DNA of 57,488 nucleotides from assembly GCA_016213435.1 (NCBI GenBank), contig JACRAL010000216.1, positions 1-57,488 on the forward strand. Reading direction: 5' to 3'. Source of the DNA: Bacteroidota bacterium (GTDB taxonomy: Bacteria > Bacteroidota > Bacteroidia > Palsa-948). Below are positions 1 through 57,488 of the stretch, piece after piece. The notes beneath the pieces are model-generated. The model worked only from the letters and a program-made list of their open reading frames with translations, did not search any database and was not told the origin of the DNA. Positions within the stretch are counted from its first letter, which is position 1. Each line of letters begins with the position of its first letter. Position numbers and translations under genes: made by a program.

Positions 1-125
1 TGCACTCACAAATAAAATTGCAATCAATCTGTTAAACCAAGAAATAGAATCCAAACTCTCAATGACCCATAAAAAACTAAGAGCCAACTACGATACTGCA
101 TACTTGAAAACACTATTAAATTATA

Positions 126-494
126 ATGCGTAAAACCTGTGCAGGCGCTAACAGACCACTTTGGATCATTCGTAAAGGGAAGAAAAAAGTCGAGGAAATC
201 AAAGCAACGAAGACAGCAATTGGTGGTTTTACAGAGGATAGCCAGCATTTTGACAGTCACGAAATAAAATTACAGCAGGGCGACACCTTTTATTTATCTA
301 CAGATGGTTACGCAGACACATTCAGCGGGAAAGACGGGAAAAAACTTATGACAAAAAGGTTTAAAGAAGTCCTGCTTAGCATTCAAGGCAAATCAATGGT
401 CGAACAGAAAAAACACTTAGATGACTTTGTAGAGAAATGGAAAGCAGGAACAGAACAGATTGACGATATTTTAGTTATTGGTGTGCGATTGTAA
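126..494 (+). pseudogene. C-terminal fragment of a SpoIIE-type PP2C phosphatase
   Basis: This 122-residue reading frame matches only the last third of a SpoIIE/RsbU-like serine phosphatase domain. It has AGANRPLW, the IGGF strand, the FYLSTDGYAD metal-site segment and the closing DDILVIGV strand with its acidic pair. The same C-terminus occurs in the complete phosphatase at 29019-31484 in this window, so the two are paralogues. The catalytic half (VSGDF and TGHGVPGA motifs) is absent, and stop codons lie in this frame at about 33-35 and again before 126. The piece therefore cannot be functional and looks like a decayed or recombined remnant. The ATG at 126 is incidental. Confidence 0.7.
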
Positions 495-526
495 CGGGTG
501 CACCCAAAATAATCCCAGAATAAAAA

Positions 527-778
527 TTGAAACATTATAACATCACCGTTTCAGGAAAGGTGCAAGGGGTATTTTACCGCCAGTCGACTTTTGACATTGC
601 ACAACAACTTGGTATAAAAGGGTTGGTGCAAAACGAAACGAATGGAAGTGTTTATATAGAAGCAGAAGGAACAGTAGAGCAATTGAAGAAATTTGTTGAG
701 TGGTGTAAAAAAGGACCAGCACGAGCAGTTGTTTCGGATATTAAAGTGTTACAGGCAATGTTAGACGACCACACTTAA
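527..778 (+). CDS. acyP: Acylphosphatase
   Basis: A cytosolic enzyme of 83 residues that would hydrolyse acyl phosphates to carboxylate and phosphate. The family signature is clear near the N-terminus: GKVQGVFYR carries the phosphate-binding loop and the catalytic arginine. NETNGSVYIEAEG follows and supplies the catalytic asparagine. The length is slightly below the usual 90 or so residues. The start is a TTG at 527; no ATG lies upstream in frame, and TTG puts the conserved first strand (HYNITVSGKV) at the right distance. Its TAA overlaps the ATG of the next gene by one base, so the two are probably translated from one message. Confidence 0.85.
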   Translation: MKHYNITVSGKVQGVFYRQSTFDIAQQLGIKGLVQNETNGSVYIEAEGTVEQLKKFVEWCKKGPARAVVSDIKVLQAMLDDHT

Positions 779-1212
779 TGACTATAAATATGAAAACAAG
801 CAACTTAAAATTTAAAGATGTTGACGAATACATTTCGTGTTTCCCCACCGAAGTGCAGGCAGTCCTTAAAAAAATTCGTTCGACTATAAAAAAGTCAGCA
901 CCGAAAGCCGATGAACGCATCAGCTATGGTATGCCGTTTTATGAATATGGCGGCAAGGGCTACGAAGGACGGCTCATCTATTTTGCTGCATTTAAAAAAC
1001 ATATCAGCTTGTTTATTACACCCCGAAATACCGAAACAGTGCCAAAGGAAATGCAGCCATTTCACATTTCAAAAGCTACCTATAAATTTCCAATAGATGA
1101 ACCTTTTCCCTTTGCCATACTTGAAAAAACGGTAAAAGCCCTCGTCAGAGAAAGGAGCTTGAAAGGCAGCCAAACAAATAAACTTCAAAAAGCAGAAAAA
1201 AATGACAAGTAA
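778..1212 (+). CDS. DUF1801 (YdhG-like) domain protein
   Basis: A small cytosolic protein of 144 residues in the DUF1801 family, related to the YdhG/frataxin-like fold. Recognisable segments are the opening helix ending in KKIRSTIKKSAPKADE, then ISYGMPFYEY, the IYFAAFKKHISLF strand and the KFPIDEP turn near the end. The biochemical role of the family is not established. The ATG overlaps the acyP stop codon, and the 3' end overlaps the next gene by 11 bases, giving a tightly packed three-gene run. The last 20 or so residues are lysine- and glutamine-rich and may be a disordered tail. Confidence 0.8.
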   Translation: MTINMKTSNLKFKDVDEYISCFPTEVQAVLKKIRSTIKKSAPKADERISYGMPFYEYGGKGYEGRLIYFAAFKKHISLFITPRNTETVPKEMQPFHISKATYKFPIDEPFPFAILEKTVKALVRERSLKGSQTNKLQKAEKNDK

Positions 1213-1489
1213 AATTTCTCATGGCATCTTACACGAAGTAACTGACGATATACAAAAAGCATTGACCGCAAATGAGCAACTTCTTGCCAAATGGAACAGC
1301 CTTACACCCATTCAACGCAATGAATGGATATGCTGGGTTACTATTGTCAAAAAAGCCGAAACAAGAGCAGAACATATAGAGCGTATGATAGAAGAATTGA
1401 AAGAAGGAAAACGGAAACCCTGCTGTTGGCCAGGCTGTCCGCACCGCAGACCAAAGGCAAAAAAATGGTTTAAAAAACTTGATAAATGA
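1202..1489 (+). CDS. YdeI/OmpD-associated (OmdA-like) protein, short form
   Basis: A 95-residue protein matching the C-terminal helical half of the YdeI/OmpD-associated family. The pattern LTPIQRNEWICWV, then a helix with AETRAEHIERMIEEL and the lysine-rich GKRKP, is characteristic. The CCWPGCPHR segment adds a cluster of cysteines and histidine. Full-length family members also carry an N-terminal DUF1801-like half, which the overlapping upstream gene may supply in trans. The function is unknown; links to bacteriocin resistance in annotations are weak. It overlaps the preceding gene by 11 bases, and the A of its TGA reads into AAACAAC of the spacer. Confidence 0.7.
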   Translation: MTSKISHGILHEVTDDIQKALTANEQLLAKWNSLTPIQRNEWICWVTIVKKAETRAEHIERMIEELKEGKRKPCCWPGCPHRRPKAKKWFKKLDK

Positions 1490-1817
1490 AAACAACACCC
1501 GAACACGATTTGCGAATAGCAAAAATGACTTTTTCTTCTGTTTATCCTCACTATATTACGGACGAAAGAACCACTGCCTGTAACAGCAAATTCGCGCTAT
1601 TGCCGCTAACTCACTTGTATCGAGTTTTGTTTTTCATATCTTTGTTTCGGTTTCAGACAATTTTTCGCTCCGTAAATCGGCAACATCGCAAATTTGCGGA
1701 ACGGAAGAAGGGGGAATAAAGAACAATTCTTCATTCGAAATTCTCAAATAATATCATTTCCATCTTATTTCATTGATTTTCTATCTTTGTCTGCCTTAAT
1801 TAAATTTTCGTTAATCT
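1490..1817. other. Gene-free spacer with promoter-like and palindromic sequence
   Basis: This spacer separates the small-gene run from the polysaccharide cluster. It holds an open frame (1486-1719) with no recognisable protein character, which I do not call. It contains GCCTGTAACAGC at about 1577, a TATCTTTG at about 1637, a GGTTTCAGACA block, and the perfect palindrome CGCAAATTTGCG at about 1687. A second TATCTTTG lies at 1782, just before the wbpD-like gene. Confidence 0.5.
1782..1789 (+). promoter_or_regulatory. Candidate -7 promoter element (TATCTTTG) of the polysaccharide cluster
   Basis: TATCTTTG fits the Bacteroidota -7 consensus TAnnTTTG and lies 28 bases before the GTG start at 1818. 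No clear TTTG is visible at the -33 spacing. Confidence 0.4.
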
Positions 1818-2399
1818 GTGGCTGAAAAAGAATACTTCGCACATCCAACTGTCGTCATTGACGAGGGTTGTACAATAGGGAAGGGGTCCAAGATTTGGCA
1901 CTTCACGCACATTATGCCTCATTGTGAGATTGGTGAGAATTGCAATATCGGGCAGAACTGCGTTATTTTTCCTCAGGTTGTTTTAGGAAAAAATGTGAAA
2001 GTGCAGAATAATGTTTCCATTTATACAGGAGTAACTTGTGATGCGGATGTTTTTCTTGGTCCTTCGATGGTGTTTACAAATATTGTTAACCCGCGCAGTG
2101 CTGTGGTGAGAAGAGGGCAGTACACAAAAACGAATGTGGGAAAAGGCGCCAGCATCGGTGCGAATGCAACCATTGTTTGCGGCCACGATATTGGAAAGTT
2201 TGCATTTATTGGTGCCGGAGCGGTGGTGACGAAAAATGTTCCTGCCTATTCTCTTTGGGTTGGAAATCCTGCAAAACAAGTGGGATGGATGAGTGAATAT
2301 GGGCATCGTTTGAAGTTTGACAAGAAGGGAATTGCAGTTTGTTCGGAATCGAAAGAGAAATATAAATTAGTCAAAGGGATTGTTGTGAAAGTTAAATAA
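1818..2399 (+). CDS. wbpD: UDP-2-acetamido-3-amino-2,3-dideoxy-glucuronate N-acetyltransferase (WbpD/WlbB-like)
   Basis: A left-handed beta-helix acetyltransferase of 193 residues. The hexapeptide repeats run from about residue 10 to 160 (IDEGCTIGKGSKIWHF, IGENCNIGQN, VGKGASIGANATI). The motif VFTNIVNPRSAV and the terminal LWVGNPAKQVGW are typical of WbpD/WlbB. These enzymes acetylate the 3-amino group of UDP-GlcNAc3NA in the cytoplasm on the way to UDP-GlcNAc3NAcA, a precursor of O-antigen or capsule. The start is GTG at 1818. The WlbA-like dehydrogenase of the same pathway is the next gene. The aminotransferase that should act between them (WbpE) is not in the window. Confidence 0.85.
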   Translation: MAEKEYFAHPTVVIDEGCTIGKGSKIWHFTHIMPHCEIGENCNIGQNCVIFPQVVLGKNVKVQNNVSIYTGVTCDADVFLGPSMVFTNIVNPRSAVVRRGQYTKTNVGKGASIGANATIVCGHDIGKFAFIGAGAVVTKNVPAYSLWVGNPAKQVGWMSEYGHRLKFDKKGIAVCSESKEKYKLVKGIVVKVK

Positions 2400-2473
2400 G
2401 TTGATTTAGTCAAAAAAGTTAATTAAGGATTTCTCTCAATTAACATAATCAACCCTTAACTCAATTAACTAAA

Positions 2474-3523
2474 ATGGAAAAGATAAAATTCGCAATAATA
2501 GGGCAAGGACACATCGGCAAGCGCCATGCTGAAATGATCCGGAGAAATCCTGAAACAGAACTCGTTGCTGTATGTGATATTCTTCCCAAAGAAAAACTCG
2601 GACTCAATGATTTGAAAGAAAAAATTTATTCTTCGGCAGAGGAACTTTTGAAATCTCATCCCGAAGTGGAAGTGGTGAATATTTGCTCTCCCAACGGACT
2701 TCATGCCGAACATGCCCTGAAAGCCCTCGATGCAAACAAGCATCTGGTAGTTGAAAAACCCATGGCATTGCACAGGCAGGATTGCGAGCAGATAATTTCA
2801 AAAGCATTTCAAAAGAACAAACAGGTTTTTTGCGTCATGCAAAACCGTTACTCTCCACCGAGCGTATGGCTGAAAAAGATTATTGAAGAAAAAATTATTG
2901 GAGATGTTTACATGGTTCAGTTGAACTGCTACTGGAATCGTGACGAGCGCTATTATCTTCCCTCTCACAAGGGAGAGGGGCAGGGGGTGAGGTGGAAGGG
3001 AACTCAAAATCTGGATGGAGGAACATTGTTTACTCAGTTTTCGCACTGGATTGATTTGCTTTACTGGATGTTTGGCGATATCACCGAGATACAAGCAAAG
3101 TTTTCTGACTTCAATCACGCATCGCTAACCGAATTTGAAGACAGCGGGTTTGTGAACTTCCGTTTTGTGAATGGTGGAATGGGAGCTATTAATTATTCAA
3201 CTTCGGTGTGGGATAAAAATATGGAGAGCAGCATTTCGGTTGTAGGAAGCAAGGGAAGCGTGAACGTGGGGGGCCAGTACATGGACCAAGTGGAATATTG
3301 TCATATCAAAGAGTACAAGATGCCTGAACTCGCTCCCACCGAACCGGCCAATGATTATGGTGCATATAAAGGATCAGCAAACAATCATCATTTTTTAATT
3401 GAAAATGTTGTTGATACCTTGAAGGGAAGAAAAACAATTACAACCAATGCTCTCGAAGGCATGAAGGTGGTGGATATTATAGAAAGAATTTATTCCTACA
3501 GAAAACCTAACAGAAAATCATAA
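2474..3523 (+). CDS. wlbA: UDP-GlcNAc-uronate 3-dehydrogenase, Gfo/Idh/MocA family (WbpB/WlbA-like), with in-frame palindromic insert
   Basis: A 349-residue NAD-dependent dehydrogenase that would oxidise C3 of UDP-GlcNAcA. The N-terminal Rossmann fold shows IGQGHIGKRHAE (residues 9-20), and EKPMA holds the catalytic lysine near residue 95. The LDGGTLFTQFSHWIDLLYWM region is typical of WlbA/WbpB. Between the family segments NRDERYY and WKGT lies an extra peptide, LPSHKGEGQGVR (about residues 162-173). It is encoded by a palindromic repeat at 2961-2998 that recurs elsewhere in this window, so it looks like an in-frame insertion. The stop overlaps the next ATG by one base (TAATG), indicating coupled translation. 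Confidence 0.88.
   Translation: MEKIKFAIIGQGHIGKRHAEMIRRNPETELVAVCDILPKEKLGLNDLKEKIYSSAEELLKSHPEVEVVNICSPNGLHAEHALKALDANKHLVVEKPMALHRQDCEQIISKAFQKNKQVFCVMQNRYSPPSVWLKKIIEEKIIGDVYMVQLNCYWNRDERYYLPSHKGEGQGVRWKGTQNLDGGTLFTQFSHWIDLLYWMFGDITEIQAKFSDFNHASLTEFEDSGFVNFRFVNGGMGAINYSTSVWDKNMESSISVVGSKGSVNVGGQYMDQVEYCHIKEYKMPELAPTEPANDYGAYKGSANNHHFLIENVVDTLKGRKTITTNALEGMKVVDIIERIYSYRKPNRKS
2961..2998. repeat. Palindromic element copy 1, inside wlbA
   Basis: The stem CCTCTC-acaa-GGGAGAGG is followed by the tail GGGCAGGGGGTGAGG. It adds about 12 codons in frame, reading SHKGEGQGVR. Confidence 0.75.
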
Positions 3524-4809
3524 TGTACAAAGAGATCGCAGACAAAAAATACCCACTTGCGGTAATTGGATTAGGATATGTCGGACTGCCGATTGCATTG
3601 GCGTTCGCAAAAAAAATAAAGGTCATCGGCTTCGATATTAATCAGAAGCGAGTAGATATGATGAAGAAAGGAATTGATCCGAGCAATGAACTTTCTAAAA
3701 AAGAATTTGCTGGATGTGATATTGAATTCACTTCCTCGCTGGATGTTTTGAAGAAAGCAAGATTTTTTATTGTGGCGGTTCCTACTCCTATTGACGAAAA
3801 TAACCTTCCCGATCTACATCCACTTATAGGGGCTTCATCTTCAGTTGGAAAAGTGTTAAAGAAAGGAGATTATGTGGTGTATGAATCTACTGTTTATCCG
3901 GGATGTACTGAAGAAGATTGCATTCCAGTTCTTGAGCAGTATTCTAAATTAAAATTCAAAAAAGAGTTCAAAGTTGGTTATTCGCCCGAGAGAATTAATC
4001 CGGGAGACAAGGAGCACACCATTACAAAAATTTTGAAAGTTGTATCGGGGTGTGATAGAGAATCTTTGGAAGAGATTTCTAAAGTATATGAAATAATTGT
4101 TGAGCCCGGAACACACAAGGCTCCTTCTATAAAAGTTGCGGAAGCAGCAAAGATTATTGAGAACACACAGCGTGATGTAAATATATCTCTGATGAATGAG
4201 CTTTCCATTATTTTTAATAAGATGGGAATTAACACTTTCGATGTGCTGGAAGCGGCAGGTACAAAATGGAATTTTCTGAAATTCTATCCGGGTCTTGTGG
4301 GCGGGCATTGTATCGGTGTTGATCCGTATTATCTCACTCATAAAGCAGAATCGCTTGGATATCATGCACGCGTGATCAATTCCGGAAGATATGTGAATGA
4401 CTCCATGGGATTTTATGTGGCGAAGAACCTTGTAAAGAAAATTATTGCTGAGGGAGTAAACATTTCAAGATCAAAAGTGCTGGTGATGGGTGCAACTTTC
4501 AAGGAAGATGTGAGCGACATCCGAAATTCAAAAGTGGCAGACATTGTTAAAGAATTAATTTCTTTTGGGGTGAAGGTGGAAGTGGTAGATCCGCATGCTG
4601 ATTCGGATGAATTAAAGCACGAGTATGGCTTCGGTTTGAGTAAACTTGGAAAACATTATGACGGAGTCATCATTGCTGTCAACCACAAAGAGTATAAGAA
4701 TTTAAACGAGAAATATTTCAAATCAATTTTATCCTCCAAAGGAATATTGGTGGATGTGAAAGGTTTGTATAGAAATAAGATCAAAAATATTAACTACTGG
4801 AGTTTGTAA
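3523..4809 (+). CDS. Nucleotide-sugar (UDP-HexNAc) 6-dehydrogenase, TviB/WbpO/WbpA type
   Basis: A 428-residue UDP-glucose/GDP-mannose dehydrogenase family enzyme. It performs the two-step NAD-dependent oxidation of a UDP-N-acetylhexosamine to its uronic acid. The N-terminal Rossmann motif is VIGLGYVGLPIA (residues 14-25). The catalytic cysteine is in GGHCIGVDPYYL near residue 264. The C-terminal UDP-binding domain shows VMGATFKEDVSDIRNSK. The N-terminal third (DIEFTSSLD, IVAVPTPID) looks closest to TviB/WbpO, which act on UDP-GalNAc, but WbpA-type use of UDP-GlcNAc cannot be excluded. It could feed either the wlbA/wbpD branch or, with the 4-epimerase at 7397, a GalNAcA branch. Confidence 0.88.
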   Translation: MYKEIADKKYPLAVIGLGYVGLPIALAFAKKIKVIGFDINQKRVDMMKKGIDPSNELSKKEFAGCDIEFTSSLDVLKKARFFIVAVPTPIDENNLPDLHPLIGASSSVGKVLKKGDYVVYESTVYPGCTEEDCIPVLEQYSKLKFKKEFKVGYSPERINPGDKEHTITKILKVVSGCDRESLEEISKVYEIIVEPGTHKAPSIKVAEAAKIIENTQRDVNISLMNELSIIFNKMGINTFDVLEAAGTKWNFLKFYPGLVGGHCIGVDPYYLTHKAESLGYHARVINSGRYVNDSMGFYVAKNLVKKIIAEGVNISRSKVLVMGATFKEDVSDIRNSKVADIVKELISFGVKVEVVDPHADSDELKHEYGFGLSKLGKHYDGVIIAVNHKEYKNLNEKYFKSILSSKGILVDVKGLYRNKIKNINYWSL

Positions 4810-4815
4810 GATGTT

Positions 4816-6257
4816 TTGTTTTCAATGAGGGAAATAGATAAAATATTACAACAGATTGAAAGCCATATTCAAGCAGGAACATATACTCCTGTTGAGACGG
4901 ATAAAATCGAATTGAAAGATCTTTCAACTGGTGCTGAATGGGAAGAGCTTTATAAATCAGTTTGTGCCTTTTTAAATACACGAGGAGGAATTATTGTAAT
5001 TGGGATAAAAGAAGATATTAAACACAAGCAGTTTAAATATACTGGGTTTAATGCAAACGATGAAAATAAGGTTAAGCAACTCTGCTCTTTATTTACCGAT
5101 GATGATGAAAGAGAAATTGATTTAACAGAATTTGTCCATCCTGATTTAATTGAGATAAAACCATTTCTGAACGGGCAAGTTTGTTTGGTATATGTGGAAA
5201 AATTGCCTGATGAACAGAAATATGTTTTGTACAAGGGTGAAGCATACGAAAGGCGAATCACTGGCGACCATCGGATTCCTCCTGAAAAAATAGAGAAGCA
5301 GAAGGAAGTCAAGATCGAATTGCGAAATGCCAGAGAATTGCAGTTTGTTCCAAATGCAACATTTGAAGATTTGGATATTGATAAACTGAATGAGTATATT
5401 ATCCGATTGAACAAAGACCTGAAAGTTGAGGCGTTAAAATCTGACATAACATCTGCAATTCCATTTTTAAGTCGGAAAAAATTTATCCGCGATAATAATC
5501 CTACACTCCTCGGAATGTTAGTTTGTGGTAAGCATGTTTATGATTTTGTCGCAGGTAGATGTCAGGTGGATTGCTACTTTGACACAGGTGTTGATGTGGC
5601 AAATGATAAAAAAGTTTATCAAGACAATATTGTTAATTTAATGGAGAGTGCTATTTCTTTTGTCTTCAGTAAAACTGGAACCGGTATTACGGTTGAGAAA
5701 GGAGGATCGGTATTATTTGAATACCCTGAGAGGGTTATTCGGGAAACGGTAAATAATGCATTAGCTCATCGGGATTATAGTAGTGAACGTTTTTCTAATA
5801 TTACAATTGTTCCTAATAAACATATTGAAATAAGGAATCCTGGTAAATTTCGGCAGGAGCAATTGTTAAGTTATGAAGGTATTATAAATGTTAGAAGAAT
5901 TATTCCAATCCCAAAGGCTCAAAATCCAAATTTGGCTGATGTGTTGAAGTCTTTTGATCGATGGGAAGGTAAAGGATGGGGAATGAATTAAAAATGATAG
6001 TTGAAGCCATACATCAGCATAATGAATATAGCTTGGTTTCCGAAGTTAGTGCAAATCTTATTGGTAATTATTTATATCTGAGAGATAATAAAATTATTTC
6101 TCATGTGAATGATTATAATAATTTTAAAAGAAAAGTCAGAAGCTTAATTAATAAACTTGAAAAAAGAGGATTTATTATTAGGAAATCTGAGGGTAAACCA
6201 AATTACCAAATTAATAATTCTTTCGAAAGAAAAAATTCAATTTTTGACAATCAATAA
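4816..6257 (+). pseudogene. Broken AlbA_2/HATPase-type putative DNA-binding regulator
   Basis: Two adjacent frames look like pieces of one gene. The first (4816-5991, 391 residues) has an AlbA_2/Schlafen-type domain at about residues 20-150 (KIELKDLSTG, FLNTRGGIIVIGIKED, YVEKLP). A GHKL-like ATPase part follows, with the N-box segment VIRETVNNALAHRDYS near residue 310. It stops after RWEGKGWGMN, where relatives continue with tens more residues. The second (5976-6257), in the -1 frame, looks like a C-terminal winged-helix (KRKVRSLINKLEKRGFIIR). A frameshift plus an internal deletion near 5976-5991 is the simplest reading; a sequencing error alone would not restore the missing residues. Spacing to both neighbours is only 6 bp, so it sits inside the sugar operon. 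Confidence 0.6.
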
Positions 6258-6263
6258 TGTAAA

Positions 6264-7334
6264 ATGAAACTAAAGACAATCATAATAACTGGAGGTGCCG
6301 GATTCATTGGTTCACATGTGGTTAGGTTGTTTGTGAATAAATATCCTGATTACAAGATAGTGAATCTTGACAAGCTCACCTATGCCGGAAATCTTGCCAA
6401 CCTGAAAGATATTGAGAAGAAGTCCAATTACGAGTTTTTGAAAGGTGACATTTGCGATGCAGAATTGATTCAAAATATTTTCGAGAAATATAATTTTGAC
6501 GGAGTTATTCATCTTGCTGCCGAATCGCATGTAGATAGAAGTATTTCAAATCCTATGGAATTTGTGAAGACGAATGTCATTGGAACTGTAACTCTTCTAA
6601 ATGCAGCAAAGCATTTCTGGAAAGCATCTCTTGATTCTATTCCGAAAGGAAACCTTTTTTATCATGTTTCAACCGATGAAGTTTATGGTTCACTTGGAAA
6701 AAAAGGAAAGTTTAAAGAGACAACATCCTATGATCCGCATAGTCCGTATTCTTCGAGCAAAGCAAGTTCTGATCATTTTGTTCGTGCATATCACGACACC
6801 TTTGGTTTGCCGGTTGTAATTTCGAATTGCTCCAATAATTATGGCTCATTTCATTTTCCGGAAAAATTAATTCCACTCGCAATAAATAATATCAAGAACA
6901 ATAAACCTGTTCCTGTCTACGGAAAAGGAGCCAATGTGCGTGATTGGCTTTTTGTAGAGGATCATGCTCGCGCTATTGATGTTATTTATCATAAAGGAAA
7001 AGTTGGTGATACTTATAATATTGGGGGAAACAACGAATGGAAAAACATTGATCTGATAAAATTGCTTTGCAAAGTCATGGATGAAAAACTGGGAAGAAAA
7101 AAAGGCGAATCAGCAAAGTTGATTACGTTTGTAAAAGATCGTGCCGGGCACGATTTGCGCTATGCGATCGATTCGTCCAAGCTCCAGAAGAAATTAAAAT
7201 GGAGACCAAGTCTGAAATTTGAAAAAGGATTGAAAAAAACTGTTGACTGGTATCTTGCCAACGAAGAGTGGTTGAAGGATGTTACCAGTGGGGACTATCA
7301 GAAATATTATGATCAGCAATATGTCATACGTTAG
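6264..7334 (+). CDS. rfbB: dTDP-glucose 4,6-dehydratase
   Basis: A 356-residue extended short-chain dehydrogenase matching RmlB/RfbB at full length. It converts dTDP-glucose to dTDP-4-keto-6-deoxyglucose for deoxysugar synthesis. Visible features are ITGGAGFIGSH (NAD binding, residues 8-18), NLDKLTYAGNLANL, HLAAESHVDRSI, the catalytic STDEVYG with the Asp-Glu pair specific to dehydratases, and YSSSK (the YxxxK pair). The NCSNNYG and PVYGKGANVRDWLFVEDH segments are also typical. The partner genes rmlA, rmlC and rmlD are not in the window. It is part of the polysaccharide run, 6 bp after the broken regulator gene. Confidence 0.93.
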   Translation: MKLKTIIITGGAGFIGSHVVRLFVNKYPDYKIVNLDKLTYAGNLANLKDIEKKSNYEFLKGDICDAELIQNIFEKYNFDGVIHLAAESHVDRSISNPMEFVKTNVIGTVTLLNAAKHFWKASLDSIPKGNLFYHVSTDEVYGSLGKKGKFKETTSYDPHSPYSSSKASSDHFVRAYHDTFGLPVVISNCSNNYGSFHFPEKLIPLAINNIKNNKPVPVYGKGANVRDWLFVEDHARAIDVIYHKGKVGDTYNIGGNNEWKNIDLIKLLCKVMDEKLGRKKGESAKLITFVKDRAGHDLRYAIDSSKLQKKLKWRPSLKFEKGLKKTVDWYLANEEWLKDVTSGDYQKYYDQQYVIR

Positions 7335-7385
7335 ATGTTGGATGTTTGGCGTTATTTGAACGTCTAACTTCTAACAACCAACATC
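7334..7385. repeat. Inverted repeat between rfbB and the epimerase gene
   Basis: GATGTTGG (7334-7341) and CCAACATC (7378-7385) flank a spacer with further GTTAGA/TCTAAC complementarity. This could form a hairpin in the message just before the ATG at 7397. Its role is unknown. Confidence 0.4.
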
Positions 7386-7396
7386 AAGCAGAAAAA

Positions 7397-8389
7397 ATGT
7401 ACGATTCCCCATTTCATACTATCGATTTATCTAAGCAGACTTTCCTCGTAACGGGCGGTGCAGGTTTTATCGGCTCAAATATTGTAGAATATCTTTTAAA
7501 ATACAATGCCAAAAAAGTTATAGTGCTTGATAATCTTTCTACTGGTTTTGAAGAAAACATAAAACCATTTCTTTCGCTCTCTAATTTTAAATTTATTAAC
7601 GGTAATATTTGCGACCTGAATATTGTCCATCAAGCCTGCGAAGGCGTTGATTTTGTTTTTCATCAGGCAGCCCTTGGTTCCGTTCCTCGCTCTATTGAAA
7701 ATCCAATAGCTACACACAATGCCAACGCGAGCGGTTTTCTTTCTGTTCTGGTAGCTGCAAAAAATGCAGGAGTGAAACGAGTTGTTTATGCCAGTTCGTC
7801 TTCTGTATATGGCGACAGCATTGACTCGCCTAAACGGGAAGATAAAATCGGGAAACCTCTTTCTCCTTATGCGGTGAGTAAACTGGTAAATGAATTTTAT
7901 TCTGACATTTTTTCTCGTACTTATAATATGGAGATCATCGGCTTGCGCTACTTTAATATTTTTGGTCCGCGCCAGAATCCTAAAGGAGCCTATGCTGCAG
8001 CGATTCCGCTTTTCATTGACGGATTGCTGAGCAACAAACAGGTTTTTATCAACGGAGACGGTGAGCAGTCGCGGGATTTTACTTTTGTGGAGAATGCGGT
8101 TCAGGCAAATGTGAAGGCGATGTTTTGCGAAAAAAAAGAAGTTCTTGGTAGTGTTTTTAATATAGCATTGGGAGAAAAAATTTCTGTGAATCAGCTTTTC
8201 AATACGCTTAAAAAAATTACAGCATCATCACTCAATCCCACTTACCGCGAAGAGAGGAGAGGTGATGTAAAAAATTCTCTGGCGGATATTTCCAAAGCCA
8301 ATGCTATTTTTGACTATAAACCCACGGTGAAGATCGAAGACGGACTGCAAATAACAGTCGCATGGTTTGAAAAGTATTTTAACAAATGA
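7397..8389 (+). CDS. UDP-N-acetylglucosamine 4-epimerase-like SDR (WbpP/TviC type)
   Basis: An extended short-chain dehydrogenase of 330 residues from the ATG at 7397. An in-frame TTG at 7346 exists, but it would read through a hairpin-rich spacer, so I prefer the ATG, which puts TGGAGFIGSN about 20 residues from the start. Other motifs are VLDNLSTG, HQAALGSVPRSI, ASSSSVYGD, YAVSK (catalytic YxxxK) and YFNIFGPRQNP. The SVPRSI and NIFGPRQ segments resemble WbpP/TviC enzymes, which interconvert UDP-GlcNAc and UDP-GalNAc. With the upstream dehydrogenase it could make UDP-GalNAcA. The 3' end overlaps the next gene by 4 bases (ATGA). Confidence 0.82.
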   Translation: MYDSPFHTIDLSKQTFLVTGGAGFIGSNIVEYLLKYNAKKVIVLDNLSTGFEENIKPFLSLSNFKFINGNICDLNIVHQACEGVDFVFHQAALGSVPRSIENPIATHNANASGFLSVLVAAKNAGVKRVVYASSSSVYGDSIDSPKREDKIGKPLSPYAVSKLVNEFYSDIFSRTYNMEIIGLRYFNIFGPRQNPKGAYAAAIPLFIDGLLSNKQVFINGDGEQSRDFTFVENAVQANVKAMFCEKKEVLGSVFNIALGEKISVNQLFNTLKKITASSLNPTYREERRGDVKNSLADISKANAIFDYKPTVKIEDGLQITVAWFEKYFNK

Positions 8390-9138
8390 GTTTTTTATCT
8401 AAACTATTTGGTAAGTCAACAAAAACAAGTGAGGCAGCCGATCTTGCTGTTTTAAAATGCGATGTGCATTCTCATTTCATTCCGGGCATCGATGATGGCG
8501 CTCAGACAATGGAAGATTCAGTTGCACTTATCAGGGAATTTTATAATCTCGGTTATAAAAAAGTTATTACTACTCCCCACATTCTTTCAGACGGGTATAA
8601 AAATACTCCTGAAATAATACTTGGCGGTCTTGAAAAAGTGCGAGTGGCTTTGAAGCATGAGAACATTCCTATTCAGATCGAAGCGGCAGCAGAATACTAT
8701 ATTGATTTTGATTTTGACAGAAAGCTGGAGCAGGAAAAACTTCTCACTTTCGGAAAGAATTATTTATTGTTTGAAGTATCCTACCTTAATCCCCCTGATA
8801 ATTTAGAGACCATAATTTTCAAGCTGCAGATGAGCGGATATAAACCTGTGCTTGCTCATCCGGAGCGATATAATTTCTGGCATAATAAGTTTGAGAAATA
8901 CGAATCGTTAAAAGAAAAAGGAGTTTTGTTGCAGATGAACATTAACTCGCTTACAGGATATTATGGAGATGAAACAAAAAAGATTTCTGAACAGTTGATA
9001 GAAAAGAATATGATCGATTTTTTGGGAAGTGATTGTCACCGCATGGATCATGTAAACCTTATTAAGGGAGAAGCGGTTTATGAAAAGGCATTGCAAAAGT
9101 TAATTGAGAGCGGAAAGCTTCTGAATTCAACATTATAG
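8386..9138 (+). CDS. CpsB/CapC (YwqE)-type tyrosine-protein phosphatase, PHP fold
   Basis: A 250-residue metal-dependent phosphatase of the PHP superfamily. Such enzymes dephosphorylate bacterial tyrosine kinases that control capsule and exopolysaccharide export. Metal ligands are visible in CDVHSHFIPGIDDGA (residues 25-39), TTPHIL, AHPERY and GSDCHR. The length fits the family. It starts with ATG overlapping the epimerase stop by 4 bases, so it is co-translated with the sugar genes. No matching tyrosine kinase (Wzc/CpsD-like) or exporter is in the window, so those must lie elsewhere. It is the last gene of the polysaccharide run. Confidence 0.88.
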   Translation: MSFLSKLFGKSTKTSEAADLAVLKCDVHSHFIPGIDDGAQTMEDSVALIREFYNLGYKKVITTPHILSDGYKNTPEIILGGLEKVRVALKHENIPIQIEAAAEYYIDFDFDRKLEQEKLLTFGKNYLLFEVSYLNPPDNLETIIFKLQMSGYKPVLAHPERYNFWHNKFEKYESLKEKGVLLQMNINSLTGYYGDETKKISEQLIEKNMIDFLGSDCHRMDHVNLIKGEAVYEKALQKLIESGKLLNSTL

Positions 9139-9154
9139 CATCATTACTCTGAAA

Positions 9155-9262
9155 CGGAGATTTTGGGATGCATGGGGTAAAGCCATGAATCTCCTAAGGC
9201 GTATGGAAAGAGATGGAACTTGCCCTAAATCAGAGGGTGGACTTGCGTTTTTTGCTAAGCAT
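9155..9262 (+). ncRNA. Candidate structured leader or 3' UTR element upstream of rpsO
   Basis: Between the cpsB-like gene and rpsO, GGAGATT pairs with AATCTCC around 9158-9195. This encloses a smaller CATGG-ggtaaag-CCATG hairpin. A further CCCT/AGGG stem and the run GCGTTTTTT follow near 9225-9255. A nested stem followed by a T run suggests a structured RNA or terminator. I recognise no known riboswitch or ribosomal-protein leader class. Confidence 0.35.
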
Positions 9263-9328
9263 TTTTACATCTTCTGTTTGAAAATATCTATTATCTTTAC
9301 CATCCTAAAAACAATAATAATAATCACC

Positions 9329-9350
9329 AAAGAAATGGTCTTTGGTAAAA
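9329..9350 (+). promoter_or_regulatory. Hairpin directly upstream of rpsO
   Basis: ACCAAAG and CTTTGGT form a 7-bp stem about 10 bases before the rpsO ATG, where it would affect ribosome access. S15 is autoregulated through its leader in other bacteria, so this is a plausible regulatory stem. Confidence 0.4.
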
Positions 9351-9360
9351 CAAACAAACA

Positions 9361-9630
9361 ATGTATTTAACATCCGAAATCAAAAAAGGTTTTGCAAAAA
9401 CACACGGAAAGTCAGATAAAGACACCGGCTCTGCTGAAGTGCAAATTGCTCTTTTCACGCATCGCATCAATCACCTCACGGGTCACCTTCAGCGTTTAAA
9501 GAAAGATGTGGCAACACAACGCGCGCTTCTCACACTTGTAAGCAAAAGAAAACATCTTTTGGATTACATGAAACGCACTAACTTGGAAAAGTACCGCGCG
9601 CTTCTCAAGACACTCGAAATCCGTAAGTAA
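9361..9630 (+). CDS. rpsO: 30S ribosomal protein S15
   Basis: An 89-residue ribosomal protein S15 of standard length. The diagnostic segments GSAEVQIALFTHRINHLTGHL and the RALLTLVSKRKHLLDYMKR helix bind 16S rRNA and help nucleate the platform of the small subunit. The start at 9361 gives the standard N-terminus, including KTHGKSDKDTGSAE. It lies upstream of pnp, the usual order, but the two are separated by about 100 bases of palindromic repeats. A hairpin precedes the start codon and may allow feedback by S15 itself. Confidence 0.97.
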   Translation: MYLTSEIKKGFAKTHGKSDKDTGSAEVQIALFTHRINHLTGHLQRLKKDVATQRALLTLVSKRKHLLDYMKRTNLEKYRALLKTLEIRK

Positions 9631-9639
9631 TAACAACCA

Positions 9640-9715
9640 AGCCCCTCTCTTATCTCCCCAAAGGGGAGAAGGCGGACTTCCATTCCTTCCATTTGGGAAG
9701 GCTAGGATGGGCTTC
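9640..9715. repeat. Palindromic element copy 2, rpsO-pnp spacer
   Basis: Two stems are present: TCTCCCC-aaa-GGGGAGA (9653-9669), then CCTTCC-attt-GGGAAGG. The CCCCTCTC and GGATGGGC flanks are typical of this repeat family. The copy may act as a terminator or processing site between rpsO and pnp. Confidence 0.65.
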
Positions 9716-9729
9716 TAATAATCTTTATT

Positions 9730-11865
9730 ATGATACCAAAAGCAATTAATCACTCCTTCGACCTTGGAGATGGCAGAATAGTAACTCTTGAAACTGGAAA
9801 ACTTGCACGTCAGGCAGATGGCTCTGTCGTAGTCAAAATAGGAGATACTATGCTCCTTGCATCCGTAGTTTCCAACACAACACCAAAAGAAGACATTGAC
9901 TTTTTCCCTTTATCTGTAGATTATCAGGAAAAGTTTGCATCCGCTGGAAGAATTCCTGGGGGATTTTTTAAGCGTGAAGCAAGGCCTTCTGACAGCGAAA
10001 TTCTTACCAGCCGATTGGTGGATCGTGTTCTTCGCCCGCTTTTTCCCGATGGATACCGAAACGAGACACAGGTTTTGGTGTACCTCATTTCTGCGGATAG
10101 AAACATTACCCCTGATGCATATGCAGGTCTTGCAGCTTCTACAGCAATTGCACTTTCTGACATTCCCTTCAACGGGCCTATTTCAGAAGTGCGCGTTGCG
10201 AAGATAGATGGCAAATTAGTTATCAACCCGAACATTTCGGAAATGGAGCGTGCTACTATTAATTTATTAGTGGGTGCTACGTTCAAAGACATTTCGATGG
10301 TGGAAGGGGAAATGAAAGAAGTTTCTGAAGCTGAAATGCTCGAAGCGATCAAGTTCGCGCATGAAGCGATCAAAAAACAAATTGAAGCCATCAATGAGCT
10401 TGTTAAGAAAGTAGGAGCGAAGCCAAAGAGAGCATTTTCCGGACCACCTGAAGATGAAGAGCTGAAATCAACCATCCGCAAAGCAACGTACAATAAGGTG
10501 TATACTGTTGCAAAATCAGGAAATGGAAACAAGCACGAAAGAAAAAAACTTTTCGGAGCTGTCATTGAAGAATTTCTTGCTGCGCAAGCTTTTCCGGATG
10601 CAGAAAAGAAAGCAAAAGAAAAGGTGGCTAAAAGATATTATCATGCGTTGGAAAACGAAGCCTGCCGCAATGTGATCCTGAACGAAGGAATTCGTCTGGA
10701 TGGAAGAAAAACAACCGACATTCGTCAGATCACTACGGAAGTGGGCTATCTTCCTATGACGCACGGTTCGGCAATTTTTACAAGAGGAGAAACACAATCA
10801 CTCACCACCGTAACGCTTGGAACAAAAATGGATACGCTCACCATTGATGGAGCAGTATTTCAGGGAGAAAGGAATTTCATGCTTCATTACAACTTTCCTC
10901 CGTTCTCTACAGGAGAAGTGAAGATGATGCGCGGAACGAGCAGGAGGGAAGTGGGGCACGGAAATCTGGCACAGCGTTCGCTTTTGCAAGTGATGCCTGC
11001 CGATAATCCATATACGGTTCGTATTGTTTCTGATATCCTTGAATCGAATGGTTCGTCCTCTATGGCAACTGTATGTGCTGGAAGTTTGGCGTTGATGGAT
11101 GCGGGAGTGCAGATCAAACAAGCAGTTTCCGGTATCGCGATGGGATTGATCACCGACAATAAAAAGTTTGCAGTGCTTTCCGATATACTCGGTGATGAAG
11201 ATCACTTGGGGGATATGGACTTTAAAGTCACAGGAACGAAAGATGGAATTACCGCTACCCAAATGGATCTGAAAGTGGATGGTCTTCCTTATGAGGTGAT
11301 GGAAAAAGCACTAGAACAGGCAAGACAAGGGCGTTTACATATTCTCGGAGAAATGGAAAAAACAATGTCCAAGCCGAGAGAAGATTACAAATCACACGCA
11401 CCAAGAATTGTTCAGCTTGTTATCGCGAAAGAATTCATTGGTGCTGTTATCGGACCCGGTGGAAAGATCATACAGGAACTTCAGCGCGAAACCGATACCA
11501 CTATCGCAATAGAAGAAGTGAACGGAAAAGGCGTGATAGATATTTTCTCCGATAATAAAGAAGGAATTGACAAAGCAGTTGCGAGAATTAAAGCGATCAC
11601 TACTGTTCCTGAAGTTGGTGAAGTTTACATGGGTAAAGTTACGAGCATCATGCCTTACGGTGCGTTTGTGGAAATTTTTCCGGGCAAAGAAGGGCTTCTT
11701 CATATTTCAGAAGTGGAACACAGAAGGTTGGATTCTCTTGATGGTATCCTTAAACCGGGTGATCAGGTGAAAGTGCAACTGCTGGATGTCGATGCCCGTT
11801 CAGGAAAAATGAAACTTTCAAGAAAAGTTCTGATTCCGAGAGAGGAGAAAGCTAAGCAGTCATAA
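9730..11865 (+). CDS. pnp: Polyribonucleotide nucleotidyltransferase (PNPase)
   Basis: A 711-residue 3'-5' phosphorolytic exoribonuclease that acts in mRNA turnover. Domains in order: a first RNase PH domain (residues about 5-145, with [21 protein letters not shown]), a helical linker, and a second RNase PH domain (about 310-540, with [20 protein letters not shown] and the catalytic region [13 protein letters not shown]). A KH domain follows (about 555-615, [16 protein letters not shown]), then an S1 domain (about 622-692, [25 protein letters not shown]). All parts are complete and the length is normal. A long hairpin repeat lies just downstream of the stop codon. Confidence 0.97.
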
Positions 11866-11873
11866 TAAATATT

Positions 11874-11963
11874 GTCATTGCGAGGAATCCCGTTTCGGGA
11901 TGACGAAGCAATCTTTTTGTGAGATTGCTTCTCCCGATAGCTATCGGGATCGTTCGCAATGAC
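11874..11963. repeat. Long compound palindrome downstream of pnp
   Basis: Outer arms GTCATTGCGA (11874) and TCGCAATGAC (to 11963) enclose three further stems: ATCCCG-ttt-CGGGAT, GAAGCAATCT/AGATTGCTTC and CCCGATAGCTATCGGG. The roughly 90-base unit can fold into a branched cruciform. It is unrelated in sequence to the GGGAGAGG family and resembles dispersed, non-autonomous palindromic repeats known from many bacteria. Confidence 0.7.
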
Positions 11964-11978
11964 GTTTACCTCCATGTA

Positions 11979-12008
11979 TTTGGCTGTTTCATTTGCAACA
12001 TACATTTG
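11979..12008 (+). promoter_or_regulatory. Candidate rpoD promoter (TTTG - 18 bp - TACATTTG)
   Basis: TTTG at 11979-11982 and TACATTTG at 12001-12008 match the Bacteroidota -33/-7 consensus with 18-bp spacing. They lie about 145 bases before the rpoD ATG. Confidence 0.45.
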
Positions 12009-12043
12009 TACTCTTGGGTGTATCTCCAAACTCACATCCTGCT

Positions 12044-12074
12044 GCTCCCCTCTCTGAGGAGAGGGATTGGCGAT
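12044..12074. repeat. Palindromic element copy 3, upstream of rpoD
   Basis: CTCCCCTCTC-tga-GGAGAGGG lies in the pnp-rpoD spacer, between the candidate promoter and the rpoD start. It would be transcribed as a stem in the rpoD leader. Confidence 0.65.
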
Positions 12075-12154
12075 AAAAGATTTTTGAAATACACCCGTAT
12101 TTTTTCGACTCGAATTCTTTTGTGTATATTTAAAGTCCATTTCCTTTTTAAAGA

Positions 12155-13024
12155 ATGCGCCAGCTCAAGATAGTTAAACAGATCACCAATCGCGAAACTG
12201 CTTCGCTGGAGAAATATTTGCATGAGATAAGCCGGGAAAGCCTCATCACCGCAGAAGACGAAGTAGAGCTCGCAAAAAAAATAAAAGTCGGAGATGCTGC
12301 GGCACTGGACAAAATGGTTCGCGCAAATCTGCGATTTGTAGTTTCTGTTTCCAAGCAATATCAGAACCAGGGGTTGAGTTTGCCCGATCTTATCAACGAA
12401 GGCAACCTTGGTCTCATAAAAGCCGCTCAGCGTTTTGACGAAACACGAGGATTTAAATTTATTTCTTACGCAGTGTGGTGGATTCGACAGTCCATTCTTC
12501 AGGCATTGGCAGAGCAGGCAAGGATCGTGCGTTTGCCCTTGAATAAGATAGGTTCCATTAATAAGGTCAATAAGGTTTTTTCTAAACTGGAACAAACCTT
12601 TGAGCGCGAACCTACCCATGAGGAGATGGCTGAAATGCTGGGCGTTCTTCCGGAAGAGGTAAAAGATTCTGTGCGCAATATAGGTAAGCATATTTCCATG
12701 GATGCACCGCTTCTTTCCAGTGATGATGATGCGGGTAATATGTATGAAGTACTCACCAGCGAGGATAATCCTAAGCCGGACGGCACTTTGCTCAACGAAT
12801 CACTTCGTAAAGAAATTGAGCGTGCGCTGTGCACACTTTCTTCGCGCGAAGCCGATGTATTGCGTTTATATTTCGGATTGCATGGTGGTCCGGCACAAAC
12901 GCTGGAAGAGATTGGTGGAAAATTTGCACTTACGCGCGAACGGGTTCGCCAAATAAAGGAAAAAGCCATTCGCAGATTAAAACATTCTTCGCGCAGCAAA
13001 TTGCTGAAAGCATATTTAGGATAA
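12155..13024 (+). CDS. rpoD: Primary RNA polymerase sigma factor (RpoD, sigma-70 family)
   Basis: A 289-residue sigma factor of the short Bacteroidota type, without region 1.1. Region 1.2 begins with [16 protein letters not shown]. Region 2 (about residues 50-120) includes [30 protein letters not shown] and the -10-recognising [15 protein letters not shown]. Region 3 follows at about 130-190. Region 4 (about 215-285) ends with the helix-turn-helix [19 protein letters not shown]. In this phylum the factor reads TTTG/TAnnTTTG promoters, and such elements occur throughout the window. The ATG at 12155 gives the usual N-terminus ([14 protein letters not shown]). Confidence 0.96.
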
Positions 13025-13059
13025 GGAGCCCCACCTAAATTAGCTTCGCTCGCAAGCTC

Positions 13060-13142
13060 CGCTTGCCCTTCAGGGAGGACTTAATATTAAATGTGTACAA
13101 ACAATTTTCACTCTCCCTGTATGGGAGAGAAGGAGAGGGGCT
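13060..13142. repeat. Palindromic element copies 4a and 4b, rpoD-rpe spacer
   Basis: CCTTCAGGGAGG near 13068 and CTCTCCCTGTATGGGAGAG followed by AAGGAGAGGGGC at about 13111-13142 belong to the same repeat family. A longer upstream rpe frame starting at 13091 reads through copy 4b but is not the real start. Confidence 0.6.
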
Positions 13143-13153
13143 TTGGTTTTTTC

Positions 13154-13161
13154 TATCTTTG
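13154..13161 (+). promoter_or_regulatory. Candidate -7 element (TATCTTTG) abutting the rpe start codon
   Basis: TATCTTTG ends only 4 bases before the rpe ATG at 13166. If it is used, transcription would start at or just inside the start codon, giving a leaderless or nearly leaderless message. Confidence 0.35.
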
Positions 13162-13165
13162 CAAT

Positions 13166-13819
13166 ATGAAACACCTAATCGCTCCTTCAATATTGTCTGC
13201 TGACTTTGCAAACCTCCAGCGCGATGTTGAGATGCTTAACAAAAGCGAAGCCGACTGGTTTCATCTGGATGTAATGGACGGAGTTTTTGTTCCGAATATT
13301 TCTTTCGGTTTTCCTATCATAAAAGCAATAAAGAAGCACGCAAAGAAACCACTGGATGTTCATCTGATGATTGTGAATCCGGATAATTACTTGCAGGCGT
13401 TCAAAGATGCAGGCGCGAATAATCTTTCTGTGCATTATGAAGCTTGTCCTCACCTTCATCGTACCGTACATGCCATACGCGATTTGGGAATGAAGGCAGG
13501 AGTAGCAATAAATCCCCACACGCCTGTGAATTTCTTGCAGGATATCATTACCGATATTGACCTTGTGTGCATGATGAGTGTGAACCCCGGCTTTGGCGGA
13601 CAAAAATTTATTGATGCTACTTTCCAGAAAGTAAAATACCTCAAGCAGCTTATCAAAACAAAAAAATCAAAAGCAATGATTGAAGTGGATGGCGGTGTTG
13701 ATCTGAAAAATGCTTCTTTGCTTTTAAAAAATGGTGCCGATGTTTTGGTGGCGGGTAATACAGTGTTTGGCTCTAAGAATCCGGTGGAAACGATTGCGCA
13801 GTTGAAGAAAGGAGGATAA
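13166..13819 (+). CDS. rpe: Ribulose-phosphate 3-epimerase
   Basis: A 217-residue TIM-barrel enzyme that interconverts ribulose 5-phosphate and xylulose 5-phosphate in the pentose phosphate pathway. Motifs: APSILSADFANL at the N-terminus, HLDVMDGVFVPN (metal-binding His and Asp), VHYEA, MSVNPGFGGQKF (phosphate loop) and EVDGGV. I use the ATG at 13166, where MKHLIAPSILSADF matches the family. The in-frame ATG at 13091 would add 25 residues encoded by a palindromic repeat. The order rpoD-rpe is common in this phylum. Confidence 0.95.
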   Translation: MKHLIAPSILSADFANLQRDVEMLNKSEADWFHLDVMDGVFVPNISFGFPIIKAIKKHAKKPLDVHLMIVNPDNYLQAFKDAGANNLSVHYEACPHLHRTVHAIRDLGMKAGVAINPHTPVNFLQDIITDIDLVCMMSVNPGFGGQKFIDATFQKVKYLKQLIKTKKSKAMIEVDGGVDLKNASLLLKNGADVLVAGNTVFGSKNPVETIAQLKKGG

Positions 13820-13940
13820 TAAAGAACAGCCACCCCTGCCCTAAAGGGGGAAATACAAATATCATAGCTTCTCTCTCCCATGGCATAAGGGCAACACGCA
13901 AACCATGACAACCCATACATTGCATATTAATAAACCTTTT

Positions 13941-13948
13941 TATATTTG
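13941..13948 (+). promoter_or_regulatory. Candidate -7 element (TATATTTG) upstream of the CT tract
   Basis: TATATTTG matches TAnnTTTG and lies about 95 bases before the CT microsatellite. The tract would then be in the 5' leader of the transcript entering 14268 onward. Confidence 0.35.
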
Positions 13949-14041
13949 TGCAGTAACGCATCTGCCCTCTTACATGAATAACATGCTCTCCGCCACCTCA
14001 CATACCATTCTTAATTCTCCATTTATAACTTTTAATTTGTT

Positions 14042-14088
<47 letters not shown>

Positions 14089-14208
14089 GAATTTCTCATT
14101 AGGATAGTTAAGAGAGCACATCTCTCTTTTTCTTACAAAGTTTCCAAAACACAATTGCGCTTAACAGAAGCCATTTATTCGCTTATGCGGCTAAGGGGCT
14201 TTTTCTTT

Positions 14209-14228
14209 CCTGCCTGCCGTCAGGCAGG
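14209..14228. repeat. 20-bp palindrome CCTGCCTG-ccgt-CAGGCAGG
   Basis: CCTGCCTGCCGTCAGGCAGG lies about 40 bases before the ATG at 14268. Its sequence differs from the GGGAGAGG family. It is a possible dispersed repeat or transcript hairpin. Confidence 0.6.
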
Positions 14229-14267
14229 TTTACAAACTCAAACAACAATAATTAAAACCAAAACCAA

Positions 14268-14492
14268 ATGAAAAATGTAAATGGAAAAGGAAGTCAAAAT
14301 TCTAGAATGCTTGTGATATATGAATTTAAAAAGAGTGGTGTTTTTTCTCTAAGACCTACTAAATCAGGTAGTGTCATTAATAGAGTACTTGGGCTTAAGC
14401 CACAGAGCAAACCACACAGATTAAGAAAACGCATCACCGATGCAGAATTAGGAAGATGGGTTAGAATGCAACTTGAAAAATGTAATTATTAA
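14268..14492 (+). CDS. Hypothetical basic small protein
   Basis: A 74-residue frame starting at ATG 14268 with many Lys and Arg residues (LRPTKSGSVINRVLG, KPHRLRKRITDAELGRWV). I do not recognise a family. The last part could be a short helix that binds nucleic acid, but this is a guess from composition. It has no signal peptide. Its stop at 14490-14492 lies directly before the truncated GloVer-repeat frame, suggesting the two were brought together by recombination. It may be a real small gene or the scrambled 5' end of the next one. Confidence 0.4.
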   Translation: MKNVNGKGSQNSRMLVIYEFKKSGVFSLRPTKSGSVINRVLGLKPQSKPHRLRKRITDAELGRWVRMQLEKCNY

Positions 14493-14498
14493 GTGCAA

Positions 14499-16705
14499 AA
14501 CTGCTCGACTTCGCAGGTACTACAAATGGAAGTACTCCTAACAGCTCTCTTATTTCAGACGGTACCTTTCTGTATGGAATGACATTATCTGGTGGCGGAG
14601 GAAATTCGGGAGTCATCTTTAAAATCAAGCCCGATGGAACCGGATATGTGAAGCTCCTCGATTTTACAGGTACTACAAACGGAAGTACTCCTTTTGGCTC
14701 TCTTATTTCAGACGGTATCTTTCTATATGGAATGACAAGTGCTGGAGGAACATACGGTAAAGGAGTCATCTTTAAAATAAAGTCTGATGGAACAGGGTAT
14801 GCAAAACTGACCGACTTCACGGGAGCAAACGGAGATGGCCCCGATGGATCTCTTGTTTCAGACGGTACCTTTTTATATGGAATGACAAACCGAGGTGGTA
14901 CAGGTACTTGTGCCTACTACGGCTGCGGAGTTATCTTTAAAATAAAGCATGATGGAACAGGGGATACAGTTCTACTGAATTTCAAAAACACTATGTATGG
15001 TCCTGGTAGCTCACTTCTTTCTGATGGAACCTTTCTCTATGGAATGACCTATTATGGTGGCGTATATGGTCAGGGAACAATCTTTAAAATGAAGCCTGAT
15101 GGAACTGGATATGCCAATTTGCATTGTTTCCCGGACACAACATTAGCAAACGGAATTACCCCTTACGGCTCTCTTATTTCAGACGGCACTTTTCTATATG
15201 GAATGACAAGTGCTGGTGGCACAGGTACAAACCCTTCTGGAACAATCTTTAATATCAAGCCCGATGGAACTAGCTATTCCAAACTGTGCAATTTCGCAGG
15301 TACTACAAATGGAAGTACTCCTAACAGCTCTCTTATTTCAGACGGTACCTTTCTATATGGAATGACAAGTGCTGGTGGCACAGGTACTGCTTGTACGGAC
15401 GGTTGTGGAACAATCTTTAAAATAAAACCCGATGGAACTGGCTATTCTAAACTGCTTGACTTCTTCGGTTTTAACGGAAGTTATCCTAAGGGCTCTCTTA
15501 TTTCAGACGGCACCTTTCTATATGGAATGACAGTTAGAGGTGGCGCAGTAAATTATGGAGTCATCTTTAAAATCAAGCCCGATGGAACTGGCTATTCCAA
15601 CCTACACGATTTCGACTATGTAAGCGGACAAAATCCTGCTGGCTCTCTTATTTCAGACGGCATCTATCTATATGGAATGACTGGTGGCGGTGGCACAGGA
15701 ACATACCCTTCTGGAACCATCTTTAAAATAAAGCCCGATGGAACTAGTTTTGCAAAAATTTTTGATTTCCAAGGCGTTGGAGATGGAGGTCAACCCCAAG
15801 GATCACTTATTTTTGACGGCACCTTTCTATATGGAATGACATCGCAAGGCGGCATAATCGGCACTACAGGAACAATCTTTAAAATAAAGCCCAATGGAAC
15901 TGGCTATGTCAAACTGTTTGATTTCACACCTGCAAACGGAACTAGTCCGATAGGTTCTCTTATTTCGGACGGAACATTTTTGTATGGAATGACACTATAT
16001 GGTGGCACAGGCACTTGTGCCTACTACGGCTGCGGAGTTATCTTTAAAATAAAGTATGATGGAACTGGCTATGTCAAATTACTTGACTTCTCAGGATCGG
16101 CAAACGGAATATATCCTCATGGTTCACTTCTTTCTGATGGAACCTTTCTATATGGAATGACATCATTTGGTGGCGTATATAATCAGGGAACAATCTTTAA
16201 ATATAATCTGTTATGTACCTCTGTTACCAATTCATTTACTATCACGTCTCCTACTTGCGGTAACAATAATGGAAGTGTAACAGCAACCACAGGAGGTGGC
16301 ACTTCTCCTTACACTTATTCATGGAGCAACGGAAATACCACAGCAACTGTTACAGGATTAACCGGTAGTCTGGCAGATACTATTATTGTAACAATTACAG
16401 ATGCTAACAACTGTACATTAATAGATACTGCCATTGTGCAATGTGCAACAGGCATTGAAAATTATGATTTGCAAAATCGGTTTATTATTTATCCCAATCC
16501 CAACAACGGAACATTCGCAATTGAAACAAAAGAAAAAAAATACGAACTAGTCATTGCTAATGTTCTCGGAGAAAAAATATATTCATCAAAAATAAATTTA
16601 GGCAAATCAGAAATTGATTTAAGCAACCAACCCAATGGCATTTATTTTATGCAAATAAAAACAGACCAAGGCACCGCGAACAAAAAACTAATCATAAACA
16701 AATAA
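14499..16705 (+). pseudogene. T9SS-sorted GloVer-repeat surface protein lacking its N-terminus
   Basis: The frame is built of about a dozen tandem repeats of roughly 50 residues. The core reads GSLISDGTFLYGMT, then GG, then GVIFKIKPDGTGY and KLLDF, the pattern of the GloVer tandem-repeat family (TIGR03803 type). A SprB-like repeat follows (GSVTATTGGGTSPYTYSWSN, NNCTLIDTAIVQC). A type A T9SS sorting domain ends it (IYPNPNNGTFAIE, GEKIYSS, GIYFMQIK, KKLIINK). The repeat homology begins before the first ATG (14579), at about 14499 (KLLDFAGTTNGS). In this frame a stop lies just upstream at about 14483. No signal peptide can be attached, so export by Sec and T9SS would fail. The gene is probably 5'-truncated. 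Confidence 0.72.
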
Positions 16706-16723
16706 ACAATGCTGCAAATAACA

Positions 16724-16773
16724 AAACCATACAGATTTACGGAAATACAAATTGATGCAAATCCGTATGGTTT
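16724..16773 (+). terminator. Hairpin downstream of the GloVer-repeat gene
   Basis: AAACCATACAGATTT (16724-16738) and AAATCCGTATGGTTT (16759-16773) pair over 15 positions with one mismatch. They lie just after the stop codon, making a likely transcript end. Confidence 0.55.
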
Positions 16774-16849
16774 CGTATTTCTGCAAATCTGTAAAAATCT
16801 GTTATCTGTACCACAAACTTTAATACACTACCCTATGTAGGCATATAAC

Positions 16850-17254
16850 ATGCTCAAAAAAACTAAAATAACCAACCATCAAGCGTCCAAACCGCCAACT
16901 CAAGCACCTCAATCGCCAGCTAAGTCGTCTCAATTGCCGGCTCAGTCGTTTCAATTGCCAACTCAAGCGTCTCAATCGCCAACCCAAGCGTCCCAATCGT
17001 CAACTCAAGTTCCCAAACATCCCCCTCTCCTTTGGAGAGGGGCAAGGGGTGAGGCGAAACCACCAACCCAAGCGCCTCAATCGCCAGCTCAAGCGCCTCA
17101 ATCGCCAGCTCAAGCGCCTCAATCGCCAACTCAAGTCAAACAAATAACAACTAAAAACAAACAAACCCATTCTCAACTCCCTCCCTTTGACAACCGAGCA
17201 AAAAGCGAAGGTTGCGACCGAAGGTCAGCAGGGGGTGGGCTCCCTAATCCTTAA
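16850..17254 (+). CDS. Low-complexity heptapeptide-repeat protein (locus A)
   Basis: A 134-residue frame dominated by a seven-residue repeat close to APQSPTQ, encoded by a 21-bp tandem array. It has no signal peptide, membrane span or known domain. Proline in every unit rules out a coiled coil, so a flexible or extended linker-like chain is more likely. A palindromic element interrupts the array in frame (residues about 54-70, reading PPLLWRGARGEAK), and the end is read from a degenerate repeat. It lies 5 bp before the next gene, and locus B repeats this arrangement of a 21-bp array close to a related protein. Whether it is translated is uncertain. Confidence 0.4.
   Translation: MLKKTKITNHQASKPPTQAPQSPAKSSQLPAQSFQLPTQASQSPTQASQSSTQVPKHPPLLWRGARGEAKPPTQAPQSPAQAPQSPAQAPQSPTQVKQITTKNKQTHSQLPPFDNRAKSEGCDRRSAGGGLPNP
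16888..17134. repeat. 21-bp tandem array A, interrupted by a palindromic element
   Basis: Units resemble CTCAAGCGCCTCAATCGCCAA (21 bp). The left block (16888-17011) is diverged; the right block (17062-17134) has nearly identical units. The palindromic element at 17012-17061 splits the array, so it arrived after the array formed. Confidence 0.85.
17012..17061. repeat. Palindromic element copy 6, inside 21-bp array A
   Basis: CCCCCTCTCC-ttt-GGAGAGGGG followed by CAAGGGGTGAGG. This is the closest match in the window to the copies in maf and wlbA. A degenerate further copy (ACTCCCTCCC ... GGGGGTGGG) lies at about 17175-17245. Confidence 0.75.
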
Positions 17255-17259
17255 TCACC

Positions 17260-18507
17260 ATGGACAACCAATCAACCAACCACGCAAACATGATCCGCAC
17301 AACAAATAAATATTGTGCCGATAACACCTCAGCCACCTCAGGCATGGCAGCCTTCGCACCCGCCCTTGCCCAATCACAGGCAAAACTTCTCCTCATCGAT
17401 CAGCTCGACCAGATCGCAATCACCACCACCAAAGGCGTAACCCTCGATACAAAAGCCCTCCGAAAATCAATGACCACTATTGCCCTCAAATGCGCCAACG
17501 CAGTCCATGCCTACGCAACGGTAGCAAACAATAACACCCTCAAAGCACAGGTAAACTATGCCCAATCAACATTAGACAGATTAAAAAAAGAAGAGATAGA
17601 CGATGTCTGCCAAACAATTCACGATGTCACCAACATCAACATGGTTAATGTTCAAACCTATGGAGTATCCAATGCCGATGTCGCCACCCTGCAAACCACC
17701 ATCAACCTCTACCGCACCGGCATCCAAAACCCCCGTCAGGCAATTATCAACAAATCCGATGCAATCAAACAGATCAAAGAGTTAATAAAAGACATTACCC
17801 AAACCACCTTCAAAGAACTGATGGATAAAATGGTCTTAACCCTCAAAGCATCAAACCCCAACTTCGTAAACAAATACTTTCAAGCAAGAGAAATCATCGA
17901 CCTCGGCTCCAACCCGCCACCACCTGTAACAACACATATCACCTTAATCACCGATCAAACTATTCTGCAGGCAATCATCCTGAAAATAGCTGGCAATGCC
18001 TTGGCAACAGGCACCGAGCAATTTAAAATTAATTTTGGCGATGGCACCGAAATGATAGGCACTCTGGGAAACGGAATTCTTACAAGCTATCCCCACGATT
18101 ATAATATACCCGGTGCCGATGCATCAGGCATTTACACCATAACCATAACACCCATCACCGCTGGCGCTTTCGCCCTCATGGGAGTTTTGCAGTTCGATAA
18201 CTGCAAACTTATAGACATAGTTAGCATCCCCGCTGATGTGCAACCTGCGGGCATTCAGATGCCCAATAATAAAATAACAAACCTAAGCATGCAAGCAGCT
18301 TCATTCAGCAAGCTCACTTCGCTTGTTCCTTTTAATAATGATATGACCGAGAGTAACGTAAATGCCAACTTAATTGGCTTGGATAACAACGCATTGCTTG
18401 GCGGCATTGCCAATCTGGGCGGTGGTACAAATGCGGCTCCCTCAGGTGCAGGGCTTACAGCAAAAAATAATCTGATTGCAAAGGGCTGGACGGTGCTGAC
18501 GAATTAG
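17260..18507 (+). CDS. Uncharacterised helical / PKD-like two-domain protein (locus A)
   Basis: A 415-residue protein with no signal peptide or membrane segment. Residues 1-215 look alpha-helical and rich in Ala, Thr and Asn. A PPPPVTTHI linker follows at about 222. The C-terminal half resembles a PKD-like beta domain (INFGDGTEM, GIYTITITPI) followed by leucine/asparagine-rich repeats, ending GLTAKNNLIAKGWTVLTN. The C-terminal half is homologous to that of the 43979-44953 protein: both share PPPPVT, ITDQ/ITSDQ and terminal GW-V-TN, but the N-terminal halves differ. I do not know its function. The absence of a secretion signal on a PKD-like protein is odd. Confidence 0.7.
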   Translation: MDNQSTNHANMIRTTNKYCADNTSATSGMAAFAPALAQSQAKLLLIDQLDQIAITTTKGVTLDTKALRKSMTTIALKCANAVHAYATVANNNTLKAQVNYAQSTLDRLKKEEIDDVCQTIHDVTNINMVNVQTYGVSNADVATLQTTINLYRTGIQNPRQAIINKSDAIKQIKELIKDITQTTFKELMDKMVLTLKASNPNFVNKYFQAREIIDLGSNPPPPVTTHITLITDQTILQAIILKIAGNALATGTEQFKINFGDGTEMIGTLGNGILTSYPHDYNIPGADASGIYTITITPITAGAFALMGVLQFDNCKLIDIVSIPADVQPAGIQMPNNKITNLSMQAASFSKLTSLVPFNNDMTESNVNANLIGLDNNALLGGIANLGGGTNAAPSGAGLTAKNNLIAKGWTVLTN

Positions 18508-18508
18508 C

Positions 18509-18582
18509 ACCCCTCCCAAATCCTCCCGTCAAGGGAGGACTTTCACGCTCAACTCCCTCCCTTTTGAGGAGGGCGGGGGAGG
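18509..18582. repeat. Palindromic element copies 8a and 8b, upstream of hicBA
   Basis: CCTCCC-gtca-AGGGAGG and CTCCCTCCC-ttttg-AGGAGGGCGGGGGAGG lie in tandem between the locus A gene and the hicB promoter. Confidence 0.65.
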
Positions 18583-18595
18583 AACTAATTTTTTG

Positions 18596-18603
18596 TAAAT
18601 TTG
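18596..18603 (+). promoter_or_regulatory. Candidate hicBA -7 element (TAAATTTG)
   Basis: TAAATTTG fits TAnnTTTG and ends 24 bases before the hicB ATG. No good -33 TTTG is seen; the upstream DNA is the palindromic repeat. Confidence 0.45.
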
Positions 18604-18627
18604 TGTTGATATTGAAAAAATACTTCC

Positions 18628-18852
18628 ATGAAAATTAAACATAAGCAACAAACGTTCACCGTTCTTATTGAGCAGGATGAAGATGGTTTTTATATTGCAA
18701 CTGTTCCTTCCCTGAAAAGTTGTTACACCCAGGCAAAATCACTGGAGGTGCTTTACCCGAGAATAAAAGAAGTAATTGCGCTTTGTTTGCAAGAAGAAAA
18801 GCCGCTTAAAACAAAATTTATCGGAGTGCAGCAAATAGAAATTGCCGCCTGA
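18628..18852 (+). CDS. hicB: HicB-family antitoxin (short form)
   Basis: A 74-residue protein with the HicB partial RNase H-like fold: FTVLIEQDEDGFYIATVPSLKSCYTQAKSLEV is the usual strand-strand-helix pattern. It would neutralise the HicA RNase encoded next. It lacks a C-terminal helix-turn-helix or ribbon-helix-helix extension, so if the operon is self-regulated the DNA contact must come from elsewhere. The spacing to hicA is 6 bp, with antitoxin first. A TAAATTTG promoter element lies 24 bases upstream. Confidence 0.85.
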   Translation: MKIKHKQQTFTVLIEQDEDGFYIATVPSLKSCYTQAKSLEVLYPRIKEVIALCLQEEKPLKTKFIGVQQIEIAA

Positions 18853-18858
18853 TCTCCA

Positions 18859-19092
18859 ATGAGTAAGTTTCCGGTTATCAGAGCGCGGGAGATAATTGCT
18901 TTCTTAAAACACTTGGGATTTGTGGAACTGAGGCAGAAAGGAAGTCATAAATTTTTTAAACATCCCGATGGAAGAACAGCTACCGTGCCTGACCACAGGG
19001 GAGAAGATTTAGGACGAGGCATAACCCGTAAAATTTTAAATGATATTGAGGCGAGTCAGGAAGATTTTATGAAATGGCATACGGATAATTAA
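18859..19092 (+). CDS. hicA: HicA-family mRNA interferase toxin
   Basis: A 77-residue double-stranded-RNA-binding-like toxin. The family signature GSHKFFKHPDGR carries the catalytic histidine, and VPDHRGEDLGRGITRKIL follows as expected. HicA cleaves mRNA and arrests translation when it is free of HicB. The full length and the intact histidine suggest a functional pair. Its stop codon lies only 5 bases from the stop of the convergent saccharopine-dehydrogenase-like gene, leaving no room for a conventional terminator between them. Confidence 0.88.
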   Translation: MSKFPVIRAREIIAFLKHLGFVELRQKGSHKFFKHPDGRTATVPDHRGEDLGRGITRKILNDIEASQEDFMKWHTDN

Positions 19093-19097
19093 TGCCA

Positions 19098-20300
19098 TTA
19101 ACCGCTCGCATAATCGCTGAGATAGTCAAACCTCTCCATCAGCTTTCCACCCTTAGCAATCGTACCGCGCTCAATAAATTTATGCTCATCGTTTATTAAA
19201 AGCGATGGAAGTATTTTTTCTATCAGTTCTTTCCCGAAACTTTCTGATGCATCGCGCGGCAGTTCGCAGGGCAGGTTGTCAACTGCCATTACAGTAACTG
19301 CATCTTTTGCAAACGGCTCAATAATTTTCTCTGTCTTCACATCATATCCGTAAAACGGCTCTGCAATGCTTGCCGGTTTTGTAGTGGAAGGAATGGATCC
19401 GTTGATATCGCAGGTTACATCGGCAATTACGCTGATGCCGAATTCAGGACTGCGCATTTCTTCTTTCGTAAATAGTTTTGGTGCGCGAGGATCCCAGAAT
19501 GAACAATGAATGAGCAGATCGCACCAACGTGTGTATTTCATGAAGGTGGAACGGAATTTTTCAGGATGGTGATAGAAATTATCCGTATTCCATTGTGAAC
19601 CGTCAAGCGGTTCATTGTAGTTGTGAGAGTGCAGTTGAGTGTAAGTAGGTTCTCGGAAAGTGTAGTGGGTGAATTCATACGGAGTGATCCTGCGTATGTG
19701 CAGAGCGCCCAGCAATTCAATGGCTCCGTTGGCAACGCGCCCGTTACCTGTTACGATTATTTTTAAGTTAGGAAGATTTATCTTTTTTAGTTCTTCCCAA
19801 AGCTCTTTTTTGTCGTGGCAGTCGCAGGCGCGCTTCAGGGAAAAGAGATTATATTTTTTTCCGTAGCCGTAGATTCCGTTGTAAGCCCCCACAATCCCTG
19901 CATAATGCCCGAAGCCGATGATGCGGTTATGCTCTTCATCGGTGAGGCATTCATAATCAACCAGCGTGATGTTGTTTTGTAAAATTGTTTTTAGCAACAA
20001 CTTGTTATGCGGCTGCTTTTTTATGGTGTGAGAAAAGAAAAAATATGTTTTATTTGGTATTAAATCTTTTAACGGCACTTCTTTAATTCCCATGATGATA
20101 TCGCAAAGACTTAAATCATCTACAACTGGAATTCCTGCTTTTTTGTATTCCTCATCTTTAATTATCCTTATAGGACTTGACTGAACAAATACTTCTGTTC
20201 CATGGAATTGTTCCATAATTTGTTTGCACTGTTCAGGTGTGAAGGGAACACGGTGATCGGGCGGCACTTTTCCTTCTTTGATGATTCCGATTTTAATCAT
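19098..20300 (-). CDS. Saccharopine dehydrogenase / alanine dehydrogenase-like NAD(P)-dependent oxidoreductase
   Basis: A 400-residue protein of the alanine dehydrogenase/transhydrogenase N-terminal fold, close to fungal-type lysine-forming saccharopine dehydrogenase. Visible segments: GIIKEGKVPPDHRVPFTPEQC at the N-terminus, DYECLTDEEHNRIIGFGHYAG, a nucleotide-binding IIVTGNGRVANGAIELL, and VIADVTCDINGSIPSTTKP. The physiological substrate in Bacteroidota is not settled. I start at the ATG at 20300, since the alternative is a TTG at 20318 with six extra residues. A TACATTTG element on the minus strand at 20399-20406 may drive it, and ssrA is divergent to it. Confidence 0.82.
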   Translation of the reverse strand: MIKIGIIKEGKVPPDHRVPFTPEQCKQIMEQFHGTEVFVQSSPIRIIKDEEYKKAGIPVVDDLSLCDIIMGIKEVPLKDLIPNKTYFFFSHTIKKQPHNKLLLKTILQNNITLVDYECLTDEEHNRIIGFGHYAGIVGAYNGIYGYGKKYNLFSLKRACDCHDKKELWEELKKINLPNLKIIVTGNGRVANGAIELLGALHIRRITPYEFTHYTFREPTYTQLHSHNYNEPLDGSQWNTDNFYHHPEKFRSTFMKYTRWCDLLIHCSFWDPRAPKLFTKEEMRSPEFGISVIADVTCDINGSIPSTTKPASIAEPFYGYDVKTEKIIEPFAKDAVTVMAVDNLPCELPRDASESFGKELIEKILPSLLINDEHKFIERGTIAKGGKLMERFDYLSDYASG

Positions 20301-20459
20301 AAATATTTCAGATACCAATTAACAAATGGATACGAATATTGCCAATCATACCTGTATTCATTTGTAATATTTGTAAAGATTCGTTATTAGTAATCTTGCA
20401 AATGTATATTTTTATTGCTTGTCTATTATCTACTGCTTATTGTCTATTCTGTTTTTTGG

Positions 20460-20467
20460 TAACTTTG
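20460..20467 (+). promoter_or_regulatory. Candidate ssrA -7 element (TAACTTTG)
   Basis: TAACTTTG matches TAnnTTTG and lies 58 bases before the mature 5' end of tmRNA, which allows for a short precursor trimmed by RNase P. Confidence 0.4.
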
Positions 20468-20525
20468 TGATAGTTCTTTGTATTCTATTTTTCATTTCTT
20501 ACATATCATTTCTTACTTTAAAAAT

Positions 20526-20894
20526 GGGGCCGACAGGTTTTGACAGCGAGGAGGATGAGTTTGTAAGCATGCCGTGAGTTGGGAAAGTATCACGTTAATC
20601 ACAATTCTCAAATTCCAAATGGCGACTATAACTTCGCTATGGCTGCTTAATTGACTAAGTCAATATAAGTGCCTGCTTCCCGGATAGCTTTTTCTTTTCA
20701 GCGCTCCGGATCAAGCATCGCAAATGAAAAGATAGTTGTGAAAAGCTTTGGTTCACAGCGAAACTAAAGAAGCTAAGTTTGAAGTTGGCCGCTGCCTTGC
20801 CTGCTTCATTTCTAAAATCAAGAGGCAGCTAAGCGTGTAGAAAGCATATTTGTCCCTTGTTTGGACGGGAGTTCAAATCTCCCCGGCTCCACCA
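20526..20894 (+). ncRNA. ssrA: Transfer-messenger RNA (tmRNA)
   Basis: A one-piece tmRNA that rescues stalled ribosomes. The 5' end GGGGCCGACAGG pairs with the 3' GGCTCC before an encoded ACCA (acceptor stem), and GGGAGTTCAAATCTCCC forms the T arm at 20868-20884. The tag frame ends with codons for GDYNFAMAA and TAA at 20648-20650, typical of Bacteroidota. The exact resume codon is not certain. Pseudoknot-like G/C blocks follow. The 3' end overlaps, in antisense, the last codons of a decayed recombinase gene. This is the usual signature of an element integrated at the ssrA 3' end. Confidence 0.96.
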
Positions 20895-21552
20895 AAGGAG
20901 AAGTTCCTTTTTCTCCCCTTTACGCACCCGCCCCGCTAACGCGGGGCTTTTGCTTTGCAATGCCTTGTATTTAGGCACATTATAATAAGGCGGGACGAAA
21001 TCAAATAAGATTTTTTTATCCGTTAATAGGCGGTTCGTTCCAATTTTTTCCGCAACAGCCGATAAATCCTTAAAGTCATGATCTGAATTGGCAAGTTTCC
21101 CTGCGTGGTGAGCGGTCTTAACCCAATCGCGAAGGGGGTCGAGCCAAGTCAGCTTTTGCCCAAAACCGTTCTTCTGAGAATGTATATCTGCTTTAATTTT
21201 CATCAGTTCATCTTTCTTTCTCATGTAAGCATCCTTCTCCATTTCACCATCCAAATAAGTATTTACAAGCTTATCCATTTTTGTTTGTGATTCCTTTGTC
21301 CTTGCTTCAAGGTTTTGGGCAAAAGCAGCCGTACCCCTTTCGCTCATCTTGTGCCCACTGCTCAATTTGCCCTAACATATTTTCTGCCCATTCATCAGAT
21401 ATTGCAATGCTTTGAAGTTGTTCCCGCACTTGTTCCGCTACATACTTTTCCATTAAATAACCTTGTCCACACTTACCAAGTTTTTTCGTGCATCTGTAAT
21501 AACGATATATCCTTCCGCTCCTTCCTTTGGCAAATTGAGCAGTGACTAGAAG
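20829..21552 (-). pseudogene. Decayed large serine recombinase (C-terminal part), integrated at the ssrA 3' end
   Basis: Two overlapping minus-strand frames together read as the C-terminal part of a large serine recombinase. They carry a zinc-ribbon (YRYYRCTKKLGKCGQGYL) and a coiled-coil segment (LEARTKESQTKMDKLVNTYL, YMRKKDELMKIK). The tail WSRGDLNSRPNKG is read from the antisense of the tmRNA 3' end. A frameshift lies in the short homopolymer runs near 21334-21340. The N-terminal catalytic domain with the nucleophilic serine is missing; its place is taken by the ORF6N gene. It is therefore a dead integrase remnant marking an old insertion at ssrA. Confidence 0.75.
20930..20953 (+). terminator. 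Rho-independent terminator after ssrA
   Basis: GCCCCGC-taac-GCGGGGC followed by TTTTGCTTT. It lies 36 bases after the tmRNA end. Confidence 0.85.
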
Positions 21553-21554
21553 CG

Positions 21555-21950
21555 ATGATTGAAAATAGTATGAAAACAATCTGGGGCAAGCGAGTAATGC
21601 TGAGCAGCGATGTTGCAAAATTATACCGTGTAACTCCCGAGTACCTGCACAAACAGCTCAAAAAAAATATAGATCGCTTCCCGAAAGAATTTATGTTTAA
21701 GCTAAAGCCGAAAGCACTCAGCTCGTTCAAAGAGGAAAAATTTCCTCACGTTTTTACCGAGCAAGGAATATTAATGGTCGGAGGAAGTCTGAAAAGTGAA
21801 CAAGCCATAAAAATTCATGTACAGTTGATCCGGTATTTCGTGCAGTTATTTAACCAAACATTAAAGGATGTATCCCTGTTGAAAAAATTGGAACCCCATA
21901 TCAAAGGAGAGAAAATATTTGATGTTTTGAAGGAAATGTTTAAAAAATGA
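21555..21950 (+). CDS. ORF6N-domain (KilA-N-like) protein
   Basis: A 131-residue protein with an ORF6N-type DNA-binding domain. GKRVMLSSDVAKLYRVTPEYLHKQ and NIDRFPKEFMFKL are the typical motifs, followed by FTEQGILMVGG and a helix IHVQLIRYFVQLF. Such proteins are common on phages and integrative elements and are thought to bind DNA. It begins exactly where the recombinase homology of the opposite strand ends (about 21552), so it probably arrived with, or recombined into, the same element. An ATG at 21555 follows AGCG without a strong ribosome-binding sequence, as is usual in this phylum. Confidence 0.75.
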   Translation: MIENSMKTIWGKRVMLSSDVAKLYRVTPEYLHKQLKKNIDRFPKEFMFKLKPKALSSFKEEKFPHVFTEQGILMVGGSLKSEQAIKIHVQLIRYFVQLFNQTLKDVSLLKKLEPHIKGEKIFDVLKEMFKK

Positions 21951-21957
21951 TTATCCA

Positions 21958-22536
21958 TCAGTTGTTCTTTATGCTTTGTAACCACCTTTCGTGCCTTTCA
22001 AACTCATCTTTATCCTTTTTAAACTGCTCATAACTATTGTAATTGCCACTTTTAAGCCATACATGGACGATCTGTTTCTCATCAGTAAGCTCATGTTGAA
22101 CCCGCTCCACATAAAAATTCCCCATACCGTTATTTACAGCTCTTAGAAAAGGCATATCAAAGCTTTCTCCTACTGTGGGTCTTACAGGAATATGCCCTTT
22201 AAAACTTAATCTGTTATGCCAGCCTTGTACATAAAAATCATATTCCACCATTTGATAATTAAATAGCCCGGCATGATTCCAGGCTTCGTCTAAAATATTA
22301 TTGTGAATTTGCTCTAACTGCTTCTTGATTTTTCCGGCAGTTAAATTCAGCTTTTGTTGCAATTCTTTGTTGCTGGCAAGATGATGATCCTTCTCGTCAT
22401 CGTAATAATCATATTTCAAGATTTCTTTTAGCAGCTCTTCATACGGTTTTCCTTTACCAAACAATTGCAGAGCTTGTTTTCGCATTGCAGGGATAGAAAG
22501 TAGCAATTCTTTTGTGGACAAAGTTGTATTTTTCAT
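21958..22536 (-). CDS. Hypothetical element-borne protein
   Basis: A 192-residue soluble protein starting at the ATG at 22536. The frame stays open to a GTG at 22617, but the extra residues read from a region otherwise looking like promoter DNA. The N-terminal part is helical (LSTKELLLSIPAMRKQALQLF, NLTAGKIKKQLEQIHNNI). The C-terminal part is mixed, with FYVERVQHELTDEKQIVHVW. I recognise no family. It lies convergent to the ORF6N gene, within the DNA integrated at ssrA, and its upstream region contains a perfect 18-bp inverted repeat. Confidence 0.6.
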   Translation of the reverse strand: MKNTTLSTKELLLSIPAMRKQALQLFGKGKPYEELLKEILKYDYYDDEKDHHLASNKELQQKLNLTAGKIKKQLEQIHNNILDEAWNHAGLFNYQMVEYDFYVQGWHNRLSFKGHIPVRPTVGESFDMPFLRAVNNGMGNFYVERVQHELTDEKQIVHVWLKSGNYNSYEQFKKDKDEFERHERWLQSIKNN

Positions 22537-22624
22537 CTTATGAAAATTTAGACTGCAATAATAGTAAAGCTCATTAAAAATATAAAAAGGATTTTTTCTG
22601 ATTTGATCCTGCCACACTACTACA

Positions 22625-22710
22625 AATACTACAACTACTACATTAAAATTTTATAATTGCTTAATAATAAATAATATATATATAAGTAGTAGTGTAGTAG
22701 TTGTAGTATT
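22625..22710. promoter_or_regulatory. Perfect 18-bp inverted repeat with TACTAC motifs, divergent promoter region
   Basis: AATACTACAACTACTACA (22625-22642) and its exact reverse complement (22693-22710) flank about 50 bp of AT-rich DNA. Extra CTACTAC copies continue outward on both sides, and GGTACTACACC occurs at about 22840. The position between divergently transcribed genes suggests an operator or replication/recombination site. Confidence 0.65.
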
Positions 22711-22886
22711 GAGAAAAGTGATTTTTGAAAAGAAAAAATCAGAAAAATGTAATGAGCTGATTTTTATTTCATTGCAAAAAATGTGAATTGCCGGAAAATG
22801 TAGTCAGGAAGCGAAAAATGTGGTAGCATAGCTACTATGGTACTACACCGTGAAGGAGGATTGAGTATTTTGTGATAAAAAAAACA

Positions 22887-23087
22887 ATGGAAAAGAAAAA
22901 AGATTACGAGGATCTGACCATAGAAAAGGTTAAGTCCTTTAAGGGTTTTGAGAACATAAGCGATGAGGAAGCTGCTAACATTGCGTATAGTTTAAAGCAA
23001 TTTTCGCTTCTTACTTACAGGTATTACACAAGGCAGAAACAAAAGGAAGCGGTGCAAGAGCCCTCAAATTCAGATAACCGGACTTAG
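22887..23087 (+). CDS. Small element-associated protein
   Basis: A 66-residue frame from the ATG at 22887; a GTG at 22872 would add five residues. Composition is charged and helical: KVKSFKGFENISDEEAANIAYSLKQFSLLTYRYY. The pattern of a short helix followed by ISDEEA and a second helix resembles small proteins often encoded beside integrative elements in Bacteroidota, but I know no function. GAAGGAGG at about 22852 could serve as a ribosome-binding site, though it is rather distant. The gene is divergent from the 22536 gene across the inverted repeat. Confidence 0.5.
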   Translation: MEKKKDYEDLTIEKVKSFKGFENISDEEAANIAYSLKQFSLLTYRYYTRQKQKEAVQEPSNSDNRT

Positions 23088-23343
23088 TCCCTACTTGGCC
23101 CCGACTTAGTGACCAGACGAAGTGTATTTCAGGGTGAAGCTTTAGAGGGATGTTAAATAATGTTTTAAATTTGATAAAGTTTGCAAAGACTGTATCAAAG
23201 AGTTGGAAATTTGGTCGGTGAAGTCCACAGGTTAATCAAAAGGATGAGCATTTTTTTTGAAGTGAGGAAAAGCAAAACTCCTTTTGATTTACAACTTTCA
23301 TCATCAGAGATTGAAAGTTAGCGCAGTTGAGATACCCCTTTCT

Positions 23344-24246
23344 CTATAATGAAATAATTTCTTTTCGGAGTTTTGTTATTACCTCCCGAATTATTTTTTG
23401 TTGCGCATCGGTTACTACAATTTTGCTTGTAGTATTATCCTCAATAACCAACTCTCCGTTTACTTCTTTTGTAATGGGTTCTTTATATTCATAGGTAATT
23501 GTAATGCCATCATATACTTTTTTTAACTCAGAAAAGTGCTCTCCTAAGTTTTTAAAGTAAGGATTTCCTTTGTAAAGATCAAGAATAACATTAAGATTCT
23601 CTATATTTATTTTTTGTGAGCCAATATTTTCAATTAAGTCATTTGTTTTATTGTTCTTCGCGATTTCAGAAGTGATGTATAATCCTTCTACCCATGCTCC
23701 GGTAATAATCAGAATGCTCAATTCATTTCTTTTGTGCTCACGAAGAAATCGATCCATTTTGTTAAAACAGGATGTGCTGATGAAAAGAACGGAATCCATG
23801 TTCTTGCTGTTGGATGCAAGTTTATTCAGGGTTTCAAAATCAAAGAATTGTCCAACCTGAATATCGTTTGATAAACTCTTGATTGAATGCAGATAATCAA
23901 TACTTGAAAGCGACTTTTCGTAAATATTAATATAGCCAAGATCTGCACTGTAAATTCCAATATTTATGGCTTTATCCATGCTTGTTCCGTATTTCTTATA
24001 GTTCTCGGAAGGATTAAGAATTTTTTCATTGAATTCTGCTCCTGACCCTTTTATGATGGATGCCATTTCTATAGGGCTGGGAATGGATTGAATAAGGTTA
24101 GTAATGGTTTTTTCAGACACATTAATAACAGCTTTTGTGGAATCTTTCCCACTTTCAATTTTGAGCGTGTCCTCATTTGAATTGCATGCCATGAATGCTC
24201 CGGCAATTAGGGAGTACGCGATGAGTTTAGTTAGCTTTATTTTCAT
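23344..24246 (-). CDS. Putative lipoprotein of the Sia-like operon
   Basis: A 300-residue predicted lipoprotein. A lysine-rich start and a hydrophobic stretch lead to FMACNSN, where the cysteine near residue 21 would be lipidated. The rest is mostly helical and charged (MDKAINIGIYSADLGYINIY, LITGAWVEGLYITSEIA) with no family I can name. The GIYSADLGYI and ITGAWVEGLY segments look like conserved-domain cores. It is the last gene of the minus-strand run from cheR, 58 bp after the ABC transporter. It could therefore be the periplasmic partner of that transporter. Confidence 0.7.
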   Translation of the reverse strand: MKIKLTKLIAYSLIAGAFMACNSNEDTLKIESGKDSTKAVINVSEKTITNLIQSIPSPIEMASIIKGSGAEFNEKILNPSENYKKYGTSMDKAINIGIYSADLGYINIYEKSLSSIDYLHSIKSLSNDIQVGQFFDFETLNKLASNSKNMDSVLFISTSCFNKMDRFLREHKRNELSILIITGAWVEGLYITSEIAKNNKTNDLIENIGSQKINIENLNVILDLYKGNPYFKNLGEHFSELKKVYDGITITYEYKEPITKEVNGELVIEDNTTSKIVVTDAQQKIIREVITKLRKEIISL

Positions 24247-24304
24247 AGTTGGATGGTGTTAGTCTTTTTTTATTGATCTTATTGCATTATAAACAATGCC
24301 AGTT

Positions 24305-27300
24305 TTATTTGCTGACTGATTTGATCTTAAGTCCTTTGAATGAAATTAAATTCTTTAATGCATCAAAATATAGTAGTATAAATCCGATAATGGACATAAG
24401 CCATATAATAATTACATTGTAATAGAAAGTAGGAATTTTTTTGTAGAATAAATATTTAGTTGAAATAAAAAAAGGATCATTCATTGAGGCAATTCCTTTT
24501 TTAGTGTTCTGAAAAACAGGATCAACTATTTGTTTAATGTTGTTTCCTTCAATAATATATTTTCTTTGTAATTGATTGTTGCGTGTTATTTCTGCAAGAT
24601 ACGAGTTCGAAAAATCATTTTTGATTCTGTAATATTTATTCTTTGATATGGAATCAGTGGTGAGAGAGGTAATTATGTTATTTTTTTCATTATCCATTTT
24701 ATTGAGCAAATCAGAATTGTAGGTCTTTAATGAACTGATGGTGGAATTTATTTCCGTGATATTATTTTTTATATCTGTGATGTTTTTCAAATCATTGGTT
24801 AGGTTGAATTTAATTCCCGCGGTAATACATTCTTTTCTTAGTTCATTTATTAAAAGATCGTATTTTTTTTTCAAATCATTACTTTGTTGTTCCTCCTTAC
24901 TTGAAATCTCGTTGGTAAATTTTTCCAATTCAGGAATATAATAGGCTAATTTATAGTTCGCAGCACTGAGTTCTTTCTCGATGGAGTAAAAGATATTGTC
25001 AAAATTATTATTTACATATTGGTTTACCATTAATCCTTCATACGCCCATCGAGATGTCATGGCACTGGCAATTTTTGGAACTTGGTAGCCTCCGCCAACT
25101 GCTCTGTTCAGTTTTTCATAGCTGAACATAGCTCCTCCCAGGATCATTTGCGGAATTACCAAAAGTGGTATCAAGATATAAATGGTGACAGCTGAATTAA
25201 ATGCGGATGAAATATTTAACCCTACTATATTAGCAAAACTGGAAACAGAAAACAGCATAAGCCAATATGCAAAGAACATTCCTTTTATTCCAACTATGTA
25301 ATTTCCAATCATAACAAATAAGGCCGATTGAATGGCTGAGATAAATAACAGGATGATTACTTTAGAGGAGAGATAGCTGAAACGACTCAGATTCAGGAAT
25401 CGTTCTCTTTTAAGTATTTTTCTGTCTTTGTAAATTTCTTCAGCGCTGATTGTTAGACCTAAAAACAGTACAACAATAACACACATAAAAATATATGCCG
25501 GTATGTTTTCATTGTCTCTGAAAATATATTCCGACTTCCCATTGCCGTCATTATATCGGATAATGAAGGAGAGGAGAAAAGCGAGCAACGGAGCTTCGAG
25601 CAAACTGATCAACAAATATTGTTTATTGCTGATTTTAGAAAGAACATCGCGGGTAATAAAAATTAAAAACTGTTTGATCTGATTGGGAATTTTAAAAATA
25701 CTTTCAGGTAGATTTTTTCCCGCTTTCCCGATTTCTATCTTAAATTTTGCTTTGAACATTTCATACCAATTGAGCGGAGACATTTTCCTCTCAAGTGTAT
25801 ACTGTCCATATTCGTCCACTTCTTTGGCTTCGATAATATTAAATAACAACTCGGGATTAACATTGCCGCATGTTTCGCACTCGCCAATATCACTATTGAT
25901 CTGATGGGATGCTTTTTTAAGATACATGATTGACTCAATTGCATTGCCGTAATAAATCGGAAATCCGCCCACGTCCAGCAAATAAATCTTATCAAACATT
26001 TTGAAAATATCAGAAGAGGGTTGATGTATTACAACAAAAATCAATTTTCCTTTTTGGGAGAGTTCTTTTAAAAGATCCATTACATTTTCTGAATCTCTCG
26101 AGGATAATCCGGATGTCGGCTCATCTACAAAAAGAACAGAGGGTTCGCGTATTAATTCCAATGCAATGTTTAATCTTTTTCTTTGTCCGCCACTAATCGT
26201 TTTGTGAAGAGGCGAGCCCACCTTAATATCTTTTGCTTCCAATAAACCGAGATTAGAAAGTGTTTGAGTTACTTTTTCTTTTATTTCATCTTCTGTCTTA
26301 TTTTTGAAGCACAATTTTGCATTGTAGTATAAATTTTGAAAGACGGTAAGTTCTTCAATCAGCAGATCATCCTGCGCTATGTAGCCGATTACGCCTTTTA
26401 ATTCTTCATTTTCTTTAAAAATATCTTTGTCGTTTATGGTAACGCTTCCTTGCGTAGGGGTTTCCAATCCTGATAATATATTCAACAAAGTGCTTTTTCC
26501 GGCACCGCTTGCGCCCATGATGCCTACGAGGGTTCCGGACTTTTCGCAAATATTTATATCGTTGAGTGCAATCTTTCCGTTTGAAAAAACATGAGTTATA
26601 CTTTGCGCATTAAAAAGCAATTCTGTTTCACTTACATTTTTAAGAAAGATAGAAATCACTTCGCTGTAATAAATAGTTCCCCTCGGTAACCTCAAGGTGC
26701 TGCCATGAGGTAAAATATAGATGGAGTGTTTGTAAAGTGGAAGGCCATTCAGGAAAAGCTCAGCATTTCCAATATATTTTAAAAAGAAAAGGTTTACACT
26801 ATTAATCCGGATGATTTTTATAAAGCCATCTAATCCATCGGCAATAAAATGATTTATACTATTCTCGCTAAATGGAATACCTTCTTTATTATTATCAATA
26901 AGAAGGACATCACTTGACTCATAGGCGTAAGGATTATCCTGTAGAACACAACACTCAATCAGTTTGGATTCATTCGCATCTATTTTAAAAACTGTTGAAA
27001 CTGTATTGATGATTTGTTCACGTTGAGGCGTGAGTAGATTGTCTGATTTGACTAATTCGTATAACCTGACGAGTACTACAACTTTTTGTTTTTGGGTAAG
27101 AGTTTTATTGATTTTTCTGCAGATAGCAAGAATCTTAACTGAATCTTTTACGGAGGTTAATTTGGATTCTGTCTTTGATTCTCTCTTATCTGGTTTGTTT
27201 AAAATATCATCGTAAAGCATTAGGTATTCTGCTACCTTATTTTTGCTTAATTGACTCGTAAGAAATGTAGAAACAAAGTTCCGATGACGCTCATTGCTGC

Positions 27301-27364
27301 CGGTATCTTGTTTAGAGATAATGGCAAAAAGTTCCATCAATGCTTTTAGGATTTCTTCACTCAT
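24305..27364 (-). CDS. ABCG-type ABC transporter with TerB-like and FHA-like N-terminal region
   Basis: A 1019-residue half-transporter. Residues 1-140 are helical and resemble the TerB (tellurite resistance) fold. Residues about 150-270 look like a beta-rich, possibly FHA-like module. The ATPase (about 275-500) has GASGAGKS (Walker A), ISGGQRKRLNIAL (signature), VLFVDEPTSGL (Walker B) and VIHQPSSD (H-loop), the arrangement of the ABCG/White group. An ABC-2 membrane domain follows with about six spans (from LLISLLEAPLLAFLLSF to a last span near residue 990). A roughly 180-residue soluble insertion precedes the last span. The substrate is unknown. An FHA-like module would fit control by phosphorylation through the adjacent Sia-like genes. 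Confidence 0.82.
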   Translation of the reverse strand: MSEEILKALMELFAIISKQDTGSNERHRNFVSTFLTSQLSKNKVAEYLMLYDDILNKPDKRESKTESKLTSVKDSVKILAICRKINKTLTQKQKVVVLVRLYELVKSDNLLTPQREQIINTVSTVFKIDANESKLIECCVLQDNPYAYESSDVLLIDNNKEGIPFSENSINHFIADGLDGFIKIIRINSVNLFFLKYIGNAELFLNGLPLYKHSIYILPHGSTLRLPRGTIYYSEVISIFLKNVSETELLFNAQSITHVFSNGKIALNDINICEKSGTLVGIMGASGAGKSTLLNILSGLETPTQGSVTINDKDIFKENEELKGVIGYIAQDDLLIEELTVFQNLYYNAKLCFKNKTEDEIKEKVTQTLSNLGLLEAKDIKVGSPLHKTISGGQRKRLNIALELIREPSVLFVDEPTSGLSSRDSENVMDLLKELSQKGKLIFVVIHQPSSDIFKMFDKIYLLDVGGFPIYYGNAIESIMYLKKASHQINSDIGECETCGNVNPELLFNIIEAKEVDEYGQYTLERKMSPLNWYEMFKAKFKIEIGKAGKNLPESIFKIPNQIKQFLIFITRDVLSKISNKQYLLISLLEAPLLAFLLSFIIRYNDGNGKSEYIFRDNENIPAYIFMCVIVVLFLGLTISAEEIYKDRKILKRERFLNLSRFSYLSSKVIILLFISAIQSALFVMIGNYIVGIKGMFFAYWLMLFSVSSFANIVGLNISSAFNSAVTIYILIPLLVIPQMILGGAMFSYEKLNRAVGGGYQVPKIASAMTSRWAYEGLMVNQYVNNNFDNIFYSIEKELSAANYKLAYYIPELEKFTNEISSKEEQQSNDLKKKYDLLINELRKECITAGIKFNLTNDLKNITDIKNNITEINSTISSLKTYNSDLLNKMDNEKNNIITSLTTDSISKNKYYRIKNDFSNSYLAEITRNNQLQRKYIIEGNNIKQIVDPVFQNTKKGIASMNDPFFISTKYLFYKKIPTFYYNVIIIWLMSIIGFILLYFDALKNLISFKGLKIKSVSK

Positions 27365-27411
27365 AAAGTCAGATCAGTGGATCTAATGTGGTTAGTAGGT
27401 CGGAAAAAGGG

Positions 27412-27786
27412 TTAATACCCCATCAACTCAAAGGTTAATCCTACCAGATCTTTATATTCTTCGCCAGCTTCCATCATATCATTATCATTTTTGTCAAAAT
27501 GCCACTGAACGATAACATTAGTTCCTTTGTCTTTGATTTCTTCAAGCGCCATCAGGATATCCAAAATGATCTTAGAAGATGCAGTATTGAAGTATTCTAA
27601 TCTGATTTTCCATATCATTTCTTCTTCCGGTTTTTCGGAATATAAGTTTATCCAGTCCAGTACAGGCTGGTAAAATGTCACTACATCCTCAGGCAATGAA
27701 CGGCCTGAAATTTCAAATTGTTTGCTGGTAATGTCTAGTGTTATTGAAGGAGTGTCTTCGGTTCCTTTAAGGATTAATGGTTCCAT
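27412..27786 (-). CDS. siaC: SiaC-like regulatory phosphoprotein (DUF1987)
   Basis: A 124-residue protein of the SiaC/DUF1987 family. The conserved segment LEYFNTASSKIILDIL places a threonine at residue 68, the position phosphorylated in Pseudomonas SiaC. In that system SiaB phosphorylates SiaC, SiaA removes the phosphate, and unphosphorylated SiaC activates the diguanylate cyclase SiaD. Here the same three kinds of protein are adjacent, but no GGDEF gene is present. The next gene encodes an ABC transporter, which is therefore a candidate target. The start at 27786 gives a normal N-terminus (LILKGTEDTPSITLD). Confidence 0.85.
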   Translation of the reverse strand: MEPLILKGTEDTPSITLDITSKQFEISGRSLPEDVVTFYQPVLDWINLYSEKPEEEMIWKIRLEYFNTASSKIILDILMALEEIKDKGTNVIVQWHFDKNDNDMMEAGEEYKDLVGLTFELMGY

Positions 27787-27846
27787 GATGATTTATTTTT
27801 AGATTTATTATATGTTAATTATTTGGATTTTTTATCCTACTTCTTT

Positions 27847-28989
27847 TTATACTTCTTTTTTTGATACCAAGGTCAATAATGTGAAAAATGAGATGCGTTC
27901 ATTTATCTTGTCGAAACTATACGCAAGTTTATTCTCTGATTTTCGGGCCATATCTATGAATCCAAGTCCTGCTCCTCCAACTTCAGAAATAGTGGAGGAT
28001 AATCGAACTTGCTTGTACAACGCTTTCAGCCCCTCTTTATCGAGAGTATTGATCTGGTCAATTCTTGCCTGTAAAGGAGGAATGGAGGCATTGGCAATGA
28101 CGTTTCCGGATATGATAGAAAACTCATCCATGGAATTATGCCCGATCATAAAAATCGAAGGAACATAATCAGGATTTTCGGCTGAGTATTGATACTTGCA
28201 AATGTTTTGCAAACTCTCAACCATGACGTTAAATACTTTTTTCTTTAATGTGGAATCTAAACCTTCAGCATCAAACTTTCGTTCTGTCATGGAGAGCACA
28301 ATCTTGGTAATCTCTTGGGTAAAATCGCCTTCATATATAAGAATGATATTATTCTTATCCATTTCTTTATATAATTCATGTACATAAGAGATAGGTGATG
28401 CTGCGTTTTCTGCTAATGGAGAGGATCCATCTTCATTTTTTTCAAAATGGGCTTTGATTACCGTGCGTAAAGAGAAATAGGCGGTGCTATCATTAACATC
28501 TTCAAACTGGAAATCAAGCTTGCTGCCTGATTTTTTGGCAATATCAATGAGTCCAATTCCTGCACCACCTTCTTCCGAGAAGGAGGGCGTTGTAATAAGA
28601 GATTTATATAGTTCTTTCAGATCCTCAAGAGTCATGCTGTTTATGGCTTCCAGTTTATTTGTCAAAGATTGTTTTTTGTTTTTGAGAATAACATTTCCGC
28701 TATACAAAACGTAATCCTCCAGAAGCTTGCCAATCATGAACAAAGAAGAACTCGAATCGTCCTTGTGTTTGCAAATATTCTGCAAGCATTCTACCATTAC
28801 ATTGAATACTTTCTTTTTTATGGCGGTATCAGCCCCTTCCAGTAAGAGTTTTTTTTCAGTGGTGGCAAGAAGTGCTTTTGTGATTTCTTGAGAAAAAAAT
28901 CCTCTGTAAGCAAGCATGAATTTGTGCTTTTCCATTTTCTCTCGCAAATTAGTTACATACATTAAGGATTCGGGGCTATTATCTTCCAT
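27847..28989 (-). CDS. siaB: Tandem-fused SiaB-like protein kinase (two domains)
   Basis: A 380-residue protein containing two copies of a roughly 185-residue SiaB-type kinase domain (residues about 10-190 and 205-375). Each copy has an N-box-like helix (VMVECLQNICKH; VMVESLQNICKY) and a glycine-rich lid (GGAGIGLIDIAKKSG; GGAGLGFIDMARKSE). These are features of GHKL-type ATP binding. SiaB normally is a single domain that works as a dimer, so the fusion probably makes an intramolecular pair with room for the two halves to specialise. The histidine of copy 1 (QNICKH) is tyrosine in copy 2. It lies between the SpoIIE phosphatase and siaC genes. Confidence 0.82.
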   Translation of the reverse strand: MEDNSPESLMYVTNLREKMEKHKFMLAYRGFFSQEITKALLATTEKKLLLEGADTAIKKKVFNVMVECLQNICKHKDDSSSSLFMIGKLLEDYVLYSGNVILKNKKQSLTNKLEAINSMTLEDLKELYKSLITTPSFSEEGGAGIGLIDIAKKSGSKLDFQFEDVNDSTAYFSLRTVIKAHFEKNEDGSSPLAENAASPISYVHELYKEMDKNNIILIYEGDFTQEITKIVLSMTERKFDAEGLDSTLKKKVFNVMVESLQNICKYQYSAENPDYVPSIFMIGHNSMDEFSIISGNVIANASIPPLQARIDQINTLDKEGLKALYKQVRLSSTISEVGGAGLGFIDMARKSENKLAYSFDKINERISFFTLLTLVSKKEV

Positions 28990-29018
28990 AGTAAATATTT
29001 TTTTGTTTATATATATAT

Positions 29019-31484
29019 TTAAAACCTTATGCCTATTAATAATACGTCATCCATTTGTTTGTGATTTCCTTTCCATTGTTCAAATTCATGGTGGATGAGA
29101 GTACCTATTTTATTCATGTGTAACGAGTTATTTTTCTTTACGAATTCTTGCACCCTATTGCTCATGAATTTTGTTTTTCCATCAGGTCCTCCAAATTGAT
29201 CAGGAAGACCATCCGTAAAGAAAAATATTGATTCCCCTTTTTTGAATGTGATGACATGGTCTTTAAATTTTTCTCGGTTCTTGTAATGAAATCCACCTAT
29301 AGGATAACGGTCTGCTTTCACTTCATTAAACTCAAATCCGTTGTTATCCTGTTTTAAATAATAGAGTGGGCGATGTGCTCCGGAATAATGCAGTTCTTTT
29401 TTCTTCAGATTAATTCTGCAAAGTGCAATATCCATTCCGTCACGGGATTTGCTATCGCCAGTATCTTGTCGTAATGTTTGTTGTACATTTTGGTGAAGCA
29501 GGTCAAGTGTTGCTCCGGCATTGGGAAGTTTTTCAGAAGTAAGAACCTGGTTTAATGTAAAATGTCCAATGAATGACATGAGTGCGCCAGGAACTCCATG
29601 CCCGGTGCAATCCACAGTGGCAACATAGATTTCATCATCTTTTACAAACATCCATGGAAAATCACCGCTTACCACATCTTTAGGTTTGTAGAACATGAAG
29701 GAATCAGGAAAGTGCTGCCTTAATGTAGCTTCTGTTGGGATAATAGAATTTTGAATTCGTTGAGCGTAATTTATACTTTCAGTAATCTTTTTGTTTTGCT
29801 CATTGATTCTATTTTCATTTTTTTTCTGTTCAGTGATGTCATGTGAAACAATGAGAAGAGTTTCAAGTTTTTTCTCGTTATATTCGGGGATAATATTTAT
29901 TTGCATGATCTTCTCTCCGTTAATAGTAGGAAAGACGAGTTCTTTTGTAATGGGTCTGTTTTCTTTTGTGATTACTTCAATGTCTTTTTTCCACTCTTCA
30001 ATAATTGAGTTTGGAAAATCTACAGAGGAGAAAGGTTTTTGCAAATATTCAGCAGGTTTTTTTCCTGTAAGAGATTCAACAGTTGGATTTATGTAAAAAA
30101 TATTTTCGTCAATGCCGATGCGCAGGATCAAATCGTGACTATTTTCAGAAAGAGACTGCATCTGTCCTCGCAATCGTTGCTCTTTTTCCGCTTTTCGTTT
30201 CTCGGTAATGTCTCTTGAATTAACAATAATTCCGCGTATAGCAGGATCGTGAAGCATGTTTTTTCCTGTTGCTTCCAGCCAGATTTTGCTATTATCCTTT
30301 CGAATATAACTTATCTGAATGGTTACCGTAAATCGCGGATCTTCCTTCAGTTTTCTGAACATTTCTTTTACTGACTCAATTCCTTTTGGATGTACGCGCT
30401 GATACGAAGTATTTCCCATCGTTTCTTCAGGTGTATATCCTATTATGTTTTTTGCAGAAGGACTTTCATATCTGACAATTTCATTCTCATCGTAAATAGT
30501 AATAATCTCAGATGCATTTTCCAATAAGGCATGCAATTTTTTATGACTTTTATTTACTTCATCTAAAAGTTTGGATGTTCTTTCATTAACACCAAGGTTA
30601 AAAATGGTTTGTCCGATAACCTTGCATACTTCTTTAATAAATTCAATTTCCAGTGCATTAAATATATTTAGGGATGCAATCTCGATTACGCCATAAAGAT
30701 TATCATTTGAAATGCAGGGCACAATCAACAAGCTATTAGGTTTTTTATCGCCAAGAATTCCTGATGTAATAGAAAAATAACTGTCGGGAATCTCTGTTCG
30801 GTAAATAAAGTCTCGTTCTATTGCTGCCTGTCCAACTAATCCTTCTCCAATTTTAAATTCCGGAGCAAGGTATTTTTTTCGATTATAGGCATAAGAAGCT
30901 TTCATGCGAATGATCGCCAGTTTGCTGTCGTCCTCTTCTATAGTATAAAAAGCTCCTTGAATTGCATTGCATTTTTTTACGAGGAAGACAACCAGATGAT
31001 ATCCTAATTCCGTTAAGTCAGTATAGCTGCGTAAGACTTCTCCCAGTCCGGTCATGCCTTCCATTTTCCATTGCCTGTCATGCTCGTCTTGCGTTGTTTT
31101 GCGAAGATTATCCCGCATCTTTATTAATGCAGTGCTGATGCTGTCATTTCCGTTTTGATATTCAATATTGAATTCACCTTGCCCTATTTTTTCTACAAAA
31201 GCGCCTACTTTGTTCATGCTTGCCGATTGTTCCTGCAATGTTTTATTTAGGAGTAAGAGACGATGATTATAATAGAAGCCGAGGGCACCGCATGCCAGCG
31301 TGAGGAAAACTGGTACAGTATCCATTGCAAACCAAAATAAGGGAGAAGAATAATGCAAGCCGATAATAAAATCTATATTGAGTCCGGTTTTATCGTTATT
31401 TGCTGTAATACTCCATATGGTCAGAAGAAATAATATTCCTGAAACGAAACCTATAAGGGCGGATATGATGGTTTTAATTCTCAC
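29019..31484 (-). CDS. Membrane SpoIIE/PP2C phosphatase with GAF and two PAS domains (SiaA-like)
   Basis: An 821-residue membrane-anchored serine/threonine phosphatase. Two membrane spans lie in the first 75 residues (IISALIGFVSGILFLL; VFLTLACGALGFYY). A HAMP-like stretch follows (VEKIGQGEFNIEYQ). A GAF domain follows at about 145-300 (GEGLVGQAAI, SLLIVPC), then PAS domains at about 315-440 and 450-560, and a short coiled coil. The PP2C domain occupies about 590-820 with VSGDFPW, DCTGHGVPGALMS, SGAHRPL and DDVLLIGIRF. It would dephosphorylate the SiaC-like protein. Upstream of it in the operon is another GAF protein. Confidence 0.9.
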   Translation of the reverse strand: MRIKTIISALIGFVSGILFLLTIWSITANNDKTGLNIDFIIGLHYSSPLFWFAMDTVPVFLTLACGALGFYYNHRLLLLNKTLQEQSASMNKVGAFVEKIGQGEFNIEYQNGNDSISTALIKMRDNLRKTTQDEHDRQWKMEGMTGLGEVLRSYTDLTELGYHLVVFLVKKCNAIQGAFYTIEEDDSKLAIIRMKASYAYNRKKYLAPEFKIGEGLVGQAAIERDFIYRTEIPDSYFSITSGILGDKKPNSLLIVPCISNDNLYGVIEIASLNIFNALEIEFIKEVCKVIGQTIFNLGVNERTSKLLDEVNKSHKKLHALLENASEIITIYDENEIVRYESPSAKNIIGYTPEETMGNTSYQRVHPKGIESVKEMFRKLKEDPRFTVTIQISYIRKDNSKIWLEATGKNMLHDPAIRGIIVNSRDITEKRKAEKEQRLRGQMQSLSENSHDLILRIGIDENIFYINPTVESLTGKKPAEYLQKPFSSVDFPNSIIEEWKKDIEVITKENRPITKELVFPTINGEKIMQINIIPEYNEKKLETLLIVSHDITEQKKNENRINEQNKKITESINYAQRIQNSIIPTEATLRQHFPDSFMFYKPKDVVSGDFPWMFVKDDEIYVATVDCTGHGVPGALMSFIGHFTLNQVLTSEKLPNAGATLDLLHQNVQQTLRQDTGDSKSRDGMDIALCRINLKKKELHYSGAHRPLYYLKQDNNGFEFNEVKADRYPIGGFHYKNREKFKDHVITFKKGESIFFFTDGLPDQFGGPDGKTKFMSNRVQEFVKKNNSLHMNKIGTLIHHEFEQWKGNHKQMDDVLLIGIRF

Positions 31485-31486
31485 GT

Positions 31487-32095
31487 TTATAAAGTTTCTG
31501 TTACTATTTTTGATGCTGCTTCAATAAAATTTTCAAATTCTGTGTCAAAGGGATGAAATGCTGCTAATTCCATCACTCCAACAATAATGTCATTTTTAAC
31601 AAGCGGACAAATAATTAAATGTTGCGGTACTGCTTTTCCAAGACCAGATACGGCAGGGATATGTTCCTCCGGTGCAGTATTAAGCATTAATGTTTTTTTG
31701 TCTTTTGCCACTTGACCGATCAGTCCTTCTCCCATTTCGAATTCAATGGGTTTGCTTTCCGGACAATAAAATGCATAACCGCAATTAAAACGAAGAAAAG
31801 TGCGATCGTCATTTTTATGTATTAAATATAATGCTCCTTGAACGGCTTGAGTTTCGGTTGCAAGTTTATGCAATAGAGATTCGTGCTTATTTGTTTCATT
31901 TGGTAACCCTGCAGCAAAAGTTTTAAAAGTATTTATTTTAGATTGAAGAAAATCCGTTTTTTGATTGTCAGCATTTGTTGAATCTTTTTTGTCGATTTCA
32001 GATGCAATATTGTCATTCTGTTTTTTTCGTTTTTTAAAAAGTAAAAACAGTAGAACGACATTCAGGGCAGCGCTTATGAGTAAAATTGTTTTCAC
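31487..32095 (-). CDS. Membrane-anchored GAF-domain protein
   Basis: A 202-residue protein with one N-terminal membrane helix (ILLISAALNVVLLFLLF), a basic/charged linker, and a GAF domain from about residue 60 to the end (VQGALYLIHKND, GEGLIGQVAKD, HLIICPLVKNDIIVGVMEL). It contains no output domain, so it probably senses a small molecule and acts by contact with a partner such as the adjacent phosphatase. The GAF sequence is closely related to the one in that phosphatase. Gene spacing is 2 bp to the next gene and 1 bp to cheB, which implies one transcript. Confidence 0.8.
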   Translation of the reverse strand: MKTILLISAALNVVLLFLLFKKRKKQNDNIASEIDKKDSTNADNQKTDFLQSKINTFKTFAAGLPNETNKHESLLHKLATETQAVQGALYLIHKNDDRTFLRFNCGYAFYCPESKPIEFEMGEGLIGQVAKDKKTLMLNTAPEEHIPAVSGLGKAVPQHLIICPLVKNDIIVGVMELAAFHPFDTEFENFIEAASKIVTETL

Positions 32096-32096
32096 G

Positions 32097-32663
32097 TTAT
32101 TGTATGGTTTTCAAGAGATTTACAATTTCATCGCTTATTAGTGATTTATCTATAGGAGTTGCTTTCAAAGCAGCTTCAGGCATCATTTTAATTGTTGCTT
32201 CATCGGGATGTTGCACTATGGTTAAAGCGCCCCTGTTTTTAGCAATTCTAATTCCATTTGCTCCATCTGAATTTGCTCCTGACAATATTATCGCGATAAG
32301 TTTATCTCTATAAGTATAGGAAGCTGTTTCAAATGTTAAATCAATTGAAGGACGAGAATATTTGATCATATCGTCTGTTGATAACGCGAAGGCGCCTGAA
32401 GGTTCAATCAACAGATGATAATTAGCCGGAGCGATATATGCAATTCCGTTTTTCACTTGGTCTTTGTCGTTTGGTTCAATTACAGGTATAGCAGATTTTG
32501 TAGATAATGCTTCCACGATGCCATGTCGGACATGTTTAAGACGATGGAGGCAAAATATTACAGGCATATTTATATTTTTCGGTATGTTATTCAATATTTT
32601 CATCACTACCGGAAAACTTCCTGCTGACCCTCCTATAACTATTGCTTTATATCCGGTCAGCAT
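32097..32663 (-). CDS. cheB: CheB-type protein-glutamate methylesterase (no receiver domain)
   Basis: A 188-residue stand-alone CheB catalytic domain. The catalytic triad is visible: serine in IGGSAGSFP, histidine in FCLHRLKH and aspartate in SGANSDGANG. It lacks the N-terminal receiver domain of classical CheB, so it is not directly controlled by CheA. The start at 32663 places the catalytic serine near residue 12, as in related stand-alone domains; a further 25 upstream residues in this frame are just the end of cheR read in another frame. The start overlaps the cheR 3' end by 17 bases. No chemoreceptor is nearby, so its substrate is open. Confidence 0.88.
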   Translation of the reverse strand: MLTGYKAIVIGGSAGSFPVVMKILNNIPKNINMPVIFCLHRLKHVRHGIVEALSTKSAIPVIEPNDKDQVKNGIAYIAPANYHLLIEPSGAFALSTDDMIKYSRPSIDLTFETASYTYRDKLIAIILSGANSDGANGIRIAKNRGALTIVQHPDEATIKMMPEAALKATPIDKSLISDEIVNLLKTIQ

Positions 32664-33492
32664 TGTCTTTGATTTTCTGATATATTCTTTCTTCTGCACT
32701 GAATGTGAGAAAATTATCACTGCTTTTGCAAAAAGCAATTGTTTCTTTTTCTCCCACAGCTAAAAAACCTTTCATAAATAAACTATTTCCAAATAATTCG
32801 ATTGCTTTATTTTGCAATTCCGGATTAAAATAAATCATCACATTGCGGCATAGAATAAGATCAAATTTCGAATACTGCTCATTTTGAACAAGGTCAAATT
32901 TTTTGAATGAAACATTTTCGATAAGGGTTTTATCAAAAACTACATTTTCTTCTTTCGATGAATAATAGTCAGACAACTTTCCCTTGCCCTCAAAACGCTG
33001 GTAATTCTTTTCATTTACTTCCATATTTCGATTAGGGTAAGTTCCATTCATGCCTTTTTGTAGAACCAGATCATTGATGTCAGTAGCAAGTATTTTTGTT
33101 TTGTGAAGAAGATCAGCCTCTTTAAGAACAATAGCGAGGGAGTATACTTCTTCTCCTGAAGAACAAGCTGCACTCCATATGCGGAGGGAAGGATAATGTG
33201 CAAGAATCGGAAGGACATCGTTCCTGAGTTTTCTCCAGAAAGCGGGGGCACGAAACATCTCAGTTGTGTTAACGGTGATCTCGCGAAGAAACTCTTCAAA
33301 AAAAACAGGATTCTGTTGAAGTTTTATTGTCAGGGACTCGATATTGGGTATGGAATATACCGCAAGAATTCTTTCGATTCTCCTCTTAAATGAAGAAAAA
33401 GCATAGTTGTTAAAGTCAAACCGATAAGTAGTCTTAATAAAAGAAATCAGATGTTTGATCTCTTTTATTGTTATTTCGTTCGTTTCAGTCAT
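32647..33492 (-). CDS. cheR: CheR-type protein-glutamate methyltransferase
   Basis: A 281-residue SAM-dependent methyltransferase. An N-terminal helical CheR domain (FSSFKRRIERILAVY) precedes the Rossmann-like catalytic domain. The catalytic domain has EITVNTTEMFR, LRIWSAACSSGEEVYSLA (SAM binding), ILATDIND and FDLILCRNVMIYFN. It would methylate glutamates on a receptor-like partner, and CheB reverses this. CheA, CheW, CheY and chemoreceptors are absent from the window, so the pair seems to serve the downstream GAF/SpoIIE/Sia proteins. It is the first gene of the minus-strand operon. The 250 bases upstream (33493-33741) hold no gene I can support. Confidence 0.9.
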   Translation of the reverse strand: MTETNEITIKEIKHLISFIKTTYRFDFNNYAFSSFKRRIERILAVYSIPNIESLTIKLQQNPVFFEEFLREITVNTTEMFRAPAFWRKLRNDVLPILAHYPSLRIWSAACSSGEEVYSLAIVLKEADLLHKTKILATDINDLVLQKGMNGTYPNRNMEVNEKNYQRFEGKGKLSDYYSSKEENVVFDKTLIENVSFKKFDLVQNEQYSKFDLILCRNVMIYFNPELQNKAIELFGNSLFMKGFLAVGEKETIAFCKSSDNFLTFSAEERIYQKIKDNADRI

Positions 33493-33741
33493 AATTGCAA
33501 TTTAATAGAATCACTCGATTACTTACTTGTGCTTTTTTTGTGTCTCAAATTCTTTTTTTTTCAGTTCTTTGTTTTCTGCATAAGCAATTTTACCTATATA
33601 CTTTTTTTTATCCTTCGCTTTATATTATTTGTTATGAATACATTTTGTGCTGGACATGTCTTTCAAAAGGATGCTCTGGAGTTGAAGATGTTTGATATCT
33701 CATGATTATATAATCTGACTTGATAGTCATCAGGCCATTTA

Positions 33742-34185
33742 TTAATTTGATGATTTATTAAATCCTAAAATGTTCACTCCGCATCCTTCTTTGCCATTCT
33801 CGAAGGTCACTTCCAGATAATAGACTCCGGTGGCTGAACAGGGATAGCTGAACAATGGATAGAACTTTTTATTTGATTTGTTGAAATTGGTAGCTATCAT
33901 TTTGTGGTTTCTGTCAAAAAGAGTTACGATCATTTTATTGCCATCAATATTCTCATCGCAAATAATGATCTTATACGTTGATCCTTTGCTGAAAACATAA
34001 GAGTATTCATATTTGTTTTCAGCAGTTTTTTTGTCAATACTGATATTGAATGATTTGATGAACGTGAATTCTCCCAGCGAGGAGGCGCATTTGTCAAGAA
34101 ATGCATCCGAGGTGCACTGTGCTTCTGCGATGGAGTAAATATGCGATAGAAAAATAATAGCGGTGATTTGAAAAACATTTTTCAT
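33742..34185 (-). CDS. Small secreted protein of the T9SS adhesin operon
   Basis: A 147-residue protein with a signal peptide (MKNVFQITAIIFLSHIYSIA, cleavage expected after AEA). A probable beta-sandwich domain follows with four cysteines (QCTSDAF, DKCASSL, SYPCSATGVYYLEV, EGCGVNI). The SATGVYYLEVTF segment looks like a carbohydrate-binding or pre-peptidase C-terminal type beta domain, but I cannot assign a family. It starts 5 bases after the stop of the PorE-like gene and is the last member of a four-gene minus-strand operon. It is therefore likely to work with the surface machinery. Confidence 0.72.
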   Translation of the reverse strand: MKNVFQITAIIFLSHIYSIAEAQCTSDAFLDKCASSLGEFTFIKSFNISIDKKTAENKYEYSYVFSKGSTYKIIICDENIDGNKMIVTLFDRNHKMIATNFNKSNKKFYPLFSYPCSATGVYYLEVTFENGKEGCGVNILGFNKSSN

Positions 34186-34190
34186 AATAC

Positions 34191-36752
34191 TTACTTTTTT
34201 AATATTTTAAATTCTGTTCTTCTGTTTTTTTGATGTTCTGCTTCGGCTTGAGCGTTTTTTACAACCGGTTTTGTTTCTCCATATCCTTTTGCAAAAATCC
34301 GAGACGCATTAATGTCAAACAGGACTAAGTAATCTTTTACCATTTGTGCCCGAGCTTGCGATAATTTTAAATTATACTCGTCATCACCTCGGCTATCTGT
34401 ATGCGAGCTTAATTCAATCACAACCCCGGAATTTGCTTCCATAAAAGTAATCAATTTGTTTAAGGATGGGAGGGAGGAGGTTTGAATAACAGCACTGTTA
34501 TAATCGTAATAAACATCATCCAGTTTAATGATCGTATCAATTACAATTTCAGACAGATCAATATCTTTTATGATTTGTTTATTCCTTTGATCTGAAAAAA
34601 CCTCAATTTCTTTTGGCAAAAATCCTTTTTCAGAAACAGAGAAGTGGTATTTCTGAGAGGCTATAACGTTTAGATTGTACTGGCCGTTTGCATTGCTTGT
34701 AATTTTCTTTATCATGCCTAGCGTGTCACTTATCGAAATTTTTGCATTAGGCACTATTCCTTTTCTTCCCCTCACGGTTCCTATAACCTGAACTTTATTC
34801 AGGGTATCCACTTTCATCTGCTTTAAAGTTTCTTTTTTAGGTAATGTTGCTGTTTTTGATTGTTGTTTTGTAGCAACTGCTTGCTTCTTTGCTGTTATTA
34901 AATATTTTTTTCCGGGAAACAATTTTGCATTGAAAGAATAAAACCCATTATTGTTTGTTTTGCTGTTACTCACACTGGCCGCATTGGAATAATCAAGGAG
35001 CGAAACTGAAATATTTGTTATTGGAATTTGCTTCTTTTCAGCCGTAGAATCTTTATCTGTACTCTCCAGCAGAATGCCATTCACAGAGATGCCGCGTTGT
35101 TTCGGTAGGATATATGCCTGTATGTATTCCTTGTCTGTATTTCTTGTTAAGGACAATTCAACTTTGTTGTATGAAAAGCCTTCCTTTCTTGATGAGAGGG
35201 TAAAAGTTTTTCCTTCAGTGATTTGAAAAGAATATTTTCCGTTTTGAGAGATAAGCACATTTTCCTCGTTTGTTTCATTGTTGATTATTTTGTAAGTGAT
35301 TCCGTCCAGCAGGGAGTTGTCTTTAAATTCAAAAAACGATCCGTTGATGGAAAGTGTCATGGGTCTCATTTCAATGAAACCATAAATATCTTCTGCGCCT
35401 TTTCCGTTAAACCTGTCGGAACTGAAGAATCCCATATCATTCTCGTCAGAGAGAATAAAGGAAAAATCATCACCGATAGAATTGATTGGGGGTTGCATAT
35501 TGGTAACGTGCTTCCATTTATCTTCATCAAAATCATAACGAGCTGAAAAAATATCTAGTTTTCCCATGCCCGGATGTACGTCTGAAGAAAAGTAAAGTGT
35601 ATTGTCAGTAGCAATGAATGGATACATTTCGTGCCCGAATGTGTTGACCTCAGGACCAAGATTGACAGGTTTTCCCCATGAACCGTCTTTATTTTTTTCC
35701 ACATAATAAATATCGGTTCCGCCCTGTCCGCCAGGCATGTCCGACATGAAATATAAATACTTGCCGTTCTTTGTTAAGCTGGGGTGGGCAACAGAATATT
35801 GGGAGCTGTTAAACTCAAAAGCGCTTTTCGGTTTGCTCCATTTTCCCGTAGAATCTTTTTGGGAATATAAAATCTGTAAAGTGCTGATAATTGCTTTTTT
35901 ATTTTTTTCTCTTTTTCCTCTTATGGTACGTGTAAAGTAAACTTCGTTGCCATCTCTTGTAAAAGCTGCCGGACCTTCGTGCAACGGAGAATTAAGATCT
36001 TTCATATTTTCAGGAAGAGGAAGGTTGGCTGGGGGATAGTTTAATGGTTCATAATATAAATCCAGCCGGATGACTTCATCACCTCCATTAAAACTCATCA
36101 ATGCTTTTTTGGAATCTTTTCTTGATGAACAGAATGCGATTCCGTCTTTGTAAAATGCCGGAGAAAACTCACTGCCAGGTGTATTGACCTGTTCGATATT
36201 TTTCACTTCGTACCGTGCTTCCGCCATATTTTCATCCAGCCACTTTTGTGCCGAATCACAGCTATGCATGTACACTTTCCCCATGGGGTCTCCAGGATTT
36301 AGTTTTATGTATTCTTTAAATTGCTCTGATGCTTCGGCATATTTTGAACTTCCTTTTAAGCTCAGAGCGTAATTCAATATATTTTTAGCATTCTTTTTTT
36401 TCTTAGAAATTTTTTTGTAGGCATCTTCCGCCAATTCAAACTGACCGGTTAGCCGGTAGCAATCTGCGATCTGCTGCAATGCGGTGTCTTTGTTTTTCCC
36501 TTTTCCTTTGTCTAACTCCAATTGATAATTTGCAATTGCTTCTTTAAACATGTTTCGGTCAAAATATTTATTTCCTTTTGCAAGATATTTTTGTGCAATA
36601 GTTATATTTCCTGCGCATAACATTAGTAGTGTCAGCAATACAAAGCCAGTCTTGAATCCTTTCCAAAGAACAATCGAAGGTTGTGAACGAAGCTCGCGTT
36701 CAATGCGTTCTCCTTCCCTTTGGGAAGGCAGGGGTAAGCTTTCATTTTTCAT
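34191..36752 (-). CDS. porE: PorE-like OmpA-family protein (TPR, PD40, carboxypeptidase-regulatory, OmpA)
   Basis: An 853-residue periplasmic protein with the domain order of the T9SS component PorE. TPR repeats come first (about 60-170, AIANYQLELDKGKGKNKDTA). A PD40 beta-propeller follows (about 190-470, YLYFMSDMPGGQGGTDIYYV; LYFSSDVHPGMGKLDIFSA). Carboxypeptidase-regulatory-like beta domains come next (about 480-730), then a C-terminal OmpA peptidoglycan-binding domain (SSHTDSRGDDEYN, FAKGYGETKP). The N-terminus is odd. The hydrophobic signal (TGFVLLTLLMLCAGNITIAQ, residues 36-55) is preceded by about 30 polar residues read from a palindromic repeat. The ATG overlaps the porP stop. Confidence 0.87.
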   Translation of the reverse strand: MKNESLPLPSQREGERIERELRSQPSIVLWKGFKTGFVLLTLLMLCAGNITIAQKYLAKGNKYFDRNMFKEAIANYQLELDKGKGKNKDTALQQIADCYRLTGQFELAEDAYKKISKKKKNAKNILNYALSLKGSSKYAEASEQFKEYIKLNPGDPMGKVYMHSCDSAQKWLDENMAEARYEVKNIEQVNTPGSEFSPAFYKDGIAFCSSRKDSKKALMSFNGGDEVIRLDLYYEPLNYPPANLPLPENMKDLNSPLHEGPAAFTRDGNEVYFTRTIRGKREKNKKAIISTLQILYSQKDSTGKWSKPKSAFEFNSSQYSVAHPSLTKNGKYLYFMSDMPGGQGGTDIYYVEKNKDGSWGKPVNLGPEVNTFGHEMYPFIATDNTLYFSSDVHPGMGKLDIFSARYDFDEDKWKHVTNMQPPINSIGDDFSFILSDENDMGFFSSDRFNGKGAEDIYGFIEMRPMTLSINGSFFEFKDNSLLDGITYKIINNETNEENVLISQNGKYSFQITEGKTFTLSSRKEGFSYNKVELSLTRNTDKEYIQAYILPKQRGISVNGILLESTDKDSTAEKKQIPITNISVSLLDYSNAASVSNSKTNNNGFYSFNAKLFPGKKYLITAKKQAVATKQQSKTATLPKKETLKQMKVDTLNKVQVIGTVRGRKGIVPNAKISISDTLGMIKKITSNANGQYNLNVIASQKYHFSVSEKGFLPKEIEVFSDQRNKQIIKDIDLSEIVIDTIIKLDDVYYDYNSAVIQTSSLPSLNKLITFMEANSGVVIELSSHTDSRGDDEYNLKLSQARAQMVKDYLVLFDINASRIFAKGYGETKPVVKNAQAEAEHQKNRRTEFKILKK
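36700..36740. repeat. Palindromic element copy 9, at the 5' end of porE
   Basis: CCTTCCC-ttt-GGGAAGG followed by CAGGGGTAAGC (read on the plus strand) lies between the porE ATG and the coding sequence of its signal peptide. On the coding strand it reads LPLPSQREGER. Confidence 0.65.
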
Positions 36753-37717
36753 TAATAATAATACCTTGGATGAATTTCTTTTTCTTCAGCAGGCGGCAGC
36801 AGTTTTATTCCATAACTGATAAAAATCTCGTGCGTGCCATTGCTGTATCCTGACAATCCGGAAACGGCATGATCGTAGGCATACCCTATTTTAAAAGATT
36901 CTGTGATATTCACTCTAAAGATACCCGCAACTGCATCATGCGATCTGTAGGAAAGTCCTACTGTGATTTTGTCTTTAAAAATGAAATTAAGATTAAAATC
37001 TTCCTGAACCGGTGCGGCTTTTACATACTTAATCAGCAGGCTCGGCTCAATGGCGAATGATTCGGACAAATCAAAGACATTCCCAAGAAGAAAATAATAA
37101 TGCTTGAAAAGGTTTGCATTGATGGTTCTTTGAAAGTTTGCATAGTCAAGTTTGCTTTTTACTAAATGCATAGCAGAAAAACCTAAGTAAAATTCTTTCT
37201 TTCGGTAATAAGTGCCGAACGAGGCATCGGGGATCGTTCGTGCGGTTCGCTGACTCGGGATCGCATTGTCTATTTGGTCTTTCCGGATTAGATCAGGAAA
37301 AGAAATTGCCTGATTTAATACTCCGCCTTCAAGGCCAAATGAAAGTTTTCCGGAGGCAAAATTTAAATGGTAGGAACATATCCCGATTACATTTGTTTTT
37401 GAAACTACGGCAATATTCTCGTGTACTATTTTTAATCCTGTTCCTATATGAAATCGCTGAATGGGTGCATGAAAGGAAAACGCCTGCGTTTTTGGTTGCC
37501 CGGGGATCCCTAAGAACTGGGTTCTGTATTTTAATGTTCCCACCATCCAATTGGAACTTCCGGCAAAAGCAGGATTGATCTGTACTTTGTCGTACAAATA
37601 AATAGAATACATGGGATCCTGCTGGGAATATCCTTGGGTTAAGCCCGAAAGAAGAAGAAAAGCAATTGAAAAAAATTGCTTTGCATTTATTTTTATTGAA
37701 TTTAAATCACACATCAT
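36752..37717 (-). CDS. PorP/SprF-family type IX secretion outer-membrane protein
   Basis: A 321-residue outer-membrane beta-barrel of the PorP/SprF family. A signal peptide (FFSIAFLLLSGLTQGYSQ) is followed by the family opening QDPMYSIYLYDKVQINPAFAG. Repeated amphipathic strands end with HEIFISYGIKL. PorP/SprF proteins pair with type B sorted adhesins and help anchor them at the surface. The gene follows the giant PKD adhesin gene and overlaps porE by one base, matching that partnership. The first 13 residues before the hydrophobic core make the signal rather long; a later in-frame start is possible but none is an ATG. Confidence 0.9.
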   Translation of the reverse strand: MMCDLNSIKINAKQFFSIAFLLLSGLTQGYSQQDPMYSIYLYDKVQINPAFAGSSNWMVGTLKYRTQFLGIPGQPKTQAFSFHAPIQRFHIGTGLKIVHENIAVVSKTNVIGICSYHLNFASGKLSFGLEGGVLNQAISFPDLIRKDQIDNAIPSQRTARTIPDASFGTYYRKKEFYLGFSAMHLVKSKLDYANFQRTINANLFKHYYFLLGNVFDLSESFAIEPSLLIKYVKAAPVQEDFNLNFIFKDKITVGLSYRSHDAVAGIFRVNITESFKIGYAYDHAVSGLSGYSNGTHEIFISYGIKLLPPAEEKEIHPRYYY

Positions 37718-37749
37718 TGTTGTCTAACTTTTTGTTGCCACTTTAACGG

Positions 37750-40700
37750 TTACCTGGTAATGACAATATATCCTACATACGGATCTTTCCCGTTTTTCAG
37801 ATCCAACACATAATAATACACTCCATCCGAAAGATTTTCTCCTTTATTATTAACTCCTTTCCAATCATTCAAGTAAGGGCTTGCATCAAAAACAACATTA
37901 TTCCACCTGTTGTAAATCGTCAAATGGTTGTCTGTAAAATAATCCACATCAGGAACTACCCATGCATCGTTGCTATTATCCCCGTTAGGCGTAATGATCT
38001 GAGGAATTGGATTAACAATTTGAGTAAGACATCTGTCTATAACGATTGTTACTGTAGTGGTATCTTTGCAATAAGTGTTTGAAACAATTAGTTGATACAA
38101 GGTTGTTGAATCAGGGCGTGCATAGGGATTACTCATCGTGTAATTATAAATGCTAGAGGAAGGGCTCCATAAAAAATATAAACCACCGCTTCCATTTAAC
38201 CGGATGCTGTCTCCTATGCAGATGGTTTGTGTGATTCCGGCATTCGCTACAGGGGTGGTGATATCCACCATTACGAGAATTGAATCTGTGGTGCTTTTAC
38301 ACCCGTTATATGTTGCATTGAAATAATAGGTTGTATTTGTTGAGGGCGACACTACAACAGTTTGTGCGGTGCTGTTGTTACTCCATAAATATGTTGAGTT
38401 GGGATAATTTCCTGTAATAACAGCAGAAAGTGTGGTGATTGTTCCCTTACAAATACCTGAGTCAGAAGCGGTAAGGTATGGATCGGGTGTTGGGAGTGCA
38501 TTGAAATTCAGTATAGCGCTTGGTTGTGTTTTGCATCCGAAAAAATCTGTTGCTATGACATTAAACGAGAGTGGATTTGCAATCGAAGTAATAGCACATA
38601 AACTGCTTGCTGTGGATTGAATGAGAGAAGCGTTATTGTAAAAAGAATATTGCGAATAGGAGGAAGGAGAAGCGGTCAGAACAATAGTATCGTTATTGCA
38701 AATGTTGCCGGACAAAGGTTGGCTCAGCAAGGAAACACTCGACTGCTTCAATATATAAAAGGTTGTTGCAGATGAAGCAGGTCCCATGCATCCTAGATAA
38801 TTTGTTGCAGTAACCGAAATAGTGTAGATAGAATCCTGCAAAAAGGTTGATTCTGAATAAACAGTTGAAGATGAACTTTGCAATAAGGTAGTTCCATTAT
38901 AAAAATCATACTGCGCATATCCTGCCGGACTTGCCGTAATGATCACCGTATCGCCAAAGCAAACAGTATCATTTGTCAGATTTGAAGAAAGAACAATAGT
39001 TGGAAGAGAAATAGCTGCGTAATTTAGTGTAGCTGTTTTATAATTACACCCCGTATTATCGGACAGGGCAGAAATAGAATAGGTGCCGGCAGAGATATTG
39101 GAAATAGTTAATGCCGGATTATTTGAATTTTGTAAAGTAGCTGCTCCATTATAAAAAGTATAATTAGAGTATCCTGCAGGGGATGCGGTAATAATCAGAG
39201 AGGTGCCTGCGCAAATGCTGTCGTTTAAAACATTTGACGACAGTGTGATTACAGGAGCAGGAGTTACAGTAACGATAAAATTGTTAGTGGTGGGGACACA
39301 GGATGGCTGAGTAGGATCAGACACAGATACAGAGATAGTGGTATTGTTTGCCGCAACTAATGAATAGGTAGTATCTGTTGCAGGCAGATTACCGTTCCAT
39401 GAAATCAGAGGATTGGCAACATTGATATTTGAAACAGAAAGAGTAATGGTGTCCCCCTCGCAAGCAGTAACATATGGGTTGATAGTGTATGATACAACAT
39501 TACAACCCATGGCATAGCAGGTATGAGTTGCAGAGGCAATGCTGTTTCCGCAAGGGAGATTTCCCAAGGCGATGACAGAAAGGGTGACAGGATCCCCGGG
39601 ATTTAATCCGGAAACTAATTCAGATAAACTTGTTAGTCCGGATGTGGGAGTTTGGTACGAAGCACCATTAATACTTATTTGATAACCCGTAGCTCCCAAA
39701 ATACTGTTCCAAACAAAATAAACAGAATCTGTATTTGTTGTGCCGCAATTTATCTGCGGAACGTTCAATGGATCAATAACAGCAGTAGTTATTGAATTAC
39801 TGGGGGCGCCTACGCAGCCTTGGTTTTCTGCAATTACAGTAATAGTGTGGCCATTTATCCAGTTAGTTGTTTGATAAACATTGCTGTTAGTGTATTGCAA
39901 TAGCAGGAAGCCATCGTAAAAGGCATAGTTAGAATATCCTGCAGGGGAGGTTGTAAATGTAAGCAGCGATCCTTTGCAGATAGTGTCGTTTACAGATGAA
40001 CTCACAACAGTAACATTCGTAGGTTTGTCAATAACATGAATGTTGAAATATTTTATAGCAGGCACGCAAGCCGGCTGGTTTGGATTGGAAACCTCTACAG
40101 TAATAAGCGTATCTGCACTTGGCGAAATAGTAAAGGTTGTTGCAGTAGTTGTTGCTCCGCCATTCCATGATACAGAATATGGAGATATGGTTAAATTGTT
40201 TATTGATAAAGTAGCGGTATCTCCTTTACACAAAGTGATATTTGAATTTATAGTGTAATTAATCGCGGCACATGGTGTTGCAAAACAAGTTGCCGGAACA
40301 GAAATTGCACTGTTTCCGCAGAGACTATTTCCCAATGCCTTCACTATAATCGACACTGCATCACCAGGGGTTAATCCCGTTACCAAATGAGTTACTCCGA
40401 GATTTCCGCTGCTGGGTGTTATGAACGGACCGCCATTTACACTGACCATGTAACCGGTTGCGCCAATTACGCTGTTCCATATAAACTTAACGCTGGTGGT
40501 GGTGGTTACATCACAAACTACCTGAGGAGGAAACATCGGTTGAATAATCGCAATACTGATTGCATTCGAAGTATCGGTACAGCCAACATCTTTTGCCACT
40601 GCACGAATGGAATTTCCTGCAAGCAAAGAACTTGTTGAATAAACATTACTTACTCCGGATTGAAATAAAACCGAGCCATTATAAAAGGCATAATTGGTTA

Positions 40701-42969
40701 AGTTGGATGGCGATGCAGTAAAAACAACATTGCTGCCAACGCAAATACTGTCTTGAGGAATATTGCTGCTAAGTGTAACATTTGGGATCGAATCAACCTG
40801 TATTACTATGATTCCATTTGTTGCCGGACAGGTAAGTTGTGAGGAATCAATAACACTTATTGTTATGGTTGTGTTAGCAGCAGCTGTAAGCGAAAAGGAT
40901 GTGGCGGCAGTATAAGTGCCACCATTCCATGCAACGCCATACTTGGCAGCACTTATATTGCTGATTGCAGGATTTAAAATTGTTCCCTTGCAAACCTGAT
41001 ACGTGGGAGTATAAGAATATGAAACAGCAGTACACGGCATCGTAACGCAGGTAGCTAATGCAGAATACGTGGTGTCAGAGCAAGGAGCAGCTCCAATTGC
41101 CATAACAATAATTTTTGCAGTATCATTCAGACTTAATCCGGTTATCAAATGCGTTAAGCCCGATGATCCGCTGCCGGGTGTTGTAAAAGCGCTTCCATTG
41201 ACACTTACCTGATAGGAAACAGCACCGTTAACAGCTCCCCATACAAATTGAATTGAGTTTGCAGTCGTAGTTCCGCAGTTTACTAATGGATTCTGCATGT
41301 GAGGTGTTGCGTTTATGCCAATTGTATTGCTAATGTTGCTTATACATCCGCTCGTGTTTTGTGCAATTACAGAAACAATATGACCATTAGGTGGGTTGGA
41401 ATATGTATAGCTATTGCTTGTTCCTGATTGAAGATTATAACTTCCGTCAAAGAAGGTGTAATTACTTAACCCGGATGGAAGTGCAGTAAAAACAATTGAA
41501 TCGCCTGTGCAGATATTTGGGTTAGAGCTGGTAAGCGTTACGGTAGGGACAGCATTCATGTGAACGGCAATATCATTGCTTGTATTTGAACAGCCCCACA
41601 AATTCATTGCTGTAACTTTCACTTTATCTCCATCCGAAAGGGATGAACTTTGAAAAACATTGTTCTGAGAACTCTGGGTCAGGATATTATTTACATAAAA
41701 TTTATAACTAACGTAACTTTCGGGAGTTGCGGTAAATGTTAAAGGAGACTGACAAACAGTGTCATTCGGAGTAACAGCCAAACTTATTACTGCAATTGGA
41801 TAAACGGTTACAGGAACACTATAAACAGCAGAGCAGCCACTGTCAACTACTGTTAATGAGATTGTGTGTATGCCCGCTGTTGTCCAATTCACTTTATGAG
41901 GACCTTTTCCTGAACCCGGGACACCGGTGCCTCCTGAAAAATTCCAATTATATGTAGCAATACTGCTTGCTGATCCTGTGAATGTAAGTAGCGAACTGTC
42001 ATTCGAACAAATAGGTGTTGTGGCTGTAAAAGAAGCAATGGGGGTAGTTCTGACAATTAAAGCTTTTTCTGTTTTGTTTGAGCAGCCAAGGGAGTTTGTA
42101 GCTGTTAATTGAATGAAATAAGTTCCGGAAGCAGTATACGTGTGACTTCCGGGCTGCGAGCCGGTAAACAAAGGGCTGCCATCGCCAAAATCCCAGCTGC
42201 GGGATGAGATTATAGAGCTAAGGGTATCGGTTGTATTAATGATAGCTACCTTTTGAGGGGTGCAGCCAAATGCGGGGGTAAGTGTGAAATCCGGATTAGG
42301 AGAGGCAATCGCAGAAAAATTATTAATAGTTGTTGAATTAGTACAGCCCTTATCACTTGTTACAGTCAGCTGCACAGAATACACTCCGGGAGTTGAATAA
42401 ACATGGCAGGGCGAAAAAATGCTGGAAGCAAATCCATCACCCAAATTCCATGCATAGATATATCCTGTGCCCGTGCTTGAATTATTTGTGAAGCATATAG
42501 AATCTGATATCGAACAAACAGTTGTTTTATTTGCCGTAAATAATACTTTCGGTTTTTTATATACTCTTACCGTATCTGTTGCGCTGCTGGGCGGACCCGA
42601 AACACATTGAATGGTTAGATTGACAACATAGACAGTATCTCCAATAACTCCAGAAACATAGCTGTGCGATGGATTTGTAGCTCCTGTGGTTGGACTGCCA
42701 TCACCAAAATCCCATACTCGGTTCTGAACAGGCCCGGTACTTAAATCACTAAACTGAACGGTGAGGGTTTCGCATCCTTTGATGGGCGAAATGTTTGAAC
42801 CGATAGCCGCTGTACATTGAGCTTTGCTCTCGGAGAGAAAGAAAAAAAACGCAAACAGGGATAATAGTGAATGCTTTATTAGGATATTTTTATTTAATAG
42901 ATATGTAAAGTTGCATGCATAATAAGATTTTTTTTGGCAAATATATATACTATGTAAAAACATTCTCAT
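37750..42969 (-). CDS. Giant PKD-repeat adhesin with type B (gliding-type) T9SS sorting domain
   Basis: A 1739-residue surface protein. The signal sequence is centred on LLSLFAFFFFLSESKAQ, about 30-50 residues from the ATG. Four PKD domains occupy about residues 55-390 (VWDFGDGSP, YAWNLGDGF, SWDFGDGSP, NWNFSGGTG). A long series of Ig-like/PKD-like units of about 85-210 residues follows, with recurrent SPAGYSNYTFYNG and ICAGTSL-like strands, alternating with fibronectin-like modules (NSIQFVWGAVNGAVSYQVSV). The C-terminus is a type B sorting domain (ITPNGDNSNDAWVVP, LTIYNRWNNVVF, DGVYYYVLDLKNG). Internal repeats are up to about 60% alike by eye. It is co-transcribed with PorP/SprF, its probable anchor. 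Confidence 0.9.
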   Translation of the reverse strand: MRMFLHSIYICQKKSYYACNFTYLLNKNILIKHSLLSLFAFFFFLSESKAQCTAAIGSNISPIKGCETLTVQFSDLSTGPVQNRVWDFGDGSPTTGATNPSHSYVSGVIGDTVYVVNLTIQCVSGPPSSATDTVRVYKKPKVLFTANKTTVCSISDSICFTNNSSTGTGYIYAWNLGDGFASSIFSPCHVYSTPGVYSVQLTVTSDKGCTNSTTINNFSAIASPNPDFTLTPAFGCTPQKVAIINTTDTLSSIISSRSWDFGDGSPLFTGSQPGSHTYTASGTYFIQLTATNSLGCSNKTEKALIVRTTPIASFTATTPICSNDSSLLTFTGSASSIATYNWNFSGGTGVPGSGKGPHKVNWTTAGIHTISLTVVDSGCSAVYSVPVTVYPIAVISLAVTPNDTVCQSPLTFTATPESYVSYKFYVNNILTQSSQNNVFQSSSLSDGDKVKVTAMNLWGCSNTSNDIAVHMNAVPTVTLTSSNPNICTGDSIVFTALPSGLSNYTFFDGSYNLQSGTSNSYTYSNPPNGHIVSVIAQNTSGCISNISNTIGINATPHMQNPLVNCGTTTANSIQFVWGAVNGAVSYQVSVNGSAFTTPGSGSSGLTHLITGLSLNDTAKIIVMAIGAAPCSDTTYSALATCVTMPCTAVSYSYTPTYQVCKGTILNPAISNISAAKYGVAWNGGTYTAATSFSLTAAANTTITISVIDSSQLTCPATNGIIVIQVDSIPNVTLSSNIPQDSICVGSNVVFTASPSNLTNYAFYNGSVLFQSGVSNVYSTSSLLAGNSIRAVAKDVGCTDTSNAISIAIIQPMFPPQVVCDVTTTTSVKFIWNSVIGATGYMVSVNGGPFITPSSGNLGVTHLVTGLTPGDAVSIIVKALGNSLCGNSAISVPATCFATPCAAINYTINSNITLCKGDTATLSINNLTISPYSVSWNGGATTTATTFTISPSADTLITVEVSNPNQPACVPAIKYFNIHVIDKPTNVTVVSSSVNDTICKGSLLTFTTSPAGYSNYAFYDGFLLLQYTNSNVYQTTNWINGHTITVIAENQGCVGAPSNSITTAVIDPLNVPQINCGTTNTDSVYFVWNSILGATGYQISINGASYQTPTSGLTSLSELVSGLNPGDPVTLSVIALGNLPCGNSIASATHTCYAMGCNVVSYTINPYVTACEGDTITLSVSNINVANPLISWNGNLPATDTTYSLVAANNTTISVSVSDPTQPSCVPTTNNFIVTVTPAPVITLSSNVLNDSICAGTSLIITASPAGYSNYTFYNGAATLQNSNNPALTISNISAGTYSISALSDNTGCNYKTATLNYAAISLPTIVLSSNLTNDTVCFGDTVIITASPAGYAQYDFYNGTTLLQSSSSTVYSESTFLQDSIYTISVTATNYLGCMGPASSATTFYILKQSSVSLLSQPLSGNICNNDTIVLTASPSSYSQYSFYNNASLIQSTASSLCAITSIANPLSFNVIATDFFGCKTQPSAILNFNALPTPDPYLTASDSGICKGTITTLSAVITGNYPNSTYLWSNNSTAQTVVVSPSTNTTYYFNATYNGCKSTTDSILVMVDITTPVANAGITQTICIGDSIRLNGSGGLYFLWSPSSSIYNYTMSNPYARPDSTTLYQLIVSNTYCKDTTTVTIVIDRCLTQIVNPIPQIITPNGDNSNDAWVVPDVDYFTDNHLTIYNRWNNVVFDASPYLNDWKGVNNKGENLSDGVYYYVLDLKNGKDPYVGYIVITR

Positions 42970-43011
42970 TTTTCAGGTTTCTAAAAATCCTTAATTTGTA
43001 TAATATGATGA

Positions 43012-43019
43012 CAAAAATA
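43012..43019 (-). promoter_or_regulatory. Candidate adhesin operon -7 element (TATTTTTG, minus strand)
   Basis: On the minus strand TATTTTTG fits TAnnTTTG and ends about 42 bases before the adhesin ATG. A second such element (TATATTTG, minus strand, 42938-42945) lies inside the predicted 5' coding region and may be chance. Confidence 0.4.
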
Positions 43020-43112
43020 GATTTTTTTTCGATAAAACAGAAAGATTGTTGTGTATTTCGTCTTCCTTAACCCAGATTTTTCAACTCTAAATCCGGATTA
43101 AATTATAGCAAC

Positions 43113-43259
43113 TTAATGATGCTGAGTCAGTTCGCTTATTTTATTTTTCAGCGCTTCAATCTGATCAAGGAAGTCTTTTTCTTTTCGTGCCATTTCTTCG
43201 TGCGTGGCTGTCATTTCTTCCATATTCTGCTTGCTTTCTTCTTCCTGTGCTCTTAGCCG
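43113..43259 (-). pseudogene. 3'-end fragment of a HAMP-GAF sensor gene (left flank of locus B)
   Basis: On the minus strand the last 47 codons of a sensor protein are preserved, including the segment QNMEEMTATHEEMARKEKDF and the ending SELTQHH then TAA. The intact gene at 46330-47967 ends with an almost identical coiled coil (about 38 of 47 residues the same). Upstream of this piece homology stops, so it is a truncated duplicate. The two copies lie in the same orientation on either side of locus B. Confidence 0.8.
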
Positions 43260-43417
43260 AACAAACAACCTATCAATTAAATATGATTTACATCATAATT
43301 TGTTTCTAAGCCCTGATTTATATTTGATCTCTTCAAGATGCACACTTATTTTAAAACACCCTCTGCAACACCATACAACGCATTAGAGAAAGCATCTCTG
43401 GAACACACTCTTTTTTA

Positions 43418-43432
43418 CCCCCCCCCCCCCCC
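43418..43432. repeat. C15 homopolymer tract
   Basis: Fifteen consecutive C bases, bounded by TTTTTTA and ATTTTTTT, lie 86 bases upstream of the first locus B gene. Such a tract is prone to slippage and is unusual in AT-rich DNA. Confidence 0.95.
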
Positions 43433-43517
43433 ATTTTTTTATTAGCAGATAAATATTATTCGTTAATAGTTACATCGCTCGCACATTTATTTGTTGCGGG
43501 CTTTTTGCTTTTATAAA

Positions 43518-43745
43518 ATGAAATCAGAAAAAAAGCCGCGTGCGGAATGGAAACAACTTTCACCCGAAGAAATAAAAAATATAAAAGATGATTATTATTC
43601 AGGGGTGCAAAGCAGCAAGGTTATTCATCAATACAAAATTTCCCGCGATCAGTTAGTGAACATGATACGGAACTTTATAAAAGATGATTATTCTGAAAAA
43701 GAAAAATTAATAGTTAAGCCGAAACACATACCGCTTTATAAATAA
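43518..43745 (+). CDS. Small helix-turn-helix-like protein (locus B)
   Basis: A 75-residue basic protein from the ATG at 43518; an upstream TTG (43491) would add residues with no support. Segments EWKQLSPEEIKNIKDDYYSG and SSKVIHQYKISRDQLVNMIRNF suggest two helices and a turn like a resolvase- or transposase-type helix-turn-helix. It may bind DNA, but I cannot name a family. It is the first gene of locus B, 86 bases after the C15 tract and 9 bases before the next frame, with which it is probably co-transcribed. Confidence 0.55.
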   Translation: MKSEKKPRAEWKQLSPEEIKNIKDDYYSGVQSSKVIHQYKISRDQLVNMIRNFIKDDYSEKEKLIVKPKHIPLYK

Positions 43746-43754
43746 AAACATACA

Positions 43755-43955
43755 ATGAATCAGGAAGAAATAACAAGACACAAACTCATAAAATTCATTA
43801 AATCAAATGATCCGTTTTATCTTTTTTCAAATTTTGATCATCACAGCATGGAACAGTTGGAAGCAATGAAGAATAAGATAGAGCAGGAAATAAAAACAAT
43901 AGTAGAAGAAAGGACACAAGCGAACAATCCGAAACAAAAAATCCTTAACTCATAA
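43755..43955 (+). CDS. Small hypothetical protein (locus B)
   Basis: A 66-residue charged protein beginning MNQEEITRHKLIKFIKSNDP. A helical stretch follows (MEQLEAMKNKIEQEIKTIVEE) with heptad-like spacing that could form a short coiled coil. There is no signal peptide or known domain. Start at ATG 43755, 9 bases after the preceding stop and 23 before the next gene, consistent with a polycistronic locus. Function unknown; it may be an accessory of the two larger proteins that follow. Confidence 0.5.
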   Translation: MNQEEITRHKLIKFIKSNDPFYLFSNFDHHSMEQLEAMKNKIEQEIKTIVEERTQANNPKQKILNS

Positions 43956-43978
43956 TTCTCAATTCATAATTTCTTTAA

Positions 43979-44953
43979 ATGCCCTTCAACAAAATAAACA
44001 TCACTCTCACGCCAGCAGAGATGAGCAGCATTGCAGCAGCCATTGATACTATTATTAACACGCTGCCAGTAAAGTACAACCTCACAAAATCCGAGCGCAC
44101 ATCGCTCAGCAATATCAATAACGAGCGCTACCCCTATGTGCAGCGCGCCATAGAAAATCATGGTCCGGCAAACCCCACGCTTGTAAGCGGTTATGCAGGC
44201 ACACAAGCCGAAGCCACCAACGACCTTGTGTTTTACGACCAGATGAAAGCGCACTTGCTCCGCCTCAGGCAGGCAGTAGAAATTTATGAAGACACCCAGC
44301 AGGTAGCCGGCAGCGAAGCATATACATGGACGCGCATGTTATATAACAGCGCCAAAGATGCAGCAGCCAACCAAGTGCCGGGCGCTGATACTGTGGCAGA
44401 TGATCTGGCAACTCTTTTTGGAGGACAAGGAAGTGGAACTCCACCACCACCGCCTGTAACTGCAAGCATCACCATCACTTCCGATCAAAGCATCCTCAGC
44501 GGCATGCCGCTGGAAATAATTATCACCGGAAATCTTTCTGCCAGCGGAGGCGCAATACTTGCCACCTGGGAAAGCGGTATTACCAACTCCGCAAACCTTA
44601 CTGCCGGAGGCACCCTAGTTTTTCAGCATGTGTATGCCGCCCCCGGAATAAAAACAATAACCGTTGCCGAAGTTATTGCCGGAGTATTTGCTGCCGTTTC
44701 AGCATTGCAGATACCCAATGTTAAAGCAACATCCATTACCCTGAGCGGTGATTTCAGCGCGACCACAACTTTTAACTTTTTTGGCAACGATCTGACATTA
44801 ATCAATGTGAATGCGCTCATCACCCAGATAAACGATTATGGAACCAGCGGAGGCATGCTTAATATTTCGGGAGGCACCATGCCTGTTCCCGATCCTGCTT
44901 TCCCCGCACTCATTGCATTAAGAAGCAGAGGATGGATGGTGACAACAAATTAA
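43979..44953 (+). CDS. Uncharacterised helical / PKD-like two-domain protein (locus B)
   Basis: A 324-residue protein without signal peptide. Residues 1-150 form a helical domain (FNKINITLTPAEMSS, NLTKSERTSLSNINNERYP, YEDTQQVAGSEAY, NQVPGADTVADDLATLF). This looks like a family of uncharacterised Bacteroidota proteins with the NLT-ER and GSEAY patterns. A GTPPPPPVT linker follows, then a beta-rich domain (ITITSDQSILSGMPLEI, GIKTITVAEVIAGVFA) ending LRSRGWMVTTN. The beta domain is homologous to that of the locus A protein at 17260-18507. The next large gene repeats only the helical domain. Function unknown. Confidence 0.75.
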   Translation: MPFNKINITLTPAEMSSIAAAIDTIINTLPVKYNLTKSERTSLSNINNERYPYVQRAIENHGPANPTLVSGYAGTQAEATNDLVFYDQMKAHLLRLRQAVEIYEDTQQVAGSEAYTWTRMLYNSAKDAAANQVPGADTVADDLATLFGGQGSGTPPPPPVTASITITSDQSILSGMPLEIIITGNLSASGGAILATWESGITNSANLTAGGTLVFQHVYAAPGIKTITVAEVIAGVFAAVSALQIPNVKATSITLSGDFSATTTFNFFGNDLTLINVNALITQINDYGTSGGMLNISGGTMPVPDPAFPALIALRSRGWMVTTN

Positions 44954-44964
44954 AATTGCAAGCC

Positions 44965-45036
44965 CCAAGTTCCAAATTCCAAGATGGAAGATTTTGTTTT
45001 CCCCTTGGGATTTTTGGCTTGGGATTTGAAACTTGG
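44965..45036. repeat. Long inverted repeat between the two paralogous genes
   Basis: CCAAGTTCCAAATTCCAAG (44965-44983) and CTTGGGATTTGAAACTTGG (45018-45036) pair over 19 positions with two mismatches. They could act as a terminator or attenuator after the first paralogue. Confidence 0.55.
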
Positions 45037-45065
45037 TTCTTTGGGATTCTAAAACTTAAAACATA

Positions 45066-45097
45066 AACCTCTAACCTCTAACCTCTAACCTCTAAAC
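45066..45097. repeat. 8-bp tandem repeat (CCTCTAAC, four copies) before the second paralogue
   Basis: Four consecutive ACCTCTAA units end 17 bases before the ATG at 45114, in the region where a ribosome would bind. Copy-number change could affect translation. Confidence 0.8.
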
Positions 45098-45113
45098 TTT
45101 AAACTTTTATCCT

Positions 45114-45620
45114 ATGCCATTCTCAAAAATCAACATCACGCTAACAGCAGCGCAGTTAACGGCAATTCAAACCGCCATCACAGCGCTCAAAGCACCGGCA
45201 AATCTGCCTGCGCAGTTCAATCTTACAAAAGATGAACGCACCGGTTTATCAAACATTAACAACAGCCGCTATCCTTATGTGCAGCGGGCGGTGAAAAATC
45301 ATGCGGTAGCAAACCCCGGCTTGGTAAGCGGCTTTGCAGGCACGCTGGCAGAGGCAACCAACGACTTCAGCTTTTTTGATCAGATGGAAAACTTTATCGG
45401 GCAACTGAAACAAATAGTAGAAATTTATGAGGACACCCAGCAGGTTGCCGGCAGCGAAGCTTATGTATGGACGCGCGAACTTTATCGCAACGCCAAAGCG
45501 GCAGCCGAAAATCAGGTGCCGGGTGCCGATGCCGTGGTGGATGATCTGGCTCCTATGTTTGAAAAAGCAAGTGGTGCGGATGCGCCACCTGCTGCAACTA
45601 CAACGCCACCTGCTCCTTAA
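45114..45620 (+). CDS. Paralogue carrying only the helical domain (locus B)
   Basis: A 168-residue protein homologous along its length to residues 1-155 of the preceding protein (FSKINITLTAAQLTA, NLTKDERTGLSNINNSRYP, YEDTQQVAGSEAY, NQVPGADAVVDDLAPMF). It ends in a proline/threonine tail (PPAATTTPPAP) exactly where the longer paralogue has its linker. It has no beta domain, so it either works as a stand-alone helical unit or has lost the second domain. No signal peptide. The 21-bp array frame begins 34 bases downstream. Confidence 0.72.
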   Translation: MPFSKINITLTAAQLTAIQTAITALKAPANLPAQFNLTKDERTGLSNINNSRYPYVQRAVKNHAVANPGLVSGFAGTLAEATNDFSFFDQMENFIGQLKQIVEIYEDTQQVAGSEAYVWTRELYRNAKAAAENQVPGADAVVDDLAPMFEKASGADAPPAATTTPPAP

Positions 45621-45653
45621 TAGTTAACGTAAAAAAACATTAAAAGATCGTAA

Positions 45654-45899
45654 ATGTTCTTTTTTTGTTTAAAAACATTACTCGATAGTACATCCAACAT
45701 GTTCAATAGTACCTTCAACATGCTCGAAAGTACACCGAACATGCTCGATAGTACTGCCAACATACTCGAAAGTGCACTTAACACTCTCGATAGTACACTG
45801 AACATGCTCGAAAGTACCTTCAATATACTCGATAGTACACTTAACATACTCGAAAGTACCTCCAGCATACTCGATAGTACCAAATTTACCTCATCATGA
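45654..45899 (+). CDS. Heptad-repeat protein encoded by 21-bp array B
   Basis: An 81-residue frame made almost wholly of a seven-residue repeat close to NMLDSTL or NMLESTF, ten units long. Leu and Met/Ile recur with a spacing that would give an amphipathic helix, so a coiled coil or helical rod is plausible. From the third unit the acidic residue alternates Glu and Asp, giving a 14-residue super-repeat. Its stop overlaps the ATG of the next gene by 4 bases (ATGA), which supports translation of this strand. The opposite strand is also open (VLSSMLS heptads), so coding is not proven. Confidence 0.45.
   Translation: MFFFCLKTLLDSTSNMFNSTFNMLESTPNMLDSTANILESALNTLDSTLNMLESTFNILDSTLNILESTSSILDSTKFTSS
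45681..45890. repeat. 21-bp tandem array B (ten units)
   Basis: Units start CTCGATAGTAC or CTCGAAAGTAC, followed by a variable ten bases ending in AACATG or AACATA. The first unit is at 45681 and the last at 45870, exactly nine periods of 21 bp apart. T/A at the fifth position alternates, giving a 42-bp higher-order period. Confidence 0.95.
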
Positions 45900-46144
45900 A
45901 AAAAATTTCGCCCGAAGAATCGGAACAACTGCCGATAAGAGGCGCAGGACATTCATCCGAGTTTTATAAAGCAATTATCAGTTTGCAAGTTGGCGAGGCA
46001 TTACTCATCACTAAAAAAGAATACACACTTACGCGCCCACCGGGCAGAATATGCCGAACCATCATGAAGCGATTTGCTGATGTAAAATATGAATATGGAG
46101 CAATTGCCGATGGCAGCGGATGGAAGGTGAAAAGAATTGCATGA
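45896..46144 (+). CDS. Small uncharacterised protein (locus B)
   Basis: An 82-residue protein overlapping the array frame by 4 bases. The sequence has a compact alpha/beta look: LPIRGAGHSSEFYKAIISLQVGEALLI, then PPGRICRTIMKRFADVKYEYG and DGSGWKVKRIA. The arrangement (RG-G-SS, LQVGEA, DGSGW-VKR) recalls small Bacteroidota proteins of unknown role, often near phage or repeat loci. No signal peptide. Translational coupling to the 21-bp array frame suggests the two proteins belong together. Confidence 0.6.
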   Translation: MKKISPEESEQLPIRGAGHSSEFYKAIISLQVGEALLITKKEYTLTRPPGRICRTIMKRFADVKYEYGAIADGSGWKVKRIA

Positions 46145-46329
46145 AGACAACTAAATAAAACTTGAATAAGGTAGCGACTTGATATATTTCTCCACGCTCA
46201 GCCTCCACCACGAGCTGCAAAGAATCATTGGGATAGAAGAAGGAAAATAATTTACCTTGCAGGAAAGAATAAAACCTTTTACTCTTACAAACGACTCGTA
46301 ATTTGGCAAGCGTCACAGGAAAACAGCAT

Positions 46330-47967
46330 TTAGTTTTGCTTGGTCAATTCGTTCACCTGATTTTTCAGTGCTTCAATCTGATCCTGAAAATCTTTTTCTT
46401 TTCGCTGCATTTCTTCGTGCGTAGCGGTCATTTCTTCCATGTTTTGCTTTGTTTCTTCTTCCTGCGCCCTTAGTTCTTCCGATTGCTGCTGAGATTCTTC
46501 CAGCAGTTTCTTGGTGCGTTCGTTTATTTTAGCGGTAGAAATGGTGCTGGCAATGCTCTCCGAAAGTTTCTGCACAAATTCTATTTCGTGTTTCTCCAGG
46601 TTATTGAAAGAAGCAACTTCCAGCACTCCAAAAATAACTTCGTTCACCTTCAGAGGCACAATTAATAGGCATCTCGGGTTTGCACCGCCCAGCCCTGAGG
46701 TAATATGGATATAATCATTTGGAATATCAGTCATGTAGATATGTTCCCTTTCCTGCCACACCTGTCCCACAAGCCCTTCTCCCAGGAGTATCTTTTTAGT
46801 AATGTGTTTTTTTCTTTCAAATGCATAGCAGGCAATTAATTCCAGGTGCACATCGTCTTTATTGTTGTCGTTAATAATGAATATTCCACCCTGATTGGCT
46901 TTGAGGTATTTTACAAAATTTGAGATAATATTATTGGCAAGCACTTCCATATTGTCATTGTTGTGACGGAGTATTTCGCCAAACTTTGCCATCCCTTCTG
47001 TTGCCCAGTTTCTTTTTGCATCTTCTTCGGAAACCTTTTTCAGGTTGTTGCGCATTCCTATCAGGGCTCTCCCCATAATATCGTTATCGCTTTGAAGATG
47101 GAAATCCATATTATAATTTTCCTTTCCTATTTCATCCGCAAAAGAAGTTTTTTGTTTTATTCCTTCCGTTAACCCATCAATGGCGCTTACCATCTGTCCT
47201 ATCTCATCTGTTTCGTATCCGGCTAAAAGGGAATCGCGTGTTTTTAACTCTCCGATGCTTGCTATTTCACCTCTTCCCAGTGCCCGTACAATCTCTTTTA
47301 CTTTATTGAGTGGATTGGTAACAATCTGTTTGGTGAGGAAATAAATCGCCAAACTAATTACCACAGTAAGCAGCGCTACGATCTTAAATATAAAAGACAA
47401 GAGGTTGTTGTTTGCGCTGATATTTTCCTGAAATGATTTATTTTTCTGATCAGAAAACGCAGCAAGTTCTTCCAGCAAGGATTGAACGTTGGGTTTTAAT
47501 TGTTTTTCATATAAGCCGATTGCTCCATCCACTTTCACATCGTTCGCGTAATCTTCCTCAGATGCAAGCTGCTTCATTATTAATTGTTGAATAGCAATAA
47601 TGTCATCGTATTTAGCAATTAATTTGTTAATGCTCTCTTGCTCCTGTAAGTTATTTAATTTTGATGATTGCAATAAAACAGTAGATTTTAAAGCAGGGTA
47701 GGTTTGAGTTAACAATTTAGCAAGCGATTCTTTCTCTGATTTATTGGAGAGATAAATCCAGCTGTTAGCAAGCCTTCCTGATTCGGAAATCAAAAATTTA
47801 AAATCCCTGAGTGAAGAAATTACCGGAGTATCGGCAGTGATGTGATTGTTGTTTCGTTCCAAAATGATGACGGCTGTAATGGTGCTGACAAAAACCATTG
47901 AGAGTATGATCGCATACCCGCTCATTATCCGCAATACGATGTTGTAGTACTTTCTAATAAAATTCAT
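46330..47967 (-). CDS. Membrane sensor with periplasmic helical domain, HAMP and GAF, no output domain
   Basis: A 545-residue receptor-like protein. A first membrane span (SGYAIILSMVFVSTITAVII, residues 15-34), a helical periplasmic domain (about 40-190) and a second span (FIFKIVALLTVVISLAIYFL) precede a HAMP domain (NPLNKVKEIVRALGRGEI). A GAF domain lies at about 330-480 (GGIFIINDNN, GEGLVGQVWQE, CLLIVPLKVNEVIFGVLEVA). A long coiled coil ends the protein (EEETKQNMEEMTATHEEM). There is no kinase, phosphatase or cyclase domain. It follows two porins and a phosphate-binding-like protein in one operon and may sense their cargo. A decayed second copy of its tail lies at 43113-43259. Confidence 0.87.
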   Translation of the reverse strand: MNFIRKYYNIVLRIMSGYAIILSMVFVSTITAVIILERNNNHITADTPVISSLRDFKFLISESGRLANSWIYLSNKSEKESLAKLLTQTYPALKSTVLLQSSKLNNLQEQESINKLIAKYDDIIAIQQLIMKQLASEEDYANDVKVDGAIGLYEKQLKPNVQSLLEELAAFSDQKNKSFQENISANNNLLSFIFKIVALLTVVISLAIYFLTKQIVTNPLNKVKEIVRALGRGEIASIGELKTRDSLLAGYETDEIGQMVSAIDGLTEGIKQKTSFADEIGKENYNMDFHLQSDNDIMGRALIGMRNNLKKVSEEDAKRNWATEGMAKFGEILRHNNDNMEVLANNIISNFVKYLKANQGGIFIINDNNKDDVHLELIACYAFERKKHITKKILLGEGLVGQVWQEREHIYMTDIPNDYIHITSGLGGANPRCLLIVPLKVNEVIFGVLEVASFNNLEKHEIEFVQKLSESIASTISTAKINERTKKLLEESQQQSEELRAQEEETKQNMEEMTATHEEMQRKEKDFQDQIEALKNQVNELTKQN

Positions 47968-48012
47968 GTGCGTTAAGAATTATAAAATTTAAGCATTAAC
48001 TGGTATTAGTTT

Positions 48013-49050
48013 TTAAAACCCAAATGCAAACTGAAGAGTTATTTGGTTCCTGAAAACCGAAGGCATTCCCGCTTGCGCTGATGTATGATATTTATATTCT
48101 AATTTCAGTACAGACAGAGGGCTCATTATATAGCGCAGACCTAATGTGGTTGTTTGTACATTGTTTTCAATGAAGTATTGTTCCCCCTTTTGATAGGCAA
48201 TTCCGTCATAAGAAACATAGGGGACAAATTTTTTGATCTTGTATCCTGCATATAAAACGTATCCATTGGTAACCTTGCTGACAACCGAATCCATATTGGT
48301 GGTTACATTGAAAAATTCTCCAATAAACTCGATAGGAAATTTACCGTTCACATAGGCGATGCTCGCGTTCAGTATCTGCACATCTGTTTTTTTTACGGTT
48401 ATTCCTTGCGCGGTAGTGTATCCATCCGGAACTCTATCCATATAACCGGATACGTAAAGTTTTAGATTTTCTATCGGTTCGGCATGAAGATTAGCTGTAA
48501 CCGCTTTTGATTTGTTGTAATCATAGGCTGCATCAGCGGCAATTCCGTTGCTAAGCATAAGGTTATAGCCAAAGTTATATTTGGTGATTCCGTCTCCATG
48601 CAACTGAGCGCCTAATTCATGAATAGGCAATATGCCTCCTTCATCTTCAAACTTGAGGGCATCGGGGCGAATGGAAGTGGGTTGCAGCGCCATGCCATGA
48701 TGATAGGCATTATTCCAATACCCGAGCGGGGTGTGGAATTTTCCCACAGAGATACTAAAGTAATCTTTCATGTAGTAATCAACCATCACTCTTTCCAGAT
48801 CAATGGCAAAACTGTTCCCGTCAAACTCAAACACGCTTTCTCCGAGCATTTTAACATTTTGAGTAATTTGAGAAGTGATGAACAAATCGTATTGTCCAAT
48901 TGCGAAATGATTTTCATCTTTTCGTGCTGTGTCTTTTTCAAAAGACCCCATAGCATCAATGTTGGCAAATCCTTTTATCTGGGTTTCCTGCGAATAGGAG
49001 GTCAAAGCAATCATAAGCACAAGCGAGAATAGTGTCAGTTTTGTTTTCAT
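48013..49050 (-). CDS. Outer-membrane porin-like protein 1
   Basis: A 345-residue outer-membrane barrel with a signal peptide (KLTLFSLVLMIALTSYSQ). The body shows alternating strands (FAIGQYDLFITSQITQNVKM, YFSISVGKFHTPLGYWNNAYHHG, NGYVLYAGYKIKKFVPYVSYD) and the terminal aromatic QITLQFAFGF expected of a barrel inserted by BAM. The GKFHTPLGYWN motif occurs also in the second porin (49617-50645), so the two are paralogues flanking the binding-protein gene. It lies 6 bases after that gene, in one operon. The substrate is unknown; phosphate or another oxyanion is suggested only by the neighbour. Confidence 0.82.
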   Translation of the reverse strand: MKTKLTLFSLVLMIALTSYSQETQIKGFANIDAMGSFEKDTARKDENHFAIGQYDLFITSQITQNVKMLGESVFEFDGNSFAIDLERVMVDYYMKDYFSISVGKFHTPLGYWNNAYHHGMALQPTSIRPDALKFEDEGGILPIHELGAQLHGDGITKYNFGYNLMLSNGIAADAAYDYNKSKAVTANLHAEPIENLKLYVSGYMDRVPDGYTTAQGITVKKTDVQILNASIAYVNGKFPIEFIGEFFNVTTNMDSVVSKVTNGYVLYAGYKIKKFVPYVSYDGIAYQKGEQYFIENNVQTTTLGLRYIMSPLSVLKLEYKYHTSAQAGMPSVFRNQITLQFAFGF

Positions 49051-49056
49051 GATCCA

Positions 49057-49530
49057 TTAATTGCTTATTGTAAGTACCACTTTTACTTTTGCTTTTGCTT
49101 CTGCTGTTAATGAAGCGGAATTTACATATCCAATAGCTCCTCCTTCATCACCCACGAAATCAATGATATCTTTATCAGACGCAAACTTATCCTGTGGCTT
49201 TTCGGCATTCTGATACTGGCGGGCAATAAAATATTTTTCCACATCATCAGCCGTCATACCCAAAACCTTTGAGTAAAATACTTCTTGCTCTGCACATTTC
49301 GTTTTTCTGTCGGCAGGGCGAATGTTTTTATTGATCCCTTCCCAGCGTTTTTTGATCTTTCGCAAATAAGAAAGCTTTGCTTCGCTTGCTGATAAAGAAG
49401 CGATGGGATTGTCTTTGTGGACGATAACTGCTATTTCTGTTCCTCCCAAAGAAGAAGACGATGTTGTGAAACTGCTGCTTGCTACAAGCAACATTGCACT
49501 TATAACTATGGTTGACAATATTTTTTTCAT
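49057..49530 (-). CDS. Phosphate ABC transporter substrate-binding-like protein (PBP-like)
   Basis: A 157-residue periplasmic protein with a signal peptide (ILSTIVISAMLLVASSSF). It carries one lobe of a PstS-like fold: IAVIVHKDNPIASLSASEAKLSYLRK, NIRPADRKTKCAEQEVFYSKVL, and DEGGAIGYVNSASL, the last being the typical ligand-loop motif. It is shorter than PstS (about 320 residues) and no permease genes are nearby. A sensing or scavenging role with the flanking porins and the HAMP-GAF sensor is therefore more likely than ABC uptake. Confidence 0.8.
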   Translation of the reverse strand: MKKILSTIVISAMLLVASSSFTTSSSSLGGTEIAVIVHKDNPIASLSASEAKLSYLRKIKKRWEGINKNIRPADRKTKCAEQEVFYSKVLGMTADDVEKYFIARQYQNAEKPQDKFASDKDIIDFVGDEGGAIGYVNSASLTAEAKAKVKVVLTISN

Positions 49531-49616
49531 ATTTATTTATTTACTATTGTGATTTAATAGTTTATTATTTAATGAATTATAAAGATAATATTTTTATTTT
49601 ATGATTATATAGTTCG

Positions 49617-50645
49617 TTAGAATCCAATTGCGAATTGCATTGTCACAAAATGTCCTACTCCGGTTGTTTCAAGCTGACGGTATTTGTATTCGAGTTTTAT
49701 AACCGATTTAGCGTTGAGTAAATAACGCAGACCAAGAGTAGCGGCATTCGAATTATTTGTATTAAAATACTGATCTCCCTTTTCGTATAGCAACACATCG
49801 TAACTGATATAGGGCACAAACTTTTTGATGCGATATCCTGCATACAGCAAATAACCCTGTGTGCTCTTTGTTTCTGCCATATTATGCGATACATTATAAT
49901 ATTCTCCAATAAATTCAAAAGGAAGTTTTCCATTCATGTAAGCAACTCCAAAATTGAATATTTGGAAATCAGCGTCTGTTAAAAGAATAGAGTCGCTTAC
50001 GGCTTGTTGTCCTTTAGGTACAACATCATATAAGCCCGATACAAACACTTTAAGGTTTTCGATTGGCTCTGCATGCAGGTTAAGAGTAAGAGCTTTGCCT
50101 TCATCGGCATCATCAACATAACCAATATCTGTTATGCCATGTGTAACTGCCAAATTATACCCTAAATTGTATTTAGTGATGCCATCTCCTTGAAACTGGA
50201 ATCCAATTTGTTTCTTCAGATGCATGCTTTTAATAAAGTCGCCAAGCACTTCCGGACGGCTAATGGTGGGTTGTATCAATGTGCCATGATTGTATGTGTT
50301 GTTCCAATACCCAAGTGGGGTGTAGAACTTACCAACACTGATTTTGAAATAATTTTTTATATCATAATTGATTACTAATCGTTCAAAATCCACTTCATCC
50401 CATTCAAAGGCAACTTCTCCGAGAAAACTCACTTTGTCAAACTGTGAAGTGATAAACATATCTATCGCTCCAAGTGAAAAATTGTTTTTTGTTTGCATTT
50501 TTCCGCCTGCTGTGTCAGAAGAAGCAACCGCGATTACATCGGCAAAGCCGCTGATTTGTGCTGTTTGTGAGAATACTGTTCCCGTGGTTAACACCAGACA
50601 TAAAATCAACAATTTTGCTTTTGAAATTTTGTTTTTTTGTTTCAT
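49617..50645 (-). CDS. Outer-membrane porin-like protein 2
   Basis: A 342-residue paralogue of porin 1, with signal peptide (LLILCLVLTTGTVFSQ), FSLGAIDMFITSQFDKVSFL, the shared GKFYTPLGYWNNTYNHG, GYLLYAGYRIKKFVPYISYD and a final aromatic VTMQFAIGF. It is the first gene of the minus-strand operon of porin, binding protein, porin and sensor. A TAACTTTG promoter element (minus strand, 50711-50718) and an 8-bp inverted repeat (50673-50692) lie just upstream, suggesting regulated expression. Confidence 0.82.
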   Translation of the reverse strand: MKQKNKISKAKLLILCLVLTTGTVFSQTAQISGFADVIAVASSDTAGGKMQTKNNFSLGAIDMFITSQFDKVSFLGEVAFEWDEVDFERLVINYDIKNYFKISVGKFYTPLGYWNNTYNHGTLIQPTISRPEVLGDFIKSMHLKKQIGFQFQGDGITKYNLGYNLAVTHGITDIGYVDDADEGKALTLNLHAEPIENLKVFVSGLYDVVPKGQQAVSDSILLTDADFQIFNFGVAYMNGKLPFEFIGEYYNVSHNMAETKSTQGYLLYAGYRIKKFVPYISYDVLLYEKGDQYFNTNNSNAATLGLRYLLNAKSVIKLEYKYRQLETTGVGHFVTMQFAIGF

Positions 50646-50672
50646 TATTATTGTTTTTTTTTAAAGATATTC

Positions 50673-50692
50673 ATACCAATTTATATTGGTAT
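50673..50692. promoter_or_regulatory. Inverted repeat upstream of porin 2
   Basis: ATACCAAT-ttat-ATTGGTAT, a perfect 8-bp inverted repeat, lies between the -7 element (50711-50718) and the start codon (50645). This is a suitable place for a repressor or a leader hairpin. Confidence 0.5.
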
Positions 50693-50710
50693 TTCTATCT
50701 AAGTTTAACA

Positions 50711-50718
50711 CAAAGTTA
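50711..50718 (-). promoter_or_regulatory. Candidate porin operon -7 element (TAACTTTG, minus strand)
   Basis: On the minus strand TAACTTTG matches TAnnTTTG, 65 bases before the porin 2 ATG. No clear -33 TTTG is seen. The rest of 50719-50897 holds no gene. Confidence 0.45.
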
Positions 50719-50897
50719 AAAAAAAATAGATAAATGCGTTAACATTTATTAACAATACGTTAATTCGGTTATGTACAACAGGAGGATATCCGATTCTACC
50801 GCAGGAGATTTTATTCGTAGAGTAGCTGGAAGTATGGCATTAGAATGATAGAAGAAGAGCATGGTATGCGGATGAGTTTTACAAAAAAGGAATAGCA

Positions 50898-51506
50898 CTA
50901 GAGTTTTAGCAACTCTTCGTATAATTCTTTTACGGGCAGTCCCATTACATTAAAATAAGAGCCGATGATTTTTTCCACGCCAACATATCCTATCCACTCC
51001 TGCGCACCGTATGCTCCTGCTTTGTCATAGGGCTTGTAGTTGGTTATGTAGAAATGAATTTCTTTGTTGGTAAGTTTTTTGAAGAAGACTTTGGTGGAGA
51101 CAACAAAAGACCTCACCCCCAACCCCTCTCCCAAGGGAGAGGGGCGAAGGGGTGAGGTAATGCAAACTCCGGTATAAACCGTGTGCGTTTTTCCGGAAAG
51201 CAGTTGAAGCATTTTAACTGCTTCGTTGTAATTCGCTGGTTTGTTGAGCACTTTGTTTCCTATCCATACAATTGTATCGGCAGTGATGAGCAGATCGTTT
51301 GGTTTCAACTCATCCTTGAAAGCATGCGCTTTCTTTTTGCTGAGATAAAGCGCGATTTGTTTTCCTTTCAGTTTTTTGGGAAAGGATTCGTCTGTATCTT
51401 TTGTTTTGATTTGAAAATCCAGGCCGAGTTCTTTCAGCAGAAATTGCCTTCTCGGGGATTTGGAAGCAAGGATGATGTTGTATTTGTTGAGTTTGTCTTT
51501 TAACAT
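50898..51506 (-). CDS. maf: Maf-family nucleotide pyrophosphatase with in-frame palindromic insert
   Basis: A 202-residue Maf/YhdE-type nucleoside triphosphate pyrophosphatase (dTTP/UTP type). Motifs: IILASKSPRRQFLL (the SxxR active-site loop), LLITADTIV, NKPANYNEAVKMLQLLSG, TVYTGVCI, and YDKAGAYGAQEWIG. Between VCI and SFVVSTKVFF there are about 16 extra residues (117-132, reading TSPLRPSPLGEGLGVR). They are encoded by a nearly perfect palindromic element at 51111-51157. In relatives this position is a short loop between two strands, so the enzyme probably tolerates the insert. Confidence 0.88.
   Translation of the reverse strand: MLKDKLNKYNIILASKSPRRQFLLKELGLDFQIKTKDTDESFPKKLKGKQIALYLSKKKAHAFKDELKPNDLLITADTIVWIGNKVLNKPANYNEAVKMLQLLSGKTHTVYTGVCITSPLRPSPLGEGLGVRSFVVSTKVFFKKLTNKEIHFYITNYKPYDKAGAYGAQEWIGYVGVEKIIGSYFNVMGLPVKELYEELLKL
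51111..51157. repeat. Palindromic element copy 10, inside maf
   Basis: The longest copy. CCTCACCCC(C)AA at the left and GAAGGGGTGAGG at the right form outer arms around CCCCTCTCCC-aa-GGGAGAGGGG. It inserts 15-16 codons in frame. Confidence 0.85.
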
Positions 51507-51591
51507 AAAGCCCTACTTATCCCAATCGCTATCGGGACATCCCCGCTAGGGAGGTTGATGTTATTTTTATTCCCCATTGTTTGATTTTTTC

Positions 51592-51628
51592 GGCCCTCTC
51601 CCTAATGGGGAGAGTTGGAGAGGGGCTT
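51592..51628. repeat. Palindromic element copy 11, abutting the ubiA-like stop codon
   Basis: GCCCTCTCCC-taat-GGGGAGAG followed by TTGGAGAGGGGC begins directly after the stop codon of the prenyltransferase gene on the minus strand. A half-related block (TATCGGGACATCCCCGCTAGGGAGG) lies at about 51531-51553. Confidence 0.7.
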
Positions 51629-52597
51629 CTATTTCCATAAAAAGAACTTCAGCAGAAATAAAAAAATTATTCCAGCCAGCATGATGATTTTCACCATCAC
51701 ACTCGACACGTGAAAGTGTTTTTTCTCTTTTGCTGTGGATGTGCGGATCAGAATGAGCAAAAGGGGAAGTTGGATAAGTGAAAGAAAATAGAAGAATGAA
51801 ATTTTATTGTTTGATACATACTGATAATGCTGCACGTACCCGATTCCCGCCATGAAAAGTAAAATCATTGAGGATGCAATCATTTTAGCTTTTTTCATTC
51901 CAAGAACAATGGGAATCGTTCTGCAGCCGTATTGCATATCTCCTTCCACATCTTCCATGTCTTTTATCATTTCGCGGATGAGTGAAAGTCCAAAAGCGGC
52001 AAGTGAATATGCGCCTGTCCATATAAGAATACCTGATGTAGTTGTATTGCCAAGATAGGATTGTTGTTCTACAAGTTGTGTGTTGTATTTGATGATATCG
52101 AGCGGAACTTCAAATAATGTAACCATGAAAGGAACCATCCCTACAAGGAGAGAAATAATAATATTTCCGGTAAAGAACTGATGTTTGAAGGTAGTGGAGT
52201 AAAACCATAATCCGATCACGGAAAGAATGAATAATGTGCTTCTTGACAGGAGGATGTTGTATTTCCATGAAAGAAAAATTCCGATTGCCACACCGAGACA
52301 ACTTAGTACTGCGTGTGCACCCATCGCCACCCTGCGTTTCACACCCTTGTCAATTACAAGTTGTTCGGGTTTGTTGATGTTGTCAATGCGAACATCAAAA
52401 TAATCATTGATGATATATCCTCCGGCTGAAATAAAAACAACTGCAAGTACAAGCAATGCAAATTCTAAGTTGCTCATTTGTAATTCAAATCCTGAAGCTT
52501 TCAGAAGAGGTTCAATCAGGCACAAGCGAATCATGTATTGCGTGAAAGCAATAATGAGAAGATTGGGAAGACGGATTAGTTTTAGAAATGGGATCAT
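51629..52597 (-). CDS. UbiA-family prenyltransferase-like membrane protein
   Basis: A 322-residue polytopic membrane protein from the ATG at 52597, which overlaps the kdsC stop as ATGA. The UbiA aspartate motifs are present: NDYFDVRID near residue 65 and REMIKDMEDVEGD near residue 205. The hydrophobic segments agree with eight or nine membrane helices. Such enzymes attach prenyl chains to aromatic or glycerol-phosphate acceptors. The sequence is of the type annotated as geranylgeranylglycerol-phosphate geranylgeranyltransferase in Bacteroidota, but the acceptor cannot be told from this. A longer frame start at 52642 would read inside the kdsC gene. Confidence 0.83.
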   Translation of the reverse strand: MIPFLKLIRLPNLLIIAFTQYMIRLCLIEPLLKASGFELQMSNLEFALLVLAVVFISAGGYIINDYFDVRIDNINKPEQLVIDKGVKRRVAMGAHAVLSCLGVAIGIFLSWKYNILLSRSTLFILSVIGLWFYSTTFKHQFFTGNIIISLLVGMVPFMVTLFEVPLDIIKYNTQLVEQQSYLGNTTTSGILIWTGAYSLAAFGLSLIREMIKDMEDVEGDMQYGCRTIPIVLGMKKAKMIASSMILLFMAGIGYVQHYQYVSNNKISFFYFLSLIQLPLLLILIRTSTAKEKKHFHVSSVMVKIIMLAGIIFLFLLKFFLWK

Positions 52598-53139
52598 AAT
52601 GATGCTAAAGATTTTTGTTCTTTCTTTTTCAGCGGCAGCCATTTTTTATGCACTTTCATCGTTTGTTCAATCACATCTCTTACGCATCCTTCACCGCCTT
52701 TCTTATCGGAAATATAAACACTGAGTTCTTTAATTTCCTGTGCGGCATCTTTGGGGCAGCAGGGAATTCCGCAGCGCTGCATCACTTCATAGTCTGGCAT
52801 GTCATCGCCCATGTATAAAATGTTTTCGTATTTCAAATTGTGTATGTGCATGAATTCTTTCAGCGCGTCAAGTTTATCTGTTATGCCGATATACACATCG
52901 TGCACTCCTAATTTTTCCAGACGGTTTTTTGCCGGCTCGGATTTACCTCCTGAGATAACCCCTATCGTGTATCCGTTCTTCACCGCATGCTGAAGCGCAT
53001 ATCCATCGCGTGTGTTCATGGTGCGCACCATCTGGCCATCTGCCATCAAAGTAACACTTCCATCAGTTAGCACTCCGTCAATGTCAAATACAAATGACTT
53101 TACGTTATTCAGGAGCTGTTTGAAATTTTTCTTTGCCAC
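52594..53139 (-). CDS. HAD-family phosphatase, KdsC-like (KDO 8-phosphate phosphatase)
   Basis: A 181-residue C0-type HAD phosphatase. Motif I is VFDIDGVLTDG (nucleophilic and acid/base Asp), motif II lies in VISGGKSEPAKNRLEKLG, and motif IV in MGDDMPDYEVM. PCCPKDAAQEIK is typical of KdsC, which hydrolyses KDO 8-phosphate for lipopolysaccharide core synthesis. The C-terminal tail (KKWLPLKKKEQKSLASL) is slightly longer than usual. It overlaps the DUF2520 gene by one base upstream and the ubiA-like gene by four bases downstream, so the three are translationally coupled. Confidence 0.85.
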   Translation of the reverse strand: MAKKNFKQLLNNVKSFVFDIDGVLTDGSVTLMADGQMVRTMNTRDGYALQHAVKNGYTIGVISGGKSEPAKNRLEKLGVHDVYIGITDKLDALKEFMHIHNLKYENILYMGDDMPDYEVMQRCGIPCCPKDAAQEIKELSVYISDKKGGEGCVRDVIEQTMKVHKKWLPLKKKEQKSLASL

Positions 53140-53909
53140 TATTTATATGTATTGATGATGCTTTTACTGATTAGTTTATACAAATCTCTGTAATTTTTGT
53201 CAGGCAGCAATTTTAAATGAGCGTTCATGGTCTTTTTATCATTTCTTTTTGCGGGTCCTGTTTGTGATTCTTTTGGATTATTCATTCCATTCATTGCGGT
53301 GGACAGTATAAGCGGACCGAATATTTCAAAAGGAAGATGATTTTTTTTTAAAAGAGATTGGGAAAGATAATAGAGATGATTTGGAAAATTATTCACCCAA
53401 ACTGCTCCTAAGTGTAAAATTCTTCGCTGTTGAGAGTTAAGCGTATAAACTTTTGGACTTAACGAACGCGCCAACTTCAATAATTTTTGTTTTGAAGCAG
53501 GATTATTCGTCTCGATCACAAGAAGGATTTTTTTGAAATCAACTTTTGTTTTGGCTTTAATGGTTTGAATCTGCCACAGCACTCCGCAGTTTTTAAATTT
53601 TTTCTTCAGAACGGAAATGTCTGTTGCACCTGAGGTATGAATCACTAAACTATTTTTTAAAGCAGGCAGCTTTTTTGCCACTTCAGCTATGGCATCGTCT
53701 TTTACGGCAATGATGTAGATATCAGAGGGGTAGCGCGCAATAAGGCTTGCATCTAAACTTCTGCCAAAACTTGTGTTTAATTTTCGTCCAAGTTTTTTAG
53801 CATGAGAAAGAGTAGGGCTGTAAACAAAAGTAATTTTGTGTCCGCATTTTTTCAATGCTTGCCCCAACTGAGTTGCTACATTTCCGGAACCGATTAGAAA
53901 TATTTGCAT
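53139..53909 (-). CDS. Rossmann-fold / DUF2520 protein
   Basis: A 256-residue protein with an N-terminal NAD(P)-binding fold (IFLIGSGNVATQLGQAL) similar to the F420-dependent NADP oxidoreductase group and pyrroline-5-carboxylate reductase. A C-terminal helical DUF2520 domain follows (ILHLGAVWVNNFPNHLYYL, GPLILSTAMNG). The segments YIIAVKDDAIAEVAKKLP and VIHTSGATDISVL are typical of the family. The substrate is not known. It lies directly upstream of kdsC with a one-base overlap, and this pairing is common in Bacteroidota. Confidence 0.82.
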   Translation of the reverse strand: MQIFLIGSGNVATQLGQALKKCGHKITFVYSPTLSHAKKLGRKLNTSFGRSLDASLIARYPSDIYIIAVKDDAIAEVAKKLPALKNSLVIHTSGATDISVLKKKFKNCGVLWQIQTIKAKTKVDFKKILLVIETNNPASKQKLLKLARSLSPKVYTLNSQQRRILHLGAVWVNNFPNHLYYLSQSLLKKNHLPFEIFGPLILSTAMNGMNNPKESQTGPAKRNDKKTMNAHLKLLPDKNYRDLYKLISKSIINTYK

Positions 53910-53936
53910 CAGTTGTTTGTCGGTTAAATTCTTCTG

Positions 53937-56414
53937 TTAATCTTTTCTGAGTCTTCTTCGAATCGCCATCACCGTTCCGATGACCATGATGATGCACCCC
54001 ATCCATAAAACGTTTATGTAAGGAAATACAATTGCTTTCATTACGATAAAATCTTTTTTGCCGGCTGTTTTTTCGGAAACTGAAATATCAATTTTTCCGG
54101 TAGACGGATTCACCTGCCAGAATGAAAACTTAAGTCCGAGTTCCTCCACTTTGCTTTCTACGGTATTTGGCATGCTGTCGGTAATGTAATACACAGGCAT
54201 TGCATCGAACATCTTTCCGGACACATCTAAAACTTTGAGTTTTGCTCCTACAGCAATTTGTGCCTTTTGAATTCCAAGTTTTTCTTTGTCAATAGAAGTA
54301 TTTAGTTTTTCAAGAACAATAATGCTGTTTGCAGAGAAAAAAGTATCGCCCACAGCAAGCGTATTGTTGTGCGGCTCTTTGTATTCACCGGCTCCGCTTT
54401 GTTGGAGTTGTTCTCCTGCATGTTCAAGATCAGCATAGGTGATGTGCGTGTAAATATCTTTTGTAAGATAATGCTTGGTGTCAGGTTCAGGTACATTTCC
54501 CATGCGCTGGTTGAGTTGGATTCTTGGACTGAGCGTGAAAGTTTCGGATAAGCTTCCATCTGCATTTTTTTTCAGGTATTCCACATCATAAAAAATATCT
54601 ACACCTGCTTTTCTTTTCCCATTATAGGTAATAAAGTAATCGTCCATTCTTACAGTGTCATTTTGCTGAAGAAGGATGTTCTCCTGGTTTGAATATTCTT
54701 TTCCGAAAATGCTGACATCTCCTTTTTGGTTTACCGAAATTTTTTCGCTTCGCGAAGTAGAGATCATTGCTCCCATCAATACCATTCCGAAGCCAATGTG
54801 TGCGATGGAAGCGCCTGCGTGATCGAGCTTTCCTTTCAGGATTTTAACGATGTAAGTGATATTTGCAAAGACTGCAAAGATGCAGGTGAATAATAGCAGC
54901 GCATAAAAAACAGTTCTTCCTTCTGAAAACCACTTGAAAGAAAAACTGATTAAAATGGCAAGAACCAGCGAAATGCCAAGCGGAATAACAATATTTTTCC
55001 GAAATTCTTTAGGGTTTGAGTTTTTATATTTCAGAAATTGTGTGCATGATAACAGAGTTAGGATCAAAATAGCAAATGGAATCTGCCACTGATGATAATG
55101 ATTAAACGCTTTTCCCTCGGCAGGAGGAGCTAGATGAGATCCGAAAATCTTATTTATAAGAGGAATGGATGTAGTGAGGGTTATCTGAAAAGCAGAGATC
55201 AGCAGTATCAACGCTCCGATAAACATCCAGAATTCACGCGACCAGATACTGTCTTCCTGTGCTTGCCCTGGAAGTTTTTTGAAGTTGATTGCGAGCATGA
55301 CAATTGCAAGAGCCACAAAAAATAGAAGGTACACAAGTAATTGCCCCGACATTCCCAGATCAGTGAAGGCATGCACGGAACTATCTCCTAAAATTCCGCT
55401 GCGCGTGAGAAAAGTGGCATAGAGAACAAGAATAAAAGAGATGAGAGAAAGAAAAAAAGTGGCAAAGAGCGATTGTCCTTTGTTTTTATAGATCATCATT
55501 ACGTGTCCTGCACCAACCAAGACAAGCCAGGGAACAAGCGATGCGTTCTCCACAGGATCCCAAGCCCAGAATCCACCGAAGGAAAGCGCTTCATATGCCC
55601 AGGCGCCTCCCATGAGGATTCCTGTGCCAAGGATCATGATTCCAAGAAATGTCCATGGCAGTGCAGGGCGCTGCCACTCTGAATATTTTTTTTTCCACAA
55701 ACCGGCAATTGCAAATGCGAATGGAACAACCGTTAAAGCAAATCCAAGAAAAAGTGTGGGCGGATGAATTACCATCCAGTAATTCTGAAGGAGAGGATTT
55801 AACCCTTTTCCGTCAAGTTTGGACAGATAATCCGGTTGCTGAACGAAGGGAAGATGTTTGAAATCAGGAAACTCGCGCAGAAGAATAGTGAATGGATTGC
55901 TGCCTATTCTATAATCTAAAACATAAACTCCAAGAATCATCGAGCAAAGAAAAACCTGAACGAGAGAAATAACGGCCATCACAGGAGATTCCCATCTTAC
56001 CTCTGCCTCTCCCAAGGGAGAGGAGCTGAGTTTTTTCATTAAAAAAATTCCAAGAACTGCATTCCAAAATATCCAGAGGAGAAAACTTCCTTCTTGTCCT
56101 TCCCAGAAACAGGAAGCAATGTACTGCATCGGCATTGCTTTGCTGGAATGATGCCATATATATTCATATTCAAAATAATGTCCGGAAAGCATGATGAACA
56201 ATGTGCCCACCATCCCGAATACAGAAAAAACATGAATAAGAAAAGAAAGGCGAGCGATTTTTATCCAGCCCTTACCCTGACCATTTCCTTCAGGGAGAGG
56301 AGAGCTTGTGGCTGAAAAATAGGAGAGCGCAGCCAGAAGCGCAGCAACAAATGAAAGAATAACAAAACAATTTCCAAGTTGTCCTGCCCAAAGATGTTCA
56401 CCGATGTATTGCAT
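53937..56414 (-). CDS. ccmF: CcmF-type cytochrome c heme lyase with two in-frame palindromic inserts
   Basis: An 825-residue membrane protein for cytochrome c maturation that presents heme to apocytochrome. About 13 membrane helices are visible. The tryptophan-rich heme-handling loop is GGFWAWDPVENASLVPWLVL (near residue 285). VIHPPTLFLGFAL and SVHAFTDLGMSG are also typical, and a large periplasmic beta domain lies near the C-terminus. Two segments are foreign: SSPLPEGNGQGKG at about residues 37-49, between the first two helices, and SSSPLGEAEVR at about 130-140. Both are encoded by copies of the palindromic repeat family. Start at ATG 56414; a TACCTTTG element lies about 64 bases upstream. 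Confidence 0.9.
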   Translation of the reverse strand: MQYIGEHLWAGQLGNCFVILSFVAALLAALSYFSATSSPLPEGNGQGKGWIKIARLSFLIHVFSVFGMVGTLFIMLSGHYFEYEYIWHHSSKAMPMQYIASCFWEGQEGSFLLWIFWNAVLGIFLMKKLSSSPLGEAEVRWESPVMAVISLVQVFLCSMILGVYVLDYRIGSNPFTILLREFPDFKHLPFVQQPDYLSKLDGKGLNPLLQNYWMVIHPPTLFLGFALTVVPFAFAIAGLWKKKYSEWQRPALPWTFLGIMILGTGILMGGAWAYEALSFGGFWAWDPVENASLVPWLVLVGAGHVMMIYKNKGQSLFATFFLSLISFILVLYATFLTRSGILGDSSVHAFTDLGMSGQLLVYLLFFVALAIVMLAINFKKLPGQAQEDSIWSREFWMFIGALILLISAFQITLTTSIPLINKIFGSHLAPPAEGKAFNHYHQWQIPFAILILTLLSCTQFLKYKNSNPKEFRKNIVIPLGISLVLAILISFSFKWFSEGRTVFYALLLFTCIFAVFANITYIVKILKGKLDHAGASIAHIGFGMVLMGAMISTSRSEKISVNQKGDVSIFGKEYSNQENILLQQNDTVRMDDYFITYNGKRKAGVDIFYDVEYLKKNADGSLSETFTLSPRIQLNQRMGNVPEPDTKHYLTKDIYTHITYADLEHAGEQLQQSGAGEYKEPHNNTLAVGDTFFSANSIIVLEKLNTSIDKEKLGIQKAQIAVGAKLKVLDVSGKMFDAMPVYYITDSMPNTVESKVEELGLKFSFWQVNPSTGKIDISVSEKTAGKKDFIVMKAIVFPYINVLWMGCIIMVIGTVMAIRRRLRKD
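55991..56030. repeat. Palindromic element copy 12, inside ccmF (second insert)
   Basis: CCTCTGCCTCTCCC-aa-GGGAGAGGAG. On the coding strand it reads SSSPLGEAEVRW, the same frame as the inserts in maf and wlbA. Confidence 0.75.
56265..56312. repeat. Palindromic element copy 13, inside ccmF (first insert)
   Basis: CCAGCCCTTACCCTGACC followed by CCTTCAGGGAGAGGAGAGC, a more diverged copy. It reads SSPLPEGNGQGKGW on the coding strand. Confidence 0.65.
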
Positions 56415-56477
56415 ATAAAGTAAACTACCTGCTTCTCTCTAAAGAGAAAAAGAGAAGACATTGAAATTAATGTTGTG

Positions 56478-56485
56478 CAAAGGTA
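56478..56485 (-). promoter_or_regulatory. Candidate ccmF -7 element (TACCTTTG, minus strand)
   Basis: On the minus strand TACCTTTG fits TAnnTTTG and lies 64 bases before the ccmF ATG. Confidence 0.4.
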
Positions 56486-56680
56486 ATCAAAGTTGCAAAT
56501 AGCATTTATTTACTATTTCTTATTTGATGCAAAGCAATACAGCAAAGAAGTCTTGGCAATAGTTAACTCATTTTTAAATATTTTACAATTTAAGATTGTC
56601 GTTATAATATTTGACTTGCTAATTATTCTGTTTGCAGGTGGAGTAGGGAAAGAGTGTTTTAGTCAACTTTACTAAAAACA

Positions 56681-56716
56681 AAAAACCTCAATAATTTTTC
56701 AATTATTAAGGTTTCT
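56681..56716 (-). terminator. Hairpin terminator downstream of the tRNA fragment
   Basis: On the minus strand AAACCTTAATAATT pairs with AATTATTGAGGTTT and is followed by TTTTGTTTTT. It directly follows the tRNA-Asn 3' end, as expected of an original tRNA terminator. Confidence 0.65.
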
Positions 56717-56718
56717 TT

Positions 56719-56762
56719 GCTCCTCGAGCAGGACTTGAACCTGCGACCCTCTGATTAACAGT
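56719..56762 (-). pseudogene. 3' half of a tRNA-Asn(GTT), probable attachment-site scar
   Basis: Read on the minus strand, CTGTTAATC (anticodon loop with GTT) is followed by AGAGGGTCGCAGG, TTCAAGT, CCTGC and TCGAGGAGC. This is a normal 3' half of tRNA-Asn with a paired T arm. The DNA 5' to it (56763 upward) does not supply the anticodon 5' strand, D arm or acceptor 5' strand, so the gene is incomplete. Elements that integrate into tRNA 3' ends leave exactly such fragments at their far end. The element would then extend to higher coordinates. Confidence 0.75.
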
Positions 56763-57063
56763 GAACCTAAAAAACCTTATCGAGCAGGGGTGTAAAAGTA
56801 ACAAAAAGTTTGAATTCAAAGTTTTTTTGAAGGTTTTTACTGGTTTTTAGAAATTTTTCTTGAAAAAAAACACCACACTAAGAAATGCATAATCAGCGAA
56901 ATTTCGCACATTTAAAAACATAAACCACACTTTAAACCACACTCAAGTTTCAGCTACTTTTCCAACCCCATCAAGTATCATCCATCACCACCACCTCCAC
57001 ATAAAAATTACAAGTTGCTAAAGTCCCTTTTGAATTTCATATAAAGGCGTATTTTTGAATGAT

Positions 57064-57213
57064 ATGACCGAGACTAAAAAATCCCCACGCTTAATCGTTT
57101 GTAAAAAATGCAGAAAGAAGAGAAAACTTCACGCTAAGAACCTGTGCCAGCTTTGCTACGCTATTGTCAGAAAGGTAAGAAGCAAAAACAAAAAAATGTT
57201 TCGAGTGATTTAA
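57064..57213 (+). CDS. Tiny zinc-ribbon protein
   Basis: A 49-residue, very basic protein with two CxxC pairs: LIVCKKCRKK and NLCQLCYAI, about 12 residues apart. This is the spacing of a small zinc ribbon. Lysine and arginine make up much of the rest, so nucleic-acid binding is plausible. The start is ATG 57064 and the stop TAA 57211-57213. No RBS is obvious. It lies on the presumed integrative element beside the tRNA-Asn scar and upstream of higB. Family unknown. Confidence 0.6.
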   Translation: MTETKKSPRLIVCKKCRKKRKLHAKNLCQLCYAIVRKVRSKNKKMFRVI

Positions 57214-57270
57214 GAGTGTCGTGTGATGCAAGACCTACCCCGTCCTTTTGAAAATAATAGTATTTAAAAA

Positions 57271-57291
57271 AAGTTCCCAATCAGGGAACTT
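57271..57291. promoter_or_regulatory. Inverted repeat, probable HigA operator or terminator
   Basis: AAGTTCCC-aatca-GGGAACTT, a perfect 8-bp inverted repeat, ends 4 bases before the TATCTTTG promoter element of higB. This position would let the HigA antitoxin, or the toxin-antitoxin complex, block RNA polymerase. Confidence 0.6.
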
Positions 57292-57295
57292 TTAG

Positions 57296-57303
57296 TATCT
57301 TTG
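57296..57303 (+). promoter_or_regulatory. Candidate higB -7 element (TATCTTTG)
   Basis: TATCTTTG fits TAnnTTTG and ends 24 bases before the GTG start of higB. Confidence 0.5.
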
Positions 57304-57327
57304 TATCGTACACAATAACAGAAGGGC

Positions 57328-57488
57328 GTGAGAGTCATAGCCAAAAAGACATTAAGAGAATTCTGGCATAAGCACAGCGACTGTGAACAGCAGTTAAAAG
57401 CATGGTATGAAGAAGCCGATGGAGCAACATGGAAAACACCAGCAGATATAAAAAAGGATTACCCGAGTGCAAGCATTCTGGAAGACAA
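57328..57488 (+). CDS. higB: HigB-type mRNA interferase toxin (partial, cut by window edge)
   Basis: The frame opens with GTG at 57328 and runs out of the window after 53 codons. The translation RVIAKKTLREFWHKHSDCEQ, then LKAWYEEADGATWKTPADIK and DYPSASIL, is characteristic of the HigB toxin family (RelE-like fold, ribosome-dependent mRNA cleavage). HigB genes of this type are followed by higA, encoding a helix-turn-helix antitoxin, which must lie beyond the window. The GTG gives the expected N-terminus, and the promoter and operator lie directly upstream. Toxin-antitoxin genes fit the suspected integrative element. Confidence 0.82.
   Translation, partial: MRVIAKKTLREFWHKHSDCEQQLKAWYEEADGATWKTPADIKKDYPSASILED

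Follow-up and report, generated by a model that had tools for sequence, protein, structure and literature searches.

What does a Sia-type phosphorylation switch control in a genome that encodes no GGDEF domain, and what is the role of the CheR and CheB genes that accompany it? The window, by which we mean the whole 57,488-nt stretch of Bacteroidota DNA that was analysed (contig JACRAL010000216.1), carries such a switch in a single minus-strand run at 23344-33492. All eight genes that an initial annotation placed in this run were found there, and they are transcribed in the order CheR, CheB, GAF protein, SiaA-like, SiaB, SiaC, TerB-ABC-ABC2 and lipoprotein. Spacing is tight, with intergenic gaps of -92 to +60 bp; the gap of -92 bp, between CheR and CheB, arises because the TTG start of CheB was called too long, and the true start is probably ~26 codons further in. 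Clustering of the genes around ABC loci assigned a ninth member to the set, c2, which the initial annotation lacked. Scans for sigma-70 promoters and terminators gave no more sites than shuffled sequences, and are uninformative on the limits of Bacteroidota operons. The relevant features of the window are:

33742-34185, minus strand: secreted 147-aa protein of family c2; no Pfam match; elsewhere accompanies the lipoprotein and ABC genes
32647-33492, minus strand: CheR glutamate methyltransferase; PF01739, 4.5e-42; best solved match 5ftw, 5e-30
32097-32738, minus strand: CheB methylesterase without a receiver domain; PF01339, 3.1e-43; alignment to 3sft/1chd
31487-32095, minus strand: GAF protein, single membrane segment near the N-terminus; PF13185, 4.3e-8; position between CheB and SiaA conserved in other loci
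29019-31484, minus strand: SiaA-like membrane GAF-PAS-PAS-PP2C phosphatase; domain matches; P. aeruginosa SiaA-PP2C structure 6k4e, 4.2e-27
27847-28989, minus strand: tandem double SiaB-family kinase; NF038262 in two stretches, 1.3e-88; Pseudomonas kinase structure 6kko_A, 2.7e-13
27412-27786, minus strand: SiaC phosphoprotein with Thr68 in YFNTASSK; PF09345, 2.6e-39; 6kko_C, 1.6e-16
24305-27364, minus strand: half-transporter of 1019 aa with TerB, FHA-like, ABC ATPase and ABC2 membrane domains; Pfam and AlphaFold/Foldseek
23344-24246, minus strand: lipoprotein, helical bundle of ~300 aa; lipobox Cys21; AlphaFold pLDDT 82
46330-47967, minus strand: candidate methyl-accepting receptor (membrane-HAMP-GAF-coil) with EEMTAT and no output domain; identified by the motif and 39% identity to SiaA
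43194-43220, minus strand: EEMTATHEE in the short surviving piece of a second receptor copy, preceded by in-frame stops

We put the probability at roughly 60% that this operon is a Ser/Thr partner switch with an ABCG exporter as its output and CheR/CheB adaptation, working without MCPs, CheA or CheW. A more specific version is tentative, and falls somewhat short of even odds: CheR/CheB-methylated HAMP-GAF-coil receptors would set the PP2C phosphatase, and SiaB/SiaC would directly gate the TerB-ABCG exporter, again with no MCPs, CheA or CheW.

The core of the switch is like SiaABCD of P. aeruginosa, where the PP2C phosphatase SiaA, the kinase SiaB and SiaC with its Thr68 are encoded in one operon and belong to the same domain families (PMC7647112, PMC8457831). 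Pseudomonas SiaC is phosphorylated at the corresponding Thr (PMC7647112), and the Thr68 that the initial annotation had noted in the window SiaC aligns with this phosphosite. The SiaA-like protein, with GAF, two PAS and SpoIIE/PP2C domains, is of the SiaA phosphatase type; its residues 552-821 align with NF038263 (E 5e-46, under the equivalog cut-off). Both copies of the SiaB-family kinase match NF038262 above its cut-off, and each half has ExxxN (N-box) and G-box motifs. Unlike SiaABCD, the window system has GAF and PAS domains in SiaA, a doubled SiaB, and CheR, CheB and a GAF protein in addition; an ABCG transporter follows siaC, and the genome has no SiaD. A domain search of the whole genome, which is 97% complete, found no GGDEF domain, which rules out a c-di-GMP output like that of SiaABCD. 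The statement that no cyclase serves as output is therefore firmer than first claimed, since the absence is genome-wide and extends beyond the run.

The gene in the output position encodes an ABCG exporter by both domain order and fold: ABC_tran (1.2e-33) precedes ABC2_membrane (3e-22), and the AlphaFold/Foldseek comparison gives an ABCG half-transporter (E 1.5e-23). Its TerB match, at 8.7e-4, is under the curated cut-off; across the family TerB was matched in 17 of 18 members, with a best value of 5e-9. Residues 147-250 weakly resemble FHA domains, which account for five of six weak PDB profile matches (E 0.04-0.9), and the Pfam families listed for the 18 members do not include FHA. The first 20 residues are conserved like the ATPase (0.81 vs 0.77), making them a candidate docking site. 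A helical, coiled-coil-like insertion precedes the last membrane helix. The lipoprotein has an N-terminal signal whose lipobox Cys is invariant across the family; it belongs to no known family, and structure comparison of its predicted bundle gave only middling helical-bundle matches, none of them significant. The c2 family has no significant relative in PDB or NCBIfam. A match of c2 to a T9SS sorting domain (E 0.01) is under that model's cut-off and was rejected.

Does the association of switch and transporter extend to other genomes? The ABC family is present in 41 of 60 relative genomes, and we clustered the neighbourhoods of 55 ABC loci from this sample. The lipoprotein (45 of 55 loci) and c2, a family of secreted proteins of ~140 aa (35 of 55), are constant companions of the ABC gene. 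In this sample, which is less biased than the set of named genomes below, 22 of the 55 loci have SiaC no more than 6 kb away from the ABC gene, against 1.22 expected from SiaC density (P 2e-20); at the other 33, the ABC gene has no SiaC neighbour. At the level of genomes, SiaC is present in 39/41 with the ABC gene vs 5/19 without it (Fisher 6e-8), and in 28/29 vs 4/19 when one genome per family is counted. An even sample of the phylum, 158 genomes including two (G000 and G020) that are also in the 60-genome sample, has the ABC gene in four and SiaC in eight; in all four ABC genomes a SiaC gene is directly beside an ABC copy, and the hypergeometric chance for presence alone, computed by hand, is ~3e-6. 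The window's own genome has three ABC copies and five SiaC genes, which precludes one-to-one pairing.

To follow gene order, we took the 80 best ABC matches in named genomes, among which close relatives are over-represented. At 39 of these loci a single strand carries CheR-CheB-GAF-PP2C-SiaB-SiaC-ABC in that order; c2 is found at 63, and exactly the CheR-to-ABC run plus lipoprotein and c2 occurs at 17. Median gaps within the recurring run are 3-58 bp. Genes outside its limits are unrelated; at one locus (L106) the bounding gene is what we take, from reading its sequence, to be recA. Conservation of the set extends to Bacteroidales, Cytophagales and Flavobacteriales. Among the culturable carriers are Flexithrix dorotheae and Carboxylicivirga marina; in C. 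marina the run lacks CheR/CheB. In the ABC and SiaC trees, operon-type members are largely grouped, with low support. The initial annotation had treated the arrangement as a meaningful set, and the neighbourhood frequencies, far above chance, uphold this. It had also named a finding that would speak against it, namely that the ABC and lipoprotein genes are rarely near siaBC elsewhere; we checked this, the neighbours recur, and the hypothesis passed.

Recurrence of neighbours might reflect co-regulation only, with the sia-che and transporter-lipoprotein genes sharing a stress response and their proteins making no direct contact. This would fit the ABC-lipoprotein-c2 sets that occur without sia genes among the 55 loci. 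It would also fit genome G031, where a receptor-CheR-CheB-GAF-PP2C-SiaB-SiaC run (L182:4931-12376) has no adjoining ABC gene, so that the signalling block can exist apart from the transporter. However, siaC and ABC neighbours are convergent as well as co-directional, the two families co-occur at the genome level, and a fusion joins TerB to SiaC in two species. We regard co-regulation alone as improbable.

In the first of these species (G046), a 374-aa protein consists of the ABC N-terminal module (HMM E 9e-22) and a SiaC domain (1.5e-28) that retains the NT(S/T)SS site, and its gene sits between siaC and the ABC gene. Another species of the same family (G086) has a fusion copy that is 62% identical and in the same order; the fusion was found in this one family only. 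No other result, short of an experiment, points as strongly to a joint function of SiaC and the transporter's N-terminal module. The fusion supports the transporter as the output of SiaC, in line with the position that the initial annotation gave it.

A model with the opposite direction of control follows BceAB-type modules, in which ABC proteins act as sensors: the transporter would be an input that responds to flux or to the state of the envelope, with its TerB module capturing or releasing SiaC for another, unlinked target. The fusion indicates contact, not direction; the five SiaC proteins in the genome allow for other targets; and the lipoprotein and secreted protein suit a sensor equally well. 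We nonetheless consider a transporter input unlikely, since the operon has sensory proteins of its own (SiaA, the GAF protein and the receptor), no unlinked SiaC target is known, and Pseudomonas SiaC acts on the product of a neighbouring gene (PMC8457831).

With the transporter as output, we propose the following mechanism. SiaB would phosphorylate SiaC at Thr68, and the PP2C domain of SiaA would dephosphorylate it, with the membrane, GAF and PAS parts of SiaA integrating signals. Depending on its phosphorylation state, SiaC would dock or not dock on the TerB/FHA-like module that the transporter dimer has in the cytoplasm, and this contact may turn ATP-driven export of a putative substrate either on or off. 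In the periplasm, the transporter would have the lipoprotein and the small secreted c2 protein as its partners. CheR and CheB are predicted to methylate and demethylate conserved EExxA(S/T) sites in the post-GAF coil, either in SiaA or in companion receptors like the one at 46330-47967; methylated GAF receptors would tune SiaA, giving the pathway a chemotaxis-like adaptation.

What is the evidence for a methylation step? CheR and CheB both have their catalytic motifs, and CheB aligns with 3sft/1chd across the catalytic Ser, His and Asp motifs. The window genome has one CheR, that of the run. It has no match to the MCP signalling domain (PF00015) or to the CheW/CheA coupling domain (PF01584). 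The initial annotation had described CheR/CheB without receptors or CheA; the absence of these domains agrees with this, but there are receptor-like GAF proteins that carry a methylation motif of the MCP type. The chemoreceptor methylation consensus is EExxA(S/T) (PMC1079850). In most SiaA proteins linked to CheR/CheB, the coil after the GAF domain reads RQNAEEMxATQEEL, and EExxA(S/T) occurs in 28/40 of them vs 1.9 expected. By comparison, it occurs in 4/18 PP2C proteins with no CheR in the locus and in one of five operons without CheR/CheB. Where SiaA has no motif, a linked GAF protein usually does, so that SiaA or a linked receptor carries it, under a slightly looser pattern, at 38/40 CheR/CheB loci. 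With a stricter DNA pattern, the long motif was found in six of the 60 genomes. Each of the six has CheR (Fisher 0.002), and among them are all four genomes with an operon CheR (Fisher 3e-5). E/Q pairs are frequent in coiled coils, and joint loss of CheR/CheB and the motif, at the loci where it occurred, may go back to a single event.

The window SiaA lacks the ~50-aa EExxAT coil that most of its relatives have. Because of this loss, it is probably another receptor, and not SiaA, that would be methylated in the window. The genome has two intact candidates, membrane-HAMP-GAF-coil proteins of 545-548 aa with the motif and no output domain. The first, at 46330-47967, lies 13 kb from CheR and shares 39% identity with SiaA across the HAMP-like/GAF region (E 4e-48). 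The second (G000:C181:3333-4979) is 75% identical to the first. The motif itself is present in the window protein and its relatives; its methylation is a prediction. The earlier proposal of methylation-based adaptation is strengthened by the motif and by its co-occurrence with CheR, but probably not with the window SiaA as the target.

The missing coil would also suit an explanation in which the switch controls the exporter but CheR and CheB are relics in this genome or have another substrate. Salmonella CheR can methylate PhoP, which is not an MCP, according to one published account (PMC8546571). However, both enzymes keep their catalytic motifs, two motif-bearing receptors are still encoded in the genome, and motif and enzymes occur together at nearly all CheR/CheB loci, as described above. 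We see a modest chance, and no better, that this explanation is correct. In two other Bacteroidota genomes, G009 and G025, a CheB-receiver-PP2C fusion directly follows CheR (L187:5279-7105; L188:5391-7217; receiver domain checked in the G009 protein only), which suggests another connection of methylation with PP2C signalling. The sister genome G001 has an equivalent of the receptor and a bacteriohemerythrin directly upstream of CheR; the bacteriohemerythrin (L056:1501-1914; NF033749, 1.1e-43) lies between the motif-bearing GAF/PAS receptor and CheR, a hint of oxygen or redox sensing.

How does the proposed system compare with others? Known partner switches act on sigma factors, cyclases and biofilm regulators. 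Those of the RsbP/RsbU-SpoIIAA type share with the window system the logic of a PP2C phosphatase, a GHKL kinase and a STAS-like phosphoprotein. Unlike them, the window system has no sigma factor or cyclase as an evident target; the predicted target is the transporter. If this is true, a membrane transporter is a new kind of partner-switch output, and SiaC (DUF1987) has a role in Bacteroidota that lack a c-di-GMP cyclase. Rv1747/PknF of M. tuberculosis likewise combines an ABCG-type half-transporter, N-terminal regulatory domains and adjoining genes for Ser/Thr phosphorylation (PMC3908365). Unlike Rv1747, the window ABC protein has TerB and a weakly FHA-like domain; the SiaB/SiaC/PP2C switch takes the place of a Hanks-type kinase, and a lipoprotein, a secreted protein and methylation enzymes are added. 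Chemosensory arrays (Che, Wsp, Frz) similarly have CheR, CheB and receptor coils with EExxA(S/T). The window system differs from them in having no MCP domain or CheW/CheA, and its predicted output is a phosphatase partner switch in place of a histidine kinase. CheR/CheB adaptation outside MCP-CheA arrays, if true, widens the meaning of "chemosensory". The make-up of the block, which recurs across many Bacteroidota, suggests a chemotaxis-like adaptation of a transporter without chemotaxis receptors, and EExxA(S/T) is a directly testable methylation site.

The single parts of the system are known families; the combination would be new if confirmed. In the non-subscription literature that we searched, we found no description of a SiaC or PP2C switch with an ABC transporter, in agreement with the initial annotation, or of CheR/CheB with PP2C.

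Downstream of the operon, 20829-21618 is a possible serine recombinase remnant, with a weak zinc-ribbon match and a broken frame. Plus-strand proteins are encoded at 17260-18507, 43979-44953 and 45114-45620; no Pfam match was found in the two examined, and the last two are clearly related. Immediately upstream of c2, 34191-42969 encodes a PorE-like PD40/OmpA protein, PorP/SprF and a 1739-aa PKD protein with a T9SS type B sorting domain. The receptor at 46330-47967 and the degraded copy at 43194-43220 lie upstream of a T9SS gene cluster.
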